Of a DNA stretch of 58,555 nt, positions 1-58,555 are shown piece by piece. Every line of letters starts with the position of its first letter. The stretch's first letter is position 1. A program made the translations under genes and the position numbers. A model generated the notes under the pieces. That model did not search any database. It was not told the DNA's origin and saw only the letters and a program-made list of their open reading frames with translations. Source of the stretch: Candidatus Melainabacteria bacterium (lineage in GTDB: Bacteria; Cyanobacteriota; Vampirovibrionia; Obscuribacterales; Obscuribacteraceae); the NCBI GenBank assembly GCA_003151275.1, contig PLXC01000040.1, forward strand, positions 1-58,555, read 5' to 3'.

Positions 1-160
1 GGGACATTTAAATCGTCAATTCACAACTTCTGAAATAAACCCAGTTGTCATTTATTAGAAGTCGACTGCACAACTGCCATATATGGCGATCGCCAGTGAA
101 CGGCACTTCTGAAACTGACATGAAAGATTTTCATTTCGACTGCACCGGATGTAGTGCTTG
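1..160. repeat. Tn402/Tn5053-like end repeats
   Basis: From 46 the + strand reads TGTCATTTATTAGAAGTCGA followed by CTGCAC, close to the known Tn402/Tn5053 terminus (TGTCA, then AGAAG, then CTGCAC). The opposite strand, ending at 120, reads TGTCAGTTTCAGAAGTGCCG, so two ends face each other across 75 bp. More partial copies lie at 28-36 (ACTTCTGAA, inverted) and 137-152 (TTTCGACTGCACCGG). This fits TniA-binding sites of an element end or a mini-element. No transposase gene adjoins it here, and I see no target duplication around 46-120. The motif differs from the ends of the complete transposon at 19-23 kb, so it belongs to another element. Confidence 0.5.
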
Positions 161-448
161 AAAAGGGTCTTGGATTCATTTGATGGACACGATGAAGCTG
201 AGGTGATTCTGCTTTGATGTTCTTTTGACATCACTCTGATGCCACTGCGATTTCAAAATGGTGGCAAGTTGGATTCGAAAGGAAATCGAAAACAGAACAT
301 AAGGAAGAATATCGGACTGAACGCGCTTTAAAGTCGCGACAGCGCCTTATGCCCATGCGACCTCGCCTGGGTTCTCCTGGGGAAGTCTATCTATCTGACA
401 CTCGGGCTGTATGTTTCGTGTGTGCCGCATGGATATCCAGGCACTGAA

Positions 449-573
449 TATAGTGTCCCGCTTCAATCAACAAAAACGCCTAAAACTATCTACAGCTCAA
501 AATTTTCGATCTTGCCAACCCTTGAGTAAAATGTAACTTGCACTATAGATGGTGTCAGCCGGACACTATAGTG
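449..573 (+). promoter_or_regulatory. Promoter and palindromic operator of the 608 gene
   Basis: A sigma70-like promoter can be read as TTGAGT (522-527), a 16-bp spacer and TATAGA (544-549). Just downstream is the perfect 10-bp palindrome CACTATAGTG (564-573), inside GGACACTATA (561-570). The inverse of that decamer, TATAGTGTCC, occurs at 449-458, and CACTATAG recurs at 541-548 across the -10. Three related elements around one promoter suggest a repressor site. The regulator is not identified. Confidence 0.45.
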
Positions 574-607
574 GTGGAGATCACTAAAAGCCATCACCGA
601 GGTGAAA

Positions 608-850
608 ATGAACAGAAGAGTACAAACAGGCTCATTTAGAGCCTCTGATGCAAACGGAAACACGGTCGTACTTCACACTTTTGTCGACAAAATTCCAAAC
701 GCAACGATGGACGGTCAGTATTCAGAACTTGACGGACGGAAATCGATTTTTACTGCTGACAATGAACATGTAAATTTCATCGAAAAGGGAAAATATAAGA
801 TCGTTAGAACCGGAGCGATTCTGCACTCAAATGAACCTGGCGCACTATAA
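608..850 (+). CDS. Small hypothetical protein (80 aa)
   Basis: The frame opens at a GTG (602), but the ATG at 608, with GAGGTG just upstream, is the more likely start. The product has no signal peptide, membrane segment or recognisable domain. It is a polar, probably beta-rich small protein. It has its own promoter with an operator-like palindrome and is followed at once by a clear intrinsic terminator, so it is a regulated monocistronic gene. Function unknown. Confidence 0.6.
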   Translation: MNRRVQTGSFRASDANGNTVVLHTFVDKIPNATMDGQYSELDGRKSIFTADNEHVNFIEKGKYKIVRTGAILHSNEPGAL

Positions 851-874
851 ATAGAAATTCCTTGACGCTTATTG

Positions 875-900
875 AGATTGCTTAGGCGCAATCTTTTTTA
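875..900 (+). terminator. Intrinsic terminator after the 608 gene
   Basis: AGATTGC (875-881) pairs with GCAATCT (888-894) across a six-base loop and is followed by a T tract. It sits 24 bp after the stop codon. Confidence 0.8.
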
Positions 901-1082
901 ATCATCCTTGCTCCAGGATAACAAATCATTACTGTCAGCGCTGACGCTATTGGGCGTTAGCTCGCAATCGTAAAACTACATTGTCCTAACACGGCCGTGC
1001 ACCACACACACACCCGACTGAGACAACATAGCCAACATAGCCATAGATGCCGCATTCGCGTCTTACAGAAGATAACTTGGCG

Positions 1083-1289
1083 CTATGTGCGCCCTACAGA
1101 TCGGCGGCTCGCCACGTTGTAACTTTTGCCTACAGCGCGCTGCCTCTTAGTTGCATATTTTTCTCTACAGATTGTGCAAACCAGTTCGCGGTTGACTACG
1201 CCATTCATGTTTATAACGGCAAAATTGATTTGGTCATATGGCTTGGTTGCACCACACCAGCGACAAAAATTTGTAAGTCCATGTTCCAT
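1083..1289 (-). CDS. Small zinc-ribbon-like protein
   Basis: About 68 aa from an ATG at 1289, preceded by AGAAGGTG, the same style of ribosome site as the 608 gene. Two CxxC knuckles are present (FCRWCG near the N-terminus and LVCTICRE about 26 residues later), as in small zinc ribbons, followed by a basic C-terminus. The overlapping plus-strand ORFs have no ribosome site and no such motif. Function unknown; possibly nucleic-acid binding. Confidence 0.5.
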   Translation of the reverse strand: MEHGLTNFCRWCGATKPYDQINFAVINMNGVVNRELVCTICREKYATKRQRAVGKSYNVASRRSVGRT

Positions 1290-1373
1290 ATTCACCTTCT
1301 TTTTTTGATGTAACTATAAAAACGAAAGGCTCACAGCCAATATGGCTTCATTGATAATCGAGTCGAACCGGAA

Positions 1374-2738
1374 CTAAGGATCTTTAGCCGGCGACGGAGG
1401 CCTTGGAATGCGTAATGTCCAGCCGGGGTACAGGTCATCTGGATCGTCCATGATATCTCGGTTTGCATCGAAAATTATTCTATACAAGTCTGCATGTCCG
1501 TAGAGTTTATAGGCTATCCCTGTCAACGTATCGCTCGGCTCAACAATATACTTGGTGAGAATTTCAGCGGTATCGGGCACTCCTTTTAATTGAATTGAAT
1601 CAAGTGCTTGAGCCACCTTTCGAAGAGTTACCGGACGATATGCTTTCTTTTGCGGAAGATCTTGTGGAGACGCTTTCCATCGATGCAAAGCTATGTTCGA
1701 CACCTGCCAGACATGTTCAGGACCTGGCCGATCTTTTTGAAGCCAATAAGTCGGATTGGTTGTGGGTTTCGTCATGTTTATAATCGGTACTAGAGCATTG
1801 GGTTCAACACTGTGAATCCGCGATCCAGCGGTCGTATCTAATTGTAGCCCTGCAAGCTTCGCACCGGTTAAAATAAAGGCTAGCGCAGAATCAGACAGCC
1901 CTCTGATATCACCGCCACCACCCACGCTACCATGAACTCCGGGAAACCATCGTTCTTGATACGGTGCTCGCGGATCGTCTGGGTCCACTTTCCGCGCACG
2001 ATTGAACTCAGTAAGATCTCCCCAAGGAGAGGAGGGAAACGATACACGGCGTTCATCGATCGCTATGGCGTGTCGGGCATTTTCTATAAATTCGGACATA
2101 CTTGCATCGAGAAATTGATATTTTTTATTCAGTACTGAGCTAAATGGAATAAAGGCCGGTATGCCCATTGCTCCCACCGAATCCCAAATTCCCACATACT
2201 TGACCCTTAAAAGGGGGGCTGAACCACTCTTATAGCCTGAAATGTTGGTGCTGCGCCACGCATCTTCACCTGGTTCAACACATGCCTGTGAAGAATAGAT
2301 TGCACGAAAATTTCTCATTTGATCGCTGGAAACAGACATCCCGACTAGGCGCTGTCGGTAGAGGTCCAATGCTTCGTTAATACGACCTGCGTAGAGTCGT
2401 CGTAAAGGTCCAACATGACGAACAAAATTTACAAACGTTTGCGCACTATACGCTCCTCTCGAAAAACCGAATACAAAAATTTCATCTCCCGGATCATAGT
2501 TGAAAATCAAAAACGCATAAGCCTGCCGAATATTTTCTATCAACCCTTCGCCAAGCACTGTACCAACCGCCTTTTCGTACCATCTAGTGCCAACGCCCTC
2601 ATCGTAGTGAATGATTTGGTTGACTTTTCCAGCATCACGAATAATGCTTGCTGCGAGAAGAACCACATTAGTTGGCGTATTTGCATTTAAAACATTGGTT
2701 GTTCCATCAAAGCAAAAAATTATTCGTTTCACTTTCAT
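1374..2738 (-). CDS. DUF2235 (Tle1-like) alpha/beta hydrolase with C-terminal LysM
   Basis: The DUF2235 family includes the Tle1 phospholipase effectors of type VI secretion. The start is FCFDGT (residues 8-13), the nucleophile elbow is GFSRG with Ser93, and AYSAQ follows as in the family. The last ~50 residues (IVEPSDTLTGIAYKLYG... to LYPGWTLRIP) form a LysM domain, usually peptidoglycan-binding. The frame can extend to a TTG at 2765, but the ATG at 2738, right behind GCAGAGG, is preferred. No T6SS gene is present. It is the last gene of a minus-strand group with a small helical protein and a lipoprotein, which recalls effector plus partner/immunity arrangements (inference). Confidence 0.8.
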   Translation of the reverse strand: MKVKRIIFCFDGTTNVLNANTPTNVVLLAASIIRDAGKVNQIIHYDEGVGTRWYEKAVGTVLGEGLIENIRQAYAFLIFNYDPGDEIFVFGFSRGAYSAQTFVNFVRHVGPLRRLYAGRINEALDLYRQRLVGMSVSSDQMRNFRAIYSSQACVEPGEDAWRSTNISGYKSGSAPLLRVKYVGIWDSVGAMGIPAFIPFSSVLNKKYQFLDASMSEFIENARHAIAIDERRVSFPSSPWGDLTEFNRARKVDPDDPRAPYQERWFPGVHGSVGGGGDIRGLSDSALAFILTGAKLAGLQLDTTAGSRIHSVEPNALVPIINMTKPTTNPTYWLQKDRPGPEHVWQVSNIALHRWKASPQDLPQKKAYRPVTLRKVAQALDSIQLKGVPDTAEILTKYIVEPSDTLTGIAYKLYGHADLYRIIFDANRDIMDDPDDLYPGWTLRIPRPPSPAKDP

Positions 2739-2767
2739 AACCTCTGCATCGCGGACAAATTGCAATT

Positions 2768-3130
2768 TTAAATAATTGGAGCAAACGGAAGCACTACTTT
2801 TGCAAGGACCTCTGCGGCTTCTGCCAACTGCAGGGCAGTACCAACCCCACTCAAGACAAATTGGATCTTGTCCTGAACTTCCTTTATCAAGGCAATAGCG
2901 GCAGACATCTTTTCTTTATTGGCCTGGAAAGCTCGTTCGGTTACTGCGTCTAATTCGGTACACAGCTCAATGCGCTTCGCGTCCAGTTTGTCAGCTTCGT
3001 CTTTAAACTTCTGATCGTGCCTATATCGAGTGTCCTTGACAATGTCTCCAAGTTGTTGCTGTAAGGCCGTTAACGCAACGGAAATTTTACCGATTGCCTG
3101 TTCTGTAACATCGTTATCATCCGTGCCCAT
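2768..3130 (-). CDS. Small helical hypothetical protein
   Basis: 120 aa, almost wholly alpha-helical and coiled-coil-like in its middle (acidic/basic heptads through KDEADKLDAKRIELCTELDAV), ending in a hydrophobic stretch (AAEVLAKVVLPFAPII). It starts 5 bp after the lipoprotein stop, with GGAGGG overlapping the end of that gene, and precedes the DUF2235 hydrolase. The hydrophobic helical C-terminus could contact membrane or partner. No family recognised. Confidence 0.7.
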   Translation of the reverse strand: MGTDDNDVTEQAIGKISVALTALQQQLGDIVKDTRYRHDQKFKDEADKLDAKRIELCTELDAVTERAFQANKEKMSAAIALIKEVQDKIQFVLSGVGTALQLAEAAEVLAKVVLPFAPII

Positions 3131-3135
3131 GAGCG

Positions 3136-3999
3136 CTAATTCCCTCCAGTTTGAGGCGGAGACTTCATTCGTGCATAATCACATAACGCATGGAAATCCA
3201 CTCTTGTTTTTTCGAATAATGGACTGGGAGTATTAGCGCCAACTTGTTGCTCCCATTTAGTCGCTTTGTCTAATTCATTCAATACGATTGATTGATCTGC
3301 AGACGCTAGAGGCATTGTCGAAATTTTCTGATTTGCTTCTTGCCACCGACCTACTAATGTAGACGCCCTCAACTTAGTGTTTCCCGCATCCTTGTCTATT
3401 TGCGCACTAATTGATTTAGCATTAATACCAAATACGGTATCAATAGAACTGACATTTTTACATATCCATTTGTCGGCATATATCGCGAATCCGCCATGAA
3501 CAGTTAATTTTAACAGGGTTGTTATGGGTGAACCCAGGGCCGCTAAATTATTGAGTCCAGGAATTTTGACTTGAGCAAACTGACTCAATCCCTGTAGTCT
3601 CTCTCCGATGATACCAATTGCTTGAGATGCCTGTTGAACATTCTTGCTAGATGCCACTTCGCTAAGCTGCAATGAAACTGTTTCTAAGTCGCGAGCTGCC
3701 TCAATTCGATGTTGTATCTTCCCGTCATCGAAGGGATTGGACGGTCCAGGAGAAGCTGGGTCTACGTCGGTTTTCGCTAAACGTTGTGCTTTAGTTTCGC
3801 TAAGATACATTTGTCTATTTGTTTCCTTCAACGTGTCGTAAAAGCTCTTGAGTTGTTCTGTTGAACCATTTGCATCGGCGGCTAGATCCTTGGTGAGACG
3901 ACTAATTTTCGGATCAGCACAGCCTGCCAACAAGGGAATACCTAGCAGTAAAATACAAAAAGCTTTTGACAAATTTTCTGGGACCTGTGATCCAGGCAT
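3136..3999 (-). CDS. Predicted lipoprotein
   Basis: The N-terminus (MPGSQVPENLSKAFCILLLG...LLAGC) is a lipoprotein signal peptide with lipobox LLAGC. AGGGG lies 8 nt before the ATG at 3999, which is better than upstream TTG/GTG codons. The mature part is helical and polar, with a central hydrophobic patch (LAALGSPITTLLKLTVHGGFAIYADKW region). It is first in an apparent operon with the helical protein and the DUF2235-LysM hydrolase. In known Tle1 systems the partner is often an immunity lipoprotein; a like role here is inference only. Confidence 0.7.
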   Translation of the reverse strand: MPGSQVPENLSKAFCILLLGIPLLAGCADPKISRLTKDLAADANGSTEQLKSFYDTLKETNRQMYLSETKAQRLAKTDVDPASPGPSNPFDDGKIQHRIEAARDLETVSLQLSEVASSKNVQQASQAIGIIGERLQGLSQFAQVKIPGLNNLAALGSPITTLLKLTVHGGFAIYADKWICKNVSSIDTVFGINAKSISAQIDKDAGNTKLRASTLVGRWQEANQKISTMPLASADQSIVLNELDKATKWEQQVGANTPSPLFEKTRVDFHALCDYARMKSPPQTGGN

Positions 4000-4300
4000 G
4001 ATCATCACCCCTAACAACACCAACGCTCGACACCATCTCTATGTACGGTACCTTAATTGCCGAAAAGCGCAATCCTTGACAACCAAGGAAAAGATCCACC
4101 TGCTGGGATTTGTTGACTATTGCCAACCAGGAAGACTGGATTGTCATGTGTTTGCGGCGAACGCTATCGGTTTGAAATTCGTCGGGCGTACTCTTCAAAT
4201 CAAATTTTCAATTCGATCGCTTTGCTGCTAAAGAATGCCCAGTAATCGGCGTTATGCAACGCTGTACGTTGGCCGGTTCAGATGATTTAAACGACGCATT

Positions 4301-4723
4301 TTAGATGTCGCTTACCTTGAAGGCAAGTCTTTTTTGCTCTTTTAAAGCGCGTCTGCGGGCTGCCGCCCCCTTAACACCATATTCAATCTCATCAATTTTA
4401 TTGATCACCTCGAAATCCGTTTCAGCAATTCTGAGTTGCTGTCCGAGTGGACCCGTCCACAAAGGATTGGTTTCTTGTACCGGGATGTCTTTGTATAATT
4501 TTCGACCATAATCAGCATCCGCCTTCATGGAGCGAATGCGCAAGTGTCGAAGGTGTGGAGGTCTGCTCGGTTTAAACTGGTTAGGTTCATGAATTTGATA
4601 ATCGTAACGCTCTAGTCCGCCCGCATCACCAATGTAGTCTTTCAATCCGACAAGATGAACAGTTCCAAAGTCGTCCGTATAAATGAACCTAACGATGCTG
4701 CCAGCATATAGCGGAACCGGCAT
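4301..4723 (-). CDS. Hypothetical protein (140 aa)
   Basis: Soluble protein with a beta-rich first half (PLYAGSIVRFIYTDDFGTVHLVGLKDYIGD) and a basic helical second half (KGAAARRRALKEQKRLAFKV). GAGG lies about 6 nt before the ATG. It may head the minus-strand group that ends with the DUF2235 hydrolase, but about 300 bp (4000-4300) without a convincing gene or terminator separates them, so a separate unit is possible. No family recognised. Confidence 0.6.
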   Translation of the reverse strand: MPVPLYAGSIVRFIYTDDFGTVHLVGLKDYIGDAGGLERYDYQIHEPNQFKPSRPPHLRHLRIRSMKADADYGRKLYKDIPVQETNPLWTGPLGQQLRIAETDFEVINKIDEIEYGVKGAAARRRALKEQKRLAFKVSDI

Positions 4724-4954
4724 ACTCTACCTCGCGCAGTGAATCCATTTTTCCATTCCCATTGTCTATCATTGATACTTGTCAAACTTGCTGCTGCTCA
4801 AATGAAAATTGTACCTAGTGCGACGATGTCATCGACGAAATCAGTGACTTTGAAACATGACGCTTAGGTGCACTTGCGTTTTTAAATATGTAAAAGGCCC
4901 GACAGGGATGACTTAGAATATATTGTCTTCTTTAAGGAGCTGATTGCAGACCAG

Positions 4955-6463
4955 ATGAAAGATGATGACATTGATTCTCTCACCGGTGCCTGGATTGATA
5001 TTGATGCGAAGAGCCATCGCAAGGCAATGTCAAAGACTCTTGAACGGCTACAAGGACGTACGGATTTAGGTGTTCGTGATCAATGGGCCAAAGACGCTGT
5101 TGACCAAGAGGACTGGCAGGTTGTTTCTTTGCAAGCAGCAGACTACAAATTGCCTTCCGTATGCCAAGACTTTCTCGGGCAAGAACTAATCACCGAATTA
5201 AAGAGCATTTTTGCAACGGTAGAAACGGTAAATAATGAACTCGCCGGCATGAGAATCTCTCACTGCGAAATAATCCTCGCTGGAGACGATCGCATAGAGC
5301 AAGTTGGCATGCGTCTATTTGAGTGGGCTCGAAAATATGTGAGTGGGAGAATTGAAAGAAGCAAACACCGCCGCGAGGAGCTCGTGCAAAAATACGACCG
5401 TATTTATCGAGAGCTTTTGCCGGATCTGGAGAAGATAGCCTTCCGCAAAGGTTCTATTAACAGATGCTTCATGGCTGAATTTACTGATTACCTGCCCTGG
5501 CTTTTACTTGAGCGCACCTGCCGCGATTTAATCGAGATTAAGTTCGATCCACATTCACTGGTGCCGTCATTTCGCATAAATTCAAGCGACCCTAACGCTC
5601 GCACCTATCTCGAACAAATAGTGCGAATCTATCAATGGCAGCATGATACCGACTTACTGAAAGTAATTGAGCAATTTCCAGCTTCTGAGTTGAACTTGGC
5701 AGAGACAGATGATACTCAACTCAATAATCACCTTGAACTTTTAGTGGCGAATATTCGTGAAATGCGTCCGTTTCTGGTTCGTAATTTCAAGCCTGAAAAT
5801 ATCATCATTGAAATTACTAAGAACGTCTTCATTAGCTTTAGTTGGGCAGTTGGACGAGGGATCGGATTAATACATGTGACACCCACGAGAGAAAAAATGT
5901 TAGCCTTGCACAATCAAAAGGTGAGCGGTGTAACTTTTACTTTGCTTTTTGATGGTTACATCGCTAACTATTATTCTCCTTGGATCAAGCCTGATTCGCT
6001 TCCTGAGGAGAAAAGGAAGATGGCTCTGGCTGCCAATTTGCACATAGTGGAAGCGATTCACGATGCGCTTTTGTCCTTCTACGAAAAAATCGACGTCGCC
6101 GCGGTTGTCGCCCGTTTTTCTGAAAAAAGAAAGAAGACTCCTGAGCTTGAGCCAAATGATCAAGAATTCGCTGCCATCTGCCAGTTAATAAGCGAAGGTG
6201 CAAATGCAGGGACAGGAGCTACTTTGCCACGCCAGTTTAAAGCTGTGCGCGTTCAAAAATTGCTCAACATTTTGACAAAGCAATTAGGCTGTGAAATTCG
6301 GAAAGGTAAAGGCAGCGAGATTGTCATTTTTCGAGCTGATGGTCATCATTTTAGACTTGGGCACCACAAGCGAAATATCTATGTGCCAACGCTTATAATC
6401 AGGAGCATCTTGAAACATGTTGGTATTACTTGTGATGAGTGGTTAAGTGCGATCACAAGTTAA
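4955..6463 (+). CDS. Hypothetical protein with HicA-like C-terminal domain
   Basis: 502 aa, soluble and mostly helical. The last ~70 residues (VQKLLNILTKQLGCEI, KGSEIVIFRADGHHFRLGHH, then TLIIRSILKHVGITCDEWL) follow the HicA mRNA-interferase pattern: leading helix, G-x-E, the KGS(H) strand, the H-rich hairpin and the RSILK..GI helix. The usual catalytic GSH histidine is replaced (GSE), but two His follow in DGHH. HicA is normally a stand-alone protein of about 60-80 aa; here it caps a large unknown domain and no HicB neighbour is seen. AAGGAG lies 15 nt before the ATG, rather far. Confidence 0.65.
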   Translation: MKDDDIDSLTGAWIDIDAKSHRKAMSKTLERLQGRTDLGVRDQWAKDAVDQEDWQVVSLQAADYKLPSVCQDFLGQELITELKSIFATVETVNNELAGMRISHCEIILAGDDRIEQVGMRLFEWARKYVSGRIERSKHRREELVQKYDRIYRELLPDLEKIAFRKGSINRCFMAEFTDYLPWLLLERTCRDLIEIKFDPHSLVPSFRINSSDPNARTYLEQIVRIYQWQHDTDLLKVIEQFPASELNLAETDDTQLNNHLELLVANIREMRPFLVRNFKPENIIIEITKNVFISFSWAVGRGIGLIHVTPTREKMLALHNQKVSGVTFTLLFDGYIANYYSPWIKPDSLPEEKRKMALAANLHIVEAIHDALLSFYEKIDVAAVVARFSEKRKKTPELEPNDQEFAAICQLISEGANAGTGATLPRQFKAVRVQKLLNILTKQLGCEIRKGKGSEIVIFRADGHHFRLGHHKRNIYVPTLIIRSILKHVGITCDEWLSAITS

Positions 6464-6596
6464 AACACGGTATTGTCAATAAGACAATGTATCCTTATGA
6501 AAATTACAAGGCACTTGCTCTGACAGTCCACTATTTTTTATCGAGTAGATGCAGGATTAAAGTGTTGGCTATGGGTATTAGCGTGCAAGTGGGAAT

Positions 6597-9500
6597 GTGA
6601 AAGGAGAATCGAGATGGCTGCTGAGACACCGTTTGAAATTGGACTGGTTTTGTCTGGTTAGAAGCCAGCTCGATACCCTTTCTGGCAATCTGGCCACCTG
6701 GATCAAAACCAATAATCCTGGCGCCGCCACTGATGACATCCTTGGCGGAAGACAAATCATTCCGATCACTCTGCCAATCACATTCCCTGCCACTCTACCC
6801 AATCAGGCAGTTGGGGATGTGCCAACCGAGTTTACTGGCGACTTCTCGACCGCCTACAAAGTCACGATTCGTGTTGAATACACCATCGGTGGTATCGACG
6901 TCACTCTTACTTCAGAGCAACTGTGTGGACATAGGCTTACGTTCTTCTTCACTCCCTCGGGACCTAATTTTGTTCCTGTGGTGGCTTTAGATGGCATACC
7001 GGTCGCCACTGGAACTGCACAGTCTGCCAACATTACCTGGTCGGTTGATCTTACCGTTACGCACAATGCTTTTGCGACTCCACTCGTTCAAGCATCGGCT
7101 CCGTTAATTGTTGGTCCCAATCAGGGATTCGTTACCGGACAAGATTATTACGCGATTGTGTCTTCGTTCGGTCCTACGGGAAAAGGAATGTTTGATTATC
7201 ACAACGCTCTTCAGCTGCAAAACGAGTTCGATGCTGGTGGTTGGAGTCCAACACTGGTTGATGAGCCGGCCCTTGGTGAACGTTTGGTTGCGATGTGGTC
7301 TAACTACGCAGCTCAAGTATCGCGTGTGTCTGAACTTGCAGATCGCATGATAGATAAAGTGAGTTACAACTATCACACGATTGGTTTGGCTGGTTACTCG
7401 GTTTACGGTGCGCCGTATTTCTCGGGAATGAACCTGTCAGGTGGCCTAGGCGGCGGTGCCGACCTCAATAGCACTCCCAATCCCCTTGCCATCAGCGCTG
7501 GCCTTAACGGCGGCATGCATGGCTATGCGCTCGAGATGTTGGCTGTACAGCAACTTCTTAGTGGTGGAAATCTTGCAGTTTCGACTACGCGAGACTTGGA
7601 CCTCGCAAACACTGCAGGCACGAAAATTTGGAAAGGAACGCCTAGCACTTGGACAAGTACCGTTCGTCCAGCACTGACAGGCTATAGCGGTTCTGACCTT
7701 AGCAATATTGACTTTAATGTCAGTTCCGGTTCGAATGTTCTGTTGGCTCAGAATGCTGGACAAACATTTGACGGACACTGGACACTGACTGGATATACCC
7801 TTTTTGGTAGTAACAGCGCTATCGGAGTTATTCTCGGAGCCTACGCTGGTGTTGATGGCAAAGGTCCGACAACTGGTGGAAAAATTCCTCCCAGGACAGG
7901 CACAGATCCCACAAAAAACGATCCGATTAATTTTCGAACTGGCGACTATTACTATCGTCGTGAAGACATGAAAATTGGGAGTGGTGAAGATCCATATTCG
8001 CTCACGTTTACTCGCAACTATAACTCCGCTTCTCGTTTGACTAACAGTCCGCTTGGACTCGGATGGAAACATAATTGGGCGACATCGGTTCAAAAGTCTA
8101 GTGATGGATTCGTTGCCCTTGGTGCTCAATCCCCACTTAGCGCTGTAGCTGCCATTGCAGAGATCTATGTCGTGTTAGATCTTCTCAGCGACACCGCCCT
8201 GCCTGTCGATAAACTCGTTATCGCTTCATTGTGCAATCAGTGGTGGGTTGATCAACTTACTGGCAATGTTGTCACGGTGAGTTTGGCAGATTACGATCGC
8301 CAGTATGTGCTTCTTCCTGATGGCAGTTACATTGGATTGGACGCCTCCACTCTAACACTAGCTGCAGGAGCCTACACTCTTACAACTCCACAGAAAGTTA
8401 TCTATTCGTTTAACGCCTCTGGACAGCTAATTTCTATCGCTTACCCTTTTGGAGTCACCATAACTCTTACTTACACGAGCGGTCTGCTGACCTCCATTTC
8501 AAACGGGCTTGGCCGCACTCTCACACTCCACTACACAGGCAATTACCTCACGAGTGTCACTGATGGCACAGGACGTAGTGTCCAGTATGCGGTCGATGTT
8601 AGCAATAATCTAACAACGTTTACGGATGCAAACTCCAAAGCTTTTACATACCAATACGATCAACCTGGCCGTATGACAAAGTACTTCTTGCCTGCTAATC
8701 CGACTGTCGCAATCGTTAGCAACGCTTATGACTCATTGAGTAGAGTGCAGACTCAAGCGAACGCTCTCAGTCAAGTGTGGACATATTATCTAGCCGGCTC
8801 CCGTTCCGAAGAGATAGATCCTGTGGGCAATAGCTCTGTGAATTACCTAAATTCCTATGGGTCAGTCCTTCGTGAAATCAACGCGCTGGGACAGGAGAAT
8901 AAGAACGAATTTGATGGGCTTGGCAGAATGACAACCACAACGTTGCCTGAAGGCAACAAGCGCTTGTGGACTTACGATCAATCAAACAACATCCTGACGG
9001 ATACATTTGTTGCAAAACCTGGTTCGTTATTGCCCAACCGAGTCTTGACGTACACTTACGACCCCACCTACAACAAGGTGAAGACGTTTACGGACGCTAA
9101 ATCAAATGTCTACACGTCGAATTACGACTCCGCGACCGGCAACCGACTCTCTCTTGTTAAGCCTATGGTTGGAGGCTTGACTCCTCAGAAAACGTGGACA
9201 TATAACAGTCGGGGTCAAGTTCTCACTTACACGGACGAAATGTCCATGATTATAAATCAGACGTATGATCCGGTTTTTGAAGTTATGTTGACTTCGACTG
9301 TCGACTATGGAACTTCGCCACATCTGAATCTAGCTTGGAGTATTGGATATAACTCAGTCGGGGATCAAACTACCGTAACAAATCCTCGACTTAACCAAGT
9401 TACATTCGAATATGACACGGAACGTAGACCCACCAAGAAAACTGACCCAGCTGCATTCGCTTATATCACCAAAATTGGTTATGACGATAATGGCAACAAG

Positions 9501-11531
9501 ACATCCTATCAGCGGCAGTTGAGCGGTACGCCAACCTGGCAGACTTATGCTTACAGCTACTCTCTCACTGGCAAGCAAACTCAATTGATCGACCCTCTGA
9601 ACAACATACTCACCTGGACCTTTGATCAGAATGATCGTCTCCAAAGTTTTACAGATGCAGTGGGACACACTTGGCACTACGATTACGATGCTAGGAGCTT
9701 GCCCAGTTCAATAACCGACCCAACAGGTAAAGTCAGCGAAAGCATGACATACACTTACAATGGTTTGATATCGACCGTAACTGATGCAAGAGGAAACATC
9801 CTTGCCACTACATACGATGGCTTCGACAAACCAGCTAAAACGATCTATCCAGACACGTCGTTCGAAGAAAATCAATCTTACGATTTGAATGGTCAAGTTC
9901 TTGTTTTTCGAGCTAAGTCTGGAAACACTATCACGATGACTTACGATACTTTGAACCGCATCTCGACCAAATCGCCAACGGGGCAACCGGTTGTGACTTA
10001 TGGTTATGATCTGGCCGATCGCCAAACAAGCGTAACCACACCAGTGGTTTCAGGTCACCCTGAATCTGGAACTTTCCAATTCTTCTTCGATGCCGCAGGA
10101 CGCAAATACAAGGAGACTGCTCCCGACGGTAAGAGCGTAGTACACCAGTTGGATGCGAATGCAAACGTCACGCGGATTACCCACCCAGATGGATATTACA
10201 TTACTCAAAACTTCGATAATCTCGATCGACTGACCGATATATTCCTAAATGGTGCTGCTACTGCCGCTGCCCATATGGACTATGATTTTCTTTCGAGACG
10301 TAGCAAGCTAACGTATGGCAATGGTGCCGTAGTAAATTCAACCTATTCGGACAATGACGACTTAACACAGCTCAGTCACGTATTTAGTGGTATTGCGTCA
10401 GTTGCATTTTCCTACGGATATAACGCTTCGCACCAGGAAAACAGCCGAATTGTCACTGATTCTACCTTTGTTTGGCATCCAGCGTCAGTAGCAGCGACGC
10501 AGTATGGATCTGCAAATAACGTGAACCAGTATCCAACAGTTGGCGGCATATCCTATACATACGACGGCAATGGTAATCTTAGCGGGGATGGGGTTTGGAC
10601 GTTTACTTATGACACGGAAAACCACCTCACTTCTGCCACCAAAACTGGTGTTGGCTTGACTTATGTTTATGACGGAATTCACCGGCAGATTCAGAAGTCT
10701 CTCGCTTCCGGGGCAAAAACGCGCTACTTCTATGATTCATGGCAGCGTTTGGTCGACTACGATGGAAGCAGCGGTGCCCTGCAGGCTAGGTATGTATACG
10801 GATCTGGTCTGGACGAACCTGTGATTTCTGTCGACAATACCGGAACAATTACCTACCTCCATGGGGATAAGCTTGGCTCGATTGTCGCTACCACCAATGC
10901 TTCTGCTGTGGTCACTAACAAATCAGCTTTTTCGCCGTACGGCGAGGGCACTACTACTGGTGTGTCGATCGGATTCAACGGGCAGCGATTCGATAGTGAT
11001 GCTGGACTTTATTACTACAAAAGGCGCTTTTACAGCAGTTTAATCGGACGCTTTCTTCAGAATGATCCTCTCGGTGCAGCGAGCGGAGATCTGAACACAT
11101 ATGCTTACGTTTTGAACGACCCTCTCAATCATAACGACGAGCTGGGCCTGGAAATGAGCAACTTAACAAACATTGGAAGACCGCCAGCCAACGGCATCTC
11201 TACGCCGCCAAACTGCCCGATTCCAATAACTCCACCTTTGTGTCCAACCCCCCCAGGATGCCCAGATCCATCTCCGCCAGGTTGTACCCCAATCTCACCG
11301 CCACGTTGTCCGAGCACGCCACCATTCTGTCCGAAACCGCTCACGCCGCCGGACTGTCCGCAACCGGCAACGCCGCCCGAGTGCACGCCGCCTACACCGC
11401 CGGCTTGCATGCCGCCGCCAACGCCTCCGGGTTGTCCGCAGCCTACACCGCCGGACTGCCCGTTGCCAACACCACCTAATTGTCCGATTCCAATAACTCC
11501 ACCTAGCTGCAAGCCCCCCAAACCCCAATAA
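6597..11531 (+). CDS. RHS/YD-repeat protein with Cys-rich [S/T]PPxC tail
   Basis: 1644 codons from a GTG. Residues ~1-420 are an unassigned beta-rich region. Near 440-500 is the RHS-type opening (DPINFRTGDYYYRREDM, LTFTRNYNS, LGLGWKHNW). Many YD repeats follow (YDxxGR/LxxxTD types), then the RHS core (LGSIVATTN, FSPYGE, YYYKRRFYSSLIGRFLQNDPLG, NTYAYVLNDPLNHNDELGL, ending ~1518). RHS proteins form shells that enclose a variable C-terminal toxin. Here that part is a 125-residue tail with thirteen [S/T]PPxC motifs, and LanC and LanB follow. The start is doubtful: the good ribosome site AAGGAG serves ATG 6614 in another frame, which stops after 15 codons (TAG 6659), so the true N-terminus may be frameshifted or lie further in. 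No signal peptide seen. Confidence 0.85.
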   Translation: MKGESRWLLRHRLKLDWFCLVRSQLDTLSGNLATWIKTNNPGAATDDILGGRQIIPITLPITFPATLPNQAVGDVPTEFTGDFSTAYKVTIRVEYTIGGIDVTLTSEQLCGHRLTFFFTPSGPNFVPVVALDGIPVATGTAQSANITWSVDLTVTHNAFATPLVQASAPLIVGPNQGFVTGQDYYAIVSSFGPTGKGMFDYHNALQLQNEFDAGGWSPTLVDEPALGERLVAMWSNYAAQVSRVSELADRMIDKVSYNYHTIGLAGYSVYGAPYFSGMNLSGGLGGGADLNSTPNPLAISAGLNGGMHGYALEMLAVQQLLSGGNLAVSTTRDLDLANTAGTKIWKGTPSTWTSTVRPALTGYSGSDLSNIDFNVSSGSNVLLAQNAGQTFDGHWTLTGYTLFGSNSAIGVILGAYAGVDGKGPTTGGKIPPRTGTDPTKNDPINFRTGDYYYRREDMKIGSGEDPYSLTFTRNYNSASRLTNSPLGLGWKHNWATSVQKSSDGFVALGAQSPLSAVAAIAEIYVVLDLLSDTALPVDKLVIASLCNQWWVDQLTGNVVTVSLADYDRQYVLLPDGSYIGLDASTLTLAAGAYTLTTPQKVIYSFNASGQLISIAYPFGVTITLTYTSGLLTSISNGLGRTLTLHYTGNYLTSVTDGTGRSVQYAVDVSNNLTTFTDANSKAFTYQYDQPGRMTKYFLPANPTVAIVSNAYDSLSRVQTQANALSQVWTYYLAGSRSEEIDPVGNSSVNYLNSYGSVLREINALGQENKNEFDGLGRMTTTTLPEGNKRLWTYDQSNNILTDTFVAKPGSLLPNRVLTYTYDPTYNKVKTFTDAKSNVYTSNYDSATGNRLSLVKPMVGGLTPQKTWTYNSRGQVLTYTDEMSMIINQTYDPVFEVMLTSTVDYGTSPHLNLAWSIGYNSVGDQTTVTNPRLNQVTFEYDTERRPTKKTDPAAFAYITKIGYDDNGNKTSYQRQLSGTPTWQTYAYSYSLTGKQTQLIDPLNNILTWTFDQNDRLQSFTDAVGHTWHYDYDARSLPSSITDPTGKVSESMTYTYNGLISTVTDARGNILATTYDGFDKPAKTIYPDTSFEENQSYDLNGQVLVFRAKSGNTITMTYDTLNRISTKSPTGQPVVTYGYDLADRQTSVTTPVVSGHPESGTFQFFFDAAGRKYKETAPDGKSVVHQLDANANVTRITHPDGYYITQNFDNLDRLTDIFLNGAATAAAHMDYDFLSRRSKLTYGNGAVVNSTYSDNDDLTQLSHVFSGIASVAFSYGYNASHQENSRIVTDSTFVWHPASVAATQYGSANNVNQYPTVGGISYTYDGNGNLSGDGVWTFTYDTENHLTSATKTGVGLTYVYDGIHRQIQKSLASGAKTRYFYDSWQRLVDYDGSSGALQARYVYGSGLDEPVISVDNTGTITYLHGDKLGSIVATTNASAVVTNKSAFSPYGEGTTTGVSIGFNGQRFDSDAGLYYYKRRFYSSLIGRFLQNDPLGAASGDLNTYAYVLNDPLNHNDELGLEMSNLTNIGRPPANGISTPPNCPIPITPPLCPTPPGCPDPSPPGCTPISPPRCPSTPPFCPKPLTPPDCPQPATPPECTPPTPPACMPPPTPPGCPQPTPPDCPLPTPPNCPIPITPPSCKPPKPQ
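11202..11510 (+). repeat. Thirteen [S/T]-P-P-x-C motifs in the RHS tail
   Basis: Codons 1536-1638 of the RHS gene hold TPPNC, TPPLC, TPPGC, SPPGC, SPPRC, TPPFC, TPPDC, TPPEC, TPPAC, TPPGC, TPPDC, TPPNC and TPPSC. Every Cys in the tail is preceded at exactly -4 by Ser or Thr; Cys-to-Cys spacing is 6-9 residues. A 21-nt stretch is identical at 11217-11237 and 11484-11504, a sign of expansion by DNA duplication. Ser/Thr plus Cys with three residues between is the size of nisin ring A, and enzymes able to make such rings are encoded next door. Confidence 0.95.
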
Positions 11532-11586
11532 GGCAAGGTAGCGTAATGACACTGCCCTTGGTGTAATGACAGTGTTTTTGACACAG

Positions 11587-11614
11587 AAAGGGCGAACTTC
11601 GGTTCGCCCTTTTT
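11587..11614 (+). terminator. Strong terminator between RHS and lanC
   Basis: AAAGGGCGAAC (11587-11597), a TTCG tetraloop, then GTTCGCCCTTT (11602-11612) running into T: an 11-bp perfect stem. It ends 25 bp before the lanC ATG on the same strand, so lanC-lanB are transcribed by leakage or from a promoter I cannot see, which would give much more RHS than enzyme. Confidence 0.9.
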
Positions 11615-11639
11615 TCACCTAATGAATATGGAGAACAAA

Positions 11640-12959
11640 ATGACGAATACAAAGTGGCACTCAGTATTGGATGACAAACGACGCAAAAAAGGTATCGAAA
11701 TCGTCCGGTTAATAGCGGAACGCTTTCGCGATGACGAGCTGTTGGTTGAGGCGATCGCGTCCTGTACGGACCGGAATGAATTTTTTTACTGGGAAGGCGA
11801 TGGACGTCTTGGACACTTACTTTTCTTCGAATATCTTGCGCAGTGCACGAAAGACAAAGAATATAAAAAACACTTTGACAAGCTTCTCGCAGAACATTTA
11901 TCTCAACCAGGATGGTTAGCTAATTCACCGCTGTCTTTATCATCCGGCCTTTCTGGCGTCGCTTTAGCGGTCGAATGTGCATCGGATAATGGGAGAAACT
12001 ACCAAAGAGTGTTGTTCGGTATCGATTCTGCCCTTGCCGCAAGGATTGATTCGATTCTATCAACAGTAGAGCGGTATCAAGATCACTGTGCTCTTCCCGA
12101 CTACGATGCAATATCAGGATTGGCAGGAATTGGTACTTACCTTTTGATGAGGCCTGACGGCGCGGACAATCGAGCGCAGATTGAAAGAATTCTAAAAGTT
12201 CTCATCGACCTAAGCCAATCAGTTAATGGAATCCCGAAATATAAGACACCTCGTAATCTGCTCGATAAATGGTTCGCAGCAGATGAACGGTTTCAACATG
12301 GTCTTCTTAATCTCGGTCTTTCGCACGGAATTCCGGGACCTCTAATGACACTCTCCTTGGCAAAACTGAATGGTTTTGTATCAGAGGGCTTGGACACTGC
12401 TCTCGAGACCTTGGCCGACATTCTCATAAAAACTGCGCAACGTGACGAATGGGGAATTAATTGGGCATCTGCTGTGCCATTATCAGAGGATCAGAACTCC
12501 TTTGTTATGGGGCCGCTCTATACACGTACCGCTTGGTGCTACGGAAGCCCAGGAGTAGCTTCTGCACTATACACTGCGGGCAGAGCGCTTGAGAATTCGA
12601 CGTATAAGAAATTCGCTGTCGATTCGATGCGTGATGCCGTGGCGCGACCTACAAAGTACAGATGTCTCGAAGGATCTGCTTTTTGTCACGGAAGAGCCGG
12701 TCTTTTGCAAGTTCTTCTGCGCTTTCACAATGCTACACATGACCAGATTTTCGCTGAAGCCGCAACGCAGATCTTTGATGAGATTGTGAATCTTTTTAGC
12801 CCAGAATTCGCGTTCGGTTTTAAAAACTACCATAAGGAATCAATGGACGGAGATGACGATCCACGCCTCTTTGATGGAGCTGCAGGAACAGCATTGGTGT
12901 TGGCTGCTGCCGTGTTTGATGTAGAACCAAGGTTTGACAGAATTTTCCTACTTTCTTAA
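11640..12959 (+). CDS. lanC: LanC-like lanthipeptide cyclase
   Basis: LanC enzymes are zinc proteins that add Cys thiols to dehydrated Ser/Thr, closing (methyl)lanthionine rings. Seen here: the repeated Gly motifs of the alpha-barrel (SLSSGLSGVALA, AISGLAGIGTYL, LSHGIPGPLM, YGSPGVASALY, CHGRAGLLQVLL, LFDGAAGTALVLA) and the zinc ligands Cys in WCYGSPG and Cys-His in FCHGRAG. The length is normal for the family. The frame opens at 11622, but GGAG sits 6 nt before the ATG at 11640, the likely start. It lies directly after the RHS gene with its [S/T]PPxC tail and 11 bp before lanB. No precursor peptide gene of usual type, LanT transporter or LanP protease is seen nearby. Confidence 0.9.
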   Translation: MTNTKWHSVLDDKRRKKGIEIVRLIAERFRDDELLVEAIASCTDRNEFFYWEGDGRLGHLLFFEYLAQCTKDKEYKKHFDKLLAEHLSQPGWLANSPLSLSSGLSGVALAVECASDNGRNYQRVLFGIDSALAARIDSILSTVERYQDHCALPDYDAISGLAGIGTYLLMRPDGADNRAQIERILKVLIDLSQSVNGIPKYKTPRNLLDKWFAADERFQHGLLNLGLSHGIPGPLMTLSLAKLNGFVSEGLDTALETLADILIKTAQRDEWGINWASAVPLSEDQNSFVMGPLYTRTAWCYGSPGVASALYTAGRALENSTYKKFAVDSMRDAVARPTKYRCLEGSAFCHGRAGLLQVLLRFHNATHDQIFAEAATQIFDEIVNLFSPEFAFGFKNYHKESMDGDDDPRLFDGAAGTALVLAAAVFDVEPRFDRIFLLS

Positions 12960-12970
12960 GGGATCAGTAG

Positions 12971-15900
12971 ATGACACAGAAACGTAAATACCGGTGCCTC
13001 GATTCAGTATTGGTGCGTACACCAACACTACCGATCGAAGAAAGTTATCCACACATTGATTCACTTTCTGAAACGGTTAAGACAGCTATTGCAATAGCTA
13101 GCCCGTCTTTATTTGCAAGACTAGAACACAAACCAGCCGTTTCGGATGTTGTTGAAAAAGTGGCCCGTTATACAAAGAGAATGGCTACGAGACCAACACC
13201 ATATGGTCTATTCTCCGGATCTTCGTTGGCACGGCTGGGAACTGAAACCGACATAGCTCGAGGAATAAACACGCGGACGCACACAAGGCTTGACATGGAG
13301 GTGGTACTTCAGCTAGCAGAAAAGCTTGAAGCCATGCCATGCATTAGGGAAAATCTTACTTTGTATAGCCACACCAATCTATTGGTAGCTTCAAACCGAA
13401 TTTGGGTGGAGGGGCTCTTCGGCGAGGAAAGTTCTATTGCAATAAAACAGCACCCAGCGCTGCTTCGAGCTTTTGAAGTTGCCCGTACTGGTAGCACGCT
13501 AGCGAGCTTGGTTGCCCTTTTGGTGAGGGAATTCGGTTTCAACAAGGAGCGTGCTCTCCAAATTTGTAACCAGCTCTGCGACTTAGGGATGTTAGTTACC
13601 GCTGTTAAGTTGGCACTTCAGGGACCCAATCCGGCCGTAGAGATTGCTCGGTTGATTCAATCCCTAGCGGGCGCGAAAGATATCTATCAAAAGTTGGAAT
13701 CATTTTTAGCTGAAGCGGAGTCATGGGATCAAATCCGAGAAAAAACGTCCGATTCTTATCTTGCTTTCGTGGAAAGGATTTCGGGAACATTCGGACAAAG
13801 TCTTATGCCGTGCCAAATTGATTCTGTTCATGAACTGCATGGGAAGACACTTTCCACGGCTATAGCAGATGAAGTTGCAGCTGCCTCAGAGATTGCTATT
13901 TCATTGAGTCCTGTGGATGCCAGCCTGGTACCTTATGCCTCGGCGTTTCGGCGCAGATACCAATATGACAGAGAAATCCCAATTTTGGAGCTGCTGAGTC
14001 CTCGTTTTGGCTTAGGGTCACCATACCAGAGGTGTTATAGATCGCTCTACCTTTCAGAGCATCAAATACGAGATGAGATGCTTTCTACTCTAGCTTCAGA
14101 GGCGCTGGAAAAACAACGCCGCGCTATTACATTGACCAATGATCAACTAAGCATCCTAGCGTGCAAAGATCTGAACACTTGTAGTGCTCCGAGCTCTTTG
14201 GATTTATCAATCGGTGTTGATTCGGATAGTCGGACATCCATTGATAATGGCGATTTCCGGATCATTTTATCGACACGTACCGGCGATATTGGAGCGGGTA
14301 GGATGATGGGGCGCTTCGCACATATCTTGGGAGACGAAGCCCTCGATCATCTAGGTTCAATCGTTGAGATTGAAAACCAACAAACCACCGATATAATCGC
14401 AGACATAGGATTTAGTCCTCAAATTCCAAGATTCTCTAATGTCACCTTAACTCCATCGCTTAGACGGTTTTCAATTGTATCCGGCTGCTGTCCAACAAAA
14501 AAAACAATCAACATTCCCCTACAAGAGATTGTAATTGGCTTGGATTATGAAAACAGGTTTTATGCACGTTGGACTCGCACAGGGCAAGTAATCCAAGCTC
14601 GTAATAATGGCATGCTTGGTAAAACGCTTATGCCTACTGCGATTCAATTTCTAAATGATCTAACTCTCTCTCGAATAGCCACTCTTTACCAATTTGACTG
14701 GGGTAAAGCTGAAAAATTTCCTTTCCTGCCCACAGTTATTGCTGGTAAGACCGTATTAAGGGTTGCCCAGTGGAGGCTAGAAACATTGTGGAACGCTTGT
14801 GGAAAGAATATCTCATGTGACTTTTCAGTCCAGCTCCATGAGTGGATGAAAACTTGGAACGTCCCGTCCCTAATTCGCTATGCGGCCAATGTTCATGATG
14901 AAGGATTGCTCCTATTAGATCTCACAAACAAATTAGACCTTGAACAGCTCAAAACTTTGCTAAAGCGGAATAAAGGCGCAGGATTAGTTTTCGAGTATTT
15001 TGATACAAGCCGCTGGCATTCAGTAAATGATCAACATTATGAAACTGAGTTCGTCTTCAGTTTGGTGAAAAACAATGCTCTCAATGAAGTAACAAACCAT
15101 ATACCGGTAAAGCCGCTCGAACAGCTTCAGAAGGGCGATTATTTACAAGTGCCCGGTCGTAACTGGCTGTATCTCAAATTGGATTGTTCACCGCTAATGC
15201 AGGACGAACTATTGCAGCAATTGCGGTCTTTTGTTGGAAGCTCTGAAGTAGCCGATGCCGTGACGCGTTGGTTCTTTGTTCGCTACTGCGACTCAGAGGA
15301 ACACTTACGGGTTAGGTTTTTGATACCAGAGGGGAAATTATATTCTTGTTTTTTGCCATCTGTTCTCAAATTTGCTGCGAAGTTGGTCGATGACAGCATT
15401 TCTTCAAAATTTTCGATCGACACGTATGACCGCGAGGTAGAAAGGTATGGTGGAAAAGCAGGTATTGAACTGGCTGAGGAGCTATTCTGCTTAGATAGTC
15501 AGTTGGTTTTAGACCTTATCAGTTTTGAAAATGTGAACCGATTAAACAGATCGTTAATCGCTGCGGTGTCCATAAATGCAATCCTTGACTCCTTTGGGTT
15601 AGACACAGGAACAAAGGTTGCTTGGCTACAATCCTATGCTTATAAGAGTGATAAGAACTTAGCCTCTACTGCGTATCGAAGCCTAAAAAATCAACTCTTT
15701 GGTTTGGTTTCAGGAACCTCTGACATTGACTCTAATTACACAAATCTACTAACCACTCTTAAACTAATCAAACCTAACTTTGCACAGGTTGCATCAGCAC
15801 TTAACTTCGCCGAAACAAAAAAACTACTTACTTTGCCAGTCTGGAGAATTACTGAAAGTATAGTGCACATGCACTGTAACAGGCTTTTGGGAACAGATCG

Positions 15901-15973
15901 AAATCAAGAAAGGCTTGCTCGAACTCTTCTCTTGAACACACTTAAGGCAGTCCAAGCACGCACGAGGACCTAG
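12971..15973 (+). CDS. lanB: LanB-type lantibiotic dehydratase (full length)
   Basis: Class I LanB proteins glutamylate Ser/Thr of the substrate using Glu-tRNA and then eliminate glutamate to give Dha/Dhb. The 1000-aa product has the N-terminal Lant_dehydr domain (ARYTKRMATRPTPYGLFSGSSLARLG near residues 75-95) and the C-terminal SpaB_C elimination domain (LYLKLDCSPLMQDELL, WFFVRYCDSEEHLRVRFLIPEG, DTYDREVERYGG near 725-840). It is therefore a complete, not split, enzyme. It starts 11 bp after lanC with AAGGG upstream, and a terminator follows, making lanCB one unit. The most likely substrate in the window is the RHS tail. Confidence 0.9.
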   Translation: MTQKRKYRCLDSVLVRTPTLPIEESYPHIDSLSETVKTAIAIASPSLFARLEHKPAVSDVVEKVARYTKRMATRPTPYGLFSGSSLARLGTETDIARGINTRTHTRLDMEVVLQLAEKLEAMPCIRENLTLYSHTNLLVASNRIWVEGLFGEESSIAIKQHPALLRAFEVARTGSTLASLVALLVREFGFNKERALQICNQLCDLGMLVTAVKLALQGPNPAVEIARLIQSLAGAKDIYQKLESFLAEAESWDQIREKTSDSYLAFVERISGTFGQSLMPCQIDSVHELHGKTLSTAIADEVAAASEIAISLSPVDASLVPYASAFRRRYQYDREIPILELLSPRFGLGSPYQRCYRSLYLSEHQIRDEMLSTLASEALEKQRRAITLTNDQLSILACKDLNTCSAPSSLDLSIGVDSDSRTSIDNGDFRIILSTRTGDIGAGRMMGRFAHILGDEALDHLGSIVEIENQQTTDIIADIGFSPQIPRFSNVTLTPSLRRFSIVSGCCPTKKTINIPLQEIVIGLDYENRFYARWTRTGQVIQARNNGMLGKTLMPTAIQFLNDLTLSRIATLYQFDWGKAEKFPFLPTVIAGKTVLRVAQWRLETLWNACGKNISCDFSVQLHEWMKTWNVPSLIRYAANVHDEGLLLLDLTNKLDLEQLKTLLKRNKGAGLVFEYFDTSRWHSVNDQHYETEFVFSLVKNNALNEVTNHIPVKPLEQLQKGDYLQVPGRNWLYLKLDCSPLMQDELLQQLRSFVGSSEVADAVTRWFFVRYCDSEEHLRVRFLIPEGKLYSCFLPSVLKFAAKLVDDSISSKFSIDTYDREVERYGGKAGIELAEELFCLDSQLVLDLISFENVNRLNRSLIAAVSINAILDSFGLDTGTKVAWLQSYAYKSDKNLASTAYRSLKNQLFGLVSGTSDIDSNYTNLLTTLKLIKPNFAQVASALNFAETKKLLTLPVWRITESIVHMHCNRLLGTDRNQERLARTLLLNTLKAVQARTRT

Positions 15974-16016
15974 ATCCGCCAAGTAAATTACACGCATATA
16001 CTGGCTTAAACTTTAT

Positions 16017-16052
16017 GAGCGTCACTGTAGATGGTGGCGCTCTCTTTCTTTT
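16017..16052 (+). terminator. Terminator after lanB
   Basis: GAGCGTCAC (16017-16025) pairs with GTGGCGCTC (16034-16042, one G-U) over an 8-base loop, followed by a T-rich run. Confidence 0.8.
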
Positions 16053-16289
16053 GTGTGTTTTAGGAATAATGAATAATTGCGTAAATCAAAAAGTCGTTGC
16101 CTCAACTAAAATGTTACTCGCCGTAAGCCAATTGCGTTGATAACTTGCAATTTGTGCGACGAATCAAATCGATATTCTATGGAGGCTAAGCTTGTCGGGA
16201 AACCGCTGCAAGTGCAAGCTTACATGGACAAGCTGGTCTTCTCAACGAGTACAGAAATTATCGCAGAGCACCAGTGATGAGTGATCCAT
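16053..16289. other. Intergenic, no convincing gene
   Basis: A 42-codon ORF (16015-16140, overlapping the terminator) has only a weak ribosome site for its internal ATG and does not look like a lanthipeptide precursor. TAAGCTTG and CAAGCTTA form a small inverted repeat near 16188-16221. Nothing else is supported. Confidence 0.4.
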
Positions 16290-16408
16290 TCAAAGAGTAG
16301 TTACAGCTTGAAGCGATAGCACTATTGCCACATAGTGCCGATAAATTGAGAACGCGACGGGTTTCAAGCCAAGCGCCAAGCAATTGTTAATATCATTCGG
16401 GTTGTGAA

Positions 16409-17989
16409 TCATTTCATACAATCTAGCATTTTCACAACAGCGGCGGTCTGTCCTTCTTTTATCGCTTTTATGAGAGCCTGGTTCGAACAAAGCAAATTAG
16501 CGGAACTCTTGGTTTGTTTCGTAATCTTGGCAAAATTTCTGAGCGAAGCGTCCAACAACTTGTCTAATTCGGCCTTCGTTCCGTGCAGCCTTCCTTCAAC
16601 CGCTACTTCGTTTGGCCCATCGACATTTTCCAAGATGTCTGATATTACAAACTCCTTTGAGAGTAGACAACCTGATAAGTACGCGGCACCTTGCATGATA
16701 TATCGCAAGTGCAGCGCATCAAAGCACCTGTCTTCATCATCTGCAGTTGCTACAGCCAAAACAACAAGACTATTAGGAGGAGGTTGTAGTAATTGGAGGG
16801 TAGGCTCTGCCCAGGTCCAACCGGCTTCCGGGTGCCAATATTCAACAAGCCAATGCTCAAATAAACGCGGACTCCAAACAGGTAAGTGAGATAGCGTTCG
16901 TGCTGGTATACCATGCGCCCGCAGAAGCGCGGCTGCAAGATTAGCATTGCTTGTGCACGATGGAGCACTAGTCAGCGCACTTTTTGCATCGAGCGAAGTG
17001 CACTTTGCACCCGTTCCTTGGTTGGTCGATGTGAAAGCAATCACTTTCCGAACAAAGCTTTCAACATCACCAATGTCCTTAGCTAACTCATCTGACTTTG
17101 AGCGAATTTGCACATCAGAACTTTGCACACAAGCTGTGCTTCGCAGCCACTGAACAGTCGTTGACGGTGCACTCGGATTAACTTTGGGAAGTTCTTGTTT
17201 TTTACGACCATTGACCAGCACAAGTGCATCCCAGCGAACAATCGCGCCTCTATCCGGAGGACTTACAGTAGCCTCGCAAAGCCAATTTAGACCGTCTTTT
17301 CGTCTGTAAATATGGTAGTCAGTCAATGCAGAGGCCGGTTCCGAGCTACACTCAAACGTAAGTGGTATTTGTTCTCTGTAGACACCTGGAATTGGAAATG
17401 TCACTGTTCCAACTGCTCCTGTTTTCAGAGGCTTTACAGCAGCTCTATAATGGGCGTTTAGAATCTTTGGAACTGCCTCATCCCCATATTGCGCTCCCGA
17501 TAACAGACTGCTGTCAACTTCTTCAAATGTCCCTGATTTAAGGCTAGGTCTGCTTATATCAACGGGATGTTCTTCCGTGTTAATTATCCAGAGTCCAAGC
17601 AGAGTAGTTCCATCTGGGAGCACATAGCTTTCTTTGAATTGTTGCCAATCACTTTCTACCGCATCGATTGTTGTCGAAGACAACGACAAGAGACTTTGTT
17701 GAGCATCATAGGTGCTGGCTTTTATGGTGACCTTCTGATTTGATGTCGAGCCTTTTATATAACAAGAAAAAGTCAATTTGCGATGAGTGGGAAGTCCAGC
17801 AATTGAAACTGCAATGTGCGACCACTCGTCCTGCGCTGATCGAACACCGTGCAGTTGAACTATTCTTTCAGAATGGCCAGCATCAGGTTCAAGGACTTTA
17901 GCGTCTCTTAGAGCCCATCCTCTCGCATTGTTTGATAGTTTCGGATTGGGAAGCAGCTCAGTAATTTCGTTTTTTGATTGAGCAAACAT
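16409..17989 (-). CDS. Transglutaminase-like protein, ankyrin tail broken
   Basis: Residues ~10-170 form a beta-sandwich, carbohydrate-binding-like module (GWALRDAKVLEP, LTFSCYIKGSTSNQKVTIKA, WQQFKESYVLPDG). The transglutaminase core is near 320-420: Cys in APSCTSNANLAAALLRAHGIPARTL, His in FEHWLVEYW, and GWTWAEPTL, where the usual Asp of the triad appears as Glu. The C-terminus begins an ankyrin repeat (ALIKAIKEGQTAAVVKMLDC) and stops. Ankyrin-like sequence resumes in another frame downstream (NPNDINN, ALGLKPVAFSIYRHYVAIV; about 16290-16405), so a frameshift has cut the gene. AAGGA lies before the ATG. It is convergent with lanB; no signal peptide is clear. Confidence 0.75.
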   Translation of the reverse strand: MFAQSKNEITELLPNPKLSNNARGWALRDAKVLEPDAGHSERIVQLHGVRSAQDEWSHIAVSIAGLPTHRKLTFSCYIKGSTSNQKVTIKASTYDAQQSLLSLSSTTIDAVESDWQQFKESYVLPDGTTLLGLWIINTEEHPVDISRPSLKSGTFEEVDSSLLSGAQYGDEAVPKILNAHYRAAVKPLKTGAVGTVTFPIPGVYREQIPLTFECSSEPASALTDYHIYRRKDGLNWLCEATVSPPDRGAIVRWDALVLVNGRKKQELPKVNPSAPSTTVQWLRSTACVQSSDVQIRSKSDELAKDIGDVESFVRKVIAFTSTNQGTGAKCTSLDAKSALTSAPSCTSNANLAAALLRAHGIPARTLSHLPVWSPRLFEHWLVEYWHPEAGWTWAEPTLQLLQPPPNSLVVLAVATADDEDRCFDALHLRYIMQGAAYLSGCLLSKEFVISDILENVDGPNEVAVEGRLHGTKAELDKLLDASLRNFAKITKQTKSSANLLCSNQALIKAIKEGQTAAVVKMLDCMK

Positions 17990-18243
17990 ATGTCCTTGTA
18001 CTCACACTGCAAACAACGTACTGACGATGGTCAAAGGGAATGCTATTGGCTTCAAAATCGAGGAAATGTGCCAATCCCAGTAAACCCATTATCTACTAGA
18101 TAAGCTTTAATTGCGGCACACAATTTAATTTGATGCCTATAAGCCGCTGGAGATTCCCAACCAATTTCCTCTTTCGTTGCAACTATCTTTGGCGATATTC
18201 TCTTGAGAGGTCACCTGGCGCAGTGCCTCTCTCTTTTTTATGC

Positions 18244-18269
18244 GTAGAAACTAGTGATAATATCATTAT
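18244..18269. repeat. 26-bp recombinase-linked repeat, copy A
   Basis: A 26-bp sequence (GTAGAAACTAGTGATA followed by ATATCATTAT) is identical to 19356-19381. It holds inverted arms TAGTGATA/TATCATTA one base apart and overlaps the stop codon of recombinase 1. It may be a binding site of the recombinase. Confidence 0.7.
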
Positions 18270-19210
18270 TTTATATATTCTCGTTCGAGTAGACTTTCTA
18301 GAGCGACCGCCTTATCTTCAGCTGACGGAAGAGTATAGCGGCGTGTCGTGTTCAAGCCTTTGTGACCGGCAATGTCGGCAACTAGGACTAGGTCGTTTTT
18401 GGCACGCACCAAATTTGTTAGGAGTGTATGGCGAAGTATATGCGCTGATAAAGCTATTCCGCAGTCATACCCGAGCTTTCGTACAATCAGATCGATACCA
18501 CCAGGGAGCAATTTCTTGCCTTGAGCATTGAGAAAAAACGATTTCGACTTGACTCGACCGATAAATTTCTCCTGTCGCTCATCAAGCCACCCTTGTAAGG
18601 CTTCACGGACCTTGGAATTGAGCGGCACTTCCCTGTATTTATCGTTTTTGCCGCTGCGAATAATCACTCGTTGCTTGCGGCCCGTTATATAAACATCGTC
18701 GTTTTCTAAAGCAGATAATTCGCCGATGCGCAGGCCGGTGTAAAGGAGAAGCGTCAAGATGGCTCGATCCTTGGCTCGACGTGTGCGCTCAATGGCTCGG
18801 AGGAGCTTCTTTTGCTCTTGCTTGCTTAGAGCTCGAGGTGCTTCATTGGGCAGGTCTTCACGGGTGACTTTGGCTGGTCCCAGAGTTAAGAAGCCATAGA
18901 AGTTGTCTACTGCAGCCAGATAGGCATTTAAGCTAGATGGTTTTAACTTGCGGGTGTGCTTCAAGTATTTCTTGAAGGCAGTGGCAATGCGGACGCGGTT
19001 CTCTCGTGTCAGTGCTTCGTCGTCGCCATCTAATTGACCTTCTCGAAACGCGAGAAACACCTGAACACGGGCTGAATAGGCTCTTTTCGCATGAATGGAT
19101 AAAGGTTGCTTGGTTAACCAATCGGTGTATGACTTTAGCTCAGTATTTTTTGTTTTGGATTTTTGCTGTTTTGTGATCACTAGAATTTCGCCAAATTTCT
19201 CTAGTGTCAT
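18266..19210 (-). CDS. Tyrosine recombinase 1 (resident copy)
   Basis: Site-specific tyrosine recombinase of about 310 aa with an N-terminal SAM-like core-binding domain (residues ~25-110) and catalytic residues Arg161 (YTGLRIGEL), His257 and Arg260 (SAHILRHTL), His283 and Tyr292 (GHKGLNTTRRYTL). It is over 90% like recombinase 2. The ATG at 19210 lies inside the transposon end (TGTCAT read backwards), so the insertion supplied this start. The product homology begins only at LVITKQ, whose GTG is the probable original start. Without the transposon, its 5' end would lie close to the palindromic site at 23106. It is outside the transposon and may be a remnant of an older related element. Confidence 0.88.
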   Translation of the reverse strand: MTLEKFGEILVITKQQKSKTKNTELKSYTDWLTKQPLSIHAKRAYSARVQVFLAFREGQLDGDDEALTRENRVRIATAFKKYLKHTRKLKPSSLNAYLAAVDNFYGFLTLGPAKVTREDLPNEAPRALSKQEQKKLLRAIERTRRAKDRAILTLLLYTGLRIGELSALENDDVYITGRKQRVIIRSGKNDKYREVPLNSKVREALQGWLDERQEKFIGRVKSKSFFLNAQGKKLLPGGIDLIVRKLGYDCGIALSAHILRHTLLTNLVRAKNDLVLVADIAGHKGLNTTRRYTLPSAEDKAVALESLLEREYIK

Positions 19211-19238
19211 TTTCAGAAGTTCTGTTCAGCAGATTTCA
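19205..19238 (+). repeat. Transposon left inverted repeat (TSD at 19200-19204)
   Basis: Starts TGTCATTTTCAGAAGTTCTG. Mismatches to the right end are only at positions 5 and 16. The outer flank is TCTAG. Confidence 0.95.
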
Positions 19239-19355
19239 GAAGTGCTGTTCAGCGACATCTTGTGTCACTTATTCAGTAACTTATTCTATGTGCCATAAAC
19301 CTCCTAATAGACCGCACTCTATCTGGTCGCCTGGCGCCTTCTCTTTTTTTGTTTC

Positions 19356-19381
19356 GTAGAAACTAGTGATAATATCATTAT
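19356..19381. repeat. 26-bp recombinase-linked repeat, copy B
   Basis: Identical to 18244-18269, 1112 bp away and just downstream of recombinase 2. The similarity of the two copies continues leftward (CCTGGCGC...CTCTTTTTT). Inside the transposon it is a candidate resolution site used by recombinase 2. Confidence 0.7.
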
Positions 19382-19392
19382 CTTGTATAAAT

Positions 19393-20334
19393 TCATTCGA
19401 GCAGACTTTCCAGTGCCACTGCCTTATCCCCAGCTGACGGAAGGGCATAGCGGCGTATCGTGTTCAAGCCTTTGTGACCGGCAATGTCGGCAACTAAGAT
19501 CAGGTCGTTTTTGGCGCGCACCAAATTTGTGAGCAGCGTGTGCCGAAGTATATGCGCCGATAAAGATATTCCGCAGTCATTGCCGAGCTTTCGTACAATC
19601 AGATCGATACCACCAGGGAGCAATTTCTTGCCTTGAGCATTGAGAAAAAACGATTTCGATTTGACTCGACCGGTAAATTTCTCCTGTCGCTCATCAAGCC
19701 ACCCTTGTAAGGCTTCACAGACCTTGGAATTGAGCGGCACCTTCCTGTATTTATCGCCTTTGCCGCTGCGAATAATTACCCGCTGCTTGCGCCCCGTTAT
19801 ATAAACATCGTCGTTTTCTAAAGCAGATAATTCGCCGATGCGCAGGCCGGTGTAAAGGAGAAGCGTCAAGATGGCTCGATCCTTGGCTCGACGTGTGCGC
19901 TCAATGGCTCGGAGGAGCTTCTTTTGCTCTTGCTTGCTTAGAGCTCGCGGTGCTTCATTGGGCAGGTCTTCACGGGTGACTTTGGCTGGTCCCAGATTTA
20001 AGAAGCCATAGAAGTTGTCTACTGCAGCCAGATAGGCATTCAAGCTAGATGGTTTTAACTTGCGGGTGTGCTTCAAGTATTTCTTGAAGGCAGTGGCAAT
20101 GCGGACGCGGTTCTCTCGTGTCAGTGCTTCGTCGTCGCCATTTAGTTGTTTTTGTCGAAAGTGGAGAAACACCTGAACACGGGCTGAATAGGCTCTTTTC
20201 GCATGAATAGATAAGGGTTGCTTGGCTAACCAAACTGTGTATGGTTTGAGATCACTATTTTTGGTTTTTGATTTTGGTTGTTTTGTTATCACTAGAATTC
20301 GCCGAATTTTGATACATGTTATTTTCACTATCAA
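19393..20334 (-). CDS. Tyrosine recombinase 2 (transposon-borne)
   Basis: 313-codon frame with the same catalytic Arg, His-x-x-Arg, His and Tyr (TGLRIGEL, SAHILRHTL, GHKGLNTIRRYAL) as recombinase 1. The frame opens with a TTG overlapping the tniB stop; a GTG at 20328, or the conserved GTG of LVITKQ, are alternatives, and translation is probably coupled to tniB. By position it replaces the serine resolvase TniR and probably resolves cointegrates, as TnpI does in some Tn3-family elements (inference). It ends a few codons earlier than recombinase 1. Confidence 0.9.
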   Translation of the reverse strand: MIVKITCIKIRRILVITKQPKSKTKNSDLKPYTVWLAKQPLSIHAKRAYSARVQVFLHFRQKQLNGDDEALTRENRVRIATAFKKYLKHTRKLKPSSLNAYLAAVDNFYGFLNLGPAKVTREDLPNEAPRALSKQEQKKLLRAIERTRRAKDRAILTLLLYTGLRIGELSALENDDVYITGRKQRVIIRSGKGDKYRKVPLNSKVCEALQGWLDERQEKFTGRVKSKSFFLNAQGKKLLPGGIDLIVRKLGNDCGISLSAHILRHTLLTNLVRAKNDLILVADIAGHKGLNTIRRYALPSAGDKAVALESLLE

Positions 20335-21254
20335 CCAATTTGGAGTTCGCGTTCAAATGCTTTACGTCGCTCGGTCGGGGATTGATACAGAGTAAGCCCA
20401 AAAACTTTCGCACTCATTCGTTCTTCGCCGGTTTTGATCGCCGTTATGGCTGCCGTCGACAAAAAGGTTGCAATCTCCCCGATGGTCCCCTCGGTGCGAG
20501 CCAGAATGTGTCTCGCCATTTCTGGAGTTCCTATGTCCGATGGACGACGAAGAGGCAACACTGCTTCAAAGCTTGCCAACAATGAAAATAAATCATTCCC
20601 TTCCTTCCACCGAGGAATTGAGACCGGTTCGAATCGGTTCTCCAATTGATCGTCGAGTCTTATTGCCAAATACGCATCTGTAGTGCCAATGCCAACTATC
20701 GGTATGCGAAGTTCGTTGCCAAGAAAGCGTAACGTATTCAAAAACTCGCGTCTGACATCGGTTTGGCCTGCAAGCACATTGTGCAATTCATCTATGACAA
20801 GCATTTTTGCTTTCACCAAACGCAATCTGTTCAATGCAGTCTGCTCCAACTCAGCCGTCCGGGTTACCCGAACTATTGCTCCAGTACTCTTCATGACCAT
20901 TGAATAGAATCGGGCTGGAGACGGATCTGGTGGCATTTGTAGAACGACAAGTGGCACGCGAAGATCATCGAAAGCATCGAGAGGATTTTCAATCTCTATA
21001 GCGGGATACCTGCGCCGAAACTTCTCTATGATCATTGATTTGCCATTGTTTGTCGGCCCGACAATCAAGAGATTTGGCATCCGTTGCCTGGTCGGACACC
21101 TTACAAGTTCCTCGAGCCGAGACAATGCTTTTTTCGCAACAGGATAGCCGATCCACTTAACTGCCTGGATTTGCTTGATTCTGTCTTTGTCGGACAGCAC
21201 TGCAACAGCTTTGCATTCCTTTGTTAAATGCGATAAATCATGCTTCTTTCCCAA
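20331..21254 (-). CDS. tniB: TniB-like transposition ATPase
   Basis: AAA-type ATPase of the TniB/TnsC group, which forms the target complex and activates the DDE transposase. Walker A is GPTNNGKS (residues 66-73) and Walker B MLVIDE (151-156) followed by LHN; an IGIGTTDAY sensor region follows. The length (307 aa) is normal. TTG start 3 bp after tniA, with GAGGAG at the end of tniA as ribosome site. Lies between tniA and the recombinase in one operon. Confidence 0.92.
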   Translation of the reverse strand: MGKKHDLSHLTKECKAVAVLSDKDRIKQIQAVKWIGYPVAKKALSRLEELVRCPTRQRMPNLLIVGPTNNGKSMIIEKFRRRYPAIEIENPLDAFDDLRVPLVVLQMPPDPSPARFYSMVMKSTGAIVRVTRTAELEQTALNRLRLVKAKMLVIDELHNVLAGQTDVRREFLNTLRFLGNELRIPIVGIGTTDAYLAIRLDDQLENRFEPVSIPRWKEGNDLFSLLASFEAVLPLRRPSDIGTPEMARHILARTEGTIGEIATFLSTAAITAIKTGEERMSAKVFGLTLYQSPTERRKAFERELQIG

Positions 21255-21257
21255 GTG

Positions 21258-22892
21258 TCACCACTCCTCAATCTCATCGAACGGCTTTGCTTTTGCTCTT
21301 CTGTAAATCTGTGCCGGTGCGACGTTCTTATGCTCTATCTGCTGAGCAAGATGACTACGGCGTGCCTTGTCTCTTCTGGCCTGCTTAGTTTCCTTTTCCG
21401 CACCATCGACAATGGCACGCATTTTCAGAATCATCCGGAAGATAGCAACTTCATCTACTTCTGCTCTCCCGCTTTTTCTTAGTATCTCTACTGCTTTTCG
21501 ATGCTCCCAAAGAGTCACCGATGGATTTGAAATGCACCGATACGGCAACTCAAGATATTGATTGCTTAGGGGATCCAAGGCCCATACGCAGCTTATATCA
21601 CGAGGGTCACGGCGAATAATAAATTGTCCCAATTTATCCCGCCTTGCAATCCACGGTTTGAGCGTATCCGCATAGTATGAGATGTGGTCAATCATAAACC
21701 CAGTTCGTCCGATCCTCCTTTTGATAACCGGCAAAAAGTCGATCAAGAAAGCTTTTTCGTCTCGAACGAAAGCAATATTTTCGAGGGAAACATTTTTTCT
21801 CCAGAAACTGGCTGGAGGCATCTTCAGCGTTTTATGAATGTTTTTGTGATAGCCGGCGACCGTCAAAACAAGCCATTTTTCCAGCTCCTGCAGAGTTAAC
21901 ACAGCGTTGCCTTCGGAGTCATACTTGCCCCGCTCTCGAATGTTGGAGAATGTCGTTCCCGGCAATTCGTGCGACATTTTCATTGCTGTTCCGATCACGC
22001 GTTCAATAATCCCGCCAAAATGCGGTTGTTTCTTTGGACGAAAATCTTGTTTGATCCCGTGCTGCTCACATCCTCGTTCAAGTGCCTCGCTATGAAACTC
22101 TCGCCCGTTATCTGTATGGATAGATTTGGGCTTACCAAACATTGGCCATTCGATGTCTTGAAGTCCGAGGCGTAGCAAGTAACCCTCTTTTTTGCAGACC
22201 GTATGCGCAAGGCAGAGGCCAACAGAAGTCGCCGAAGGTGCTTCGAGCGTTACTAGCATCCCGACAATACAGCGTGTAAAAACATCGATAGCTAACGTCA
22301 ATGTCGGACGTCCGATTGACTGTCGAGAACTCTCATCTACAACGATGACATCAACAGGAGAATGGTCCATCTGTACGATGCTCAAAGGAGCCTCAGCGGC
22401 CGGAGTCTCTCCAATTACAGGATTGAGCCTCTTTGTCGCGTCATATCCTTCCCTACTGTAAGTGACTCTTTTGGGATCGAGCTTTCCGATTCGGGCTTCA
22501 ACCGTATTACGGGCGGGCGCCTGATATCCAAGCTGGACACAGCGGATCCTTATTTCTCGAACAATTGCGGCAATTGAACGTCTCTGTCGACTCAGGTAAA
22601 ACGATTCAATGACATCACCGACAATACCTTCCACTTCGACTTGTATTCTCGGTTTTCCTTTACCTCCGGACGATGTCCTCGGAGCCAAGTCAGTTAAAAG
22701 CCCATCGCCACTTCTGCATCTGGCAATGAGCTTATAAACGGCTCTTGTTGAAACGCCCAGCCTCTTTGCTGCTGTCTCCGCTTCACTCCGAGTTACGATT
22801 TGCTGACTTGCGAGCGGTACAATTATCGCTGCTCTATGCTTTGCCTTTGCCCATGCCCTTTCCGAGAGCGTTAGCAATCCTTCTTCGCGCAA
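21258..22892 (-). CDS. tniA: TniA-like DDE transposase
   Basis: Transposase of the TniA/TnsB (Mu-like) family with an rve core. An N-terminal helix-turn-helix region (TRSEAETAAKRLGVSTRAVYKLIARC) is followed by the catalytic triad Asp176 (IVQMDHSPVD), Asp261 (IHTDNGREF) and Glu297 (FGGIIERVIG), then a Mu-type C-terminal beta barrel (GRTGFMIDHISYYADTLKPW). 544 aa, typical. The start is a TTG with a weak ribosome site; a nearby internal TTG is possible. It is the first gene inside the right end, about 160 bp from it. Confidence 0.93.
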   Translation of the reverse strand: MREEGLLTLSERAWAKAKHRAAIIVPLASQQIVTRSEAETAAKRLGVSTRAVYKLIARCRSGDGLLTDLAPRTSSGGKGKPRIQVEVEGIVGDVIESFYLSRQRRSIAAIVREIRIRCVQLGYQAPARNTVEARIGKLDPKRVTYSREGYDATKRLNPVIGETPAAEAPLSIVQMDHSPVDVIVVDESSRQSIGRPTLTLAIDVFTRCIVGMLVTLEAPSATSVGLCLAHTVCKKEGYLLRLGLQDIEWPMFGKPKSIHTDNGREFHSEALERGCEQHGIKQDFRPKKQPHFGGIIERVIGTAMKMSHELPGTTFSNIRERGKYDSEGNAVLTLQELEKWLVLTVAGYHKNIHKTLKMPPASFWRKNVSLENIAFVRDEKAFLIDFLPVIKRRIGRTGFMIDHISYYADTLKPWIARRDKLGQFIIRRDPRDISCVWALDPLSNQYLELPYRCISNPSVTLWEHRKAVEILRKSGRAEVDEVAIFRMILKMRAIVDGAEKETKQARRDKARRSHLAQQIEHKNVAPAQIYRRAKAKPFDEIEEW

Positions 22893-23020
22893 TAGATGCC
22901 AATCTTTCTAGACTCTCCTAAGTAAATCTAGTGAACACGACTATTGAAAAACTGTCAAGAAAAATCTTCTGCGAAACGCTCTTGTGGACTAGGTTCTGAT
23001 AATTTGCTGAACAGGACTAA

Positions 23021-23054
23021 TGAAATCTGCTGAACAGATCTTCTGAAAACGACA
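23021..23054 (-). repeat. Transposon right inverted repeat (TSD at 23055-23059)
   Basis: The complement starts TGTCGTTTTCAGAAGATCTG. A second binding unit lies at about 23001-23020 (TTTGCTGAACAGGACTAA). The outer flank is TCTAG. The 22893-23020 stretch between tniA and this end holds no gene. Confidence 0.95.
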
Positions 23055-23105
23055 TCTAGCGATTATACGGCGTTCTAAAAACCATGATCATTAGTTTTTT
23101 GCTTC

Positions 23106-23139
23106 AAAACTAGTGATAAGGGATAGTATCATTACTTCT
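23106..23139. repeat. Candidate tyrosine-recombinase core site
   Basis: AAAACTAGTGATA (23106-23118) and the inverse of TATCATTACTTCT (23127-23139) match at 10 of 13 positions around an 8-bp centre AGGGATAG, the layout of a tyrosine-recombinase core site. The arms match those of the 26-bp repeats at 18244 and 19356, where the centre is only 1 bp. Confidence 0.55.
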
Positions 23140-23224
23140 TAAGCCTTCATCAGAGCATCGTGAAATGTGTGATTGGAACAGAGGCGCCGCAGTATAATCT
23201 ACAGCAGTTACTAGGAGAAATCGC

Positions 23225-23917
23225 ATGGACCCAGTCATAGACTACCCTGAGCTGATTGACCGTTTGACTTCGGCATTTCAATACCGCTACCAAGAAGGAA
23301 CGTCCGGACGCTGTAGATTTACCGGCCTGATTTTTGCTCGTCCGCTGTCTCACTTAGCAAAATCAGAAATTATTCCTCAAATAGCAGATTGGCATTGTCG
23401 CTCAGGCGATCACATCGATTTTTTCTTCGCTGGATATACGTATCCACACCCTCCAATAGAAGGCTATGAACCTGTTCCTGTTCTCGGACAACAAGATTGG
23501 TTATATAATCCCCAAAAATTCAACGCTTTCAGGCAAGATATCGAGTCGAAAACCACATGGAAATACAGTGGAGCTTGTGATCTTCTTTTGACTAATACAT
23601 TTTTTGATACAACAGAAAATAGAGCCGCTATCGATTTTTCTTCCATGGTGCTTTGTCAATTAGACAAGATGCTCGAAGATAAAGCAATTTCCAGCGTTGA
23701 AACTTTTTTTGAGACTGTTTTTCGTTTTGCAGAATCAAGCACAGATCTAGATCCCTGTTGGGGATTTAGCGATACTCAAGGCTGGAAGATTGGTATTTCT
23801 TCTATCAAACGCGCACTTCTATCCTTGTTGCCGAAAGGAATTTCAGAAGATTATTTGAAAGCAGAGCATTATGTCGTCCGAGATGTTGGGCTAAAAAAAC
23901 AATCACTGAATGTCTGA
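23225..23917 (+). CDS. Hypothetical protein (230 aa)
   Basis: A well-formed gene: AGGAG stands 7 nt before the ATG. The product is soluble with a mixed alpha/beta pattern (RFTGLIFARPLSHLAKSEIIPQIADWH, SGDHIDFFFAGYTYPHP). I do not recognise a family and see no catalytic motif. It is convergent with the DUF1257 gene, 2 bp apart, and lies just outside the transposon region. Confidence 0.75.
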   Translation: MDPVIDYPELIDRLTSAFQYRYQEGTSGRCRFTGLIFARPLSHLAKSEIIPQIADWHCRSGDHIDFFFAGYTYPHPPIEGYEPVPVLGQQDWLYNPQKFNAFRQDIESKTTWKYSGACDLLLTNTFFDTTENRAAIDFSSMVLCQLDKMLEDKAISSVETFFETVFRFAESSTDLDPCWGFSDTQGWKIGISSIKRALLSLLPKGISEDYLKAEHYVVRDVGLKKQSLNV

Positions 23918-23919
23918 TG

Positions 23920-24327
23920 CTAGCTTCTACGTAAGACCAAATGCACTTTTTTCGTCACCGGATCAATCTGCTTATCGGCAACAGAAAATCCTTGCGATGC
24001 TAGTTTACTGACGACTGCATGTTCAGCGTATCCCTGACATACTTTTCCTATCCAGTCGCTGCCAAGCAACTGCTGATCGTATTCTGAAACTATCGCTTCG
24101 TAAGTGCCTTGAGGGGTTAATTTGAAGCCGATGTCGTTGCTGACCTCGCTGATATATTTGCGCCGAATGATAACTTCGGCTTCTTCTGGACGGCGATCGC
24201 CTTTGTAGCCATAAAGAAATTGTGCTGTTGCGTTGTCTTCAATGTCGGTATAGCCAAGGTCGCAGAGAGCCTTCAGCAGCGAATCCTTGTCAACGATTTG
24301 TGTTTCGATTTTACTGTAATGACTCAT
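23920..24327 (-). CDS. DUF1257/Ycf35 family protein
   Basis: 135 aa beginning [26 protein letters not shown], the hallmark of Ycf35/DUF1257 proteins found in cyanobacteria, plastids and scattered bacteria. Biochemical role not established. It overlaps the end of the Ycf46-like gene by 4 bp and ends the operon DUF2997, radical SAM, Ycf46, DUF1257, a combination seen repeatedly in other genomes, so the proteins probably act together. Confidence 0.85.
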   Translation of the reverse strand: MSHYSKIETQIVDKDSLLKALCDLGYTDIEDNATAQFLYGYKGDRRPEEAEVIIRRKYISEVSNDIGFKLTPQGTYEAIVSEYDQQLLGSDWIGKVCQGYAEHAVVSKLASQGFSVADKQIDPVTKKVHLVLRRS

Positions 24328-25964
24328 TTCTTTTGACCTGCGGAAGTCTCTTCGTCTTCATCCTCACCACCCATGATGTCCAATTTTTCCATATGAACAG
24401 CTTTGGATAGAGCTTGTTTTTTGTCGGAAAACGACGCAGAAATCGCTCGCCCTTCACGCAACCATGCCCGAAGTTTGCCAACTTGCTCACGCTGCGACTC
24501 AGCCAGCGGAATCATCTTCTTTAGCGATTTGACAATGTCGTCGGTGACCATCGGTCTTTGACCGTCATAGAACGCACCATAGAGTGCATCGATGATTGTG
24601 TTTTCTATTTCTGCTCCAACAAAGAATTCAGATTCCTTAGCAAGTAGGTCGAGGTCATAGGCATGAACAGGACGCTTCACCTTGTGCAGTTGCACATTGA
24701 AAATCTGTTTGCGCTCTTCCTCTGTCGGTAAGTCGAGAAAGAAGACTTCGTCGAAACGCCCTTTACGCAATAGTTCCGGAGGCAGACTGGCAATATTGTT
24801 AGCGGTTGCAACAACAAACACAGGTGCTGTTTTGTCTTGCATCCAGGTAAGAATCGAGCCGAAAACACGCGAGCTCGTGCCGCCATCAAGACCGCCCTGG
24901 GCGAATGCCTTTTCTATTTCATCAATCCAGAGAATGCAGGGCGCCACGGTTTCAGCCACAGCCAATGCTCTGCGCGTTCGTTCCTCCGATTCGCCGACAA
25001 TGCCCCCGAACAGTGCTCCAGTATCCATTTTCAAAAGCGGCAATCTCCAGATGGCTCCGATCGCTTTGGCGGTCAAGCTCTTTCCGGTACCAGGAATTCC
25101 GATGAGAGCCACTCCCTTGGGTGGCGGCAACTGGTAAAGACGCGCTTCTTCTGAAAAGGCGCCCTGTCGGATAGCCAGCCACTCTTTTAGTTGTTCTAGA
25201 CCACCGATGTCATCCATCGTTTCACTCACTGGAAAGAATTCGAGTGCTTCGCTTTGACGAATCACCTGACGCTTTTCTTCCGTGATCATCTTGATGTGTG
25301 ATTCGTTAATCCGCCCTTTTGAAACAACTGCTGCTTTTGTCAAAACTCGCTTGGCGTGCTGGCTCGTAAGTCCGAGGGTGGCTTGCAGAAAACGCTTTCG
25401 TTGTTCGTCATCCAGATCGATTTTTATGTCTACGGTCTTGCTGAGATTTTCTAAAATCTCGTTCAACTCCTCTTCTCGTGGCATTGGCAAATCAATAACA
25501 CCGACATCGTCTTTCAATTCGTCAGGAATTCGTTTCCCAGGATTCGTGATGACAATGCACTTGCCTCGCGGTTCGAGCTTTTGAGCAAGATTCCTTAATT
25601 TGCGTTTTACGATTGGCTGTTCCCAGAACTCGTGAAAATCTTTCAGTACAAATACAGCTGAGCCCTGGTATTTATCAATGACTTGAAGAGCGTTAACGGG
25701 ATCCGGTTTCGGCGATATGCCCTCTGAGGTGAAATTATTCTCGGCTGATTCTGGAAATACTTGTTTGAATCCATCGGCTAAATCCCAGGAAGCAAGCACT
25801 CTTCCACGACCAAGTTTTTTGTCTCGTGGATCTTTGTCGAGCTTTGTTTCGCACACTCGATTGATGATGCTTATTGCTCTTCCTTCTTCTGAAGTCATCA
25901 TCACCACTACGTTGTAGTTGGCTCTCACCATCTTTTCGATTTCTAAATCAATGTCTTTGTTCAT
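24324..25964 (-). CDS. Ycf46-like AAA ATPase
   Basis: 546 aa. The N-terminal Ycf46-type region ([24 protein letters not shown]) precedes a classical AAA+ domain: Walker [16 protein letters not shown], Walker [13 protein letters not shown], sensor [31 protein letters not shown] with the second-region arginine. Such ATPases remodel or unfold proteins; the target of Ycf46 is unknown. It overlaps both its neighbours by a few bp, so synthesis is coupled. Confidence 0.92.
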
Positions 25965-26527
25965 GCCTTCCTCAATCGAACTGGATCAACTCCGGTGAAT
26001 GCCAAATCGCCGTTCTGACTGATTATCACTTCTGAAACAGGTACTAAATTCAAATCTTCTCTGGAATAACGGTCAGAAAATAAGTGAATGGACTTGTTAG
26101 CACAACCACCAAAGGTCACTCCAACATGCGCATCTTCTACGTATCGTCCGACGATTAAAACATCAACAAGAGTCTTCAGTTGGCTGAAGCAAGGCATGCT
26201 TGCCAATTCTTCGTGACTGAAGCCTGTGAAAACAATCACTGAGAGATCCGTTTTTGCTCTGATTTGCTCAAGCAACATTATCAAGCCGTCTGGCTGCTGA
26301 AGCGGTTCGCCGCCACTTATAGTCAGTCCTTGAATGCCCTGAGCATGGCTAATCCAGGTGAAGACTTCCTCAATTTCATAGCCGTTTTCCTTAGTTGTTT
26401 CATGAGTTTCCGGATTGAAGCAGCCGGAACAATTCAAGCTGCAACCTTGCAACCAAAGGCAGCACCGTGCGCCAGGACCATTGGCAAACGTGAGAGGCAA
26501 AAAGCTGTGCACTTGAAGTTTGTCCAC
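25961..26527 (-). CDS. Radical SAM protein, NrdG-like
   Basis: The cluster motif is CSLNCSGC in WLQGCSLNCSGCFNPETH, followed by the SAM-binding TISGGEPLQQP and VIVFTGFSHEEL. Size and layout match small activating enzymes such as NrdG. No glycyl-radical enzyme is encoded nearby, so it probably serves the Ycf46/DUF2997/DUF1257 set. The frame opens upstream at 26638, but a GTG at 26527 right after the DUF2997 stop, with CACTGAGG before it, is the more likely start (188 aa). Confidence 0.85.
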   Translation of the reverse strand: MDKLQVHSFLPLTFANGPGARCCLWLQGCSLNCSGCFNPETHETTKENGYEIEEVFTWISHAQGIQGLTISGGEPLQQPDGLIMLLEQIRAKTDLSVIVFTGFSHEELASMPCFSQLKTLVDVLIVGRYVEDAHVGVTFGGCANKSIHLFSDRYSREDLNLVPVSEVIISQNGDLAFTGVDPVRLRKA

Positions 26528-26531
26528 AACC

Positions 26532-26744
26532 TCAGTGCCCCAATTTGCGCTTTTCCGCTTTAGTCTCAATCGTAGTTTCCGTTTCGTACATTTCGGAAGT
26601 AAACTCGCGCTGAACTTTGTTTCCGAGGGCTTCTTCAACGGCCTTAGTGACTTCCAGGCACTTCTCGCCTTTCACACCACACACCTGAATTTCGACTCGA
26701 CCATCCGGATGAATGACTACGTTTACTGTTTCTTCTTCGCTCAT
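26532..26744 (-). CDS. DUF2997 family small protein
   Basis: About 70 aa: VNVVIHPDGRVEIQVCGVKGEKCLEVTKAVEEALG matches the DUF2997 pattern (beta hairpin, KGxxC, helix). The long upstream extension of the frame overlaps the divergent GrpE-like gene and is not expected to be translated. The ATG at 26742-26744 has GGTGGG upstream. First gene of the operon leading to Ycf46. Confidence 0.8.
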   Translation of the reverse strand: MSEEETVNVVIHPDGRVEIQVCGVKGEKCLEVTKAVEEALGNKVQREFTSEMYETETTIETKAEKRKLGH

Positions 26745-27330
26745 GTTTAATCCCACCAGACAATCGACATGCTCGAAACGACACATCGAGTTCGCTACTT
26801 TCATTTGTCCATTAGATAGACTAAACCAATCACCAGCAATCAGACAGTCTCCGTTGAAATTACCGAAGCCTATTGATAACCTGCTTTCCCGTTTGCGGTC
26901 GCGTGGCTTGGACACAAGCCCTGCCCAGGCATTCCTGAAATCCGAACTGGAAAGTCTCAGAGAAGAACAAAAGGCTTTGGTAGAGAAAACCGCAGCCGAC
27001 ACCTACAAAAGTCTTCTTAGCGAATCTGCCAGCCCCCTCTCGCAGCTAATTTTGCAATCACAGCTCGTCCAATCGCCGAATAGTTCGCTTTCGGCTGAAG
27101 ATATCCTGGTCCACGTCAAGAGGCTGATAACAATCCTGGAGAAAAACGGACTGGAAGTAATTGGCGCTCCCGGTGAGATTTTGCCCTATGACCCGAAGCT
27201 TCACGAACCGGCAAGTCCGGACTTTAGTCCACAAATTGGAAACCCTGTGCAAATCCGATTTCCAGGTATTGGCCACCACTCCACAGTCTTGAGAAAAGCC
27301 GCCGTGGATGCAGTGCTGAGGAAGTCGTGA
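26743..27330 (+). CDS. GrpE-like nucleotide-exchange factor
   Basis: The second half matches the GrpE head: VKRLITILEKNGLEVIGAP, then GE-ILPYDPKLHEPAS (GrpE: GexFDPxxHEAV), VQIRFPGIG and VLRKAAVDAV. A helical stretch (LKSELESLREEQKALVEKTAAD) corresponds to the long GrpE helix. It overlaps the following Hsp70-like gene (TGATG), fitting a dedicated chaperone pair. The start is unsure: the ATG at 26743 overlaps the divergent DUF2997 start codon and has no clear ribosome site. Confidence 0.75.
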   Translation: MFNPTRQSTCSKRHIEFATFICPLDRLNQSPAIRQSPLKLPKPIDNLLSRLRSRGLDTSPAQAFLKSELESLREEQKALVEKTAADTYKSLLSESASPLSQLILQSQLVQSPNSSLSAEDILVHVKRLITILEKNGLEVIGAPGEILPYDPKLHEPASPDFSPQIGNPVQIRFPGIGHHSTVLRKAAVDAVLRKS

Positions 27331-28895
27331 TGCTTGGAAGACTGGCAATCGACTTTGGCAATGCCAATACAGTCGTCGCTATCTGGCAGGACGACAAGGC
27401 TGCTCCAATCACGCTTGAACCCTATAGCCGTTTACAGTCCTGGAAAGAAGAACAGATTCCCCTCATACCATCACTAATTCACTACCGAGCTGACGGTTCA
27501 TTTCTAGTCGGCAATGAAGTTGTCGAAGCGAATTTGACAGCGCACGAGCATACTTTCATTGCGCTCAAGACGACGTTCGACACCGTTCACGCTGTACAAA
27601 TCGGCAAAGAAAAGATTACTGCTCGCAGGGCCGCAGAGGATTTCTTATCTTCAATAATCACAAAGGCGATGAAGTCGCACGACATCCCAAAAGACGAACT
27701 GGTTGTGTTCACTGTCCCGGTAGATGCTTTCGAAAAATATTCGAAGTGGCTTGCGGATATTTGCGATCGAAACGGGCTGCGCAATGTCAGATTCATTGAC
27801 GAACCATCTGCAGCCGCTCTCAGCCTCGGTAAAACTGTTCGCCAAAACGATGATTTCCTTGTCTTCGATTTCGGTGCCGGCAGCCTGGATATTGCCATCG
27901 TCCGTTTTGATTTCAATTCTCCCAATTCGAAAACCAGCAATTGCAAGGTTCTGGGTAAAAAATCGATGCAATTAGGCGGTAACAATATCGACTCTTGGAT
28001 GATCGAATATTTTCTTGACCATCACAAAATCAGCTCGCAAAGCGATTCTGCGAAGAACATAAAATGGTTGCTCTCAAGCGAATGCCGAGCAGCCAAAGAG
28101 AAACTATCTTTTCAGGACGGCGCCGATATCGTTGTTACAGACCACCAGACTGGCAAAGTATTATCTCTGTCACTCAATCGAAGCGATTTTGTCGACATTC
28201 TGGAAGACCATGAGTTCTTTGCGAAAATCGACCGGACAATAAGAGGTGCTGAATTAACCGCCCAGTTCGACTATGGCTACAAGCGCGAGAAACTGGCCGG
28301 CGTTTTCATGGTTGGTGGCACATCGATCATTCCAGAATTGCAAAAACAGTTACGTCGAAACTTCGGTAAAGAGCGAGTGGAGATATCGCGTCCCCTAGAT
28401 TCAATCGCTGATGGTGCCTGTGCCTTCGCTGCTGGTACAACGCTCTATGATCACATTCAACACGACTACGCAATTGAAGTTCGAAACATTAAAGCGCAAA
28501 AAACACAAATGAAAATCATCATTCAACGCGGAGAGAAATTTCCCTCTCATCAGCCTGTGGCGAGTGAAATCATTAAAGCAGTCATATACGGTCAGACCAA
28601 ATTCCAGATTCTCATTTATGAAATCAGCAAAGAAGAAGTCGAGGCCGGAAGCGAATTCATTGACCTTGCCCAAGTGGTTCAACAAGACGATACGGTGCTG
28701 AGATATGTCTGTCTGAACAAAGCGCAGCCAACACTCTTGGAGACGAAGCGCCCGATCATGTTAGACCATCCGGCGATGCAAATCGATTTTAGAATCGATC
28801 AAAACAAACACTTGGTTATCGATACTTATCGCTTCGAGACCGACACTCTTAAACTCCAGCAAGACAAAGACATTGTGGTTGTAAGATTGATTTGA
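27330..28895 (+). CDS. Hsp70-like (DnaK superfamily) protein
   Basis: 521 aa with Hsp70 ATPase landmarks: LAIDFGNANTVVA (phosphate 1), PSLIHY, FIDEPSAAALSLG, FLVFDFGAGSLDIAIV (phosphate 2), LGGNNIDSWM and GVFMVGGTSIIPELQKQL (adenosine). A short substrate-domain-like C-terminus follows; no EEVD or long lid is seen, so it is a shortened paralogue, not housekeeping DnaK. GAGGAA lies 6 nt before the ATG, inside the GrpE-like gene. It is divergent from the Ycf46 operon. Confidence 0.88.
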   Translation: MLGRLAIDFGNANTVVAIWQDDKAAPITLEPYSRLQSWKEEQIPLIPSLIHYRADGSFLVGNEVVEANLTAHEHTFIALKTTFDTVHAVQIGKEKITARRAAEDFLSSIITKAMKSHDIPKDELVVFTVPVDAFEKYSKWLADICDRNGLRNVRFIDEPSAAALSLGKTVRQNDDFLVFDFGAGSLDIAIVRFDFNSPNSKTSNCKVLGKKSMQLGGNNIDSWMIEYFLDHHKISSQSDSAKNIKWLLSSECRAAKEKLSFQDGADIVVTDHQTGKVLSLSLNRSDFVDILEDHEFFAKIDRTIRGAELTAQFDYGYKREKLAGVFMVGGTSIIPELQKQLRRNFGKERVEISRPLDSIADGACAFAAGTTLYDHIQHDYAIEVRNIKAQKTQMKIIIQRGEKFPSHQPVASEIIKAVIYGQTKFQILIYEISKEEVEAGSEFIDLAQVVQQDDTVLRYVCLNKAQPTLLETKRPIMLDHPAMQIDFRIDQNKHLVIDTYRFETDTLKLQQDKDIVVVRLI

Positions 28896-28902
28896 CGTCA
28901 CT

Positions 28903-30951
28903 TTAGGAAACACCAGCCTTACGCAGGAACGAATATTCCTGATAAAAATCTTCACAGCCAAACGTAACTGATCTTGTTCGAAATAACTCGCGCTGAAACT
29001 CTTCATTGTTTGTGACTCCATCTAGAGTGGCTAAGATTTGAGGTATGCTCAAAAACCATGATGCGTAAAATGGATTAGGGGGTTTGAGTAGATCCAGCTC
29101 CGTAGCTAGAACCTTCAGCTTATCAAGCTCCTCTTGTAATTTTGCGACGTCCTTCTTTAGTTCAGCTTTGTCGGTTCCAAGCTCTCCCACACAACAGATG
29201 GTTAAAAACTTCTGAATCGCATTTCGATATTGCAAGCTACCGTAATCGAGAAAGCTAACTGCTATCCTCTCTATTTTTCGACCTCTTAGCTCAAGATTGT
29301 ATGAATGCTCTCTATTTGATCCGAATTTCAATTCGATTTGTCCGTACTTTTTCAAAAGCTTTTCGTGCTTCATTGCTTGAAGTTGCGCTGCGATTAGGCT
29401 TTTAGAAAGATCAAGCAATATACTAATGTCTGCGCCCCCACGAGCCGGGCGAGTCAATGCCTTCTTTTTCAATTCGAATAAGAGAATATATTCGTCTGTC
29501 TCAACAACCACATCGCAATCACCTTCCTGTTCTTCCCCATTTTTGTCTTTTCCTAGATTATAGTAACCGTGTACTGTTCTGATACTATGTTTTGCAAATT
29601 CACCTAAGAGAAATGCCTCGCCGTAGTCTCCAAGCGCGTCATCTATAGCCATTTTTCTATTGAATACTTTTTCATCTGTTATCCGCGCCCAACTCAACAA
29701 TGCCTCAAAAAAAGCAGCGGAACAAATCTCTCTGGAGGGTACGTAATAAGTGTCCATGCTCTCTTTGAGCATCGGTTGAAAATGAAAATCTATATTTTCT
29801 ACTACTGGCGGATAACCGAAATTTTGATTCGGACCATTACTCGAACGAGCGAAAACTGCGTCTAAGACTCGCTTTACTGAGTGTTGACTGGACGATATCT
29901 CTTTACCGATGTGTTGAGCGGTAAATGAAAATGACTTGGAGCTTCCACCGACTGACAGAATGCCGTCAAATACCCGGAGTGCTCCTTTCATGCTTACTCC
30001 GTCGAGTTCAAGTTCGATACCACCTAGAAGACCATGGCACATCCGTTTAAGGTCGTCATCACGTATTTGCTGCATGCAGAACAAAGAGTCATAAAGCGCA
30101 TGCGTCCTCAGAAACTCTATAAGTGAACTGGCGTCCACCAACAAACTTTCAAAGACTGTGTAAGGCTGGAGATCATATAAGGCGACAACATCTCGGACCA
30201 AATCCCTAAGTTCTTTCCAGAGCGCTCGGGTGTTCACGCTCTGCTTGATTGCTTTTTTATCAAAATATCTCGCTGCTAACTGAATTAGATACCCCCATGG
30301 CACTTGAGGAATCGGTACTGGAGGAGCGGGCATAGTTAATCGTCGAACAAGGTGATAACGCTTTAGCAAAGGGTCATAATGATTACTAATCTCGCTAAGA
30401 ATAAAATCAAAAATCAGTTGCCCACCTAGTTCTTGACACAATTGCTGAATTTTGTCATTGATCGCCTGCTCCGCTGTTGCGTTTGGAATCAATCGACCTT
30501 CATGAAAGTCTATGACATAGCCTTGAGCAATTAGATGCCGCGCTGCGGTTCCGACAGCGATACCATGAAATTGCTTAAGAGTGTCTGGGGGATAAGATGG
30601 CAGAAAAGCGTATAGACTATTCTGATTTTCTAAAACCAGATCAATCGCCCTTTGCCAATTTGCATTTGCATTCGTAGATGTGCCGCCTGTGTTCAGCGCG
30701 TCTCTGAGCATGGCCGCCACTTGCAAATACGGCAAAAAATTATCGCCGCTAACTTCAAAGCGAGCTGTTAACTCAAATTCCCATCTCTTGATTTGCTGAA
30801 ATAATGATTTATTTGTTGTGTCAAAGCACTCTCTAATCTCTTTGAACACATCTTCAAAAGCGCGTGCTTCTAGTGGATCTGTTATCGGCGATACAGTTGC
30901 TACGCCTGCATCTACCATCGATTTAAAATCAACACAACTAATGTAAGACAA
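28903..30951 (-). CDS. Large protein with PD-(D/E)xK nuclease-like motif
   Basis: 682 aa, mainly helical. Near residue 485-505, EGDCDVVVETDEYILLFELKKK has the layout of a restriction-like nuclease core (Asp, a beta strand, then E-x-K); an upstream Glu (DYGEAFLLGEF) could complete it. A coiled coil (KAELKKDVAKLQEELDKLKVLATELDLL) follows. TTG start with AGAGG about 10 nt upstream. Cotranscribed with the NusA-like gene 26 bp before it and convergent with the Hsp70 gene. The family is not recognised; a nucleic-acid-cleaving role is inference. Confidence 0.7.
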   Translation of the reverse strand: MSYISCVDFKSMVDAGVATVSPITDPLEARAFEDVFKEIRECFDTTNKSLFQQIKRWEFELTARFEVSGDNFLPYLQVAAMLRDALNTGGTSTNANANWQRAIDLVLENQNSLYAFLPSYPPDTLKQFHGIAVGTAARHLIAQGYVIDFHEGRLIPNATAEQAINDKIQQLCQELGGQLIFDFILSEISNHYDPLLKRYHLVRRLTMPAPPVPIPQVPWGYLIQLAARYFDKKAIKQSVNTRALWKELRDLVRDVVALYDLQPYTVFESLLVDASSLIEFLRTHALYDSLFCMQQIRDDDLKRMCHGLLGGIELELDGVSMKGALRVFDGILSVGGSSKSFSFTAQHIGKEISSSQHSVKRVLDAVFARSSNGPNQNFGYPPVVENIDFHFQPMLKESMDTYYVPSREICSAAFFEALLSWARITDEKVFNRKMAIDDALGDYGEAFLLGEFAKHSIRTVHGYYNLGKDKNGEEQEGDCDVVVETDEYILLFELKKKALTRPARGGADISILLDLSKSLIAAQLQAMKHEKLLKKYGQIELKFGSNREHSYNLELRGRKIERIAVSFLDYGSLQYRNAIQKFLTICCVGELGTDKAELKKDVAKLQEELDKLKVLATELDLLKPPNPFYASWFLSIPQILATLDGVTNNEEFQRELFRTRSVTFGCEDFYQEYSFLRKAGVS

Positions 30952-30977
30952 GTTAAACGAACCTCTAATTTAGAACG

Positions 30978-32033
30978 CTAAACGCCGGGAAGTTCACTAG
31001 CTGAGTCTTTTGTCACTAGTTTGATTTCAATCTTGTAGCCAGTTAGTGCACTTGCCAGTTTGAGTGCTGTGCCTTCTGGGTCAATTACCTTTTCCGCCGA
31101 GTCTTTGAAGACTTCCACTAGAGCTTGCTTCTCGGATTCGATGATATGTACTTCACGGGCTTCTGCCATCAGTGAGCTCACGATAAATGCTTTTGGATCC
31201 GAGTACCATTCGACGAATTCTACAGGCTCACCGCCTAGTTCTTCATTTACTTCTTTGGCTCGCTTTTCGCAACGCGAGACGGCTCCGAGATCCGTACTCC
31301 AGACTGCAGCGCGGCTTCGTTTGCCGGAAATGCGCGCGATTGCCTTGATTTGGACAGTATCTAAATCAACTTCCGGAATATGTCTGCGCATCGCATATGA
31401 TACCAATGCTTCGTCTCGACGTGAAACGATTATTTCGCTGCTCTCTGCTATTTCGTTCAACTTTTTGACGTAAACAAGCAGATCGCTGCCTTCTTCGTAG
31501 GCTTCACCAAGCACTTGTTCTTCAGCTGGTAAGATCGTCTCGATGCCACCGAGCTGGACAGTTACTGCGTTTCCTTTAATGGCAATGATTTTACCTATCA
31601 GGCATTTCTCTTTGAATTCCTGAAATTTTGTTTTAACTAGCAGAACGTTTTCCTTTTTCCAGCCAGTATCGATCAGGCTGCACATCGCCGAGATGGCGGC
31701 ATCAATCGCTTTGTAAGTGTCTGCATCGCTGATTTCAACTGTCGCAGTTTCGCCTACCGGAACATGCACTTCTGATTCCAGGCATTCTGAATAAGGTTCT
31801 TTGACCTCGGCAACGACTGTCTTTTTTATCGAAAGGCGGAGTGTTTTTGTTTCTGGGTTGAAGTCAGCGACCACGTCTTCGCTTGCCCGAGCAGGGTCTC
31901 CGGCTTTGTAGGCTCTTATTGCTCCACCTTTGACGAAGTCAATCAGCTCTACTTCTTCAAGTTTGAAGCTGCTGTTTATTGATTTTTGAGAGAGGTTGAC
32001 CAGCTCTTGATATGTAACCACTTCGCCCACCAA
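30978..32033 (-). CDS. Divergent NusA-like protein
   Basis: The order follows NusA: N-terminal domain (SINSSFKLEEVELIDFVKGGAIRAYKAG), S1-like barrel (LIGKIIAIKGNAVTVQLGGIETILPAEEQV), then KH-type segments (RHIPEVDLDTVQIKAIARISGKRSRAAVWS and LGGEPVEFVEWYSDPKAFIVSSL). The GxxG loops of the KH domains are lost (AVSRCEKRAKEVNEELG in place of GxxGxR) and the C-terminus ends at ALTGYKIEIKLV. RNA binding is therefore doubtful, and this is not the housekeeping copy. Start uncertain: TTG 32033, GTG 32030 or GTG 32021. Confidence 0.75.
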   Translation of the reverse strand: MVGEVVTYQELVNLSQKSINSSFKLEEVELIDFVKGGAIRAYKAGDPARASEDVVADFNPETKTLRLSIKKTVVAEVKEPYSECLESEVHVPVGETATVEISDADTYKAIDAAISAMCSLIDTGWKKENVLLVKTKFQEFKEKCLIGKIIAIKGNAVTVQLGGIETILPAEEQVLGEAYEEGSDLLVYVKKLNEIAESSEIIVSRRDEALVSYAMRRHIPEVDLDTVQIKAIARISGKRSRAAVWSTDLGAVSRCEKRAKEVNEELGGEPVEFVEWYSDPKAFIVSSLMAEAREVHIIESEKQALVEVFKDSAEKVIDPEGTALKLASALTGYKIEIKLVTKDSASELPGV

Positions 32034-32149
32034 TGGAATGAAGCTCCATTTTACGGGATATTGGAGGTCGCCGGCGTCATCAAAGAGTAAAACTGTGCTC
32101 TATACTGGAAGAAGAGACTCTCAAATATGCTGCAAAGTAATTAGTAATC

Positions 32150-32518
32150 ATGCTCAAGAACACAATCGTTGCTCTCATAGCAATGCTGTCCATTAGCTCT
32201 ATCGCGGTGGAGTCGGTCAATGCGCAAGGCCTAGCTGGTACGCATTCACCGTCAGAAATTCTTGGCAGACGCGCTTACGTCACTGGCAAGACAGACGTTG
32301 AACGTTGGCAGACTTTGAAGTCGCTGCAATCGAAATTGCTCGGTATGAATGAAAAGCAAGTCAAAGCCGCGTTAGGAGATCCTGTCATCGGCAAAAATAC
32401 TTTTAGCTACGCAATAACGGAAGCTCCTATATCGACCAAGCCCAATAAGTGGGCTCATCTCAAAGTGTTCTTCACGAATGGAATTGTCTCTAAGTTTTCT
32501 ATTGAATCAGAGTCTTAG
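32150..32518 (+). CDS. Secreted BamE/SmpA-like small protein
   Basis: 122 aa with a signal peptide (MLKNTIVALIAMLSISSIAV, cleavage near VNAQ). The C-terminal half, LLGMNEKQVKAALGDPV, then a tyrosine strand and HLKVFFTNGIVSKFSIES, follows the fold signature of BamE/SmpA-like domains (GMs..qV...LG.P). BamE proper is a lipoprotein; no lipobox is seen here. It overlaps the convergent metallopeptidase by 4 bp. Confidence 0.7.
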   Translation: MLKNTIVALIAMLSISSIAVESVNAQGLAGTHSPSEILGRRAYVTGKTDVERWQTLKSLQSKLLGMNEKQVKAALGDPVIGKNTFSYAITEAPISTKPNKWAHLKVFFTNGIVSKFSIESES

Positions 32519-33495
32519 ATTTCGGAATTCGGCTGATTCTTGTTGACCCAGTCTTGAATCATTTTCAATGCGTCTGGTCTGTTCTTGTTGAAACGATCTG
32601 AGTACTCCTGATGATTTTTTTGATAGTGAATTCCGTAAGGCTCCTGTGTGGAGCGCGCTGGTTGCGCTGTCTCTAAGAAGTCAAACAATGCTTTCATTCC
32701 GTGTTGTTTAACATAGTCGCCGATGTTTATGTGGCTGTCGGATCCATCCGCGTTTTTGTAGAAGAACTGAGGTTTCTCGGTCGATAATTTCAATTCGTCA
32801 TGCACTTTGGCTTCTGCCACCATTGAGCCAACTTCGCCCCACAAAAGAGTATCGGTAAATTGCTTTTTGTCTAAGACAGTGCCGCTGTACATTTTGTTGA
32901 GAAACTGATGGGTAGCGTGATATGCCTCATGTGCAAACGTTTCTAGCTGTGCGTCAGGAAGACGATTTGGATTAATAGTAATTGTGTTTTTCACTGGGTC
33001 ATATTCGGGATTTAATGCTTTGCTATCAAATTTGACGTGAATCTTGTCTGCCCAGGGACAGTCTTTTAAGCGATCAACAATGTCTTCAAGTGTTTTTGAT
33101 TTACCTGGTTCGCCATCTTTCAAAAGTTTTGAACGATTGTACGCATCCATGAACGGTGTTTTGTAATTTTCCAGGACTTGTTTCAATGGCAGGCTGTCAC
33201 CGTCTTGAGGCTCCAAGTTTTTCCTTTCTCTGTTCAGGTAGTCGTCGTTCATTGCTAATTGTTCGACTGTCGACTTTTTAAAATTGCTCTGGATTGAATC
33301 GAACTGAGGTAAATTATAGAGCTCAGCCATGGAGCCCAAATCTAGCGCTGATGGCAGGTCTAGTCGGTTGTTAGCGACATAGTTGATTGGTTGATAGAAA
33401 CTTTGTACAGACTGGCTAAGGCTTACGTGTTCAATAGATGCACTTGTTGCAACTGTGTTCCGTTCTAAGTGTTGCTGGTTATCTAAGCCTGTCAC
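32515..33495 (-). CDS. Putative zinc metallopeptidase (HExxH)
   Basis: 326 aa. The helix LETFAHEAYHATHQFLNK carries HEAYH, a gluzincin/zincin zinc site, followed about 30 residues later by GEVGSMVAEAKVHDEL, whose Glu could be the third ligand. It is preceded by a strand IHVKFDSKALNPEYDPVKNTITINP typical of these folds. No signal peptide. The C-terminal half is polar and unassigned. Start ATG at 33495 without a strong ribosome site. Confidence 0.7.
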   Translation of the reverse strand: MTGLDNQQHLERNTVATSASIEHVSLSQSVQSFYQPINYVANNRLDLPSALDLGSMAELYNLPQFDSIQSNFKKSTVEQLAMNDDYLNRERKNLEPQDGDSLPLKQVLENYKTPFMDAYNRSKLLKDGEPGKSKTLEDIVDRLKDCPWADKIHVKFDSKALNPEYDPVKNTITINPNRLPDAQLETFAHEAYHATHQFLNKMYSGTVLDKKQFTDTLLWGEVGSMVAEAKVHDELKLSTEKPQFFYKNADGSDSHINIGDYVKQHGMKALFDFLETAQPARSTQEPYGIHYQKNHQEYSDRFNKNRPDALKMIQDWVNKNQPNSEI

Positions 33496-33673
33496 TGCGT
33501 TCGCCTCTTGATGTATCGATGACTCTAAAGAGATCTTTTGGCAGAATCATGGCTGGCGTCTTCGGTTATGAAAGAATTTGCGTTCGGCTAGATTTTGCCG
33601 ATTACACTTGAGACTCTGTCTCATGCAACACTTATAGTTTTGCTTCTCTCTTTGCTAGCTATCGATCATTAGT

Positions 33674-33817
33674 GCTTTGACGCCGGGGCCCCTTTCGCCT
33701 GCTATTCGGCAGCCGCCGCAGCGTGGCGCGCGCGGAGTTTTGGCGGCCCGGAAAATTGGCAGCGCGCCCGTGGCTGCGGGCGGTCAAGCCTAGCAGGCGA
33801 AAGCCCGGCATCAAAGC
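33674..33817. repeat. GC-rich long inverted repeat
   Basis: Arms 33674-33704 (GCTTTGACGCCGGGG...TTTCGCCTGCTA) and 33791-33817 (complement GCTTTGATGCCGGGC...TTTCGCCTGCTA) match except one base and a 4-base bulge. The inner 86 bp is extremely G+C rich and itself partly self-complementary (GCAGCCGCCGCAGC against GCTGCGGGCGG). It stands out sharply from AT-leaning surroundings. It could be a structured RNA, a REP/BIME- or MITE-like repeat. The rest of 33496-34011 holds no convincing gene. Confidence 0.75.
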
Positions 33818-34011
33818 TTTCCACTTGTTGACTCTGATTTGTTAGTGTTGCCTTGCTCGATGCTTTATCGCCTTTCGTGCGCTCCAAGGCTGTCGACATT
33901 AATAACCGTTTACTGCGTAGACTGATTGAAAATCTCGCGGTGAACTTTAGGGGCTAGGCAAAGCTAGCATTGCCTAGTATGATGATATGGTCGGATTGGA
34001 GATCGTTGAGC

Positions 34012-34362
34012 ATGCCCAAAACGCGCCGCGATAGGCAGGTAAATTTTTACGCTGATGAAGATGTATTTTCATACCTCGCTAAATTACCATCTGGTTCGAA
34101 AAGCGTGGCTCTCAACAACATCATTCGCGCTCATCTGGAAAAAGAGAGAGGCCGCCGACGGGCATCAGAACTTGAGGGACTAGCGAGCTGGCTCGAAATG
34201 TTGAACGAAGAAGGTGGAAATCCGCTCGCAGGGGAAGTAGCTGTTCTGATTGACAGCTACTTTGACGCAATGCACGAGAGCTTTATAGGTGGTCTACAGT
34301 CTGCCGGTAAGCCAGTTCCAATTGATCATCGTCCGTGCAAATATTGCGGAGACGACGAGTAA
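34012..34362 (+). CDS. RHH-like DNA-binding small protein
   Basis: About 116 aa from ATG 34012. The N-terminus RQVNFYADEDVFSYLAKL, followed by SGSKSVALNNIIRAHLEKE, has the strand-helix-helix pattern of ribbon-helix-helix repressors. The middle is an acidic helix and the end carries a lone CKYC. It overlaps the DUF3800 gene as TAATG, an arrangement of toxin-antitoxin pairs; the antitoxin idea is inference. GGAG lies 12 nt upstream; a longer start at 33970 is less likely. Confidence 0.65.
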   Translation: MPKTRRDRQVNFYADEDVFSYLAKLPSGSKSVALNNIIRAHLEKERGRRRASELEGLASWLEMLNEEGGNPLAGEVAVLIDSYFDAMHESFIGGLQSAGKPVPIDHRPCKYCGDDE

Positions 34363-35027
34363 TGGCATATCACGCCTATATCGATGAGTCTGGCACCATG
34401 GAAGATCAGATCATAATGACAGTTGCCATGGTCGTACTGGAAGGCGCTCGCAGTGGTCAGCGTCTGCACAGACGGGCCGCCGAAAAACTTTTCCCGATTC
34501 CAAAAATTCGCGCAAAAAGTCAGCGCGAAGAATGGTTTGCAAAAGTTGCGCTTCACTATGCCGATATGAAACACTCAGAGAAGCTGATGACAGCTGAGGT
34601 TTTCGGACGCTCTGCTTTAAAAATGTTCGTCGCGCATCACGCGCATGACGAACGCACCAAGGATCACGCCTTCAAATTTTCGATCTATCGAAATCTAGTC
34701 TGTCAGGTGCTCTCCGCTTCATTCAACCATTATGACGATCTTGAAATTAGCGTCGCTAAGCAGGGTGGCTGGCAAGATTACGAACGCGACTTTATCAACG
34801 AGCTCCGAGCGCTGTCAGAACATCTGCCAGGCCACAAGACCAAAATACGCCTATCCTCGGCAGCAAAGCACGGAATACAAATCGCCGACTTTTACGCTGG
34901 AGTTAGCCGCGACTACCTATTGGCTGACTCTCCTGCTACTTCAACTAGCCATTACGAGCTGGTTAGACACCAGATCGATTACACCGCCGTTCTGCAGGCT
35001 GTTGTTCTTGTCAAAAAAGAAGGGTGA
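34362..35027 (+). CDS. DUF3800 family protein
   Basis: 221 aa. YHAYIDESGTM at the start and HGIQIADFYAGVSRDYL near the end are the two conserved DUF3800 blocks; their acidic residues suggest an RNase H-like or nuclease fold, as proposed for the family. DUF3800 genes are common in mobile and defence regions. Coupled to the RHH-like gene by a TAATG overlap. The frame extends 27 bp upstream but the ATG at 34362 is clearly the start. Confidence 0.85.
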   Translation: MAYHAYIDESGTMEDQIIMTVAMVVLEGARSGQRLHRRAAEKLFPIPKIRAKSQREEWFAKVALHYADMKHSEKLMTAEVFGRSALKMFVAHHAHDERTKDHAFKFSIYRNLVCQVLSASFNHYDDLEISVAKQGGWQDYERDFINELRALSEHLPGHKTKIRLSSAAKHGIQIADFYAGVSRDYLLADSPATSTSHYELVRHQIDYTAVLQAVVLVKKEG

Positions 35028-35639
35028 AATATTGCTATTCCACCCTTCCCAATATTTCTGTCTGCTTTGCTCGCACTTCCCCATTACGGGTGGCCTCACT
35101 AAACGCGACGCGGCGGGCATTGTCTAACGACATTGACTTTGTACCACAAGTATAGATCAAGTGGCAAAGAAAAGCGGTCCTTTTAATCAAATCTAAACCT
35201 GTCTTCATAGGCGGGGGTGCCAGCTTGAAATTATACTGGGTTATTTAAGGGGGTACCAGCCCTCTATTGCAAATACAATTATCAAGCCTCGGTTGAGTAG
35301 TTCTTACTCTCCTCACAAAGACGCGACAACAAGATTTTTCTTCACTTGAAAGATCGGCTTTCATCTCGTTTGGGGTGATTAATCCTCGTTTTCACGCATC
35401 CAGGAGCGCTTCGATTAAGTGGTGTCTTCGCACGGAATTATCGCGCAACAAAGATGTCTGTGGTTAACGGGCTTGGTGTCACAACTTCTGAATTGCCTTC
35501 ACCGAATATAGACCACAAGCAATCAAGACACCAACAAAGGCTGCGCTGTATGTCTACTCGCACAATTCTTAGTCGAAATAAACCTTTGTGCACGAAGTGG
35601 GGATGCGATAATCGAGCGCCCTTGATAAGGCTGGATGTT
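35028..35639. other. Long upstream region with a direct repeat
   Basis: No convincing gene. GGGGGTGCCAGC (about 35214) and GGGGGTACCAGC (about 35254) form a direct repeat some 40 bp apart, with TTGAAA...TATACT-like bases between them; this may be a regulatory region for the following membrane protein. The possible N-terminal extension of that ORF (35454-35639) looks non-native. Confidence 0.4.
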
Positions 35640-36671
35640 ATGTCGGCGAGTTCAAACAAGTCACGCAATCCCTTTTCATACATTCTTATTCCGTTCGCAT
35701 TGCTGGTAACGGTCTATGTATGGGGACTCTTCGCATACTTCGCATGGGTATGTGTTATGGCTGGTCTCTTTGGAGCGGAGATTCATCTCGGGCTCACACA
35801 GCGGTGTCTTGCATTTACGGCCGGCGCAGTTATATCTGCCATCTGCATTTACAGCGCCATTCGAGGAGTTAAGATCGGTAGGAAGCTAGCTATAGAGCTA
35901 ATAACAGGCGATCTTAAATGTCCTTCAACTGGAGATGCAGAATTAGATTCCGTTAGATCGGGCGTTTTGAACGCTTTGCGATGGAGCCTTCAATGCAAGG
36001 ACAATGGTCAAAAGGTTAAGCTGATAGCTGATTTATTCAGAACAAGTGCTGATCATTTTTCTCAAATGCTAACTCGCAAAATAGCATGGCTTCGGGACGG
36101 ACGGCTTTCCGAGCAACAACAACTTTTGGTACGTCTTGAATGTATTGCTTATTTGTTGTTTCAAGCAAAGCGTGTGTTGACCTCCTGTTGTCGCGACGAT
36201 TGGGAAATAGAATTCGTTGAAAACATTGTTCATACACTGATTATTCAACCGGTGGTGGGCACTTATAGGTTGTACTACTCAGCAAAGGCGACAAAGGAAA
36301 TGACACACAATTGGTTTCTGCGAGCCGAGCAGTATGCCAAGCTGCAGTCCAGTGAATCCGCAGTGTGGAATTGCGAACATGCTTTCCTTAACAACGTTAG
36401 GACGATCGTTTTGGAGAAAACTTTTGGCAATGGTCTACGTATTGCTCCAGTCGGAGCCTTCGAGGGGGTTTCTGATTATGTGGCGCTTGCGAACAACCAC
36501 GCGCTCTACATCTTCTTGAATTGTTTTCACGCCATCCTGAGCGATGAACAAGGACTACTTTGTTCGCCTGAGAGATTTGCGGATCGGATCAAGGAAGCTA
36601 TTATCAACTCCAAGGCGGTAGATTGTCGGCCGGATGACGCGCGAATGGTTGCGACCAGCCTTTCTAGCTGA
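35640..36671 (+). CDS. Membrane protein with cytosolic helical domain
   Basis: About 343 aa from ATG 35640 (AAGG about 9 nt upstream). Two membrane helices lie at the N-terminus (YILIPFALLVTVYVWGLFAYFAWV and CLAFTAGAVISAICIYSAI), followed by a long soluble helical region rich in Cys and Arg without recognised domain. The frame can extend to 35454, which would add an unlikely polar leader. Monocistronic by position. Function unknown. Confidence 0.65.
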   Translation: MSASSNKSRNPFSYILIPFALLVTVYVWGLFAYFAWVCVMAGLFGAEIHLGLTQRCLAFTAGAVISAICIYSAIRGVKIGRKLAIELITGDLKCPSTGDAELDSVRSGVLNALRWSLQCKDNGQKVKLIADLFRTSADHFSQMLTRKIAWLRDGRLSEQQQLLVRLECIAYLLFQAKRVLTSCCRDDWEIEFVENIVHTLIIQPVVGTYRLYYSAKATKEMTHNWFLRAEQYAKLQSSESAVWNCEHAFLNNVRTIVLEKTFGNGLRIAPVGAFEGVSDYVALANNHALYIFLNCFHAILSDEQGLLCSPERFADRIKEAIINSKAVDCRPDDARMVATSLSS

Positions 36672-36754
36672 CTTTGCAGGGTTAGCTTCGATACTTCATC
36701 GGTGACACAAGAAATTGCACCCAGGGACCTGTGCAGTAAATACACGAATTGATC

Positions 36755-36817
36755 AATAAAGTAAGTAATTACATAATTACTTACTTTATTACATAATTAA
36801 TTATTAAAATGTATGCT
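36755..36817 (+). promoter_or_regulatory. kfrA promoter with perfect 16-bp inverted repeat
   Basis: AATAAAGTAAGTAATT (36755-36770), spacer ACAT, then the exact inverse (36775-36790). It abuts a promoter read as TTACAT (36789-36794), 17-bp spacer and TATGCT (36812-36817). KfrA proteins bind inverted repeats at their own promoter, so this is the expected autoregulatory operator. Confidence 0.75.
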
Positions 36818-36851
36818 AGACTGAGTTGACTCGTTCAAGGAGATGAGCAAA

Positions 36852-37505
36852 ATGGGACGCAAGGCGATCGTTACGCAAAAAGATGTCTTCGACGCGGCTG
36901 ATACTCTCGTGGCCGAAGGCAAGCCGGTGTCTGCAGCTACTTTATTGACTGCCTTGGGCGGCGGTAGCTTTACCACGATTTATAAACACCTGGCGGCATG
37001 GCATGAATCAAAACCAGCCGCGCACGGTGCGCAGACAACAGGGGAAATGCCAGATGCTGCAAAAATGGCGTTTTCTGCTGCTTGGAGGACTGCGGCTTCA
37101 GAAGCTGCCCGCGAATTGGCAACGCTGCGCGAAAAAGCCGCCGATGAAGTAAAAGCGGCACGAAAAGAGTTTCAGGAGGCCCTTGCCACCATCGACCGCC
37201 TCGAATCAGAAAACGAAGCCGATACAATACGAATCGAGGATTTCAGCAAACAGGTTGCGACTCTGGAAGTTACACTCCGGGAAAGCGAAACCGAGCGCGC
37301 CGCTCTGGTTGCCACTACTGAGCAACAACGGCAACGCTTGGAGACAAGTCAGGCGGAACTTGAGCGCTTACGTGTCGAACGAGATACCGCAATGAAGGAA
37401 GCTGCGGAGCTCCACGGGCAGGCAGAGTCCATGAAAGCACAAAATAGCGATCTGTTATCTCGCCTTACTGCGGAGAATCAAAAGCGCCGCGGACAATCAA
37501 AATAG
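36852..37505 (+). CDS. KfrA-like DNA-binding coiled-coil protein
   Basis: 217 aa. The N-terminal KfrA_N domain (KAIVTQKDVFDAADTLVAEGKPVSAATLLTALGGGSFTTIYKHLAAW) is followed by a long alpha-helical coiled coil (~75-217) rich in Ala, Glu and Arg. KfrA of RK2-type plasmids is an autorepressor linked to plasmid stability, and relatives occur on chromosomes. AAGGAG is 9 nt before ATG 36852 and touches the alternative ATG at 36843. A perfect palindrome overlaps its promoter. Confidence 0.88.
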   Translation: MGRKAIVTQKDVFDAADTLVAEGKPVSAATLLTALGGGSFTTIYKHLAAWHESKPAAHGAQTTGEMPDAAKMAFSAAWRTAASEAARELATLREKAADEVKAARKEFQEALATIDRLESENEADTIRIEDFSKQVATLEVTLRESETERAALVATTEQQRQRLETSQAELERLRVERDTAMKEAAELHGQAESMKAQNSDLLSRLTAENQKRRGQSK

Positions 37506-37516
37506 ATAAATCGCAT

Positions 37517-38416
37517 TCAGACATTCGGCGCATCAAAGGTGCTCCACATATCAAACAAGTTGTTCAGCCATTGAGCGTTTGCACCGAGATTGATCTGTCC
37601 ACCGGCTGGCACGCGCTCAACATAGACATCTCCGCCGGCCCGGGTGAATCTCAAGCCATACCTGTAAATGGTTGTCTGAACGAGCACATCGCCAACCGGC
37701 GAAACGTTGCTCTGGTCAGCCAGCTCAGGCTGTCCCATGCCCCTTTCTTGCCATCTCTGAACGCTGACTTGCAGCCTGTCATCAGAATATCGCATCAGGG
37801 TACTGTCTGGAAAGGCGCCAGTTCCCGCCATCGGAATAAAATTCGAGCTTGTTGACTGGATCGCCCTGGGAATTTTTAGCACGCACTACCATTCGACTGG
37901 CATTGTCGATAGTTTCGTAGCCGGTAGACCAGCTTGTAGCCACCGCTTTCGCATCGTCGTGCAAGAACCTAAGCGCAAATGGCGGCGGCTCATTCGGTTG
38001 CTGCATCGGTGAAGGAGTTGGAATCACTTCAGTGGGTCCAGGACCAGGAGCTGGTATTGGCGCAGGTGTGTATTCATGATGTTCTTTGTGCGACATCTGG
38101 TAAAGCCCCCCACAAATGGCAATTGCAACACAACCCACCAGTGTCCTGTACCTTTTTTATTTTCGAACGCAGTCACCTTCTTTATCTTGGCACCGGATAT
38201 GGTGCTCTCATTCGGTGCAACATTTTTGCTCAATGTTTTGTACGATGCATCGAGTTGTGCTCGCATCGCTGCGGCAAGTGACGATACGGAGCCGGTTTCC
38301 TCGGCTGCGGTATAGAACGCCAACTGCCTTTTATATGCTTGCTCGACGTCCACTTGGCTGGCTTTTTCGTCCAGACCCAGAGCTTTGTATGCGTTACTTG
38401 TATCGGCTTCAGTCAT
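37517..38416 (-). pseudogene. J-domain membrane protein, two frameshifts
   Basis: Three overlapping frames make one protein. 38024-38416 starts with a J-like domain (SNAYKALGLDEKASQVDVEQAYKRQLAFY). The sense then moves to 37782-38138, giving KRYRTLVGCVAIAICGGLYQM, a membrane helix, a Pro-rich linker and the start of a beta domain. It moves back to 37517-37882 (YSDDRLQVSVQRWQE to the end). The first and third segments share one frame, so the shifts are -1 and +1. The first lies at a run of six A (about 38155). The J-like part lacks an obvious HPD. Either a decaying gene or two sequence errors. Confidence 0.7.
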
Positions 38417-38424
38417 TATTGAAA

Positions 38425-39078
38425 CTACTTAGTTGCCGGACGCCAGGCACCTGGAGTCTTCGGACGACGGTCATATTCTCTCTGCATGTCGGCAACTTTT
38501 TTCAACATTGCTGCACTTTCGGTGAACCGGTTCTGTTTCTTCAAATACTCCGCATAATCTTTGTAGCACTCTGGCATCTTCCAATATTCGCATGCCTTTT
38601 TGTAATTGTTGTCTGCGTCTTTCAGCTTCCCATGCTTCTGGCACAGCTTCGCAAGAGTCAAATATGTTTCTGGATATCTGATTTTATTTTGTGGTCCGCG
38701 ATATTTTTCTTTTACTTCAATCGCTTTTCGATACGTTATTTCTGCGTTTTTGTCATCGCCCAGGTCGAGATAACACTTACCGAGACCGTCATAATACGCA
38801 GTTTCGAATGGATAGATTGCGATCGCCTTTTTGTATAATTCGACCGCCTTATTAACCGCGACACGATTGGGTTTGAGACTGTCTACTGGATATTCGTCTT
38901 TCATCGCATCGTTTGCGCTGTCGTTAAAAGTATTGGCGGCGTACCAGCTCTTTGGATCGCCGGCACCTGGCCAATCGAAGGGTTGGGAGGCGCTTTTGCT
39001 TTGTGCTAGACTCGCCGACGGCACCGAAAAAGTGACAAAAATGAAGCAAGCGATCACTAGGGAAATAAATTTTGGCAA
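38425..39078 (-). CDS. Secreted TPR protein
   Basis: Signal peptide (LPKFISLVIACFIFVTFSV, cleavage near SLAQ) followed by TPR units: AVELYKKAIAIYPFETAYYDGLGKCYLDLGDD, KNAEITYRKAIEVKEKY, ETYLTLAKLCQKHGKLKDADNNYKKACEYW and CYKDYAEYLKKQNRFTESAAMLKKV. The frame runs back to 39174, but the TTG at 39078 with GGAG 8 nt upstream gives a proper signal sequence. It precedes the J-domain gene by 8 bp, so the two form a unit. A protein-interaction role outside the cytoplasm is likely. Confidence 0.75.
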   Translation of the reverse strand: MPKFISLVIACFIFVTFSVPSASLAQSKSASQPFDWPGAGDPKSWYAANTFNDSANDAMKDEYPVDSLKPNRVAVNKAVELYKKAIAIYPFETAYYDGLGKCYLDLGDDKNAEITYRKAIEVKEKYRGPQNKIRYPETYLTLAKLCQKHGKLKDADNNYKKACEYWKMPECYKDYAEYLKKQNRFTESAAMLKKVADMQREYDRRPKTPGAWRPATK

Positions 39079-39441
39079 AGTTTGGACTCCGTTGTCATCC
39101 AGCTGCCATCTTACCGCCCCGATGCTCTGCGGTGGCAACAGAATCTTTATTTGTCGGATGCTTCTTGAGGACAAGGCAAGGTCAGACTATCGCCATTTGC
39201 ATTGCTAAAAATAGGTGAATTGATCAGGCTGACATTAGATGTACATCCACTGCGTACCATTCCAGTTTTTAGTTCGTCGAACCTGCTCAAAATTAAGCTC
39301 ATTAGCCATTCTTGTGGTCTGGATCGGATAACAAAATTTCGTAAAACCAGTGCAAATCCTTGGTTGATGCCTTGTAACGCAGTACTGACTTTTAGTCACT
39401 AGACTTGAGCAAATTCCTTCTCAAAGCAACTGCATGAGCTG
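39079..39441. other. Intergenic, nothing recognised
   Basis: Divergent upstream region between the TPR gene and the next plus-strand ORF. I see no clear promoter, repeat or RNA gene. Confidence 0.4.
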
Positions 39442-39870
39442 TTGTTTGAAAATCAAAATCTTACCTGCCAGGAAGATCCAATACATCACAATGAACATGA
39501 GCCGCAGCAGGTGGCACTATTTTTGGAGCGTCCAGGGCGTGCCTTATGGAACGATCCCAATAACGAGCAAAAGGAAATAACTACAGCTGAACTGTGTTCG
39601 ACAGTAAGGCAGTGGCGAACGGAGCTAGGCAAAGTAATTGTTGTGGACGAGCGCCAGGTCCTACAAGAAGTACGCCTGCCAGATGGTCGAATCCTGACAA
39701 AACGCTCTCACCTGCTCGATCTGGTCAAGGCTGTGAAAGATTGGCAGCGCGGCCAGTTGCAACTTACCGCCTCAGAATCTATGGCACTAAAGTTGTGGAC
39801 AGCAGATCGTGTACCTTCTGGCATGGCTGATGTCGACCAGATCAAAGATCTTCCCGACGATTCGATCTAG
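39442..39870 (+). CDS. Hypothetical protein (142 aa)
   Basis: The frame opens at a TTG without a good ribosome site; a GTG at 39511 is an alternative. The product is soluble, with a beta hairpin KVIVVDERQVLQEVRLPDGRILTKRS followed by a helix HLLDLVKAVKDWQRGQL. No family recognised and no operon partner. Coding character seems real but the start is unsettled. Confidence 0.5.
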   Translation: MFENQNLTCQEDPIHHNEHEPQQVALFLERPGRALWNDPNNEQKEITTAELCSTVRQWRTELGKVIVVDERQVLQEVRLPDGRILTKRSHLLDLVKAVKDWQRGQLQLTASESMALKLWTADRVPSGMADVDQIKDLPDDSI

Positions 39871-40009
39871 GCGATAAGGCACTGAAGCCAGTAGTGACCT
39901 TAACGCCGGTTGTCTGATTCTTTTAGCTCTGTGCGGTGAAGGCGCAGCGGTTTCGGATACAGTCGGCGCATAAATTCAATCAATTACCAAGCAATCCTTA
40001 GAATCTAAG

Positions 40010-40258
40010 TTAAGCGCTTGATGGTGATCGTTTCGGGCGTTTCTTTGTATCCGGAAGTTGATATTGACTGACTGTGGACATAATCCAACAAGGAAAGTCG
40101 TTTAGAACGCTACGCACTTTACTCTGAGAGCCCTTCACGAGCATCATTCGGGGAGGCGTCTCGTCCAAGACTGAAAACATTTTTGTCGCCTTGAGCTGCG
40201 CAAACTGCTCGTTTGCTTGCTCCTCAGAACCTTTGAATCGCAGAATGAATTCGCTCAT
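40010..40258 (-). CDS. Small protein, possibly I9-type peptidase inhibitor
   Basis: 82 aa from ATG 40258, 2 nt after the S8 peptidase stop. The pattern FILRFKGSEEQANEQF, PPRMMLVKGSQSKVRSVLNDFPCW, then VSQYQLPD resembles the inhibitor-I9/propeptide ferredoxin-like fold (strand, helix, strand, helix, final strand near the protease site). The preceding peptidase has no evident I9 domain of its own, so a separately encoded chaperone or inhibitor makes sense. This is inference from fold pattern and position. Confidence 0.6.
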   Translation of the reverse strand: MSEFILRFKGSEEQANEQFAQLKATKMFSVLDETPPRMMLVKGSQSKVRSVLNDFPCWIMSTVSQYQLPDTKKRPKRSPSSA

Positions 40259-40260
40259 TT

Positions 40261-41706
40261 TCACGGTAGTGTCGGTAATCCATGCCCTTGATATTGTAAC
40301 TGAAATCCAAGATCGACGGCGGACTTGTAGAGCATTTCTGCTATCGCATCAGAACGTCCTTGGTCTGCCGGCATAGCAAGGATTGCGGCATTGTCAGACA
40401 AAAGACAGGCGGCTAATCCAGTTACTGCCGGACAAGCCATTGAGGTACCGCTCATGGTTGCATACCGATCACCCGGGACTGTTGAGATAATGTCCACGCC
40501 AGGGCCAATCAAGTCGACCTCTGATCCTCGGTTAGAAAAAGCGGCAAAGAAATTTTTCTTGTCGCTCCCGTAGGGTGCTGCAACATCCATAATTTCTACT
40601 GAGTCGGAGGGAAAGGTGCCTTTGCGTCCAAGAGCTGAAACTGCCACTGCCATTTGATAAGAAGCAGGAAAACTGACTTTTCCTCCATCGTTACCTGCGG
40701 CAACAATCACGAGGCTTCCTTTAGCGCGAGCGTCTTCGATAGCTGCTTTCGTCGCTTCATCGGGATCTCCTCCTCCTAAGCTCATATTGATGAGCTGGCA
40801 CCCGTGCTGTACAGCTCGATCAATTGCTTTTGAAATAGCATAATTGCTCGCTTGCTCATCACCTTTGCGGAACACTCTATAGCTATAAATGTTGCAATTT
40901 GGTGCGACACCGCGCTTCTTGCAAGCGATGATACCGGCTACATGCGTACCGTGAAACATGCCGTTATCGTCGTAAGCTTTTTCGTCTTCTCCTGTGGTGT
41001 TCTCTCCACCCGTGACAACGACATCTGAGTTCGGTCCAACTCCAGTATCGATAATAGCGACATTCACTCCGGTTCCGCGATTTCCGTTGCTCTTGCCGAA
41101 ATACATCAACCCGTCTTCATACTTCAGATCAATATCTTTAACTTCAAAAGTCGCATTGTTAGTGAGAAAGAAGTCCTTCTTACACAGTCCCCAGTGACTA
41201 TGTTTTGGATAAATCATCAGTACTTCAACTTTTTTCTTTGCTCCGCCCAGGTTTAACGATGCAAGACCTTTCTTGTTTGTAGTAGCGCTATCACCTGTTT
41301 TGTTTTCGTAATCAGTGAAAGCTACTACTTCTGCGCCATCTACCGGTTTTCCATTTTCTGATTGTACTGAAACAGAAATTTTTACTGCGGCTTTGGTTGT
41401 CTGAACTTGCACCTCAATTTTTTGTTGAATTAGAGTTGGGGAATACCAGATCAGGGGAAGAATTTTTAGACCAGGTTCAACAGTACGAAACTGGATATAA
41501 GCCTCTGGTGTCATTTCCACTAGTTTCGCGCCATCTTCGTGAATCGAATCGATTATTCGCATTCCCGAATCAGTGTGATCGATTTTTGCTGTTTTTACTC
41601 CTTGCATCTGTATCAACATCGACTGAGATTTGGCGCTTACACTAAAAGGCGCATACTTCGCACTCAAGCTGTGTGCTGGGAAAATAATATATTTTGCAGT
41701 CTTCAT
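40261..41706 (-). CDS. S8 (subtilisin-like) peptidase
   Basis: 481 aa. Catalytic Asp220 (VNVAIIDTGVG), His252 (FHGTHVAGIIAC) and Ser422 (MSGTSMACPAVTG), with oxyanion Asn339 (VAAGNDGG). Residues ~100-200 look like a bacterial Ig/carboxypeptidase-regulatory domain (VSVQSENGKPVDGAEVVAFTDYENKTGDSATTNKKGLASL). No signal peptide, so it may act in the cytosol or on a partner. GGGGAG stands 4 nt before the ATG, within the end of the nuclease gene. Operon: nuclease, peptidase, I9-like protein. Confidence 0.92.
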   Translation of the reverse strand: MKTAKYIIFPAHSLSAKYAPFSVSAKSQSMLIQMQGVKTAKIDHTDSGMRIIDSIHEDGAKLVEMTPEAYIQFRTVEPGLKILPLIWYSPTLIQQKIEVQVQTTKAAVKISVSVQSENGKPVDGAEVVAFTDYENKTGDSATTNKKGLASLNLGGAKKKVEVLMIYPKHSHWGLCKKDFFLTNNATFEVKDIDLKYEDGLMYFGKSNGNRGTGVNVAIIDTGVGPNSDVVVTGGENTTGEDEKAYDDNGMFHGTHVAGIIACKKRGVAPNCNIYSYRVFRKGDEQASNYAISKAIDRAVQHGCQLINMSLGGGDPDEATKAAIEDARAKGSLVIVAAGNDGGKVSFPASYQMAVAVSALGRKGTFPSDSVEIMDVAAPYGSDKKNFFAAFSNRGSEVDLIGPGVDIISTVPGDRYATMSGTSMACPAVTGLAACLLSDNAAILAMPADQGRSDAIAEMLYKSAVDLGFQLQYQGHGLPTLP

Positions 41707-41716
41707 TTAGCTCCCC

Positions 41717-42670
41717 TTACAGAGTAATGTCTTTGTATTTTTTGATTTCTTGCACGGTTTTGACCAATGCCTTTGCTGTCAGCGTTTTGCCAGGTTTGTT
41801 TGTCAGCGGATCGAAGTGACTCAACTGACCAAAGTTCAGCCCTGTCATGTTTTCAAGCTGCTCAATTGAAACTTGATAAGTTTTATAAGCTCCATATACG
41901 AATTCTTTTTCTAACACGGACGGCAGCAGTTTTTCCTGGCTTACCACATATGCAGTTGCAGAAAGCATTCCGTTGGATTTCAAAATGACAGCGACTTTCC
42001 AAAATTGCCTTGGAATCTGCACTTCTCTGTAGATCTTGTCCGATGAACGCAGCACTGGACCGGTGAATAAAATCACTTTCTTTTTGTTGGATTTGGCATT
42101 CTCCAAAATGTAGTTTTCTAGACCAGCCCAATACTCAGCCCTTTCATTAAACTGATGCTGCTGCGGAGAACAGTTTGTAAAATGGAAAGTATCAAAATTG
42201 GCAGACAGGGAATCTTTCTTATCGCCATAGACAGGCTCAAGGCGGCGAACGAGATGTCCTCGGTCGAAAGGACTTTTCTTGTAGAAAGCATCACCAACTT
42301 GAACTGACTGTGGAATTCGTGGATCGTAGGACCATTTGTCGTCAGCACGAGCAACATCTACTTCCAGTGGTCCATCGATATTACAAGCAGTGAACTGTGC
42401 GATTTTTCGAGATTCGTTAAATGCGATGCTAAAATGATGATACGGTAGCATATATGGTGGCACGGTATTAGAGTTTTTAGCAGCAGGTTTCTGATTAATT
42501 GCCAGAGATTCAATCGTTTGTCCAGTTACCGTAGGTAACGGTACTACCGTCTTGTTTCCTAAGAACTCTGAGTCATATCCTTTTCTGTCGCTGTAATCAC
42601 CATCAATTCTTCCGTCTAGCTTGGTTTTTTTCTTAATTCGAGCACTCGGGGGTGAAGATTTAACCGGCAT
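41717..42670 (-). CDS. DNA/RNA non-specific endonuclease (NUC1 family)
   Basis: 317 aa. The catalytic motif is DRGH (136-139, YKKSPFDRGHLVRRLEPVYG), followed by FHFTNCSPQQHQFNE with the metal-ligand Asn, as in the beta-beta-alpha metal nucleases. The N-terminal ~100 residues are basic and low-complexity with no classical signal peptide; the segment could be an inhibitory propeptide. GAGG lies 10 nt upstream of the ATG. First gene of an operon with an S8 peptidase; peptidase-activated nuclease is an attractive but untested model. Confidence 0.88.
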   Translation of the reverse strand: MPVKSSPPSARIKKKTKLDGRIDGDYSDRKGYDSEFLGNKTVVPLPTVTGQTIESLAINQKPAAKNSNTVPPYMLPYHHFSIAFNESRKIAQFTACNIDGPLEVDVARADDKWSYDPRIPQSVQVGDAFYKKSPFDRGHLVRRLEPVYGDKKDSLSANFDTFHFTNCSPQQHQFNERAEYWAGLENYILENAKSNKKKVILFTGPVLRSSDKIYREVQIPRQFWKVAVILKSNGMLSATAYVVSQEKLLPSVLEKEFVYGAYKTYQVSIEQLENMTGLNFGQLSHFDPLTNKPGKTLTAKALVKTVQEIKKYKDITL

Positions 42671-43076
42671 TTGTCGCGACCTCGTTAAGTTGGATATTTT
42701 TTGGTTGTCTGTCTTTTTGTAAGTATAAGGTCAGCAAAGTTTGACAACGGCAACAGCATGGCTTTAATGATGCCACCGGATATGATGCCATCATTGTTCG
42801 TTAGTGTGTATTCTAAATCGTTTCATACCCACGTTGAGAATTAAAGTGTCCAGCTCACTTTAATTTTTACGAGATCACCGATATCTTGCCAGTAGCTCTT
42901 GTGGTCCGGGCAGAAGTCGTCACAACCGGACCGTACGTACATTTGCGCTAATGGCATCTGACAAGCATTAGCTCTGTGGAAGTTCCGCCGATTCGCGTCA
43001 AGTCGGCCCTTGAATTGCGAACACTTAATTTGCGATGATCTAAATTCGGACCGTCGATGATCTCAGTCCGCTACAT
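42671..43076. promoter_or_regulatory. Upstream region of nuclease operon with ATGATGCCA repeats
   Basis: ATGATGCCA occurs at 42767-42775 and 42782-42790, the second inside the palindrome ATGATG-C-CATCAT (42782-42794). On the minus strand a TATACT -10 like element lies at 42722-42727, so the repeats fall upstream of that promoter. The remainder (about 42800-43076) shows no gene. Confidence 0.4.
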
Positions 43077-44156
43077 CTACGGCAAGGGATTTGACCATTC
43101 GAAAGACGGGCACCCATGTAGACGTTCCTCATTGCCTGGAATCGGTAAAGCGATGATTCGTTCTGCTATTGGTTTTAGTCCATGCATACCATTCATTATC
43201 GCTGTGTACATGGATTTCGGCGATTCGTTGAACGCTTCGACTAACTGAAGAAGCATCACGGTATAGTGTCGGTTGAACTGCAAATTTAAGCGTGCTAGTT
43301 CGCTTTCTGGATCGTAATCACTCTGTCGCGCATTTGCTTTGATGGGAAAAACCTCGACGAAGTTCACTGAAAGCAGGTCGCCGGTGGGCTCTTCCCTCGG
43401 GTCATCATCTACTTTATACCTGCGACTGAATAGTATTTCTCGAAAACGATAGAAGTGAGCGGAAAAATCAAAGTTGCTCCCACGCTGAGAGTCGGCTACT
43501 CGCGTTCCTTCACCTTGTTGAATAACCAAGTCTAGCCCTTTCTTGGCTGATTCGAGGTCCTTTATAACGATTAGTTTTCCTCGACCACCCCAGTAAAACT
43601 CTTCATCGATTTGTTGCGACTTTTCTCCTGTGAAAGTGGCTTTCGGACCGTACTTGTCGCATAGAGAAACTAAATCCGAGATGATACCTTTGTAGAATTC
43701 ACCTATTGTGAATGCCGGTACTTTGATCACCTCTGCAAACAAAGAGATTTCTGGCTTGCTCCAATCCTGTGGCAACTCGATCTGCGTGAATATTTCTATG
43801 CTGGCTCGACTAAAGGGTGCCAAATTCACTTCGAATTGTCGATCAGTGAAGGTCTTTCCCTGGAAGTCTAAGGTGAGTGGATACGAAGGCAGGTTATTGG
43901 AGCCAATCTGCACTTTTCTGGAGATGCAATTGACCAAGTTGGCGACTATTGCCAAATGCAGCATCTCTTCCATCATGACGCCTCTGATGATCTGGCGTGC
44001 ATCCGGATTGCTATCAGGTTTAATGCTCAATAAGGACACCCAGTAAGGCGGAATCGTGGACAGTTCGATCTCAAAAGCTGTTTGTAGCTTTTGAAGCAAT
44101 CGATCCTTATCTTTTTCAACGCTGTTCTGTAGAGCGCTAACGTCTTCCGATTGCAT
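43077..44156 (-). CDS. Ferritin-like protein (VioB-like domain)
   Basis: About 359 aa. The pattern FEIELSTIPPYWVSLLSIKP, then IIRGVMMEEMLHLAIVANLVN, is the ferritin-like domain shared with VioB-type enzymes: Glu and EExxH ligands of a metal site. A long C-terminal region ends in a helical bundle (LNLQFNRHYTVMLLQLVEAFNESP). AAGGA lies 5 nt before ATG 44156, better than the TTG at 44171. It overlaps the GMC gene and is last in the LodA-like operon. VioB proteins act on amino-acid-derived imines, so an amine-related substrate is plausible. Confidence 0.8.
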   Translation of the reverse strand: MQSEDVSALQNSVEKDKDRLLQKLQTAFEIELSTIPPYWVSLLSIKPDSNPDARQIIRGVMMEEMLHLAIVANLVNCISRKVQIGSNNLPSYPLTLDFQGKTFTDRQFEVNLAPFSRASIEIFTQIELPQDWSKPEISLFAEVIKVPAFTIGEFYKGIISDLVSLCDKYGPKATFTGEKSQQIDEEFYWGGRGKLIVIKDLESAKKGLDLVIQQGEGTRVADSQRGSNFDFSAHFYRFREILFSRRYKVDDDPREEPTGDLLSVNFVEVFPIKANARQSDYDPESELARLNLQFNRHYTVMLLQLVEAFNESPKSMYTAIMNGMHGLKPIAERIIALPIPGNEERLHGCPSFEWSNPLP

Positions 44157-45777
44157 GTTCTTCCTTGTCAATTTCAGCTAGTTTTCGTCCACCAAGTTCA
44201 TCGCCAAGTCGCAAGGCGAGGGCGGTCAGAGTAAGAGTTGGGTTTACGCAACCTAGCGATGAGAATGCACCATTGGAACAGACGTACAGATTCTCAACCC
44301 CAAAAACTTTTAGGTTCGCATCGACAACGCCCTCAGAGTCGTCTTTTCCCATGCGGCATGTACACGCTGCGTGATCTGCGCGCCATGAAATGCTCGGCTT
44401 GTCTGGTTTATCGGCACCGAGCTCATGGAAAATATCATCAACATGTGACTTTATCTCCGCCATCCTGTTGTCGAAATTTGCATCCTGAGAGTATTCGACT
44501 ATTGTTTCGACTAACCCCAAATGATTTCTTTTAATAGAGTTTCTGACGCGATTTTTGGGTTCAGAAAATACCTCGACCATACCGTGCAATTGAACTTGGG
44601 TTGTACCGCTGATGTATGAATCTATGTCACTCCTAGAGAAGCCTGACTGCATGTGCTTTACAATATCGATCTTGGCGAAGTCTGGTGGGTTCACCAGTAC
44701 GAATTTCCCTTTTTTTTGCTCTGTTGTGCTGTCAAAATATCGAGTACATAGTGTTGGGAAATTCATTTCCGACTGGAGGTTTAGCGCGTTGGAAGGGATC
44801 TTGCTTGTGAAAATGAAGTAGGGATGCGTAATGAAATTGCGACCTACCAAGTCGTTATCGTTTCCTATTCCATTTTTCCAGGCATCAGAGCGTGAGCGCT
44901 GAAGCAATTTGGCCGATTCAATGGCGCCAGCGGCAATTATGATGCGCTCTGCCCTGACTTCCGTACTGGTGCCTTTGATCTTGTCGATGAAAGTGACTCC
45001 CGTGACACGTTCTCGGCCTTCCATGTTGATGGATTCAGCAATCGCATTAGTAATAATTGTCAGATTTGGGTATCTACCATCCGTAACCATTTCGGTGAGG
45101 AAGTTTGCTGCCACATAGCGAGCACCAAATGGACAATACTTACAGGTGCCTGTCGTTTGACAGGCCGCTCTGTTACTGGGTGTATCGCTTACGCCTTGTC
45201 TTGCAATAGGAAGATTCTGGTAAGGTATCCCTAGTTTCTCGAAAGCTTGGACAATAAGTTGATCTTGTAACGTGAACGAGAAGGCTTGAAAAGGGTAATT
45301 AGCTGTGCGCGGGACTGTTCGGTCTGAAGAATCGCCAGAAACGCCGATATAATGCTCAGCCTGACAGTAATATTGTTCGAGCATGTCGTAAGTAATCGGC
45401 CAGTCTATACCATCTCCAGTAAGGGATTTCCGTTGGAAGTCCTCGGGTTTTAGCCTAAAAGCCCAGCCGCCCCAATGAATGCTCGACCCACCGAAAGTCA
45501 AAACTCGTGCTCCTGCTAAAGTCACATTTGTGGAGCCCGCATTGACATTTTCGCCTGGATTGTCCCGTGTCGGAAAATCGAGGTCTTTAAAACCATCATA
45601 AGGCAGTCTGCCTGTCACCATGTAGTTTTCCCAAAGGGAATAGTCTTGCAGTGGTGTTTTTGAACCAGCCTCCAATACCAATATGTCTTCGGACGAATCG
45701 ATTTCCAAAAGGCGTTGCGTCAAAGCAGCGGCTGCTACACCGGAGCCAATTATCAGTGTCTTCACGGTCTCTGGCAT
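44137..45777 (-). CDS. GMC-type FAD oxidoreductase
   Basis: 546 aa. FAD-binding TLIIGSGVAAAALTQRLLE...VLEAG at the N-terminus, RVLTFGGSSIHWGGWAFR, IIIAAGAIESAKLL, and the GMC C-terminal motif YVCSNGAFSSLGCVNPTLTLTALALRLGDEL. CQTTGTCKYCPFGAR resembles the Cys cluster of gluconate/sorbitol-type GMC enzymes. The start overlaps the preceding small gene as TAATG. Oxidises an alcohol, aldehyde or amine; substrate not predictable. Confidence 0.88.
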   Translation of the reverse strand: MPETVKTLIIGSGVAAAALTQRLLEIDSSEDILVLEAGSKTPLQDYSLWENYMVTGRLPYDGFKDLDFPTRDNPGENVNAGSTNVTLAGARVLTFGGSSIHWGGWAFRLKPEDFQRKSLTGDGIDWPITYDMLEQYYCQAEHYIGVSGDSSDRTVPRTANYPFQAFSFTLQDQLIVQAFEKLGIPYQNLPIARQGVSDTPSNRAACQTTGTCKYCPFGARYVAANFLTEMVTDGRYPNLTIITNAIAESINMEGRERVTGVTFIDKIKGTSTEVRAERIIIAAGAIESAKLLQRSRSDAWKNGIGNDNDLVGRNFITHPYFIFTSKIPSNALNLQSEMNFPTLCTRYFDSTTEQKKGKFVLVNPPDFAKIDIVKHMQSGFSRSDIDSYISGTTQVQLHGMVEVFSEPKNRVRNSIKRNHLGLVETIVEYSQDANFDNRMAEIKSHVDDIFHELGADKPDKPSISWRADHAACTCRMGKDDSEGVVDANLKVFGVENLYVCSNGAFSSLGCVNPTLTLTALALRLGDELGGRKLAEIDKEEHAIGRR

Positions 45778-46232
45778 TACTTAAGTTCCAACGGGCGATA
45801 GGGTGGTGGCTGTCCGGGCAAATTCGCCCCGCCAAAATATCCGCAATAGTTTGTGGCGCCAAAGGATTTAAATGCTCCGAGGGATAGATGCAAAGCCACA
45901 AATTCATTCGACACTAACTGTCGAACGACGGCAATTTCAGTTATCGGCGGCGTCACATTGGATTGTGTGTCCGTAAGTAGCCAGACGAAGGCTTGCTCTT
46001 CTCCATACTGTTCAATCAGGCTATTGATGACTCTTTCGGCTGCTCTATAGTATTCGGCGTACAGAGGATTAAAATCCATTCTGTTAAATACGAACGAAAA
46101 AAAGCGGGTCTTGTAGACTGTTGGATCCTCAGCTGTCTTCCAATATTTGCAAATTGCTGCGAATAGACGCCACAAGCAATCTAATGTGCTGTCACTAAGC
46201 GGCTCTTGATAAAGGCGAAGTGGATTTTTCAC
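45777..46232 (-). CDS. Small protein, possibly GMC partner subunit
   Basis: 151 aa, coupled (TAATG) to the GMC gene. The end, VALHLSLGAFKSFGATNYCGYFGGANLPGQPPPYRPL, and the helical front recall the small subunit 3 of gluconate 2-dehydrogenase-type complexes, which accompanies GMC flavoproteins. No Tat or other signal peptide is present, so a cytosolic complex is possible. GTG start with a weak ribosome site. Family call tentative. Confidence 0.55.
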   Translation of the reverse strand: MKNPLRLYQEPLSDSTLDCLWRLFAAICKYWKTAEDPTVYKTRFFSFVFNRMDFNPLYAEYYRAAERVINSLIEQYGEEQAFVWLLTDTQSNVTPPITEIAVVRQLVSNEFVALHLSLGAFKSFGATNYCGYFGGANLPGQPPPYRPLELK

Positions 46233-46295
46233 GTTTGTTAGGAGAAACTATTTTGCTGTAATGGGAAATTGTACAGCCCGCCAACTCTATCGTGT

Positions 46296-47480
46296 TCAAA
46301 TTTGCCCATTATGAAAAAGCTGATCCTGTTTTAAATGGTTCGTGAATAACGTTTGCTTTCCAAAGTCTCTAAGCACACTCCTACGACACCAAAACGAAGT
46401 TTTCAGGTTTGACTGTCGGGAATAAAACATTGCTCGCTCACAAAGGTACTGATTAGTTTCCCTGAGCCAGAAATCCACGTACGAATCAAGTGATGAACGG
46501 GATTCGAGATGCTCCACTATACTTTTGGCTGCTCTTTCAGCTGCCAATAAAGACTGAGTAATGCCTTGGGAAGAGAGCGGATCCATTGTTAAAGCTGCGT
46601 CCCCAACTGCCAGCCAATTTTCACCACATACTCGATTGAGAATACGGGTATTGGCCTGAATTACTCGAAGTGCTGCTCCAGAAGCCAGGTCCAGCAGCGA
46701 ACCCATCCTCGCCCTCGTGAGTTTGGTTGCGCGCAAATGCGAAAGAAAAGCAGGTCTCAGCTGTTCTTTTTTGAGAGAAAACAAGTCCGAATCGGTAAAG
46801 AGACCAATTGTGGCTTCGTCTTGTTGCGCGAAGCTTGTATACCACCAACCTTTCGATGCGGCCTCCACCGAGATACCACGGTAAGCCAACTCACTGCAGT
46901 GTGAAATACATGCAATTATCCCAACTAACGCATCACATGCGATGCTTTTGGCTCCCTGTTGGCGTGCGAAAGATGCGCGCCGGCCGCTAGCGTCAACGAC
47001 AAACCGGCTTTTGATGCACTCAATACTTGGATCGCCAACGATGATCAAACACCAACGACCAGTAGTCAGGTCGAATTCGGACGAGCGATAGGTTGCTCTT
47101 ATGATCGGTACACCAGCACTATCAACTTCCGACTGGAACTGCTTATCGAAGCTATATCGATTCAAATGCCACCACGAACCCAACGGATGCATTGAAACAT
47201 CTGTATAAGAAATTCCATCAGCATCCCACTGCGATGCGATATTGGAAACACGCATGTGATCCGAATTTAGTAGAGCTTGAAGATCAAGTCTGCGCAGATG
47301 AAACTCACCTGCTGGTGAAAGCGTTTCGCCCGCTAGCAGGCGCGGTTGCTCTTGGCTGATCAATACCACGCTCATGCCATAACGAGACAAGAATAACGCG
47401 GTAGCGCACCCAGCGGGCCCGGCACCAATTACAGCAACATCGAAATTAGCTACTAACTCTGCTTCTTTAATGCACCGCAC
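46296..47480 (-). CDS. LodB-like FAD-dependent maturase
   Basis: FAD/NAD(P) fold FDVAVIGAGPAGCATALFLSRYGMSVVL; tryptophan-halogenase/LodB-type elements GETLSPAGEFHLRRL, VVDASGRRASFAR and LAVGDAALTMDPLSSQGITQSL. LodB-type flavoproteins are needed to form the cysteine tryptophylquinone cofactor of LodA. The frame reaches 47597, deep in the LodA-like gene; a GTG at 47480 with GAGG 5 nt before it gives a short 14-bp overlap and is preferred. Confidence 0.85.
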   Translation of the reverse strand: MRCIKEAELVANFDVAVIGAGPAGCATALFLSRYGMSVVLISQEQPRLLAGETLSPAGEFHLRRLDLQALLNSDHMRVSNIASQWDADGISYTDVSMHPLGSWWHLNRYSFDKQFQSEVDSAGVPIIRATYRSSEFDLTTGRWCLIIVGDPSIECIKSRFVVDASGRRASFARQQGAKSIACDALVGIIACISHCSELAYRGISVEAASKGWWYTSFAQQDEATIGLFTDSDLFSLKKEQLRPAFLSHLRATKLTRARMGSLLDLASGAALRVIQANTRILNRVCGENWLAVGDAALTMDPLSSQGITQSLLAAERAAKSIVEHLESRSSLDSYVDFWLRETNQYLCERAMFYSRQSNLKTSFWCRRSVLRDFGKQTLFTNHLKQDQLFHNGQI

Positions 47481-50400
47481 CCATTCCTCGAAGTTGTCTT
47501 TTCTGTAAGTGATTTGGTTTCGCATAAACAGAAGGCTCCGGCAGCTCAATTTCCTGAGCGCCTTCCGTCTCTCTGCGAAGAAGTTTTGTCGATCCAAGCG
47601 AAAGCGCCATTAGCTCGGCGCTTCCCAGGGGGGCGACAGAAAATGGTGCCACGAGCAAGTTCGCCCCGGCAACGATCCAGCTTCTAATCGTGTCGGTGTC
47701 CGTAGTGCTGAAGTAAGGAGCCATCGGGCCGTTTCCTACAAACAGTTGATAAAAACGACTCGAGTCTGGGTCTCCCGGAACAACCCAGCCATTGAACACC
47801 AAGGCCTTCATCAGTCCGCGAGGGTCAGACACCCATTCTTGAATCGATTTCGCGTTGCCGGCAGAATCATTCAATTTAACGTTTGCATGCGCAGGCTCAT
47901 TCTTTGCGCGTGCCGCATAGGTTTGTATGAAACGCAGCATGTCTTGGGCTGGATCCGCAGGCGGCGGTGCTGGCTCAGACGGACTTCCGGTTGGTGCGCG
48001 TAATGATTCAATCCAATCCAGAATAATGTTTTTTTCCTCGTCCTTGAAGACCTTGTACATTGGGCCCTGAAACTCAAGATAGTCAAAGAATTTACTTTGA
48101 CGTGGGTGTTCAGGATCAACATAGCCAGCCGTTTGAAGAACGCTCATCAACATGCTTGGATTCTCGAACAGTCCACCGAGATCATATGACTGGGAACGCC
48201 CGCTGTCATTTACTCCTTGTACTATCTTGCCTTTGTGTACCGGCAACGCGATAGGAGCTTTTTTCCTGATTAGATCGGCCATTTGTCTAGCGAAAAATGC
48301 CTGGTAGTCCGGAAACATCCGCGGCTGACGCTTTATCAGAAGATCGGGCAGCGCATCTTCAAGAAGATACCTATTCACTTCAACAATATCGGCTACGGAC
48401 CGTTGTTCTGGCTTGATTTTTAGGAACTCCGATAACAGTTGTTTGGTCCTTTCTCTTTGAGCGACGCCTTCAAAACGTTTAGGATCCCACAGCCCGTCTA
48501 ACGCTAGTATGCGATTGAGTTCCGTCACTATTAAGCCTTCGAGTTCGGTCGACACGTTGCCACTGCTTCCCCATCTCTGCAAAGCGTCGGATGCTTCAGC
48601 ATTCAGTAAATCGAACAAATACGAAAAGACGGATGTAGCTTTCGTAAGCAGTTTGGTACAGAATTGAGTCGTGTCCGACAACGGCTTTAGTGAAAAGATG
48701 CACGGCGCAATGTCGATTTGTTTTCTATCAAAAATCATCAGTCGTTCAATGAACTCACGACCCAAACTTCCTGCAGAAGCCCAAGTCACATAGCCATTCC
48801 AAATTCTTTGCCATGCGTCTTGCACGGCTTCCTCGCCTCCCTCATTACGTTTATCTTCAAGATACAATTTGATGGCTTCTTTGGCCAAAGCGCCGTGACC
48901 AGCACTGATGTTGTCTATAGCAACGTGCATTCGGTAGAAATGCGAATTAATATGTCGACGGTCGTACATATGCTGTATCGAAAGTAGCGTCGGAGTAGCT
49001 TCCCATTCCAGATACAAAGTCATTCCGAGTAGCTCTGGCAAAAATTCATCCGGGAATAATCCGGTAGACAATTGAAAGACCGCTTGAGTAAATGCTCCAG
49101 GTAAAAAATCCTGCTCTATGAATTCACGCGATTTCACAGGGGGCATATAGATGTTCACGCTCTTAAGGAGCGTGTCATAGACGTTACAGTGGTTGAGATT
49201 TACTTGTCCATTCCCCGCCTCATCTCCCCATATTGAGAAGAGCCGTGCATGGACTTCGTCGCAAGGTCCCACCGAAATTATTTTCTGTAACCAGGCTCCG
49301 TCAATTAGATTGAAAGGAGCGGCTTGTTTTATTCTCTCTCGAACAGCACGGTCTGAGAATCTTTTGACATCGAAGATTTTTGTAGAAACTATTTCTTGAT
49401 CCCCATTGCGACCAACAACCATGTCCCATGGCACCAGTCCCGACTCCTGCCAAGGTTCGTCATTCATGGAAACCACAAAATCATCGTAGATCTTTTTCAT
49501 TCTGTCGTCGAAAGCTTCTTCCGTGTAGTCGAATTTTGCCAGACTCGGATCTGAACCGTAATCTGCATCTGCAAAGAAGTCCAATGCAAGCCGTCGTGCG
49601 GTCGGCAAGAAATCAGCATAATCTTCAATATTCATCATTATGTGGAAGTATTCTGCTTCAGACAATCCATCATATTTCAGACGCTCAGTTTCGACATGCT
49701 GGATCTGGTGCTTCAGCTCAAATGTTCCATCCGCTGTTCTGTCGACAACAAACCCGTGAGTCGCCCACTTTTGCACCATCTCGTTATCACCGGCTGGAGA
49801 ACTTGTTGGCAGTCCACGCGCCCATGACACACGTTCGTTCCATAGTGAAGTGCGCTCAGCTACAAGATCTTTGTATTTTTTTGTCTCCGGAGATAGTTCT
49901 GCCAGCTGCTTCTCTATGAGAACGATCCTTTCGTAATTGGCTAGCGGCAATACTTCGTCAGGTCTTTGACCGGGCCACCAATGCCGCCGACATTCAAAAA
50001 AATCTGCCTGCCATGGACATGCCATGCGTTTAGTTATATCTCCAGCAGCGAATTTTTTTGGGTCGAATCGACCCAGTTCGATGAAGGCTTCTGGATTGCG
50101 GAAGAGCCAGCCCCCCTCCGTTCCAGGGAAAAAGGGTCCTCCCGCACATGATTCCAGCGCCGCCCTATCAAGCCCCGCTGACGTAATTTCTTCAGTAGTA
50201 TCGGCGCGCTTGTTATCCCAGTCCGCATCAAAGTTCCCAGCTGCCCATTCCTTCATCAGTGCATATTGTGTCTTTGTTAGAGTTAGCCATGTTGTCGGAT
50301 CACCTGGCGTTGCAGAACCCTCATCTCCAGACAGATATGGCATGAAGTAGCGATTCGCTTGTTCGACCAGCAGCTTTTCAGGTGTTCGCAATGCACCAAA

Positions 50401-51414
50401 TACGCGATTTCTAGCATCAGCTCCAGCTGCTGTTTTATCAGCTAGTTTCTTCATCATATTGTCAAAATCAAATCCAACAGCAGCGTTTGATCCATGAGCA
50501 TCGAGGACCATCTTTTGCACCCACTGCAGATCCAGAGTGCGTTTCAGAATTGGATAAATATGGCTTGTGAAGGAAACAGACTTTGGTAAAGTAGCAAAGC
50601 CCTTTGTGATACCAGTATCGAGTACTACATCATAGAGAGAAACAATGTTTTGTATTGAAGGTGCGTAATCGGGAGGGGCGACTATAACCCATGCGGGAGC
50701 AGCCTCTTGCTCGCTATCATTCAGTTTAATTTTCGCTCCAACCGGCCCGTCAGATATGTCATCGTGCCAAAAGTCGTTATTTGCATAGTCTGTTATCAGC
50801 TGATTAGGATTCGAGCTTCCAGACTTTCCAAATCCGCCAAGAACCAGCAGACGGCCTTGGTCGTCGGTCTCAATTTCTCCCAATGGAACGTCGATTCCGC
50901 GGAACTTGCCACCATTGAATAATGCTGATTGACCGTTACCGCAAAGAGAGCGTACTCCCGGATCAATAATTAGCGAATCACGGTCATCAATGTCAGCATT
51001 GCGCCATTGTTGTCTTGCTCTTCTGGTACCTGAGAGAGCATCTTGTTCTCCAGCGTGTCCATCAAACGTATCCCACTCTGCTTTCTTATTGGCCAAGTGC
51101 ACCGACCAAGTAATCTGAGCATCCAACGAAGTGATTTCGCAAACTGGCTGATTGTCTTTATCGTAGCCAAATATGCGAAATCGTGCTGCCTGTCGCTTTA
51201 TTCTAGGGGCAACGTTTTTGTCAGGTTCACCCTTGTCCTTAAAGCCTCCAATCGGAACAGGAGCGCCGGGAATTTCGGGCCCAACGAAAAAGGACTCAGG
51301 ACTATTCCCTACTCTTGCGATACCTATGGACGGATGAACTTTGAAAGAAACTACCCTACTTAGGCCGTCCTTCGCCGTTGTGTTTGATTTCGTACTCGTC
51401 TTCTTGTCGGCCAT
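47467..51414 (-). CDS. LodA-type CTQ oxidase fused to diiron-oxidase-like domain
   Basis: 1315 aa, nearly twice the usual LodA/GoxA size. Residues ~20-610 are LodA-like: VHPSIGIARVGNS...VGPE, Cys423 in ESCAGGPFFPGTEGG and Trp468 in MACPWQADF followed by WWPGQRPD, the pair expected to form cysteine tryptophylquinone. Residues ~690-890 resemble heme-oxygenase-like diiron proteins: HARLFSIWGDEAGNG...NH, LLGMTLYLEWE, HVAIDNISAGHGALA. Near ~1090-1290 are two repeats with the cytochrome-c-like pattern (GYVDP..., GPM..., WI; GWVVPGDPDSSRFY...GPMAPYF...WIVAGA) but no CxxCH. GGGAG precedes the ATG. Family members oxidise amino acids to give H2O2 and ammonia. Confidence 0.85.
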   Translation of the reverse strand: MADKKTSTKSNTTAKDGLSRVVSFKVHPSIGIARVGNSPESFFVGPEIPGAPVPIGGFKDKGEPDKNVAPRIKRQAARFRIFGYDKDNQPVCEITSLDAQITWSVHLANKKAEWDTFDGHAGEQDALSGTRRARQQWRNADIDDRDSLIIDPGVRSLCGNGQSALFNGGKFRGIDVPLGEIETDDQGRLLVLGGFGKSGSSNPNQLITDYANNDFWHDDISDGPVGAKIKLNDSEQEAAPAWVIVAPPDYAPSIQNIVSLYDVVLDTGITKGFATLPKSVSFTSHIYPILKRTLDLQWVQKMVLDAHGSNAAVGFDFDNMMKKLADKTAAGADARNRVFGALRTPEKLLVEQANRYFMPYLSGDEGSATPGDPTTWLTLTKTQYALMKEWAAGNFDADWDNKRADTTEEITSAGLDRAALESCAGGPFFPGTEGGWLFRNPEAFIELGRFDPKKFAAGDITKRMACPWQADFFECRRHWWPGQRPDEVLPLANYERIVLIEKQLAELSPETKKYKDLVAERTSLWNERVSWARGLPTSSPAGDNEMVQKWATHGFVVDRTADGTFELKHQIQHVETERLKYDGLSEAEYFHIMMNIEDYADFLPTARRLALDFFADADYGSDPSLAKFDYTEEAFDDRMKKIYDDFVVSMNDEPWQESGLVPWDMVVGRNGDQEIVSTKIFDVKRFSDRAVRERIKQAAPFNLIDGAWLQKIISVGPCDEVHARLFSIWGDEAGNGQVNLNHCNVYDTLLKSVNIYMPPVKSREFIEQDFLPGAFTQAVFQLSTGLFPDEFLPELLGMTLYLEWEATPTLLSIQHMYDRRHINSHFYRMHVAIDNISAGHGALAKEAIKLYLEDKRNEGGEEAVQDAWQRIWNGYVTWASAGSLGREFIERLMIFDRKQIDIAPCIFSLKPLSDTTQFCTKLLTKATSVFSYLFDLLNAEASDALQRWGSSGNVSTELEGLIVTELNRILALDGLWDPKRFEGVAQRERTKQLLSEFLKIKPEQRSVADIVEVNRYLLEDALPDLLIKRQPRMFPDYQAFFARQMADLIRKKAPIALPVHKGKIVQGVNDSGRSQSYDLGGLFENPSMLMSVLQTAGYVDPEHPRQSKFFDYLEFQGPMYKVFKDEEKNIILDWIESLRAPTGSPSEPAPPPADPAQDMLRFIQTYAARAKNEPAHANVKLNDSAGNAKSIQEWVSDPRGLMKALVFNGWVVPGDPDSSRFYQLFVGNGPMAPYFSTTDTDTIRSWIVAGANLLVAPFSVAPLGSAELMALSLGSTKLLRRETEGAQEIELPEPSVYAKPNHLQKRQLRGMGAVH

Positions 51415-51430
51415 CTAAGTTCTCCCTACG

Positions 51431-51871
51431 CTATGAGGATGCAAGATTTCTGCTCGCAATGCAGTCCTTCACCAAATTTGTTTCACTAACCGCGGGCGAT
51501 GGAACATGGTAAGCCGTGAGCTCAACCTGATGTCCATCCGGATCCGACAGAAAGATCGAATCGGCTATCCCCGTGTCTTCCGGTCCATCAAAGGCAATGC
51601 CGGATTGTTTCAAGAACTGCTGAGCCGCACTTAAACCTTCACTGGTCATCAAAAAGGCAAAATGTTGAATAGCGATCTTGTTGTCAATATCGTCAATGCT
51701 TGCAGCGTTGGGACGAAGAAACAAGCCGATCTTGATACGTCCGCTAGTGATCATCCATGTCGTAGTCCATCTGTGCAGGACAATGAATCCGAAAATCTTT
51801 TGATACCATGCAAGGGAAGTTGCTAAGTCTCTGGTTGTCAAAGCCACATGATCAATGATGTCTATATCCAA
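51431..51871 (-). CDS. VOC (glyoxalase-like) family protein
   Basis: 146 aa, start TTG with GGAGG 10 nt upstream. The VOC pattern is clear: IDHVALTTRDLATSLAWYQKIFGF, IAIQHFAFLMTS, then SIFLSDPDGHQVELTAYH, giving the usual His/His/Glu metal ligands. Such proteins are dioxygenases, isomerases or resistance proteins. It is 16 bp upstream of the LodA-like gene and heads the operon, so it may handle the product or reactive by-products. Confidence 0.88.
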   Translation of the reverse strand: MDIDIIDHVALTTRDLATSLAWYQKIFGFIVLHRWTTTWMITSGRIKIGLFLRPNAASIDDIDNKIAIQHFAFLMTSEGLSAAQQFLKQSGIAFDGPEDTGIADSIFLSDPDGHQVELTAYHVPSPAVSETNLVKDCIASRNLASS

Positions 51872-51995
51872 GCCTGTCTAGCCTCCAACCAATTAGTAAA
51901 GGGCGTGTTTTATTTCGTCCGGGGACACCGTCGCTACAGTGTACATGGTTCGAAACCGTCAGCGAAAGATACACCGTTCTCGAATCTTGTGGCTG

Positions 51996-52859
51996 TTATT
52001 TCAAGAAATGGACCACTGCAGAATTGAATACTTGAGGCTTTTGAAGAAAGGCAAAATGACTAACATCCCCAAGGATGATCAATCGTGAATTGGGTACCAG
52101 CGTGGCAAGCTCTTTGGTATGCGACGATTTTATGGCCTCGTCAAATTCCCCATCAACGATTGCCGTAGGTCGCGAGATTGCATTCAGTTGACTTGTAGAA
52201 AAATTCGGCTCAGTAGCCCACATCTTACTGACGGCTTCAAAGAATCTTGGATAGTCTTCAGGCGTCTTCGACAACCGTTGGTAATCTTTCTCAGTCCAGC
52301 GCAAATACTTCTTGAAAGTTGGATTCTGAGCTGCGTCATCGCGGACTCCAGATGTATTGTAATTGGCCGCAAACGAGAAAAGGCAGTCAAGTCGTTCGGG
52401 ATGATTTATTGCAATGTCCAGTCCAATAATGGCTCCGTCGCTCCAGCCAACAATTGAGGTTCTTTCAATCCTGAGCTGGTCGAGAACCGAAAGAACATCG
52501 GCCGCCATTAGATGATATGACAATGGCTGATCGTCCCGGCTACTACGCCCATGTCCTCGACTGTCAATAGTGACAACTTTGTACTTCTGGCGAACAAGCA
52601 TTGGGATCTGATTTCCCCAATACTCAGAGTTTGCCAGGCCGCCATGCAGTAAAAGAACCGATCGGTCGCCATTTCCATACGTCGCGTAATATAAACTGCA
52701 ACCATTCGCTGCTATGTAACCACTTTCACGGGCCCGTGGAAGATGATGCGGCCGAGGAAGTGTTCGCCAAGACTCTTCAGCCTGCGAGGGACTTGCTGCT
52801 AAGGCATAAATAATCACTGACGCCAGCAATAGAAGTTTTTTGCCAAGTTCGGTTTTCAT
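51996..52859 (-). CDS. Secreted alpha/beta hydrolase
   Basis: 287 aa with a signal peptide (KKLLLLASVIIYALAASPSQAEE). Hydrolase landmarks: VLLLHGGLANSEYW (oxyanion), DSRGHGRS, nucleophile Ser in IVGWSDGAIIG, acid Asp in IVDGEFDEAI and His in GDVSHFAFLQ. This is the fold of prolyl iminopeptidases, esterases and lactonases. It lies upstream of the VOC gene in the same direction with a 124-bp gap, probably a separate unit. Confidence 0.85.
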   Translation of the reverse strand: MKTELGKKLLLLASVIIYALAASPSQAEESWRTLPRPHHLPRARESGYIAANGCSLYYATYGNGDRSVLLLHGGLANSEYWGNQIPMLVRQKYKVVTIDSRGHGRSSRDDQPLSYHLMAADVLSVLDQLRIERTSIVGWSDGAIIGLDIAINHPERLDCLFSFAANYNTSGVRDDAAQNPTFKKYLRWTEKDYQRLSKTPEDYPRFFEAVSKMWATEPNFSTSQLNAISRPTAIVDGEFDEAIKSSHTKELATLVPNSRLIILGDVSHFAFLQKPQVFNSAVVHFLK

Positions 52860-52918
52860 ATATTGAAAGATAAGGCGGTCAGAATCTCAGCGTCAAGCCG
52901 GTTGTCATTCTGAAATAT

Positions 52919-53015
52919 GCCAGATACTGTCAGATATCAGGCATATTTCTCTCATCTATGCCTGATACTAAGATCATTTTCGAATACTATTGTCCCGCCA
53001 CCATGTCTGATACTA
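52919..53015. repeat. Resolvase res-like repeats
   Basis: ATGCCTGATACTA (52958-52970), ATGTCTGATACTA (53003-53015), the inverse CAGATATCAGGCAT (52931-52944) and GCCAGATACTG (52919-52929) lie within 100 bp directly upstream of the dead serine resolvase. Paired inverted subsites before the resolvase gene are the layout of a res site. Confidence 0.6.
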
Positions 53016-53127
53016 GGAAGCCTCTTGTTCAAAATAAGATAATGGACCAACCCAAACACTAGTCCCGCTTCGCGAACAATAAACTAACACGGGCAGGGTC
53101 GTTTGATGGTCAAAATTCAGAGGGTTT

Positions 53128-53754
53128 ATGGTACACAAGCGTTTAGCGCTTTATGCCAGGTTCAGCACAACCGATCAGTCGTGCGGGTGAGTTGCTGAAC
53201 TGACAGCTTACGCAGAGCGCAGTGACTGCGAATTCGTCGCCGACGTCAAAGAGACAGCCAGCGAGGCAAAAAATGACCGCGCCGAACGCAACAAGGTCAT
53301 GAACCTGGCCAGAAAACGCCAAATAGATATTGTCCTAGTCGCCGAGCTATCGAGGTGGGACCGTAGTACCTCCGATCTGCGCAGCACGATTCAGGAGCTG
53401 GCGGATTGACAAGTCGCTATCCGCGCTCTACGGGCCGGACATAGATAGACTGCCCAGGGCAAACTCATGTTGAATATGCTTGCTGAATTTGAGGGTGACC
53501 TGCTCCGAGAAAGAATCAAATCTGGGATGGCTCACGCCCGTTCTAGGGCACCAAAAGTGGTCGGGCTATAGGCGGCTGCCTTCAACCGTACCGAACGCGT
53601 AACACGCCTTTTAGCAGAAGGTAGAACTATTCGCATGGTTGCAGCCGAATTGGCCATCAGTAAACCAACCGCGATGAAAGTAAAAGCAGCCGCTTTCGCC
53701 GTGTCCGTCCAATCGCAGGCGTGGTTGCCATACGGAGGTATTGTTCGCAAATAG
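53128..53754 (+). pseudogene. Serine resolvase (TniR-like), four in-frame stops
   Basis: One unbroken frame encodes LALYARFSTTDQ (catalytic Ser), IDIVLVAELSRWDRSTSDLR, LMLNMLAEFEGDLLRERIKSGMAHAR and a C-terminal helix-turn-helix (TIRMVAAELAISKPTAMKVK). It is interrupted by TGA, TGA, TAG and TAG (after DQSCG, QELAD, AGHR and VVGL). No frameshift is needed over 208 codons. The last third is still an ORF. This is an inactivated resolvase of the TniR type, marking an old mobile element. Confidence 0.9.
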
Positions 53755-53829
53755 TAATTGGTGGAGTATTATTCGGCGTTGACGCTTGACCTAAGGCGTA
53801 TTTTTACGTGACGGGTGGACTAAAATGAC

Positions 53830-54492
53830 ATGAGCGAACTTCCGAAAATTCAACAACAAAAGCTCAATGCGCTAGCCAGTAAACAACTTCACATGCGGCA
53901 ATTGAGTAGGCTGAATAAATCAAACAAAATAGTTGACTCGGTTGCGCTGGGTGCGCCGGTTTTTTACTTCGCTGTACGGTATTTGGCGAAGGGCACAAAA
54001 TATGCTGATTTGGCTGAGGGGATCTGGGAACTGCTGGCCGCGGCGTTACTGACGCTCATGATAGTCAAGCTGGTATTACGTTGGCAGGAACGCGCGCTGG
54101 AGCATAGTAAATTGATGGGCGAAAACATCTCGTTAGTTGGCCTTGCCGACAACCTAATATCTAATCCGCAAAATATTCCCACCACCTCTTCGCTTTTTGC
54201 GACGTTGGTACAGCAAAGTGAAACAAACGATCGAAACTCGCTTGGAGAGCGCAAGCCGATAGAAAATCAATGGGCATACAGGGAAGCTCTGAAAGAGTTT
54301 GCTGATAAAAACGTGGCTTGCGACAATTGTGGGGCCTCGCCCTGGAACTACACGCCAGGCGTTTGTCAGATGTGTGGTGGAACTCCGGTTACGGCTGGTG
54401 TCAAAAACAACAGAGTAAATAAAACGGTCGAGGAGAACGATTCCGGCAAAATTGAAGACAAAAGATCAAACAAAGGAGATTCGAATGAATAA
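53830..54492 (+). CDS. Mobilome CxxCx(11)CxxC membrane protein
   Basis: 220 aa. Two membrane helices (IVDSVALGAPVFYFAVRYLAK and IWELLAAALLTLMIVKLVL), a SLATT-like arrangement, are followed by a zinc knuckle CDNCGASPWNYTPGVCQMCG, i.e. CxxC, exactly 11 residues, CxxC. This defines a small family found in mobile and defence regions. A polar, charged C-terminus follows. The next small gene overlaps it by 8 bp. Confidence 0.85.
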   Translation: MSELPKIQQQKLNALASKQLHMRQLSRLNKSNKIVDSVALGAPVFYFAVRYLAKGTKYADLAEGIWELLAAALLTLMIVKLVLRWQERALEHSKLMGENISLVGLADNLISNPQNIPTTSSLFATLVQQSETNDRNSLGERKPIENQWAYREALKEFADKNVACDNCGASPWNYTPGVCQMCGGTPVTAGVKNNRVNKTVEENDSGKIEDKRSNKGDSNE

Positions 54493-54706
54493 GAGTGTGC
54501 AGGAGTTGCAAGAATGGTTCGGAAAGCAGTCAGTCACTGACAAAGAAGAAGTTCTGAAATTTGTCTACGGCGCTACTCTTGAAAAAAGAGGAATGTATGT
54601 CGGTCCCGTGCCTGGCATGTTGCTGATCACTGAAGGACTACATGTTGGCACTGCGCCTTCAGTCTCTGCGAGTTCAAATTGTCCCACTTGCGGAAAGCCA
54701 AGGTAG
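54485..54706 (+). CDS. Small protein ending in CxxC
   Basis: 73 aa from ATG 54485 with AAGGAG 7 nt upstream. A helical N-terminus (SVQELQEWFGKQSVTDKEEVLKFVYGATLEKRG) leads into a Gly/Ser-rich part and a terminal NCPTCGKPR. Translationally linked to the CxxCx(11)CxxC protein; probably its partner. No family recognised. Confidence 0.7.
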   Translation: MNKSVQELQEWFGKQSVTDKEEVLKFVYGATLEKRGMYVGPVPGMLLITEGLHVGTAPSVSASSNCPTCGKPR

Positions 54707-54797
54707 CCCATTTAAGTCAAAGAACAGAGCCTGGCGAAATGGTCGGCCGAGCTCCAGGGCTTGCTTTTCTTCTTGATCAAAAATTGTCAGCTCCTAA

Positions 54798-54887
54798 TAT
54801 CGGTACTTTTCTGGGCGGCACGCCTCCCGCGCATTATCAGTACTTCTGAGCATAAAAAGTACCGATATCACTACGTATCAGTACTTC
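54798..54887. repeat. Four TATCAGTACTTCT-type repeats
   Basis: TATCGGTACTTTT (54798-54810), TATCAGTACTTCT (54835-54847), the inverse AAAAAGTACCGATA (54854-54867) and TATCAGTACTTC (54876-54887), all within 90 bp upstream of the nuclease-helicase gene. Candidate operator, res or transposase-binding array. Confidence 0.75.
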
Positions 54888-54939
54888 GTATTGACTCATC
54901 GCTAGGTGCCCCTGTAGTTGGCGTACCGACAGCAACCGT

Positions 54940-57900
54940 GTGAAAATGTACTGTAAGCCCAAACCGAAGATGCCTAAGCCAATGACAATCGCATCAAAGC
55001 GTTCGATAGACCAGATTCTCCGAGGCGTAAACTCGTGGAATGATCTCGTTAGCGTAATGGCTACTCTGTCGACCACTAAAGAAGTGGGCAACGTGTTTGA
55101 GCGCTTTGTTCAGGTCTATCTTCAAACTGCGCCGGTTTACCAGAGCTTGTTGAAAATGGTCTGGTTACTCGATGAAGCTCCTACCAAACTGGTATCGAAG
55201 CTAAACTTGCAGCAGCGCGATCAGGGCATCGACTTGATAGCTGAAACGTTCAACGGTGAATTTTGGGCTGTGCAAGCTAAGTATCGAAAAGATACGCAAT
55301 CCTCGATTTCGTGGGACGAGCTTTCAACTTTCGCAGGATTGATGTATGTCAGTAAAGGTTTTGCATTCGGGCTGGTGTGCACCTCAACCGAACAAATAAC
55401 CAGTGTGCTTCAGGGAAACGTTGGATGCGTCGCTAACGATACCTGGATGCATTTAGACAACGAATATTTTAGGCTTATGAAGCGACAGCTAATGGCTCTG
55501 CCGGTACGGCTGCAAGCCATGTCTCCGCGGCCACATCAAACCAGGGCGATCAAGAAAGGTGTGGCTCATTTTATGGAGCATAACCGCGGCAAACTGATTT
55601 CACCATGCGCCTCTGGTAAAAGTCTTATAGCGTATTGGCTAACACAGTCTCTAAAGCCTAAATTGACACTGGTAGCAGTGCCAAGCATTGCGCTGATCAA
55701 GCAAACACTGGATGTCTGGTTGAGAGAAGCCGTCGCTACCGGTCAAGCTGTTGACTGGCGATGTGTATGCAGCGACGAGTCAGCCGGTAACGTCGATAAC
55801 GACGACCTGGTAATGCATGCTTACGAGCTAGGGGTGCCGACTACCGACGCCACTAAAATTGCTCAGTGGTTAGCCGCTGACGGCACCACTAGACGAGTCT
55901 TATTCACGACCTATCAAAGCGGCCCAGTAGTTGCTAAAGCCGCGAAGAAGGCCCGCATGGACTTTGATTTTGGCGTGTTTGATGAAGCTCATAAAACTGT
56001 TGGAGCAACGAAAAGTTTGTTCTCTTATTTGCTGTTTGACAAAAACATCAACATCAAAAAACGATTATTCATGACTGCTACCGAGCGGTTCTATACCGGA
56101 GATTCCGACAAGATTGCCAGTATGGATAATGAGGAATTGTATGGCACGGTTTTTGAGACTTTAAGCTTCAAAGAAGCAATGGAGCAGGGCATATTGTGCG
56201 GATACGAAGTGCTTATCATGGGTGTGTCCAGTCAAGAAGTAGTGGATCTTTTAGAAAATAATGCCTATGTCAATCCTGGTTCTGATTGGAAAGACATCGA
56301 TACTCGTACACTGGCTAATTTGATCGCATTGCGCAAAGTCATTGAGAAATTCGGTGTCAAACACACCGTCTCGTTCCACAAATCAATTGTCAGAGCCTCT
56401 AATTTTCAACGTTGCCAGGATACGTTTAACAAGACTATGCCCAAGTTTGGTTCGCTGTACAGCACTCATGTCTCCGGCAAGATGTCTGCAAGTGTTCGAA
56501 ATCGCTTACTGTCTGAGTTCATTGACCATGAACCAAGCTTGATTACGAACGCTAAATGCTTAACTGAGGGAGTGGATGTTCCTGGTATCGATTGCGTTAT
56601 GTTTGCCGATGCCAGGTCCAGTAAAATCGACATCGTGCAGGCTTCTGGCCGAGCGATGCGGCAGGCTCCTGGTAAGAAGAAAGGGTACATCGTAGTGCCG
56701 TTGTTTGTGCCTGCTGATGAAGAGATTGGATTGGAGCAGATGGAATCGTCTGCCTTCAAAGAAGTGTTTACTGTATTGCGAGCACTTGCTGCTAACGATC
56801 AGCGGATAGTGGAATATTTCAAAGCTATCACCAGTGGTGGCGTACATTCGGGGACAGCAGTTCGATTTTTGGTGGATGAAGTCCTCCCAGTTGATATCAG
56901 TCTTGATAAATTTGTGCGAGCTTTCGAAGTGCGGTGCTTTGAAAAATTGGATAGATTGAACCAACTCCCATTTGAAGAAGCTCGTGAACTTGCGCGCGAG
57001 CTGAAGTTGACTAGTTCGAAAGAGTGGATTGAATATTCTAAGTCTGACAAACGACTATTAAATATTCCGTCTCGACCGGATGTAACTTATAAAGACAATG
57101 GTTGGGTTGGATGGGGTGATTGGCTTGGATATGTTGAAAATGGACCGTGGCTCCCATTTGTAGAAGCACGAGAATTTGCTCGCAGTTTGAAGTTGACTAG
57201 CTCGGAAAAATGGAAAGGATATGCTGTTTCTGGTAAACGACCATTCGATATTCCGTCTCGACCAGATGTAGCTTATAGTGGCTGGGCTGGGTATGCTGAT
57301 TGGCTTGGCTATGTTGAAAAAAAGAGAGTGGTTGTTAGTAATCGTCGTAGACCAATAACATCACTTAGACCATTTGAAGAAACACGAGAATTTGCGCGTG
57401 GGCTGAAGTTAACTAGTAGGAAAGAGTGGCAAAGATATTCTAAGTCTGACAAACGACCGTTCGATGTTCCATCTTGCCCAAATATAACTTTTAAAGATCA
57501 GGGTTGGAATGGATGGGCTGATTGGCTTGGTTATGTTGCTGACTGGCGATCATTTGAAGAAGCACGAGAATTTGTGCGAGGTTTGAAAATAACTAACCTG
57601 GAAGAATGGAGAAAATATGCTGTTTCTGATCAACGACCATCAGATATTCCATCTCGACCGGACTCAGTTTATAAAGACAGTGGTTGGGTAGGATGGGCTG
57701 ATTGGCTTGGTACTGTTAGGGACTGGCTCTCATTTGAAGAGGCGCGGGAGTTTGCTCTTGGGCTGAAGATAAAATCAGGACGGGAATGGAAAAAACAAAT
57801 ATTGCCTGCGGGTTTTCCAAGAGTCCCCGAGGAAGCTTACTTAAACGAATGGGTTAGTTGGCCAGACTTTCTTGGGACTGACAATCATCATAGAAGGAAA

Positions 57901-58443
57901 GCACAATGCAGATCTTTCGAAGAGGCAAGGGAATTTGCTAGAAGTTTGAACTTGAGCGGTCACGAAGAATGGAAAAAACAAATCAAAACATTGCCGTTGG
58001 ACATTCCAAAAGCCCCTAATTGGATGTATTCAGATGAGTGGAACGGATGGGCTGATTGGCTTGGTACTGTTAGGGACTGGCGACCATTTCGAGAGGTACA
58101 GGAGTTTGCGCGTGGGTTGAACATAAAATCAATGCGGGAATGGAAAAAACAAACACTGCCAATAGATATTCCATATTGCCCTCAGAAGGTTTACGCAGAT
58201 GAGTGGAACGGTTGGCCAGACTTTCTCGGAACTGAAAAAGCCTGGAGATCATTTGATGAAGCACGGGAATTCGCTCACAGTTTGAAACTAAGATCAAATA
58301 CTGAATGGCGAGAGTATTGTAGGTCTGGCAAGCGGCCGTTAGATATTCCTGCTAATCCAGACACAGTTTACTCAGACGAATGGGTTAGTTGGCCAGACTT
58401 TCTTGGCACTGTGCGCGGTAAGGCGGGATCTCAAAGGCGATGA
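54940..58443 (+). CDS. Nuclease-SF2 helicase with eight C-terminal INT-type repeats
   Basis: 1167 aa. Residues ~50-120 form a restriction-like nuclease domain (Glu54, GIDLI with Asp98, WAVQAKY with Gln112/Lys114). Then an SF2 helicase: Walker A PCASGKS (~222-228), DEAH (348-351), FMTATERF and QASGRAMRQ (motif VI). From ~676 to the end are eight ~55-residue repeats starting (S/P)FEEAREFARxLK and ending WxGWxDWLG, resembling the phage-integrase repeat unit. Start GTG 54940 without a clear ribosome site; ATG 54946 or later ones are possible. It follows a repeat cluster and the CxxC protein pair, a likely anti-phage or plasmid-control module (inference). Confidence 0.85.
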   Translation: MKMYCKPKPKMPKPMTIASKRSIDQILRGVNSWNDLVSVMATLSTTKEVGNVFERFVQVYLQTAPVYQSLLKMVWLLDEAPTKLVSKLNLQQRDQGIDLIAETFNGEFWAVQAKYRKDTQSSISWDELSTFAGLMYVSKGFAFGLVCTSTEQITSVLQGNVGCVANDTWMHLDNEYFRLMKRQLMALPVRLQAMSPRPHQTRAIKKGVAHFMEHNRGKLISPCASGKSLIAYWLTQSLKPKLTLVAVPSIALIKQTLDVWLREAVATGQAVDWRCVCSDESAGNVDNDDLVMHAYELGVPTTDATKIAQWLAADGTTRRVLFTTYQSGPVVAKAAKKARMDFDFGVFDEAHKTVGATKSLFSYLLFDKNINIKKRLFMTATERFYTGDSDKIASMDNEELYGTVFETLSFKEAMEQGILCGYEVLIMGVSSQEVVDLLENNAYVNPGSDWKDIDTRTLANLIALRKVIEKFGVKHTVSFHKSIVRASNFQRCQDTFNKTMPKFGSLYSTHVSGKMSASVRNRLLSEFIDHEPSLITNAKCLTEGVDVPGIDCVMFADARSSKIDIVQASGRAMRQAPGKKKGYIVVPLFVPADEEIGLEQMESSAFKEVFTVLRALAANDQRIVEYFKAITSGGVHSGTAVRFLVDEVLPVDISLDKFVRAFEVRCFEKLDRLNQLPFEEARELARELKLTSSKEWIEYSKSDKRLLNIPSRPDVTYKDNGWVGWGDWLGYVENGPWLPFVEAREFARSLKLTSSEKWKGYAVSGKRPFDIPSRPDVAYSGWAGYADWLGYVEKKRVVVSNRRRPITSLRPFEETREFARGLKLTSRKEWQRYSKSDKRPFDVPSCPNITFKDQGWNGWADWLGYVADWRSFEEAREFVRGLKITNLEEWRKYAVSDQRPSDIPSRPDSVYKDSGWVGWADWLGTVRDWLSFEEAREFALGLKIKSGREWKKQILPAGFPRVPEEAYLNEWVSWPDFLGTDNHHRRKAQCRSFEEAREFARSLNLSGHEEWKKQIKTLPLDIPKAPNWMYSDEWNGWADWLGTVRDWRPFREVQEFARGLNIKSMREWKKQTLPIDIPYCPQKVYADEWNGWPDFLGTEKAWRSFDEAREFAHSLKLRSNTEWREYCRSGKRPLDIPANPDTVYSDEWVSWPDFLGTVRGKAGSQRR

Positions 58444-58466
58444 GCCCTGCCTTACACGGATCACAC

Positions 58467-58531
58467 TGACAAATAATTCCACAAAAAGTCTGCCATTTTA
58501 ATTCCACAAAAAACCTGACAAATAATTCCGC
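58467..58531. repeat. Direct repeats at window edge, transposon-end-like
   Basis: TGACAAATAATTCCACAAAA (58467), TGCCATTTTAATTCCACAAA (58491) and TGACAAATAATTCCGC (58516-58531) recur at about 24-25 bp. Serial sites of this kind are typical of IS21/Tn7-like ends. The element, if any, continues beyond the window. Confidence 0.55.
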
Positions 58532-58555
58532 TCATCGACGTGAGGTCGACTAAAT

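What the first reader, a model, noticed from the sequence alone, without database searches (positions are those of the whole stretch)
11154..15973. RHS protein tail as a lanthipeptide substrate: thirteen [S/T]PPxC motifs next to LanC and LanB
Seen: the C-terminal tail of a 1644-codon RHS protein, just where RHS proteins carry their variable toxin, has 13 Cys, each preceded at exactly -4 by Ser or Thr as [S/T]-P-P-x-C. The next two genes are a LanC cyclase with intact zinc ligands and a full-length LanB dehydratase. Known: LanB dehydrates Ser/Thr and LanC joins them to Cys; three intervening residues is the nisin ring A size. Inferred: the RHS tail is converted into a string of up to 13 (methyl)lanthionine rings, perhaps inside or released from the RHS shell. 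The conventional small precursor peptide and LanT/LanP are not seen. I know of no described RHS-lanthipeptide fusion.
Basis: partly seen in the sequence, partly recalled or inferred. Interest (0 to 1): 0.96.

Follow-up and report, generated by a model that had tools for sequence, protein, structure and literature searches.

The report
RHS shell protein with lanthipeptide tail
A large RHS shell protein ends in a tail of thirteen identically spaced Ser/Thr-to-Cys motifs, encoded just before two genes for enzymes of the lantibiotic ring-making kind, so the tail is predicted to be stitched into a chain of thioether rings, which would be a chemically modified payload in the place where RHS proteins usually carry a toxin domain.

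Summary
Observation confirmed. The RHS frame (6597-11531) ends in a 125-residue Pro-rich tail with 13 Cys, 13 of 13 as [S/T]PPxC (11 Thr, 2 Ser). LanC (11622-12959) and full-length LanB (12971-15973) follow. Silent codon positions of the units vary while Ser/Thr, both Pro and Cys are fixed: selection, not recent copying. A diverged RHS protein, P0015 (51% identical over 1,400 columns), has the same kind of tail: 11 Cys, 9 with Ser/Thr at -4, three of them where Pro-Pro is lost. It lies on a 72,236-base contig, as does P0001, the LanB sister to the window's (100/100); that this is one contig is inferred. None of the other 56 RHS hits and none of 87 fetched LanB loci has three such motifs. I conclude that the tail is most likely the LanB/LanC substrate. 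Ring formation, release by the RHS autoprotease and toxicity are inferred. Cautions: this RHS gene lacks 276-299 N-terminal residues present in two relatives, a hairpin terminator lies between RHS and lanC, and no nisin-type FNLD leader motif is present.

The parts
6597..11531 (+). RHS protein, 1644 codons; N-terminal part seen in relatives is missing
   Evidence: RHS_repeat, DUF6531; TIGR03696 core at residues 1446-1518; fold matches Rhs cores in the PDB; truncation
6613..6660 (+). 15-codon out-of-frame start after AAAGGAG, across the point where RHS homology begins (6657); likely rearrangement joint
   Evidence: sequence; homology start; no second copy in the window
11064..11138 (+). RHS autoprotease motif with the Asp pair 1490 and 1514, reading PLNHNDELGL where the published motif is PxxxxDPxGL
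   Evidence: both Asp invariant in the 36 rows of alignment A4; motif from passages of PMC8765631
11154..11528 (+). tail of 125 residues, the likely lanthipeptide core region
11202..11510 (+). the thirteen [S/T]PPxC units
11586..11613 (+). 12-bp hairpin with UUCG loop running into a U run: intrinsic terminator or attenuator between RHS and lanC
   Evidence: fold of 11532-11645, -35.6 kcal/mol, z -3.2
11622..12959 (+). LanC cyclase (alternative start ATG 11640 after GGAG)
12971..15973 (+). full-length LanB dehydratase
16017..16042 (+). terminator-like hairpin after lanB
   Evidence: 12 such sites found, 14.2 expected in shuffles, so weak on its own

Best explanation
The C-terminal tail of this RHS protein is most likely the substrate of the adjacent LanB and LanC, which would dehydrate the Ser/Thr of each [S/T]PPxC unit and join it to the Cys four residues on, giving up to 11 methyllanthionine and 2 lanthionine rings in a row. 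In this reading the RHS protein is an outsized precursor: the folded shell would take the place of the leader peptide, the RHS aspartyl autoprotease would take the place of the leader protease LanP by cutting before the tail, and the closed shell would hold the modified peptide as it holds a toxin domain in other RHS proteins. The hairpin between RHS and lanC would let substrate be made in excess over the enzymes. Shown by sequence: the tail, its 13 of 13 spacing, the constraint on it, the intact enzyme genes, the second diverged RHS tail. Inferred: modification, its timing relative to shell closure, release, delivery, toxicity.
For: 13 of 13 Cys with Ser/Thr at -4, silent positions varied. 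P0015: 9 of 11 (binomial 3e-8 at the background of 17 of 179), and 3 of its 5 Cys outside TPPxC still have Ser/Thr at -4 (0.007). TPPGC/TQETC, SPPRC/TEPKC, TPPFC/SIKIC are aligned pairs. P0015 and LanB P0001 are each on one contig of 72,236 bases; window LanB and P0001 are sisters, 100/100, in a tree of 25. LanC Cys306, Cys355, His356, Asp162, His235 align with NisC Cys284, Cys330, His331, Asp141, His212. LanB covers both dehydratase domains. Other RHS hits with three or more [S/T]PPxC: 0 of 56. Asp pair of the autoprotease present. The tail has no predicted fold (pLDDT mostly below 50).
Against: No FNLD-type leader motif, though NisB needs it (PMC7296275 passages). The RHS gene lacks 276 residues of P0015 and 299 of a Methylomonas relative at its N-terminus and has no evident good start signal in frame, so this copy may be poorly made. 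A terminator separates it from lanCB. Two of 11 Cys of P0015 lack Ser/Thr at -4. LanC and gene order on the 72,236-base contig could not be looked at. The second Pro of the autoprotease motif is Glu here. Only two tails of this kind were found, and no DNA of the second.
Confidence: 0.66

Rival explanations
1. The tail is a structural polyproline rod whose Cys form disulfides or bind metal, and LanB and LanC act on something else.
For: 42% Pro (53 of 125); no fold predicted; no FNLD leader.
Against: Ser/Thr at -4 is not needed for disulfides, yet it is kept in 13 of 13 units and in 9 of 11 of P0015, also where Pro-Pro is gone; the two tails go with sister LanBs.
Confidence: 0.12
2. LanB and LanC serve a conventional small precursor encoded elsewhere, and their place behind the RHS gene is chance.
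For: A terminator separates RHS from lanC, so lanCB may be a unit of their own; the whole genome is not held.
Against: Of 20 small frames listed around lanCB none looked like a precursor, by eye; RHS tail and sister LanB recur on contigs of equal length.
Confidence: 0.08
3. The unit once worked as described, but this copy is a rearranged remnant that is no longer made.
For: The 5' end of the RHS gene is missing and an unrelated start with a good ribosome-binding-like site runs out of frame across the joint.
Against: The frame stays open for 1,624 codons after the joint and lanC and lanB are intact.
Confidence: 0.1
4. LanB and LanC use the tail for links between chains, making a stapled surface polymer instead of rings within one chain.
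For: Repetitive, extended tail; no transporter family matched among 31 of the 56 frames of 120 aa or more that were scanned with Pfam.
Against: The fixed -4 spacing predicts links within each unit.
Confidence: 0.04

Closest known systems
Class I lanthipeptide biosynthesis (nisin: NisA, NisB, NisC)
   Same: Full-length LanB and a LanC with the aligned zinc ligands; Ser/Thr-x3-Cys as in nisin ring A, and Thr-Pro as in nisin ring B (both recalled)
   Different: Substrate is the end of a 1644-residue RHS protein, not a short peptide; no FNLD box; no LanT and no adjacent LanP found
RHS effectors of the T6SS type (RhsA, Tse15, RhsP)
   Same: Shell fold (best match 8qja_D, E 3.3e-57), RHS core domain, autoprotease Asp pair
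   Different: No toxin domain recognised in the tail and lanCB where an immunity gene would be; N-terminus truncated
Methylomonas sp. UP202 plasmid RHS (P0072)
   Same: 34.9% identical over 92% of the window's RHS
   Different: Ordinary non-repetitive C-terminus followed by a small hypothetical gene that could be its immunity gene, transglutaminase-like N-terminal domain
Proteusins (PMC10858898, start of abstract in search listing only)
   Same: RiPP precursors that defy the short, unstructured leader
   Different: Not RHS shells; comparison not tested here

Membership tests
Class I lanthipeptide system | LanB with glutamylation and elimination domains | tested here: met
   Lant_dehydr_N 3-649/649 and Lant_dehydr_C 1-253/255; HLRVR, ERYGG, HMHCNR aligned to NisB (their catalytic roles are recalled)
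Class I lanthipeptide system | LanC with zinc ligands Cys, Cys, His | tested here: met
   Cys306, Cys355, His356 aligned to NisC (ligands from passages of PMC7296275)
Class I lanthipeptide system | short precursor gene (30-120 residues in precursor mining, PMC7268733 passages) near lanBC | tested here: not met
   20 small frames with 2 or more Cys between 4300 and 21000, none precursor-like by eye
Class I lanthipeptide system | FNLD-type leader motif | tested here: not met
   No FNLD or FxLD in the last 190 residues
Class I lanthipeptide system | LanT transporter and LanP protease in the cluster | tested here: inconclusive
   31 of 56 frames scanned: no ABC transporter match; one subtilase at 40261-41706, about 24 kb away
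Class I lanthipeptide system | (methyl)lanthionine rings in the product | not testable with these tools
   needs mass spectrometry
RHS polymorphic toxin | YD-repeat shell and RHS core domain | tested here: met
RHS polymorphic toxin | C-terminal autoprotease motif | tested here: inconclusive
   Asp pair present and invariant in 36 rows, but DPxGL reads DELGL; the stretch between the two Asp is modelled with low confidence
RHS polymorphic toxin | variable C-terminal toxin domain | tested here: not met
   no Pfam or NCBIfam match in the tail
RHS polymorphic toxin | immunity gene directly downstream | tested here: not met
   lanC and lanB follow instead
RHS polymorphic toxin | N-terminal delivery or secretion part | tested here: not met
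   missing in this copy; homology starts at residue 21

The most novel reading that the evidence does not exclude
RHS proteins can carry an enzyme-modified natural product as warhead: a 13-ring polythioether peptide made on the protein's own C-terminus by LanB and LanC, kept harmless inside the shell and cut free by the RHS autoprotease, so that one shell replaces leader, leader protease and immunity of a lantibiotic.
Probability: 0.4. Interest if true: 0.95.

Novelty: new variant of a known kind. Interest (0 to 1): 0.85.

Why it matters
It would join two weapon systems usually treated apart: RHS polymorphic toxins, whose payloads are protein domains, and lanthipeptides, whose precursors are short peptides. 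Precursor mining that looks for 30-120-residue frames (passages of PMC7268733) would miss it. It makes two questions testable: whether a LanB can act on the end of a giant folded protein, and whether an RHS shell can hold and release a modified peptide. It also offers a natural design of thioether-stapled polyproline repeats.

Tried and rejected
Relatives. LanB alignment scan of genome contigs: 79 loci kept of a capped list, best identity 32%; viral contigs: 8 loci. Frames with three or more [S/T]PPxC in these 87 loci: none. RHS-like matches in 2 of the 87 (L022, L046), about 6 kb from LanB, without the motif. LanB in plasmids: 107 records, none at 60% identity or more; P0001 in phages: 2 weak records. 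Tail pattern in viral contigs: 14 stretches; 11 have a frame with two or more [S/T]PPxC. The strongest, L098 with 10 units of SPPCC type, is the antisense of a repetitive coding frame, and no LanB or LanC match is in any of the 14. RHS-tail alignment in viral contigs: no relative. Tail alignment against about 5.8 billion proteins: 876 candidates, none at E <= 1 (biased composition may hide relatives). Tail model in four genomes: one weak match, E 0.004 (L103); its Pro-rich frame holds no [S/T]PPxC. Tail model in 398 genomes of the phylum of G001: none, at most 10 candidates scored in each listed genome, and the tool warns that an empty answer without a positive control shows nothing. LanC in the same 398: one match, the centre genome itself, chosen because it carries LanB, so 0 of 397 others. 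Host: not settled. Megablast of window 1-50000 against plasmids: no match (the rest not searched). Nearest named RHS relatives are Methylomonas, Variovorax and Burkholderia plasmids at 33-35%.

Rejected: recent unit duplication as cause of the regularity (silent positions differ); a reading-frame artefact (P0015 has the same protein motif).

Literature (open-licence library only). RHS repeat + lanthipeptide, YD repeat + lanthionine, Rhs + lanthipeptide: 0 papers each. Rhs + RiPP precursor + toxin: one fungal paper, listing and start of abstract only. Proline-rich lanthipeptide terms: one review, listing only. Polymorphic toxin + lanthi: 12 listed, passages read of PMC3482391 alone: it names lantibiotic-type kinases as toxin domains; I saw no modified-peptide payload in the passages. 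Other listings. Passages only of PMC7268733, PMC8765631, PMC7296275. One of 10 searches was not used.
Full report
What is there. The RHS frame runs 6597-11531. After the RHS core (TIGR03696, residues 1446-1518) comes a tail of 125 residues: 53 Pro, 14 Thr, 13 Cys, 6 Ser. All 13 Cys lie in [S/T]PPxC. The x position is free (N, L, G, G, R, F, D, E, A, G, D, N, S) and the linkers between units are one to four residues. LanC starts 90 bases after the RHS stop and LanB 11 bases after the LanC stop. A 12-bp hairpin with a U run lies between RHS and lanC (11586-11613); the consensus scan did not list it, but listed one after lanB (16017-16042).

Is it more than chance? The units are repeats, so the shuffle test (0 of 100,000) overstates the case. 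Better: the third positions of the fixed codons vary (Thr/Ser codon G 5, A 4, T 3, C 1; first Pro G 7, A 4, C 1, T 1; second Pro A 5, G 4, T 3, C 1; Cys T 7, C 6), while the first and second positions are constant apart from A or T in the first base of Thr/Ser. The regularity is held by selection. In the last 220 residues of 56 other RHS proteins, 17 of 179 Cys have Ser/Thr at -4.

A second tail. A search with residues 1440-1644 of the RHS protein gave 58 proteins: the window's own (P0014) and 57 others. One of the 57, P0015, has three or more [S/T]PPxC (it has six); the other 56 have none. Its tail has 11 Cys, 9 with Ser/Thr at -4. At the background rate the binomial chance of 9 of 11 is 3e-8, and of 3 of the 5 Cys outside TPPxC 0.007. 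In the alignment TPPGC faces TQETC, SPPRC faces TEPKC and TPPFC faces SIKIC: Ser/Thr and Cys are kept where Pro-Pro is not. Two Cys of P0015 lack Ser/Thr at -4. P0015 is 50.9% identical to the window's RHS over 1,400 columns and 32% over 345 columns of the N-terminal part. P0015 is on one contig of 72,236 bases, and so is P0001, the best LanB match (43%); that it is the same contig is inferred from the length. In a tree of 25 LanBs the window's and P0001 are sisters at 100/100; P0002 and P0003 join them at 100/100, and no RHS hit has their contig lengths. LanC and gene order on the 72,236-base contig could not be looked at.

The enzymes. LanC Cys306, Cys355 and His356 align with the NisC zinc ligands Cys284, Cys330 and His331, and Asp162 and His235 with Asp141 and His212 (residue roles from passages of PMC7296275; an offset of six between chain and NisC numbering is inferred). 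LanC matches Pfam LANC_like but passes no NCBIfam cut-off. LanB matches both dehydratase domains nearly end to end, passes TIGR03891, and keeps HLRVR, ERYGG and HMHCNR, aligned with HIRLR, ERYGG and HVHNNR of NisB; the catalytic roles of these are recalled.

The shell. AlphaFold2 on residues 446-1644, with 35 of the 57 other RHS hits as alignment, gave mean pLDDT 80.1 and pTM 0.75; 654 of 1,199 residues are at 90 or more. Below 50 are model residues 58-111, 128-135, 1049-1058 (between the two autoprotease Asp) and nearly all of 1075-1199, the tail. Best PDB matches are T6SS-linked Rhs cores (8qja_D, E 3.3e-57, TM by query 0.65, 17% identity). So the shell is ordinary and the tail has no predicted fold; the model does not say whether the tail lies inside. 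The Asp pair is present (1490, 1514; invariant in 36 rows). The published motif PxxxxDPxGL (PMC8765631 passages) reads PLNHNDELGL here and PLNNTDPMGM in P0015, so cleavage is plausible and not assured.

The truncated start. Of 13 plasmid records that cover at least 80% of the RHS protein, 12 start matching at residue 21 or 25 and one at 151. P0015 has 276 and the Methylomonas relative 299 residues more upstream, with a transglutaminase-like domain. P0015's upstream part has no clear match elsewhere in the window. Across the joint lies an out-of-frame 15-codon frame after AAAGGAG (6613-6660). The simplest reading is a rearrangement that removed the 5' end. The frame stays open for 1,624 codons after it. 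Whether this copy is made is unknown; the two contigs listed for P0014 may come from one sample.

Mechanism. I hold that the tail is the LanB/LanC substrate (0.66). For it: fixed spacing under selection, two diverged tails, sister LanBs, adjacent intact enzyme genes, no other precursor seen among 20 small frames. One ring per unit would give 11 methyllanthionines and 2 lanthionines. Shell as leader, autoprotease as LanP and cavity as protection are inferences from RHS biology (PMC8765631 passages). When the enzymes reach the tail is open: before closure, or outside the shell, where teneurins carry their toxin-like domain (same passages). The hairpin fits the excess of precursor over enzymes in lantibiotic operons (recalled), but could also mean that lanCB have a promoter of their own. 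Against it: no FNLD box, the truncated start, the Glu in the autoprotease motif.

Known or new? Both halves belong to known families. Their joining did not appear in my searches (0 papers; nothing of the kind in the listings and passages). It is not filed as a standard class I lanthipeptide system, because a short precursor and an FNLD leader were tested and not met, nor as a standard RHS toxin, because toxin domain and immunity gene were tested and not met. It would work like both.

Noticed in passing
window 6597-6660: RHS homology begins at 6657; an unrelated out-of-frame start (15 codons after AAAGGAG) lies across the joint, which suggests a rearrangement.
   Followed up: partly
window 18266-20334 (-): Two tandem, very similar tyrosine recombinases of 314 and 313 residues beside a TniB and a Mu/TniA-type transposase gene (20331-22892).
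   Followed up: no
window 23920-28895: Cassette with DUF1257, an AAA ATPase, a radical-SAM-like protein, a GrpE-like and an Hsp70-like protein.
   Followed up: no
window 43077-51414 (-): LodA-like lysine oxidase with a haem-oxygenase-like domain, an FAD/halogenase-like protein, a GMC oxidoreductase and a ferritin-like protein in a row.
   Followed up: no
window 1374-2765 (-): Protein with a T6SS Tle1-like phospholipase domain and a weak LysM match.
   Followed up: no
window 16409-17989 (-): Transglutaminase-like protein, convergent with lanB; the RHS relatives carry a transglutaminase-like domain that this RHS lacks.
   Followed up: partly
window 40261-42670 (-): Subtilase next to a DNA/RNA non-specific endonuclease; LanP proteases are subtilases too (recalled), but this one is about 24 kb from lanB.
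   Followed up: no
window 36843-37505 (+): KfrA-like plasmid DNA-binding protein, a hint that the window may be a plasmid.
   Followed up: no
   Followed up: no
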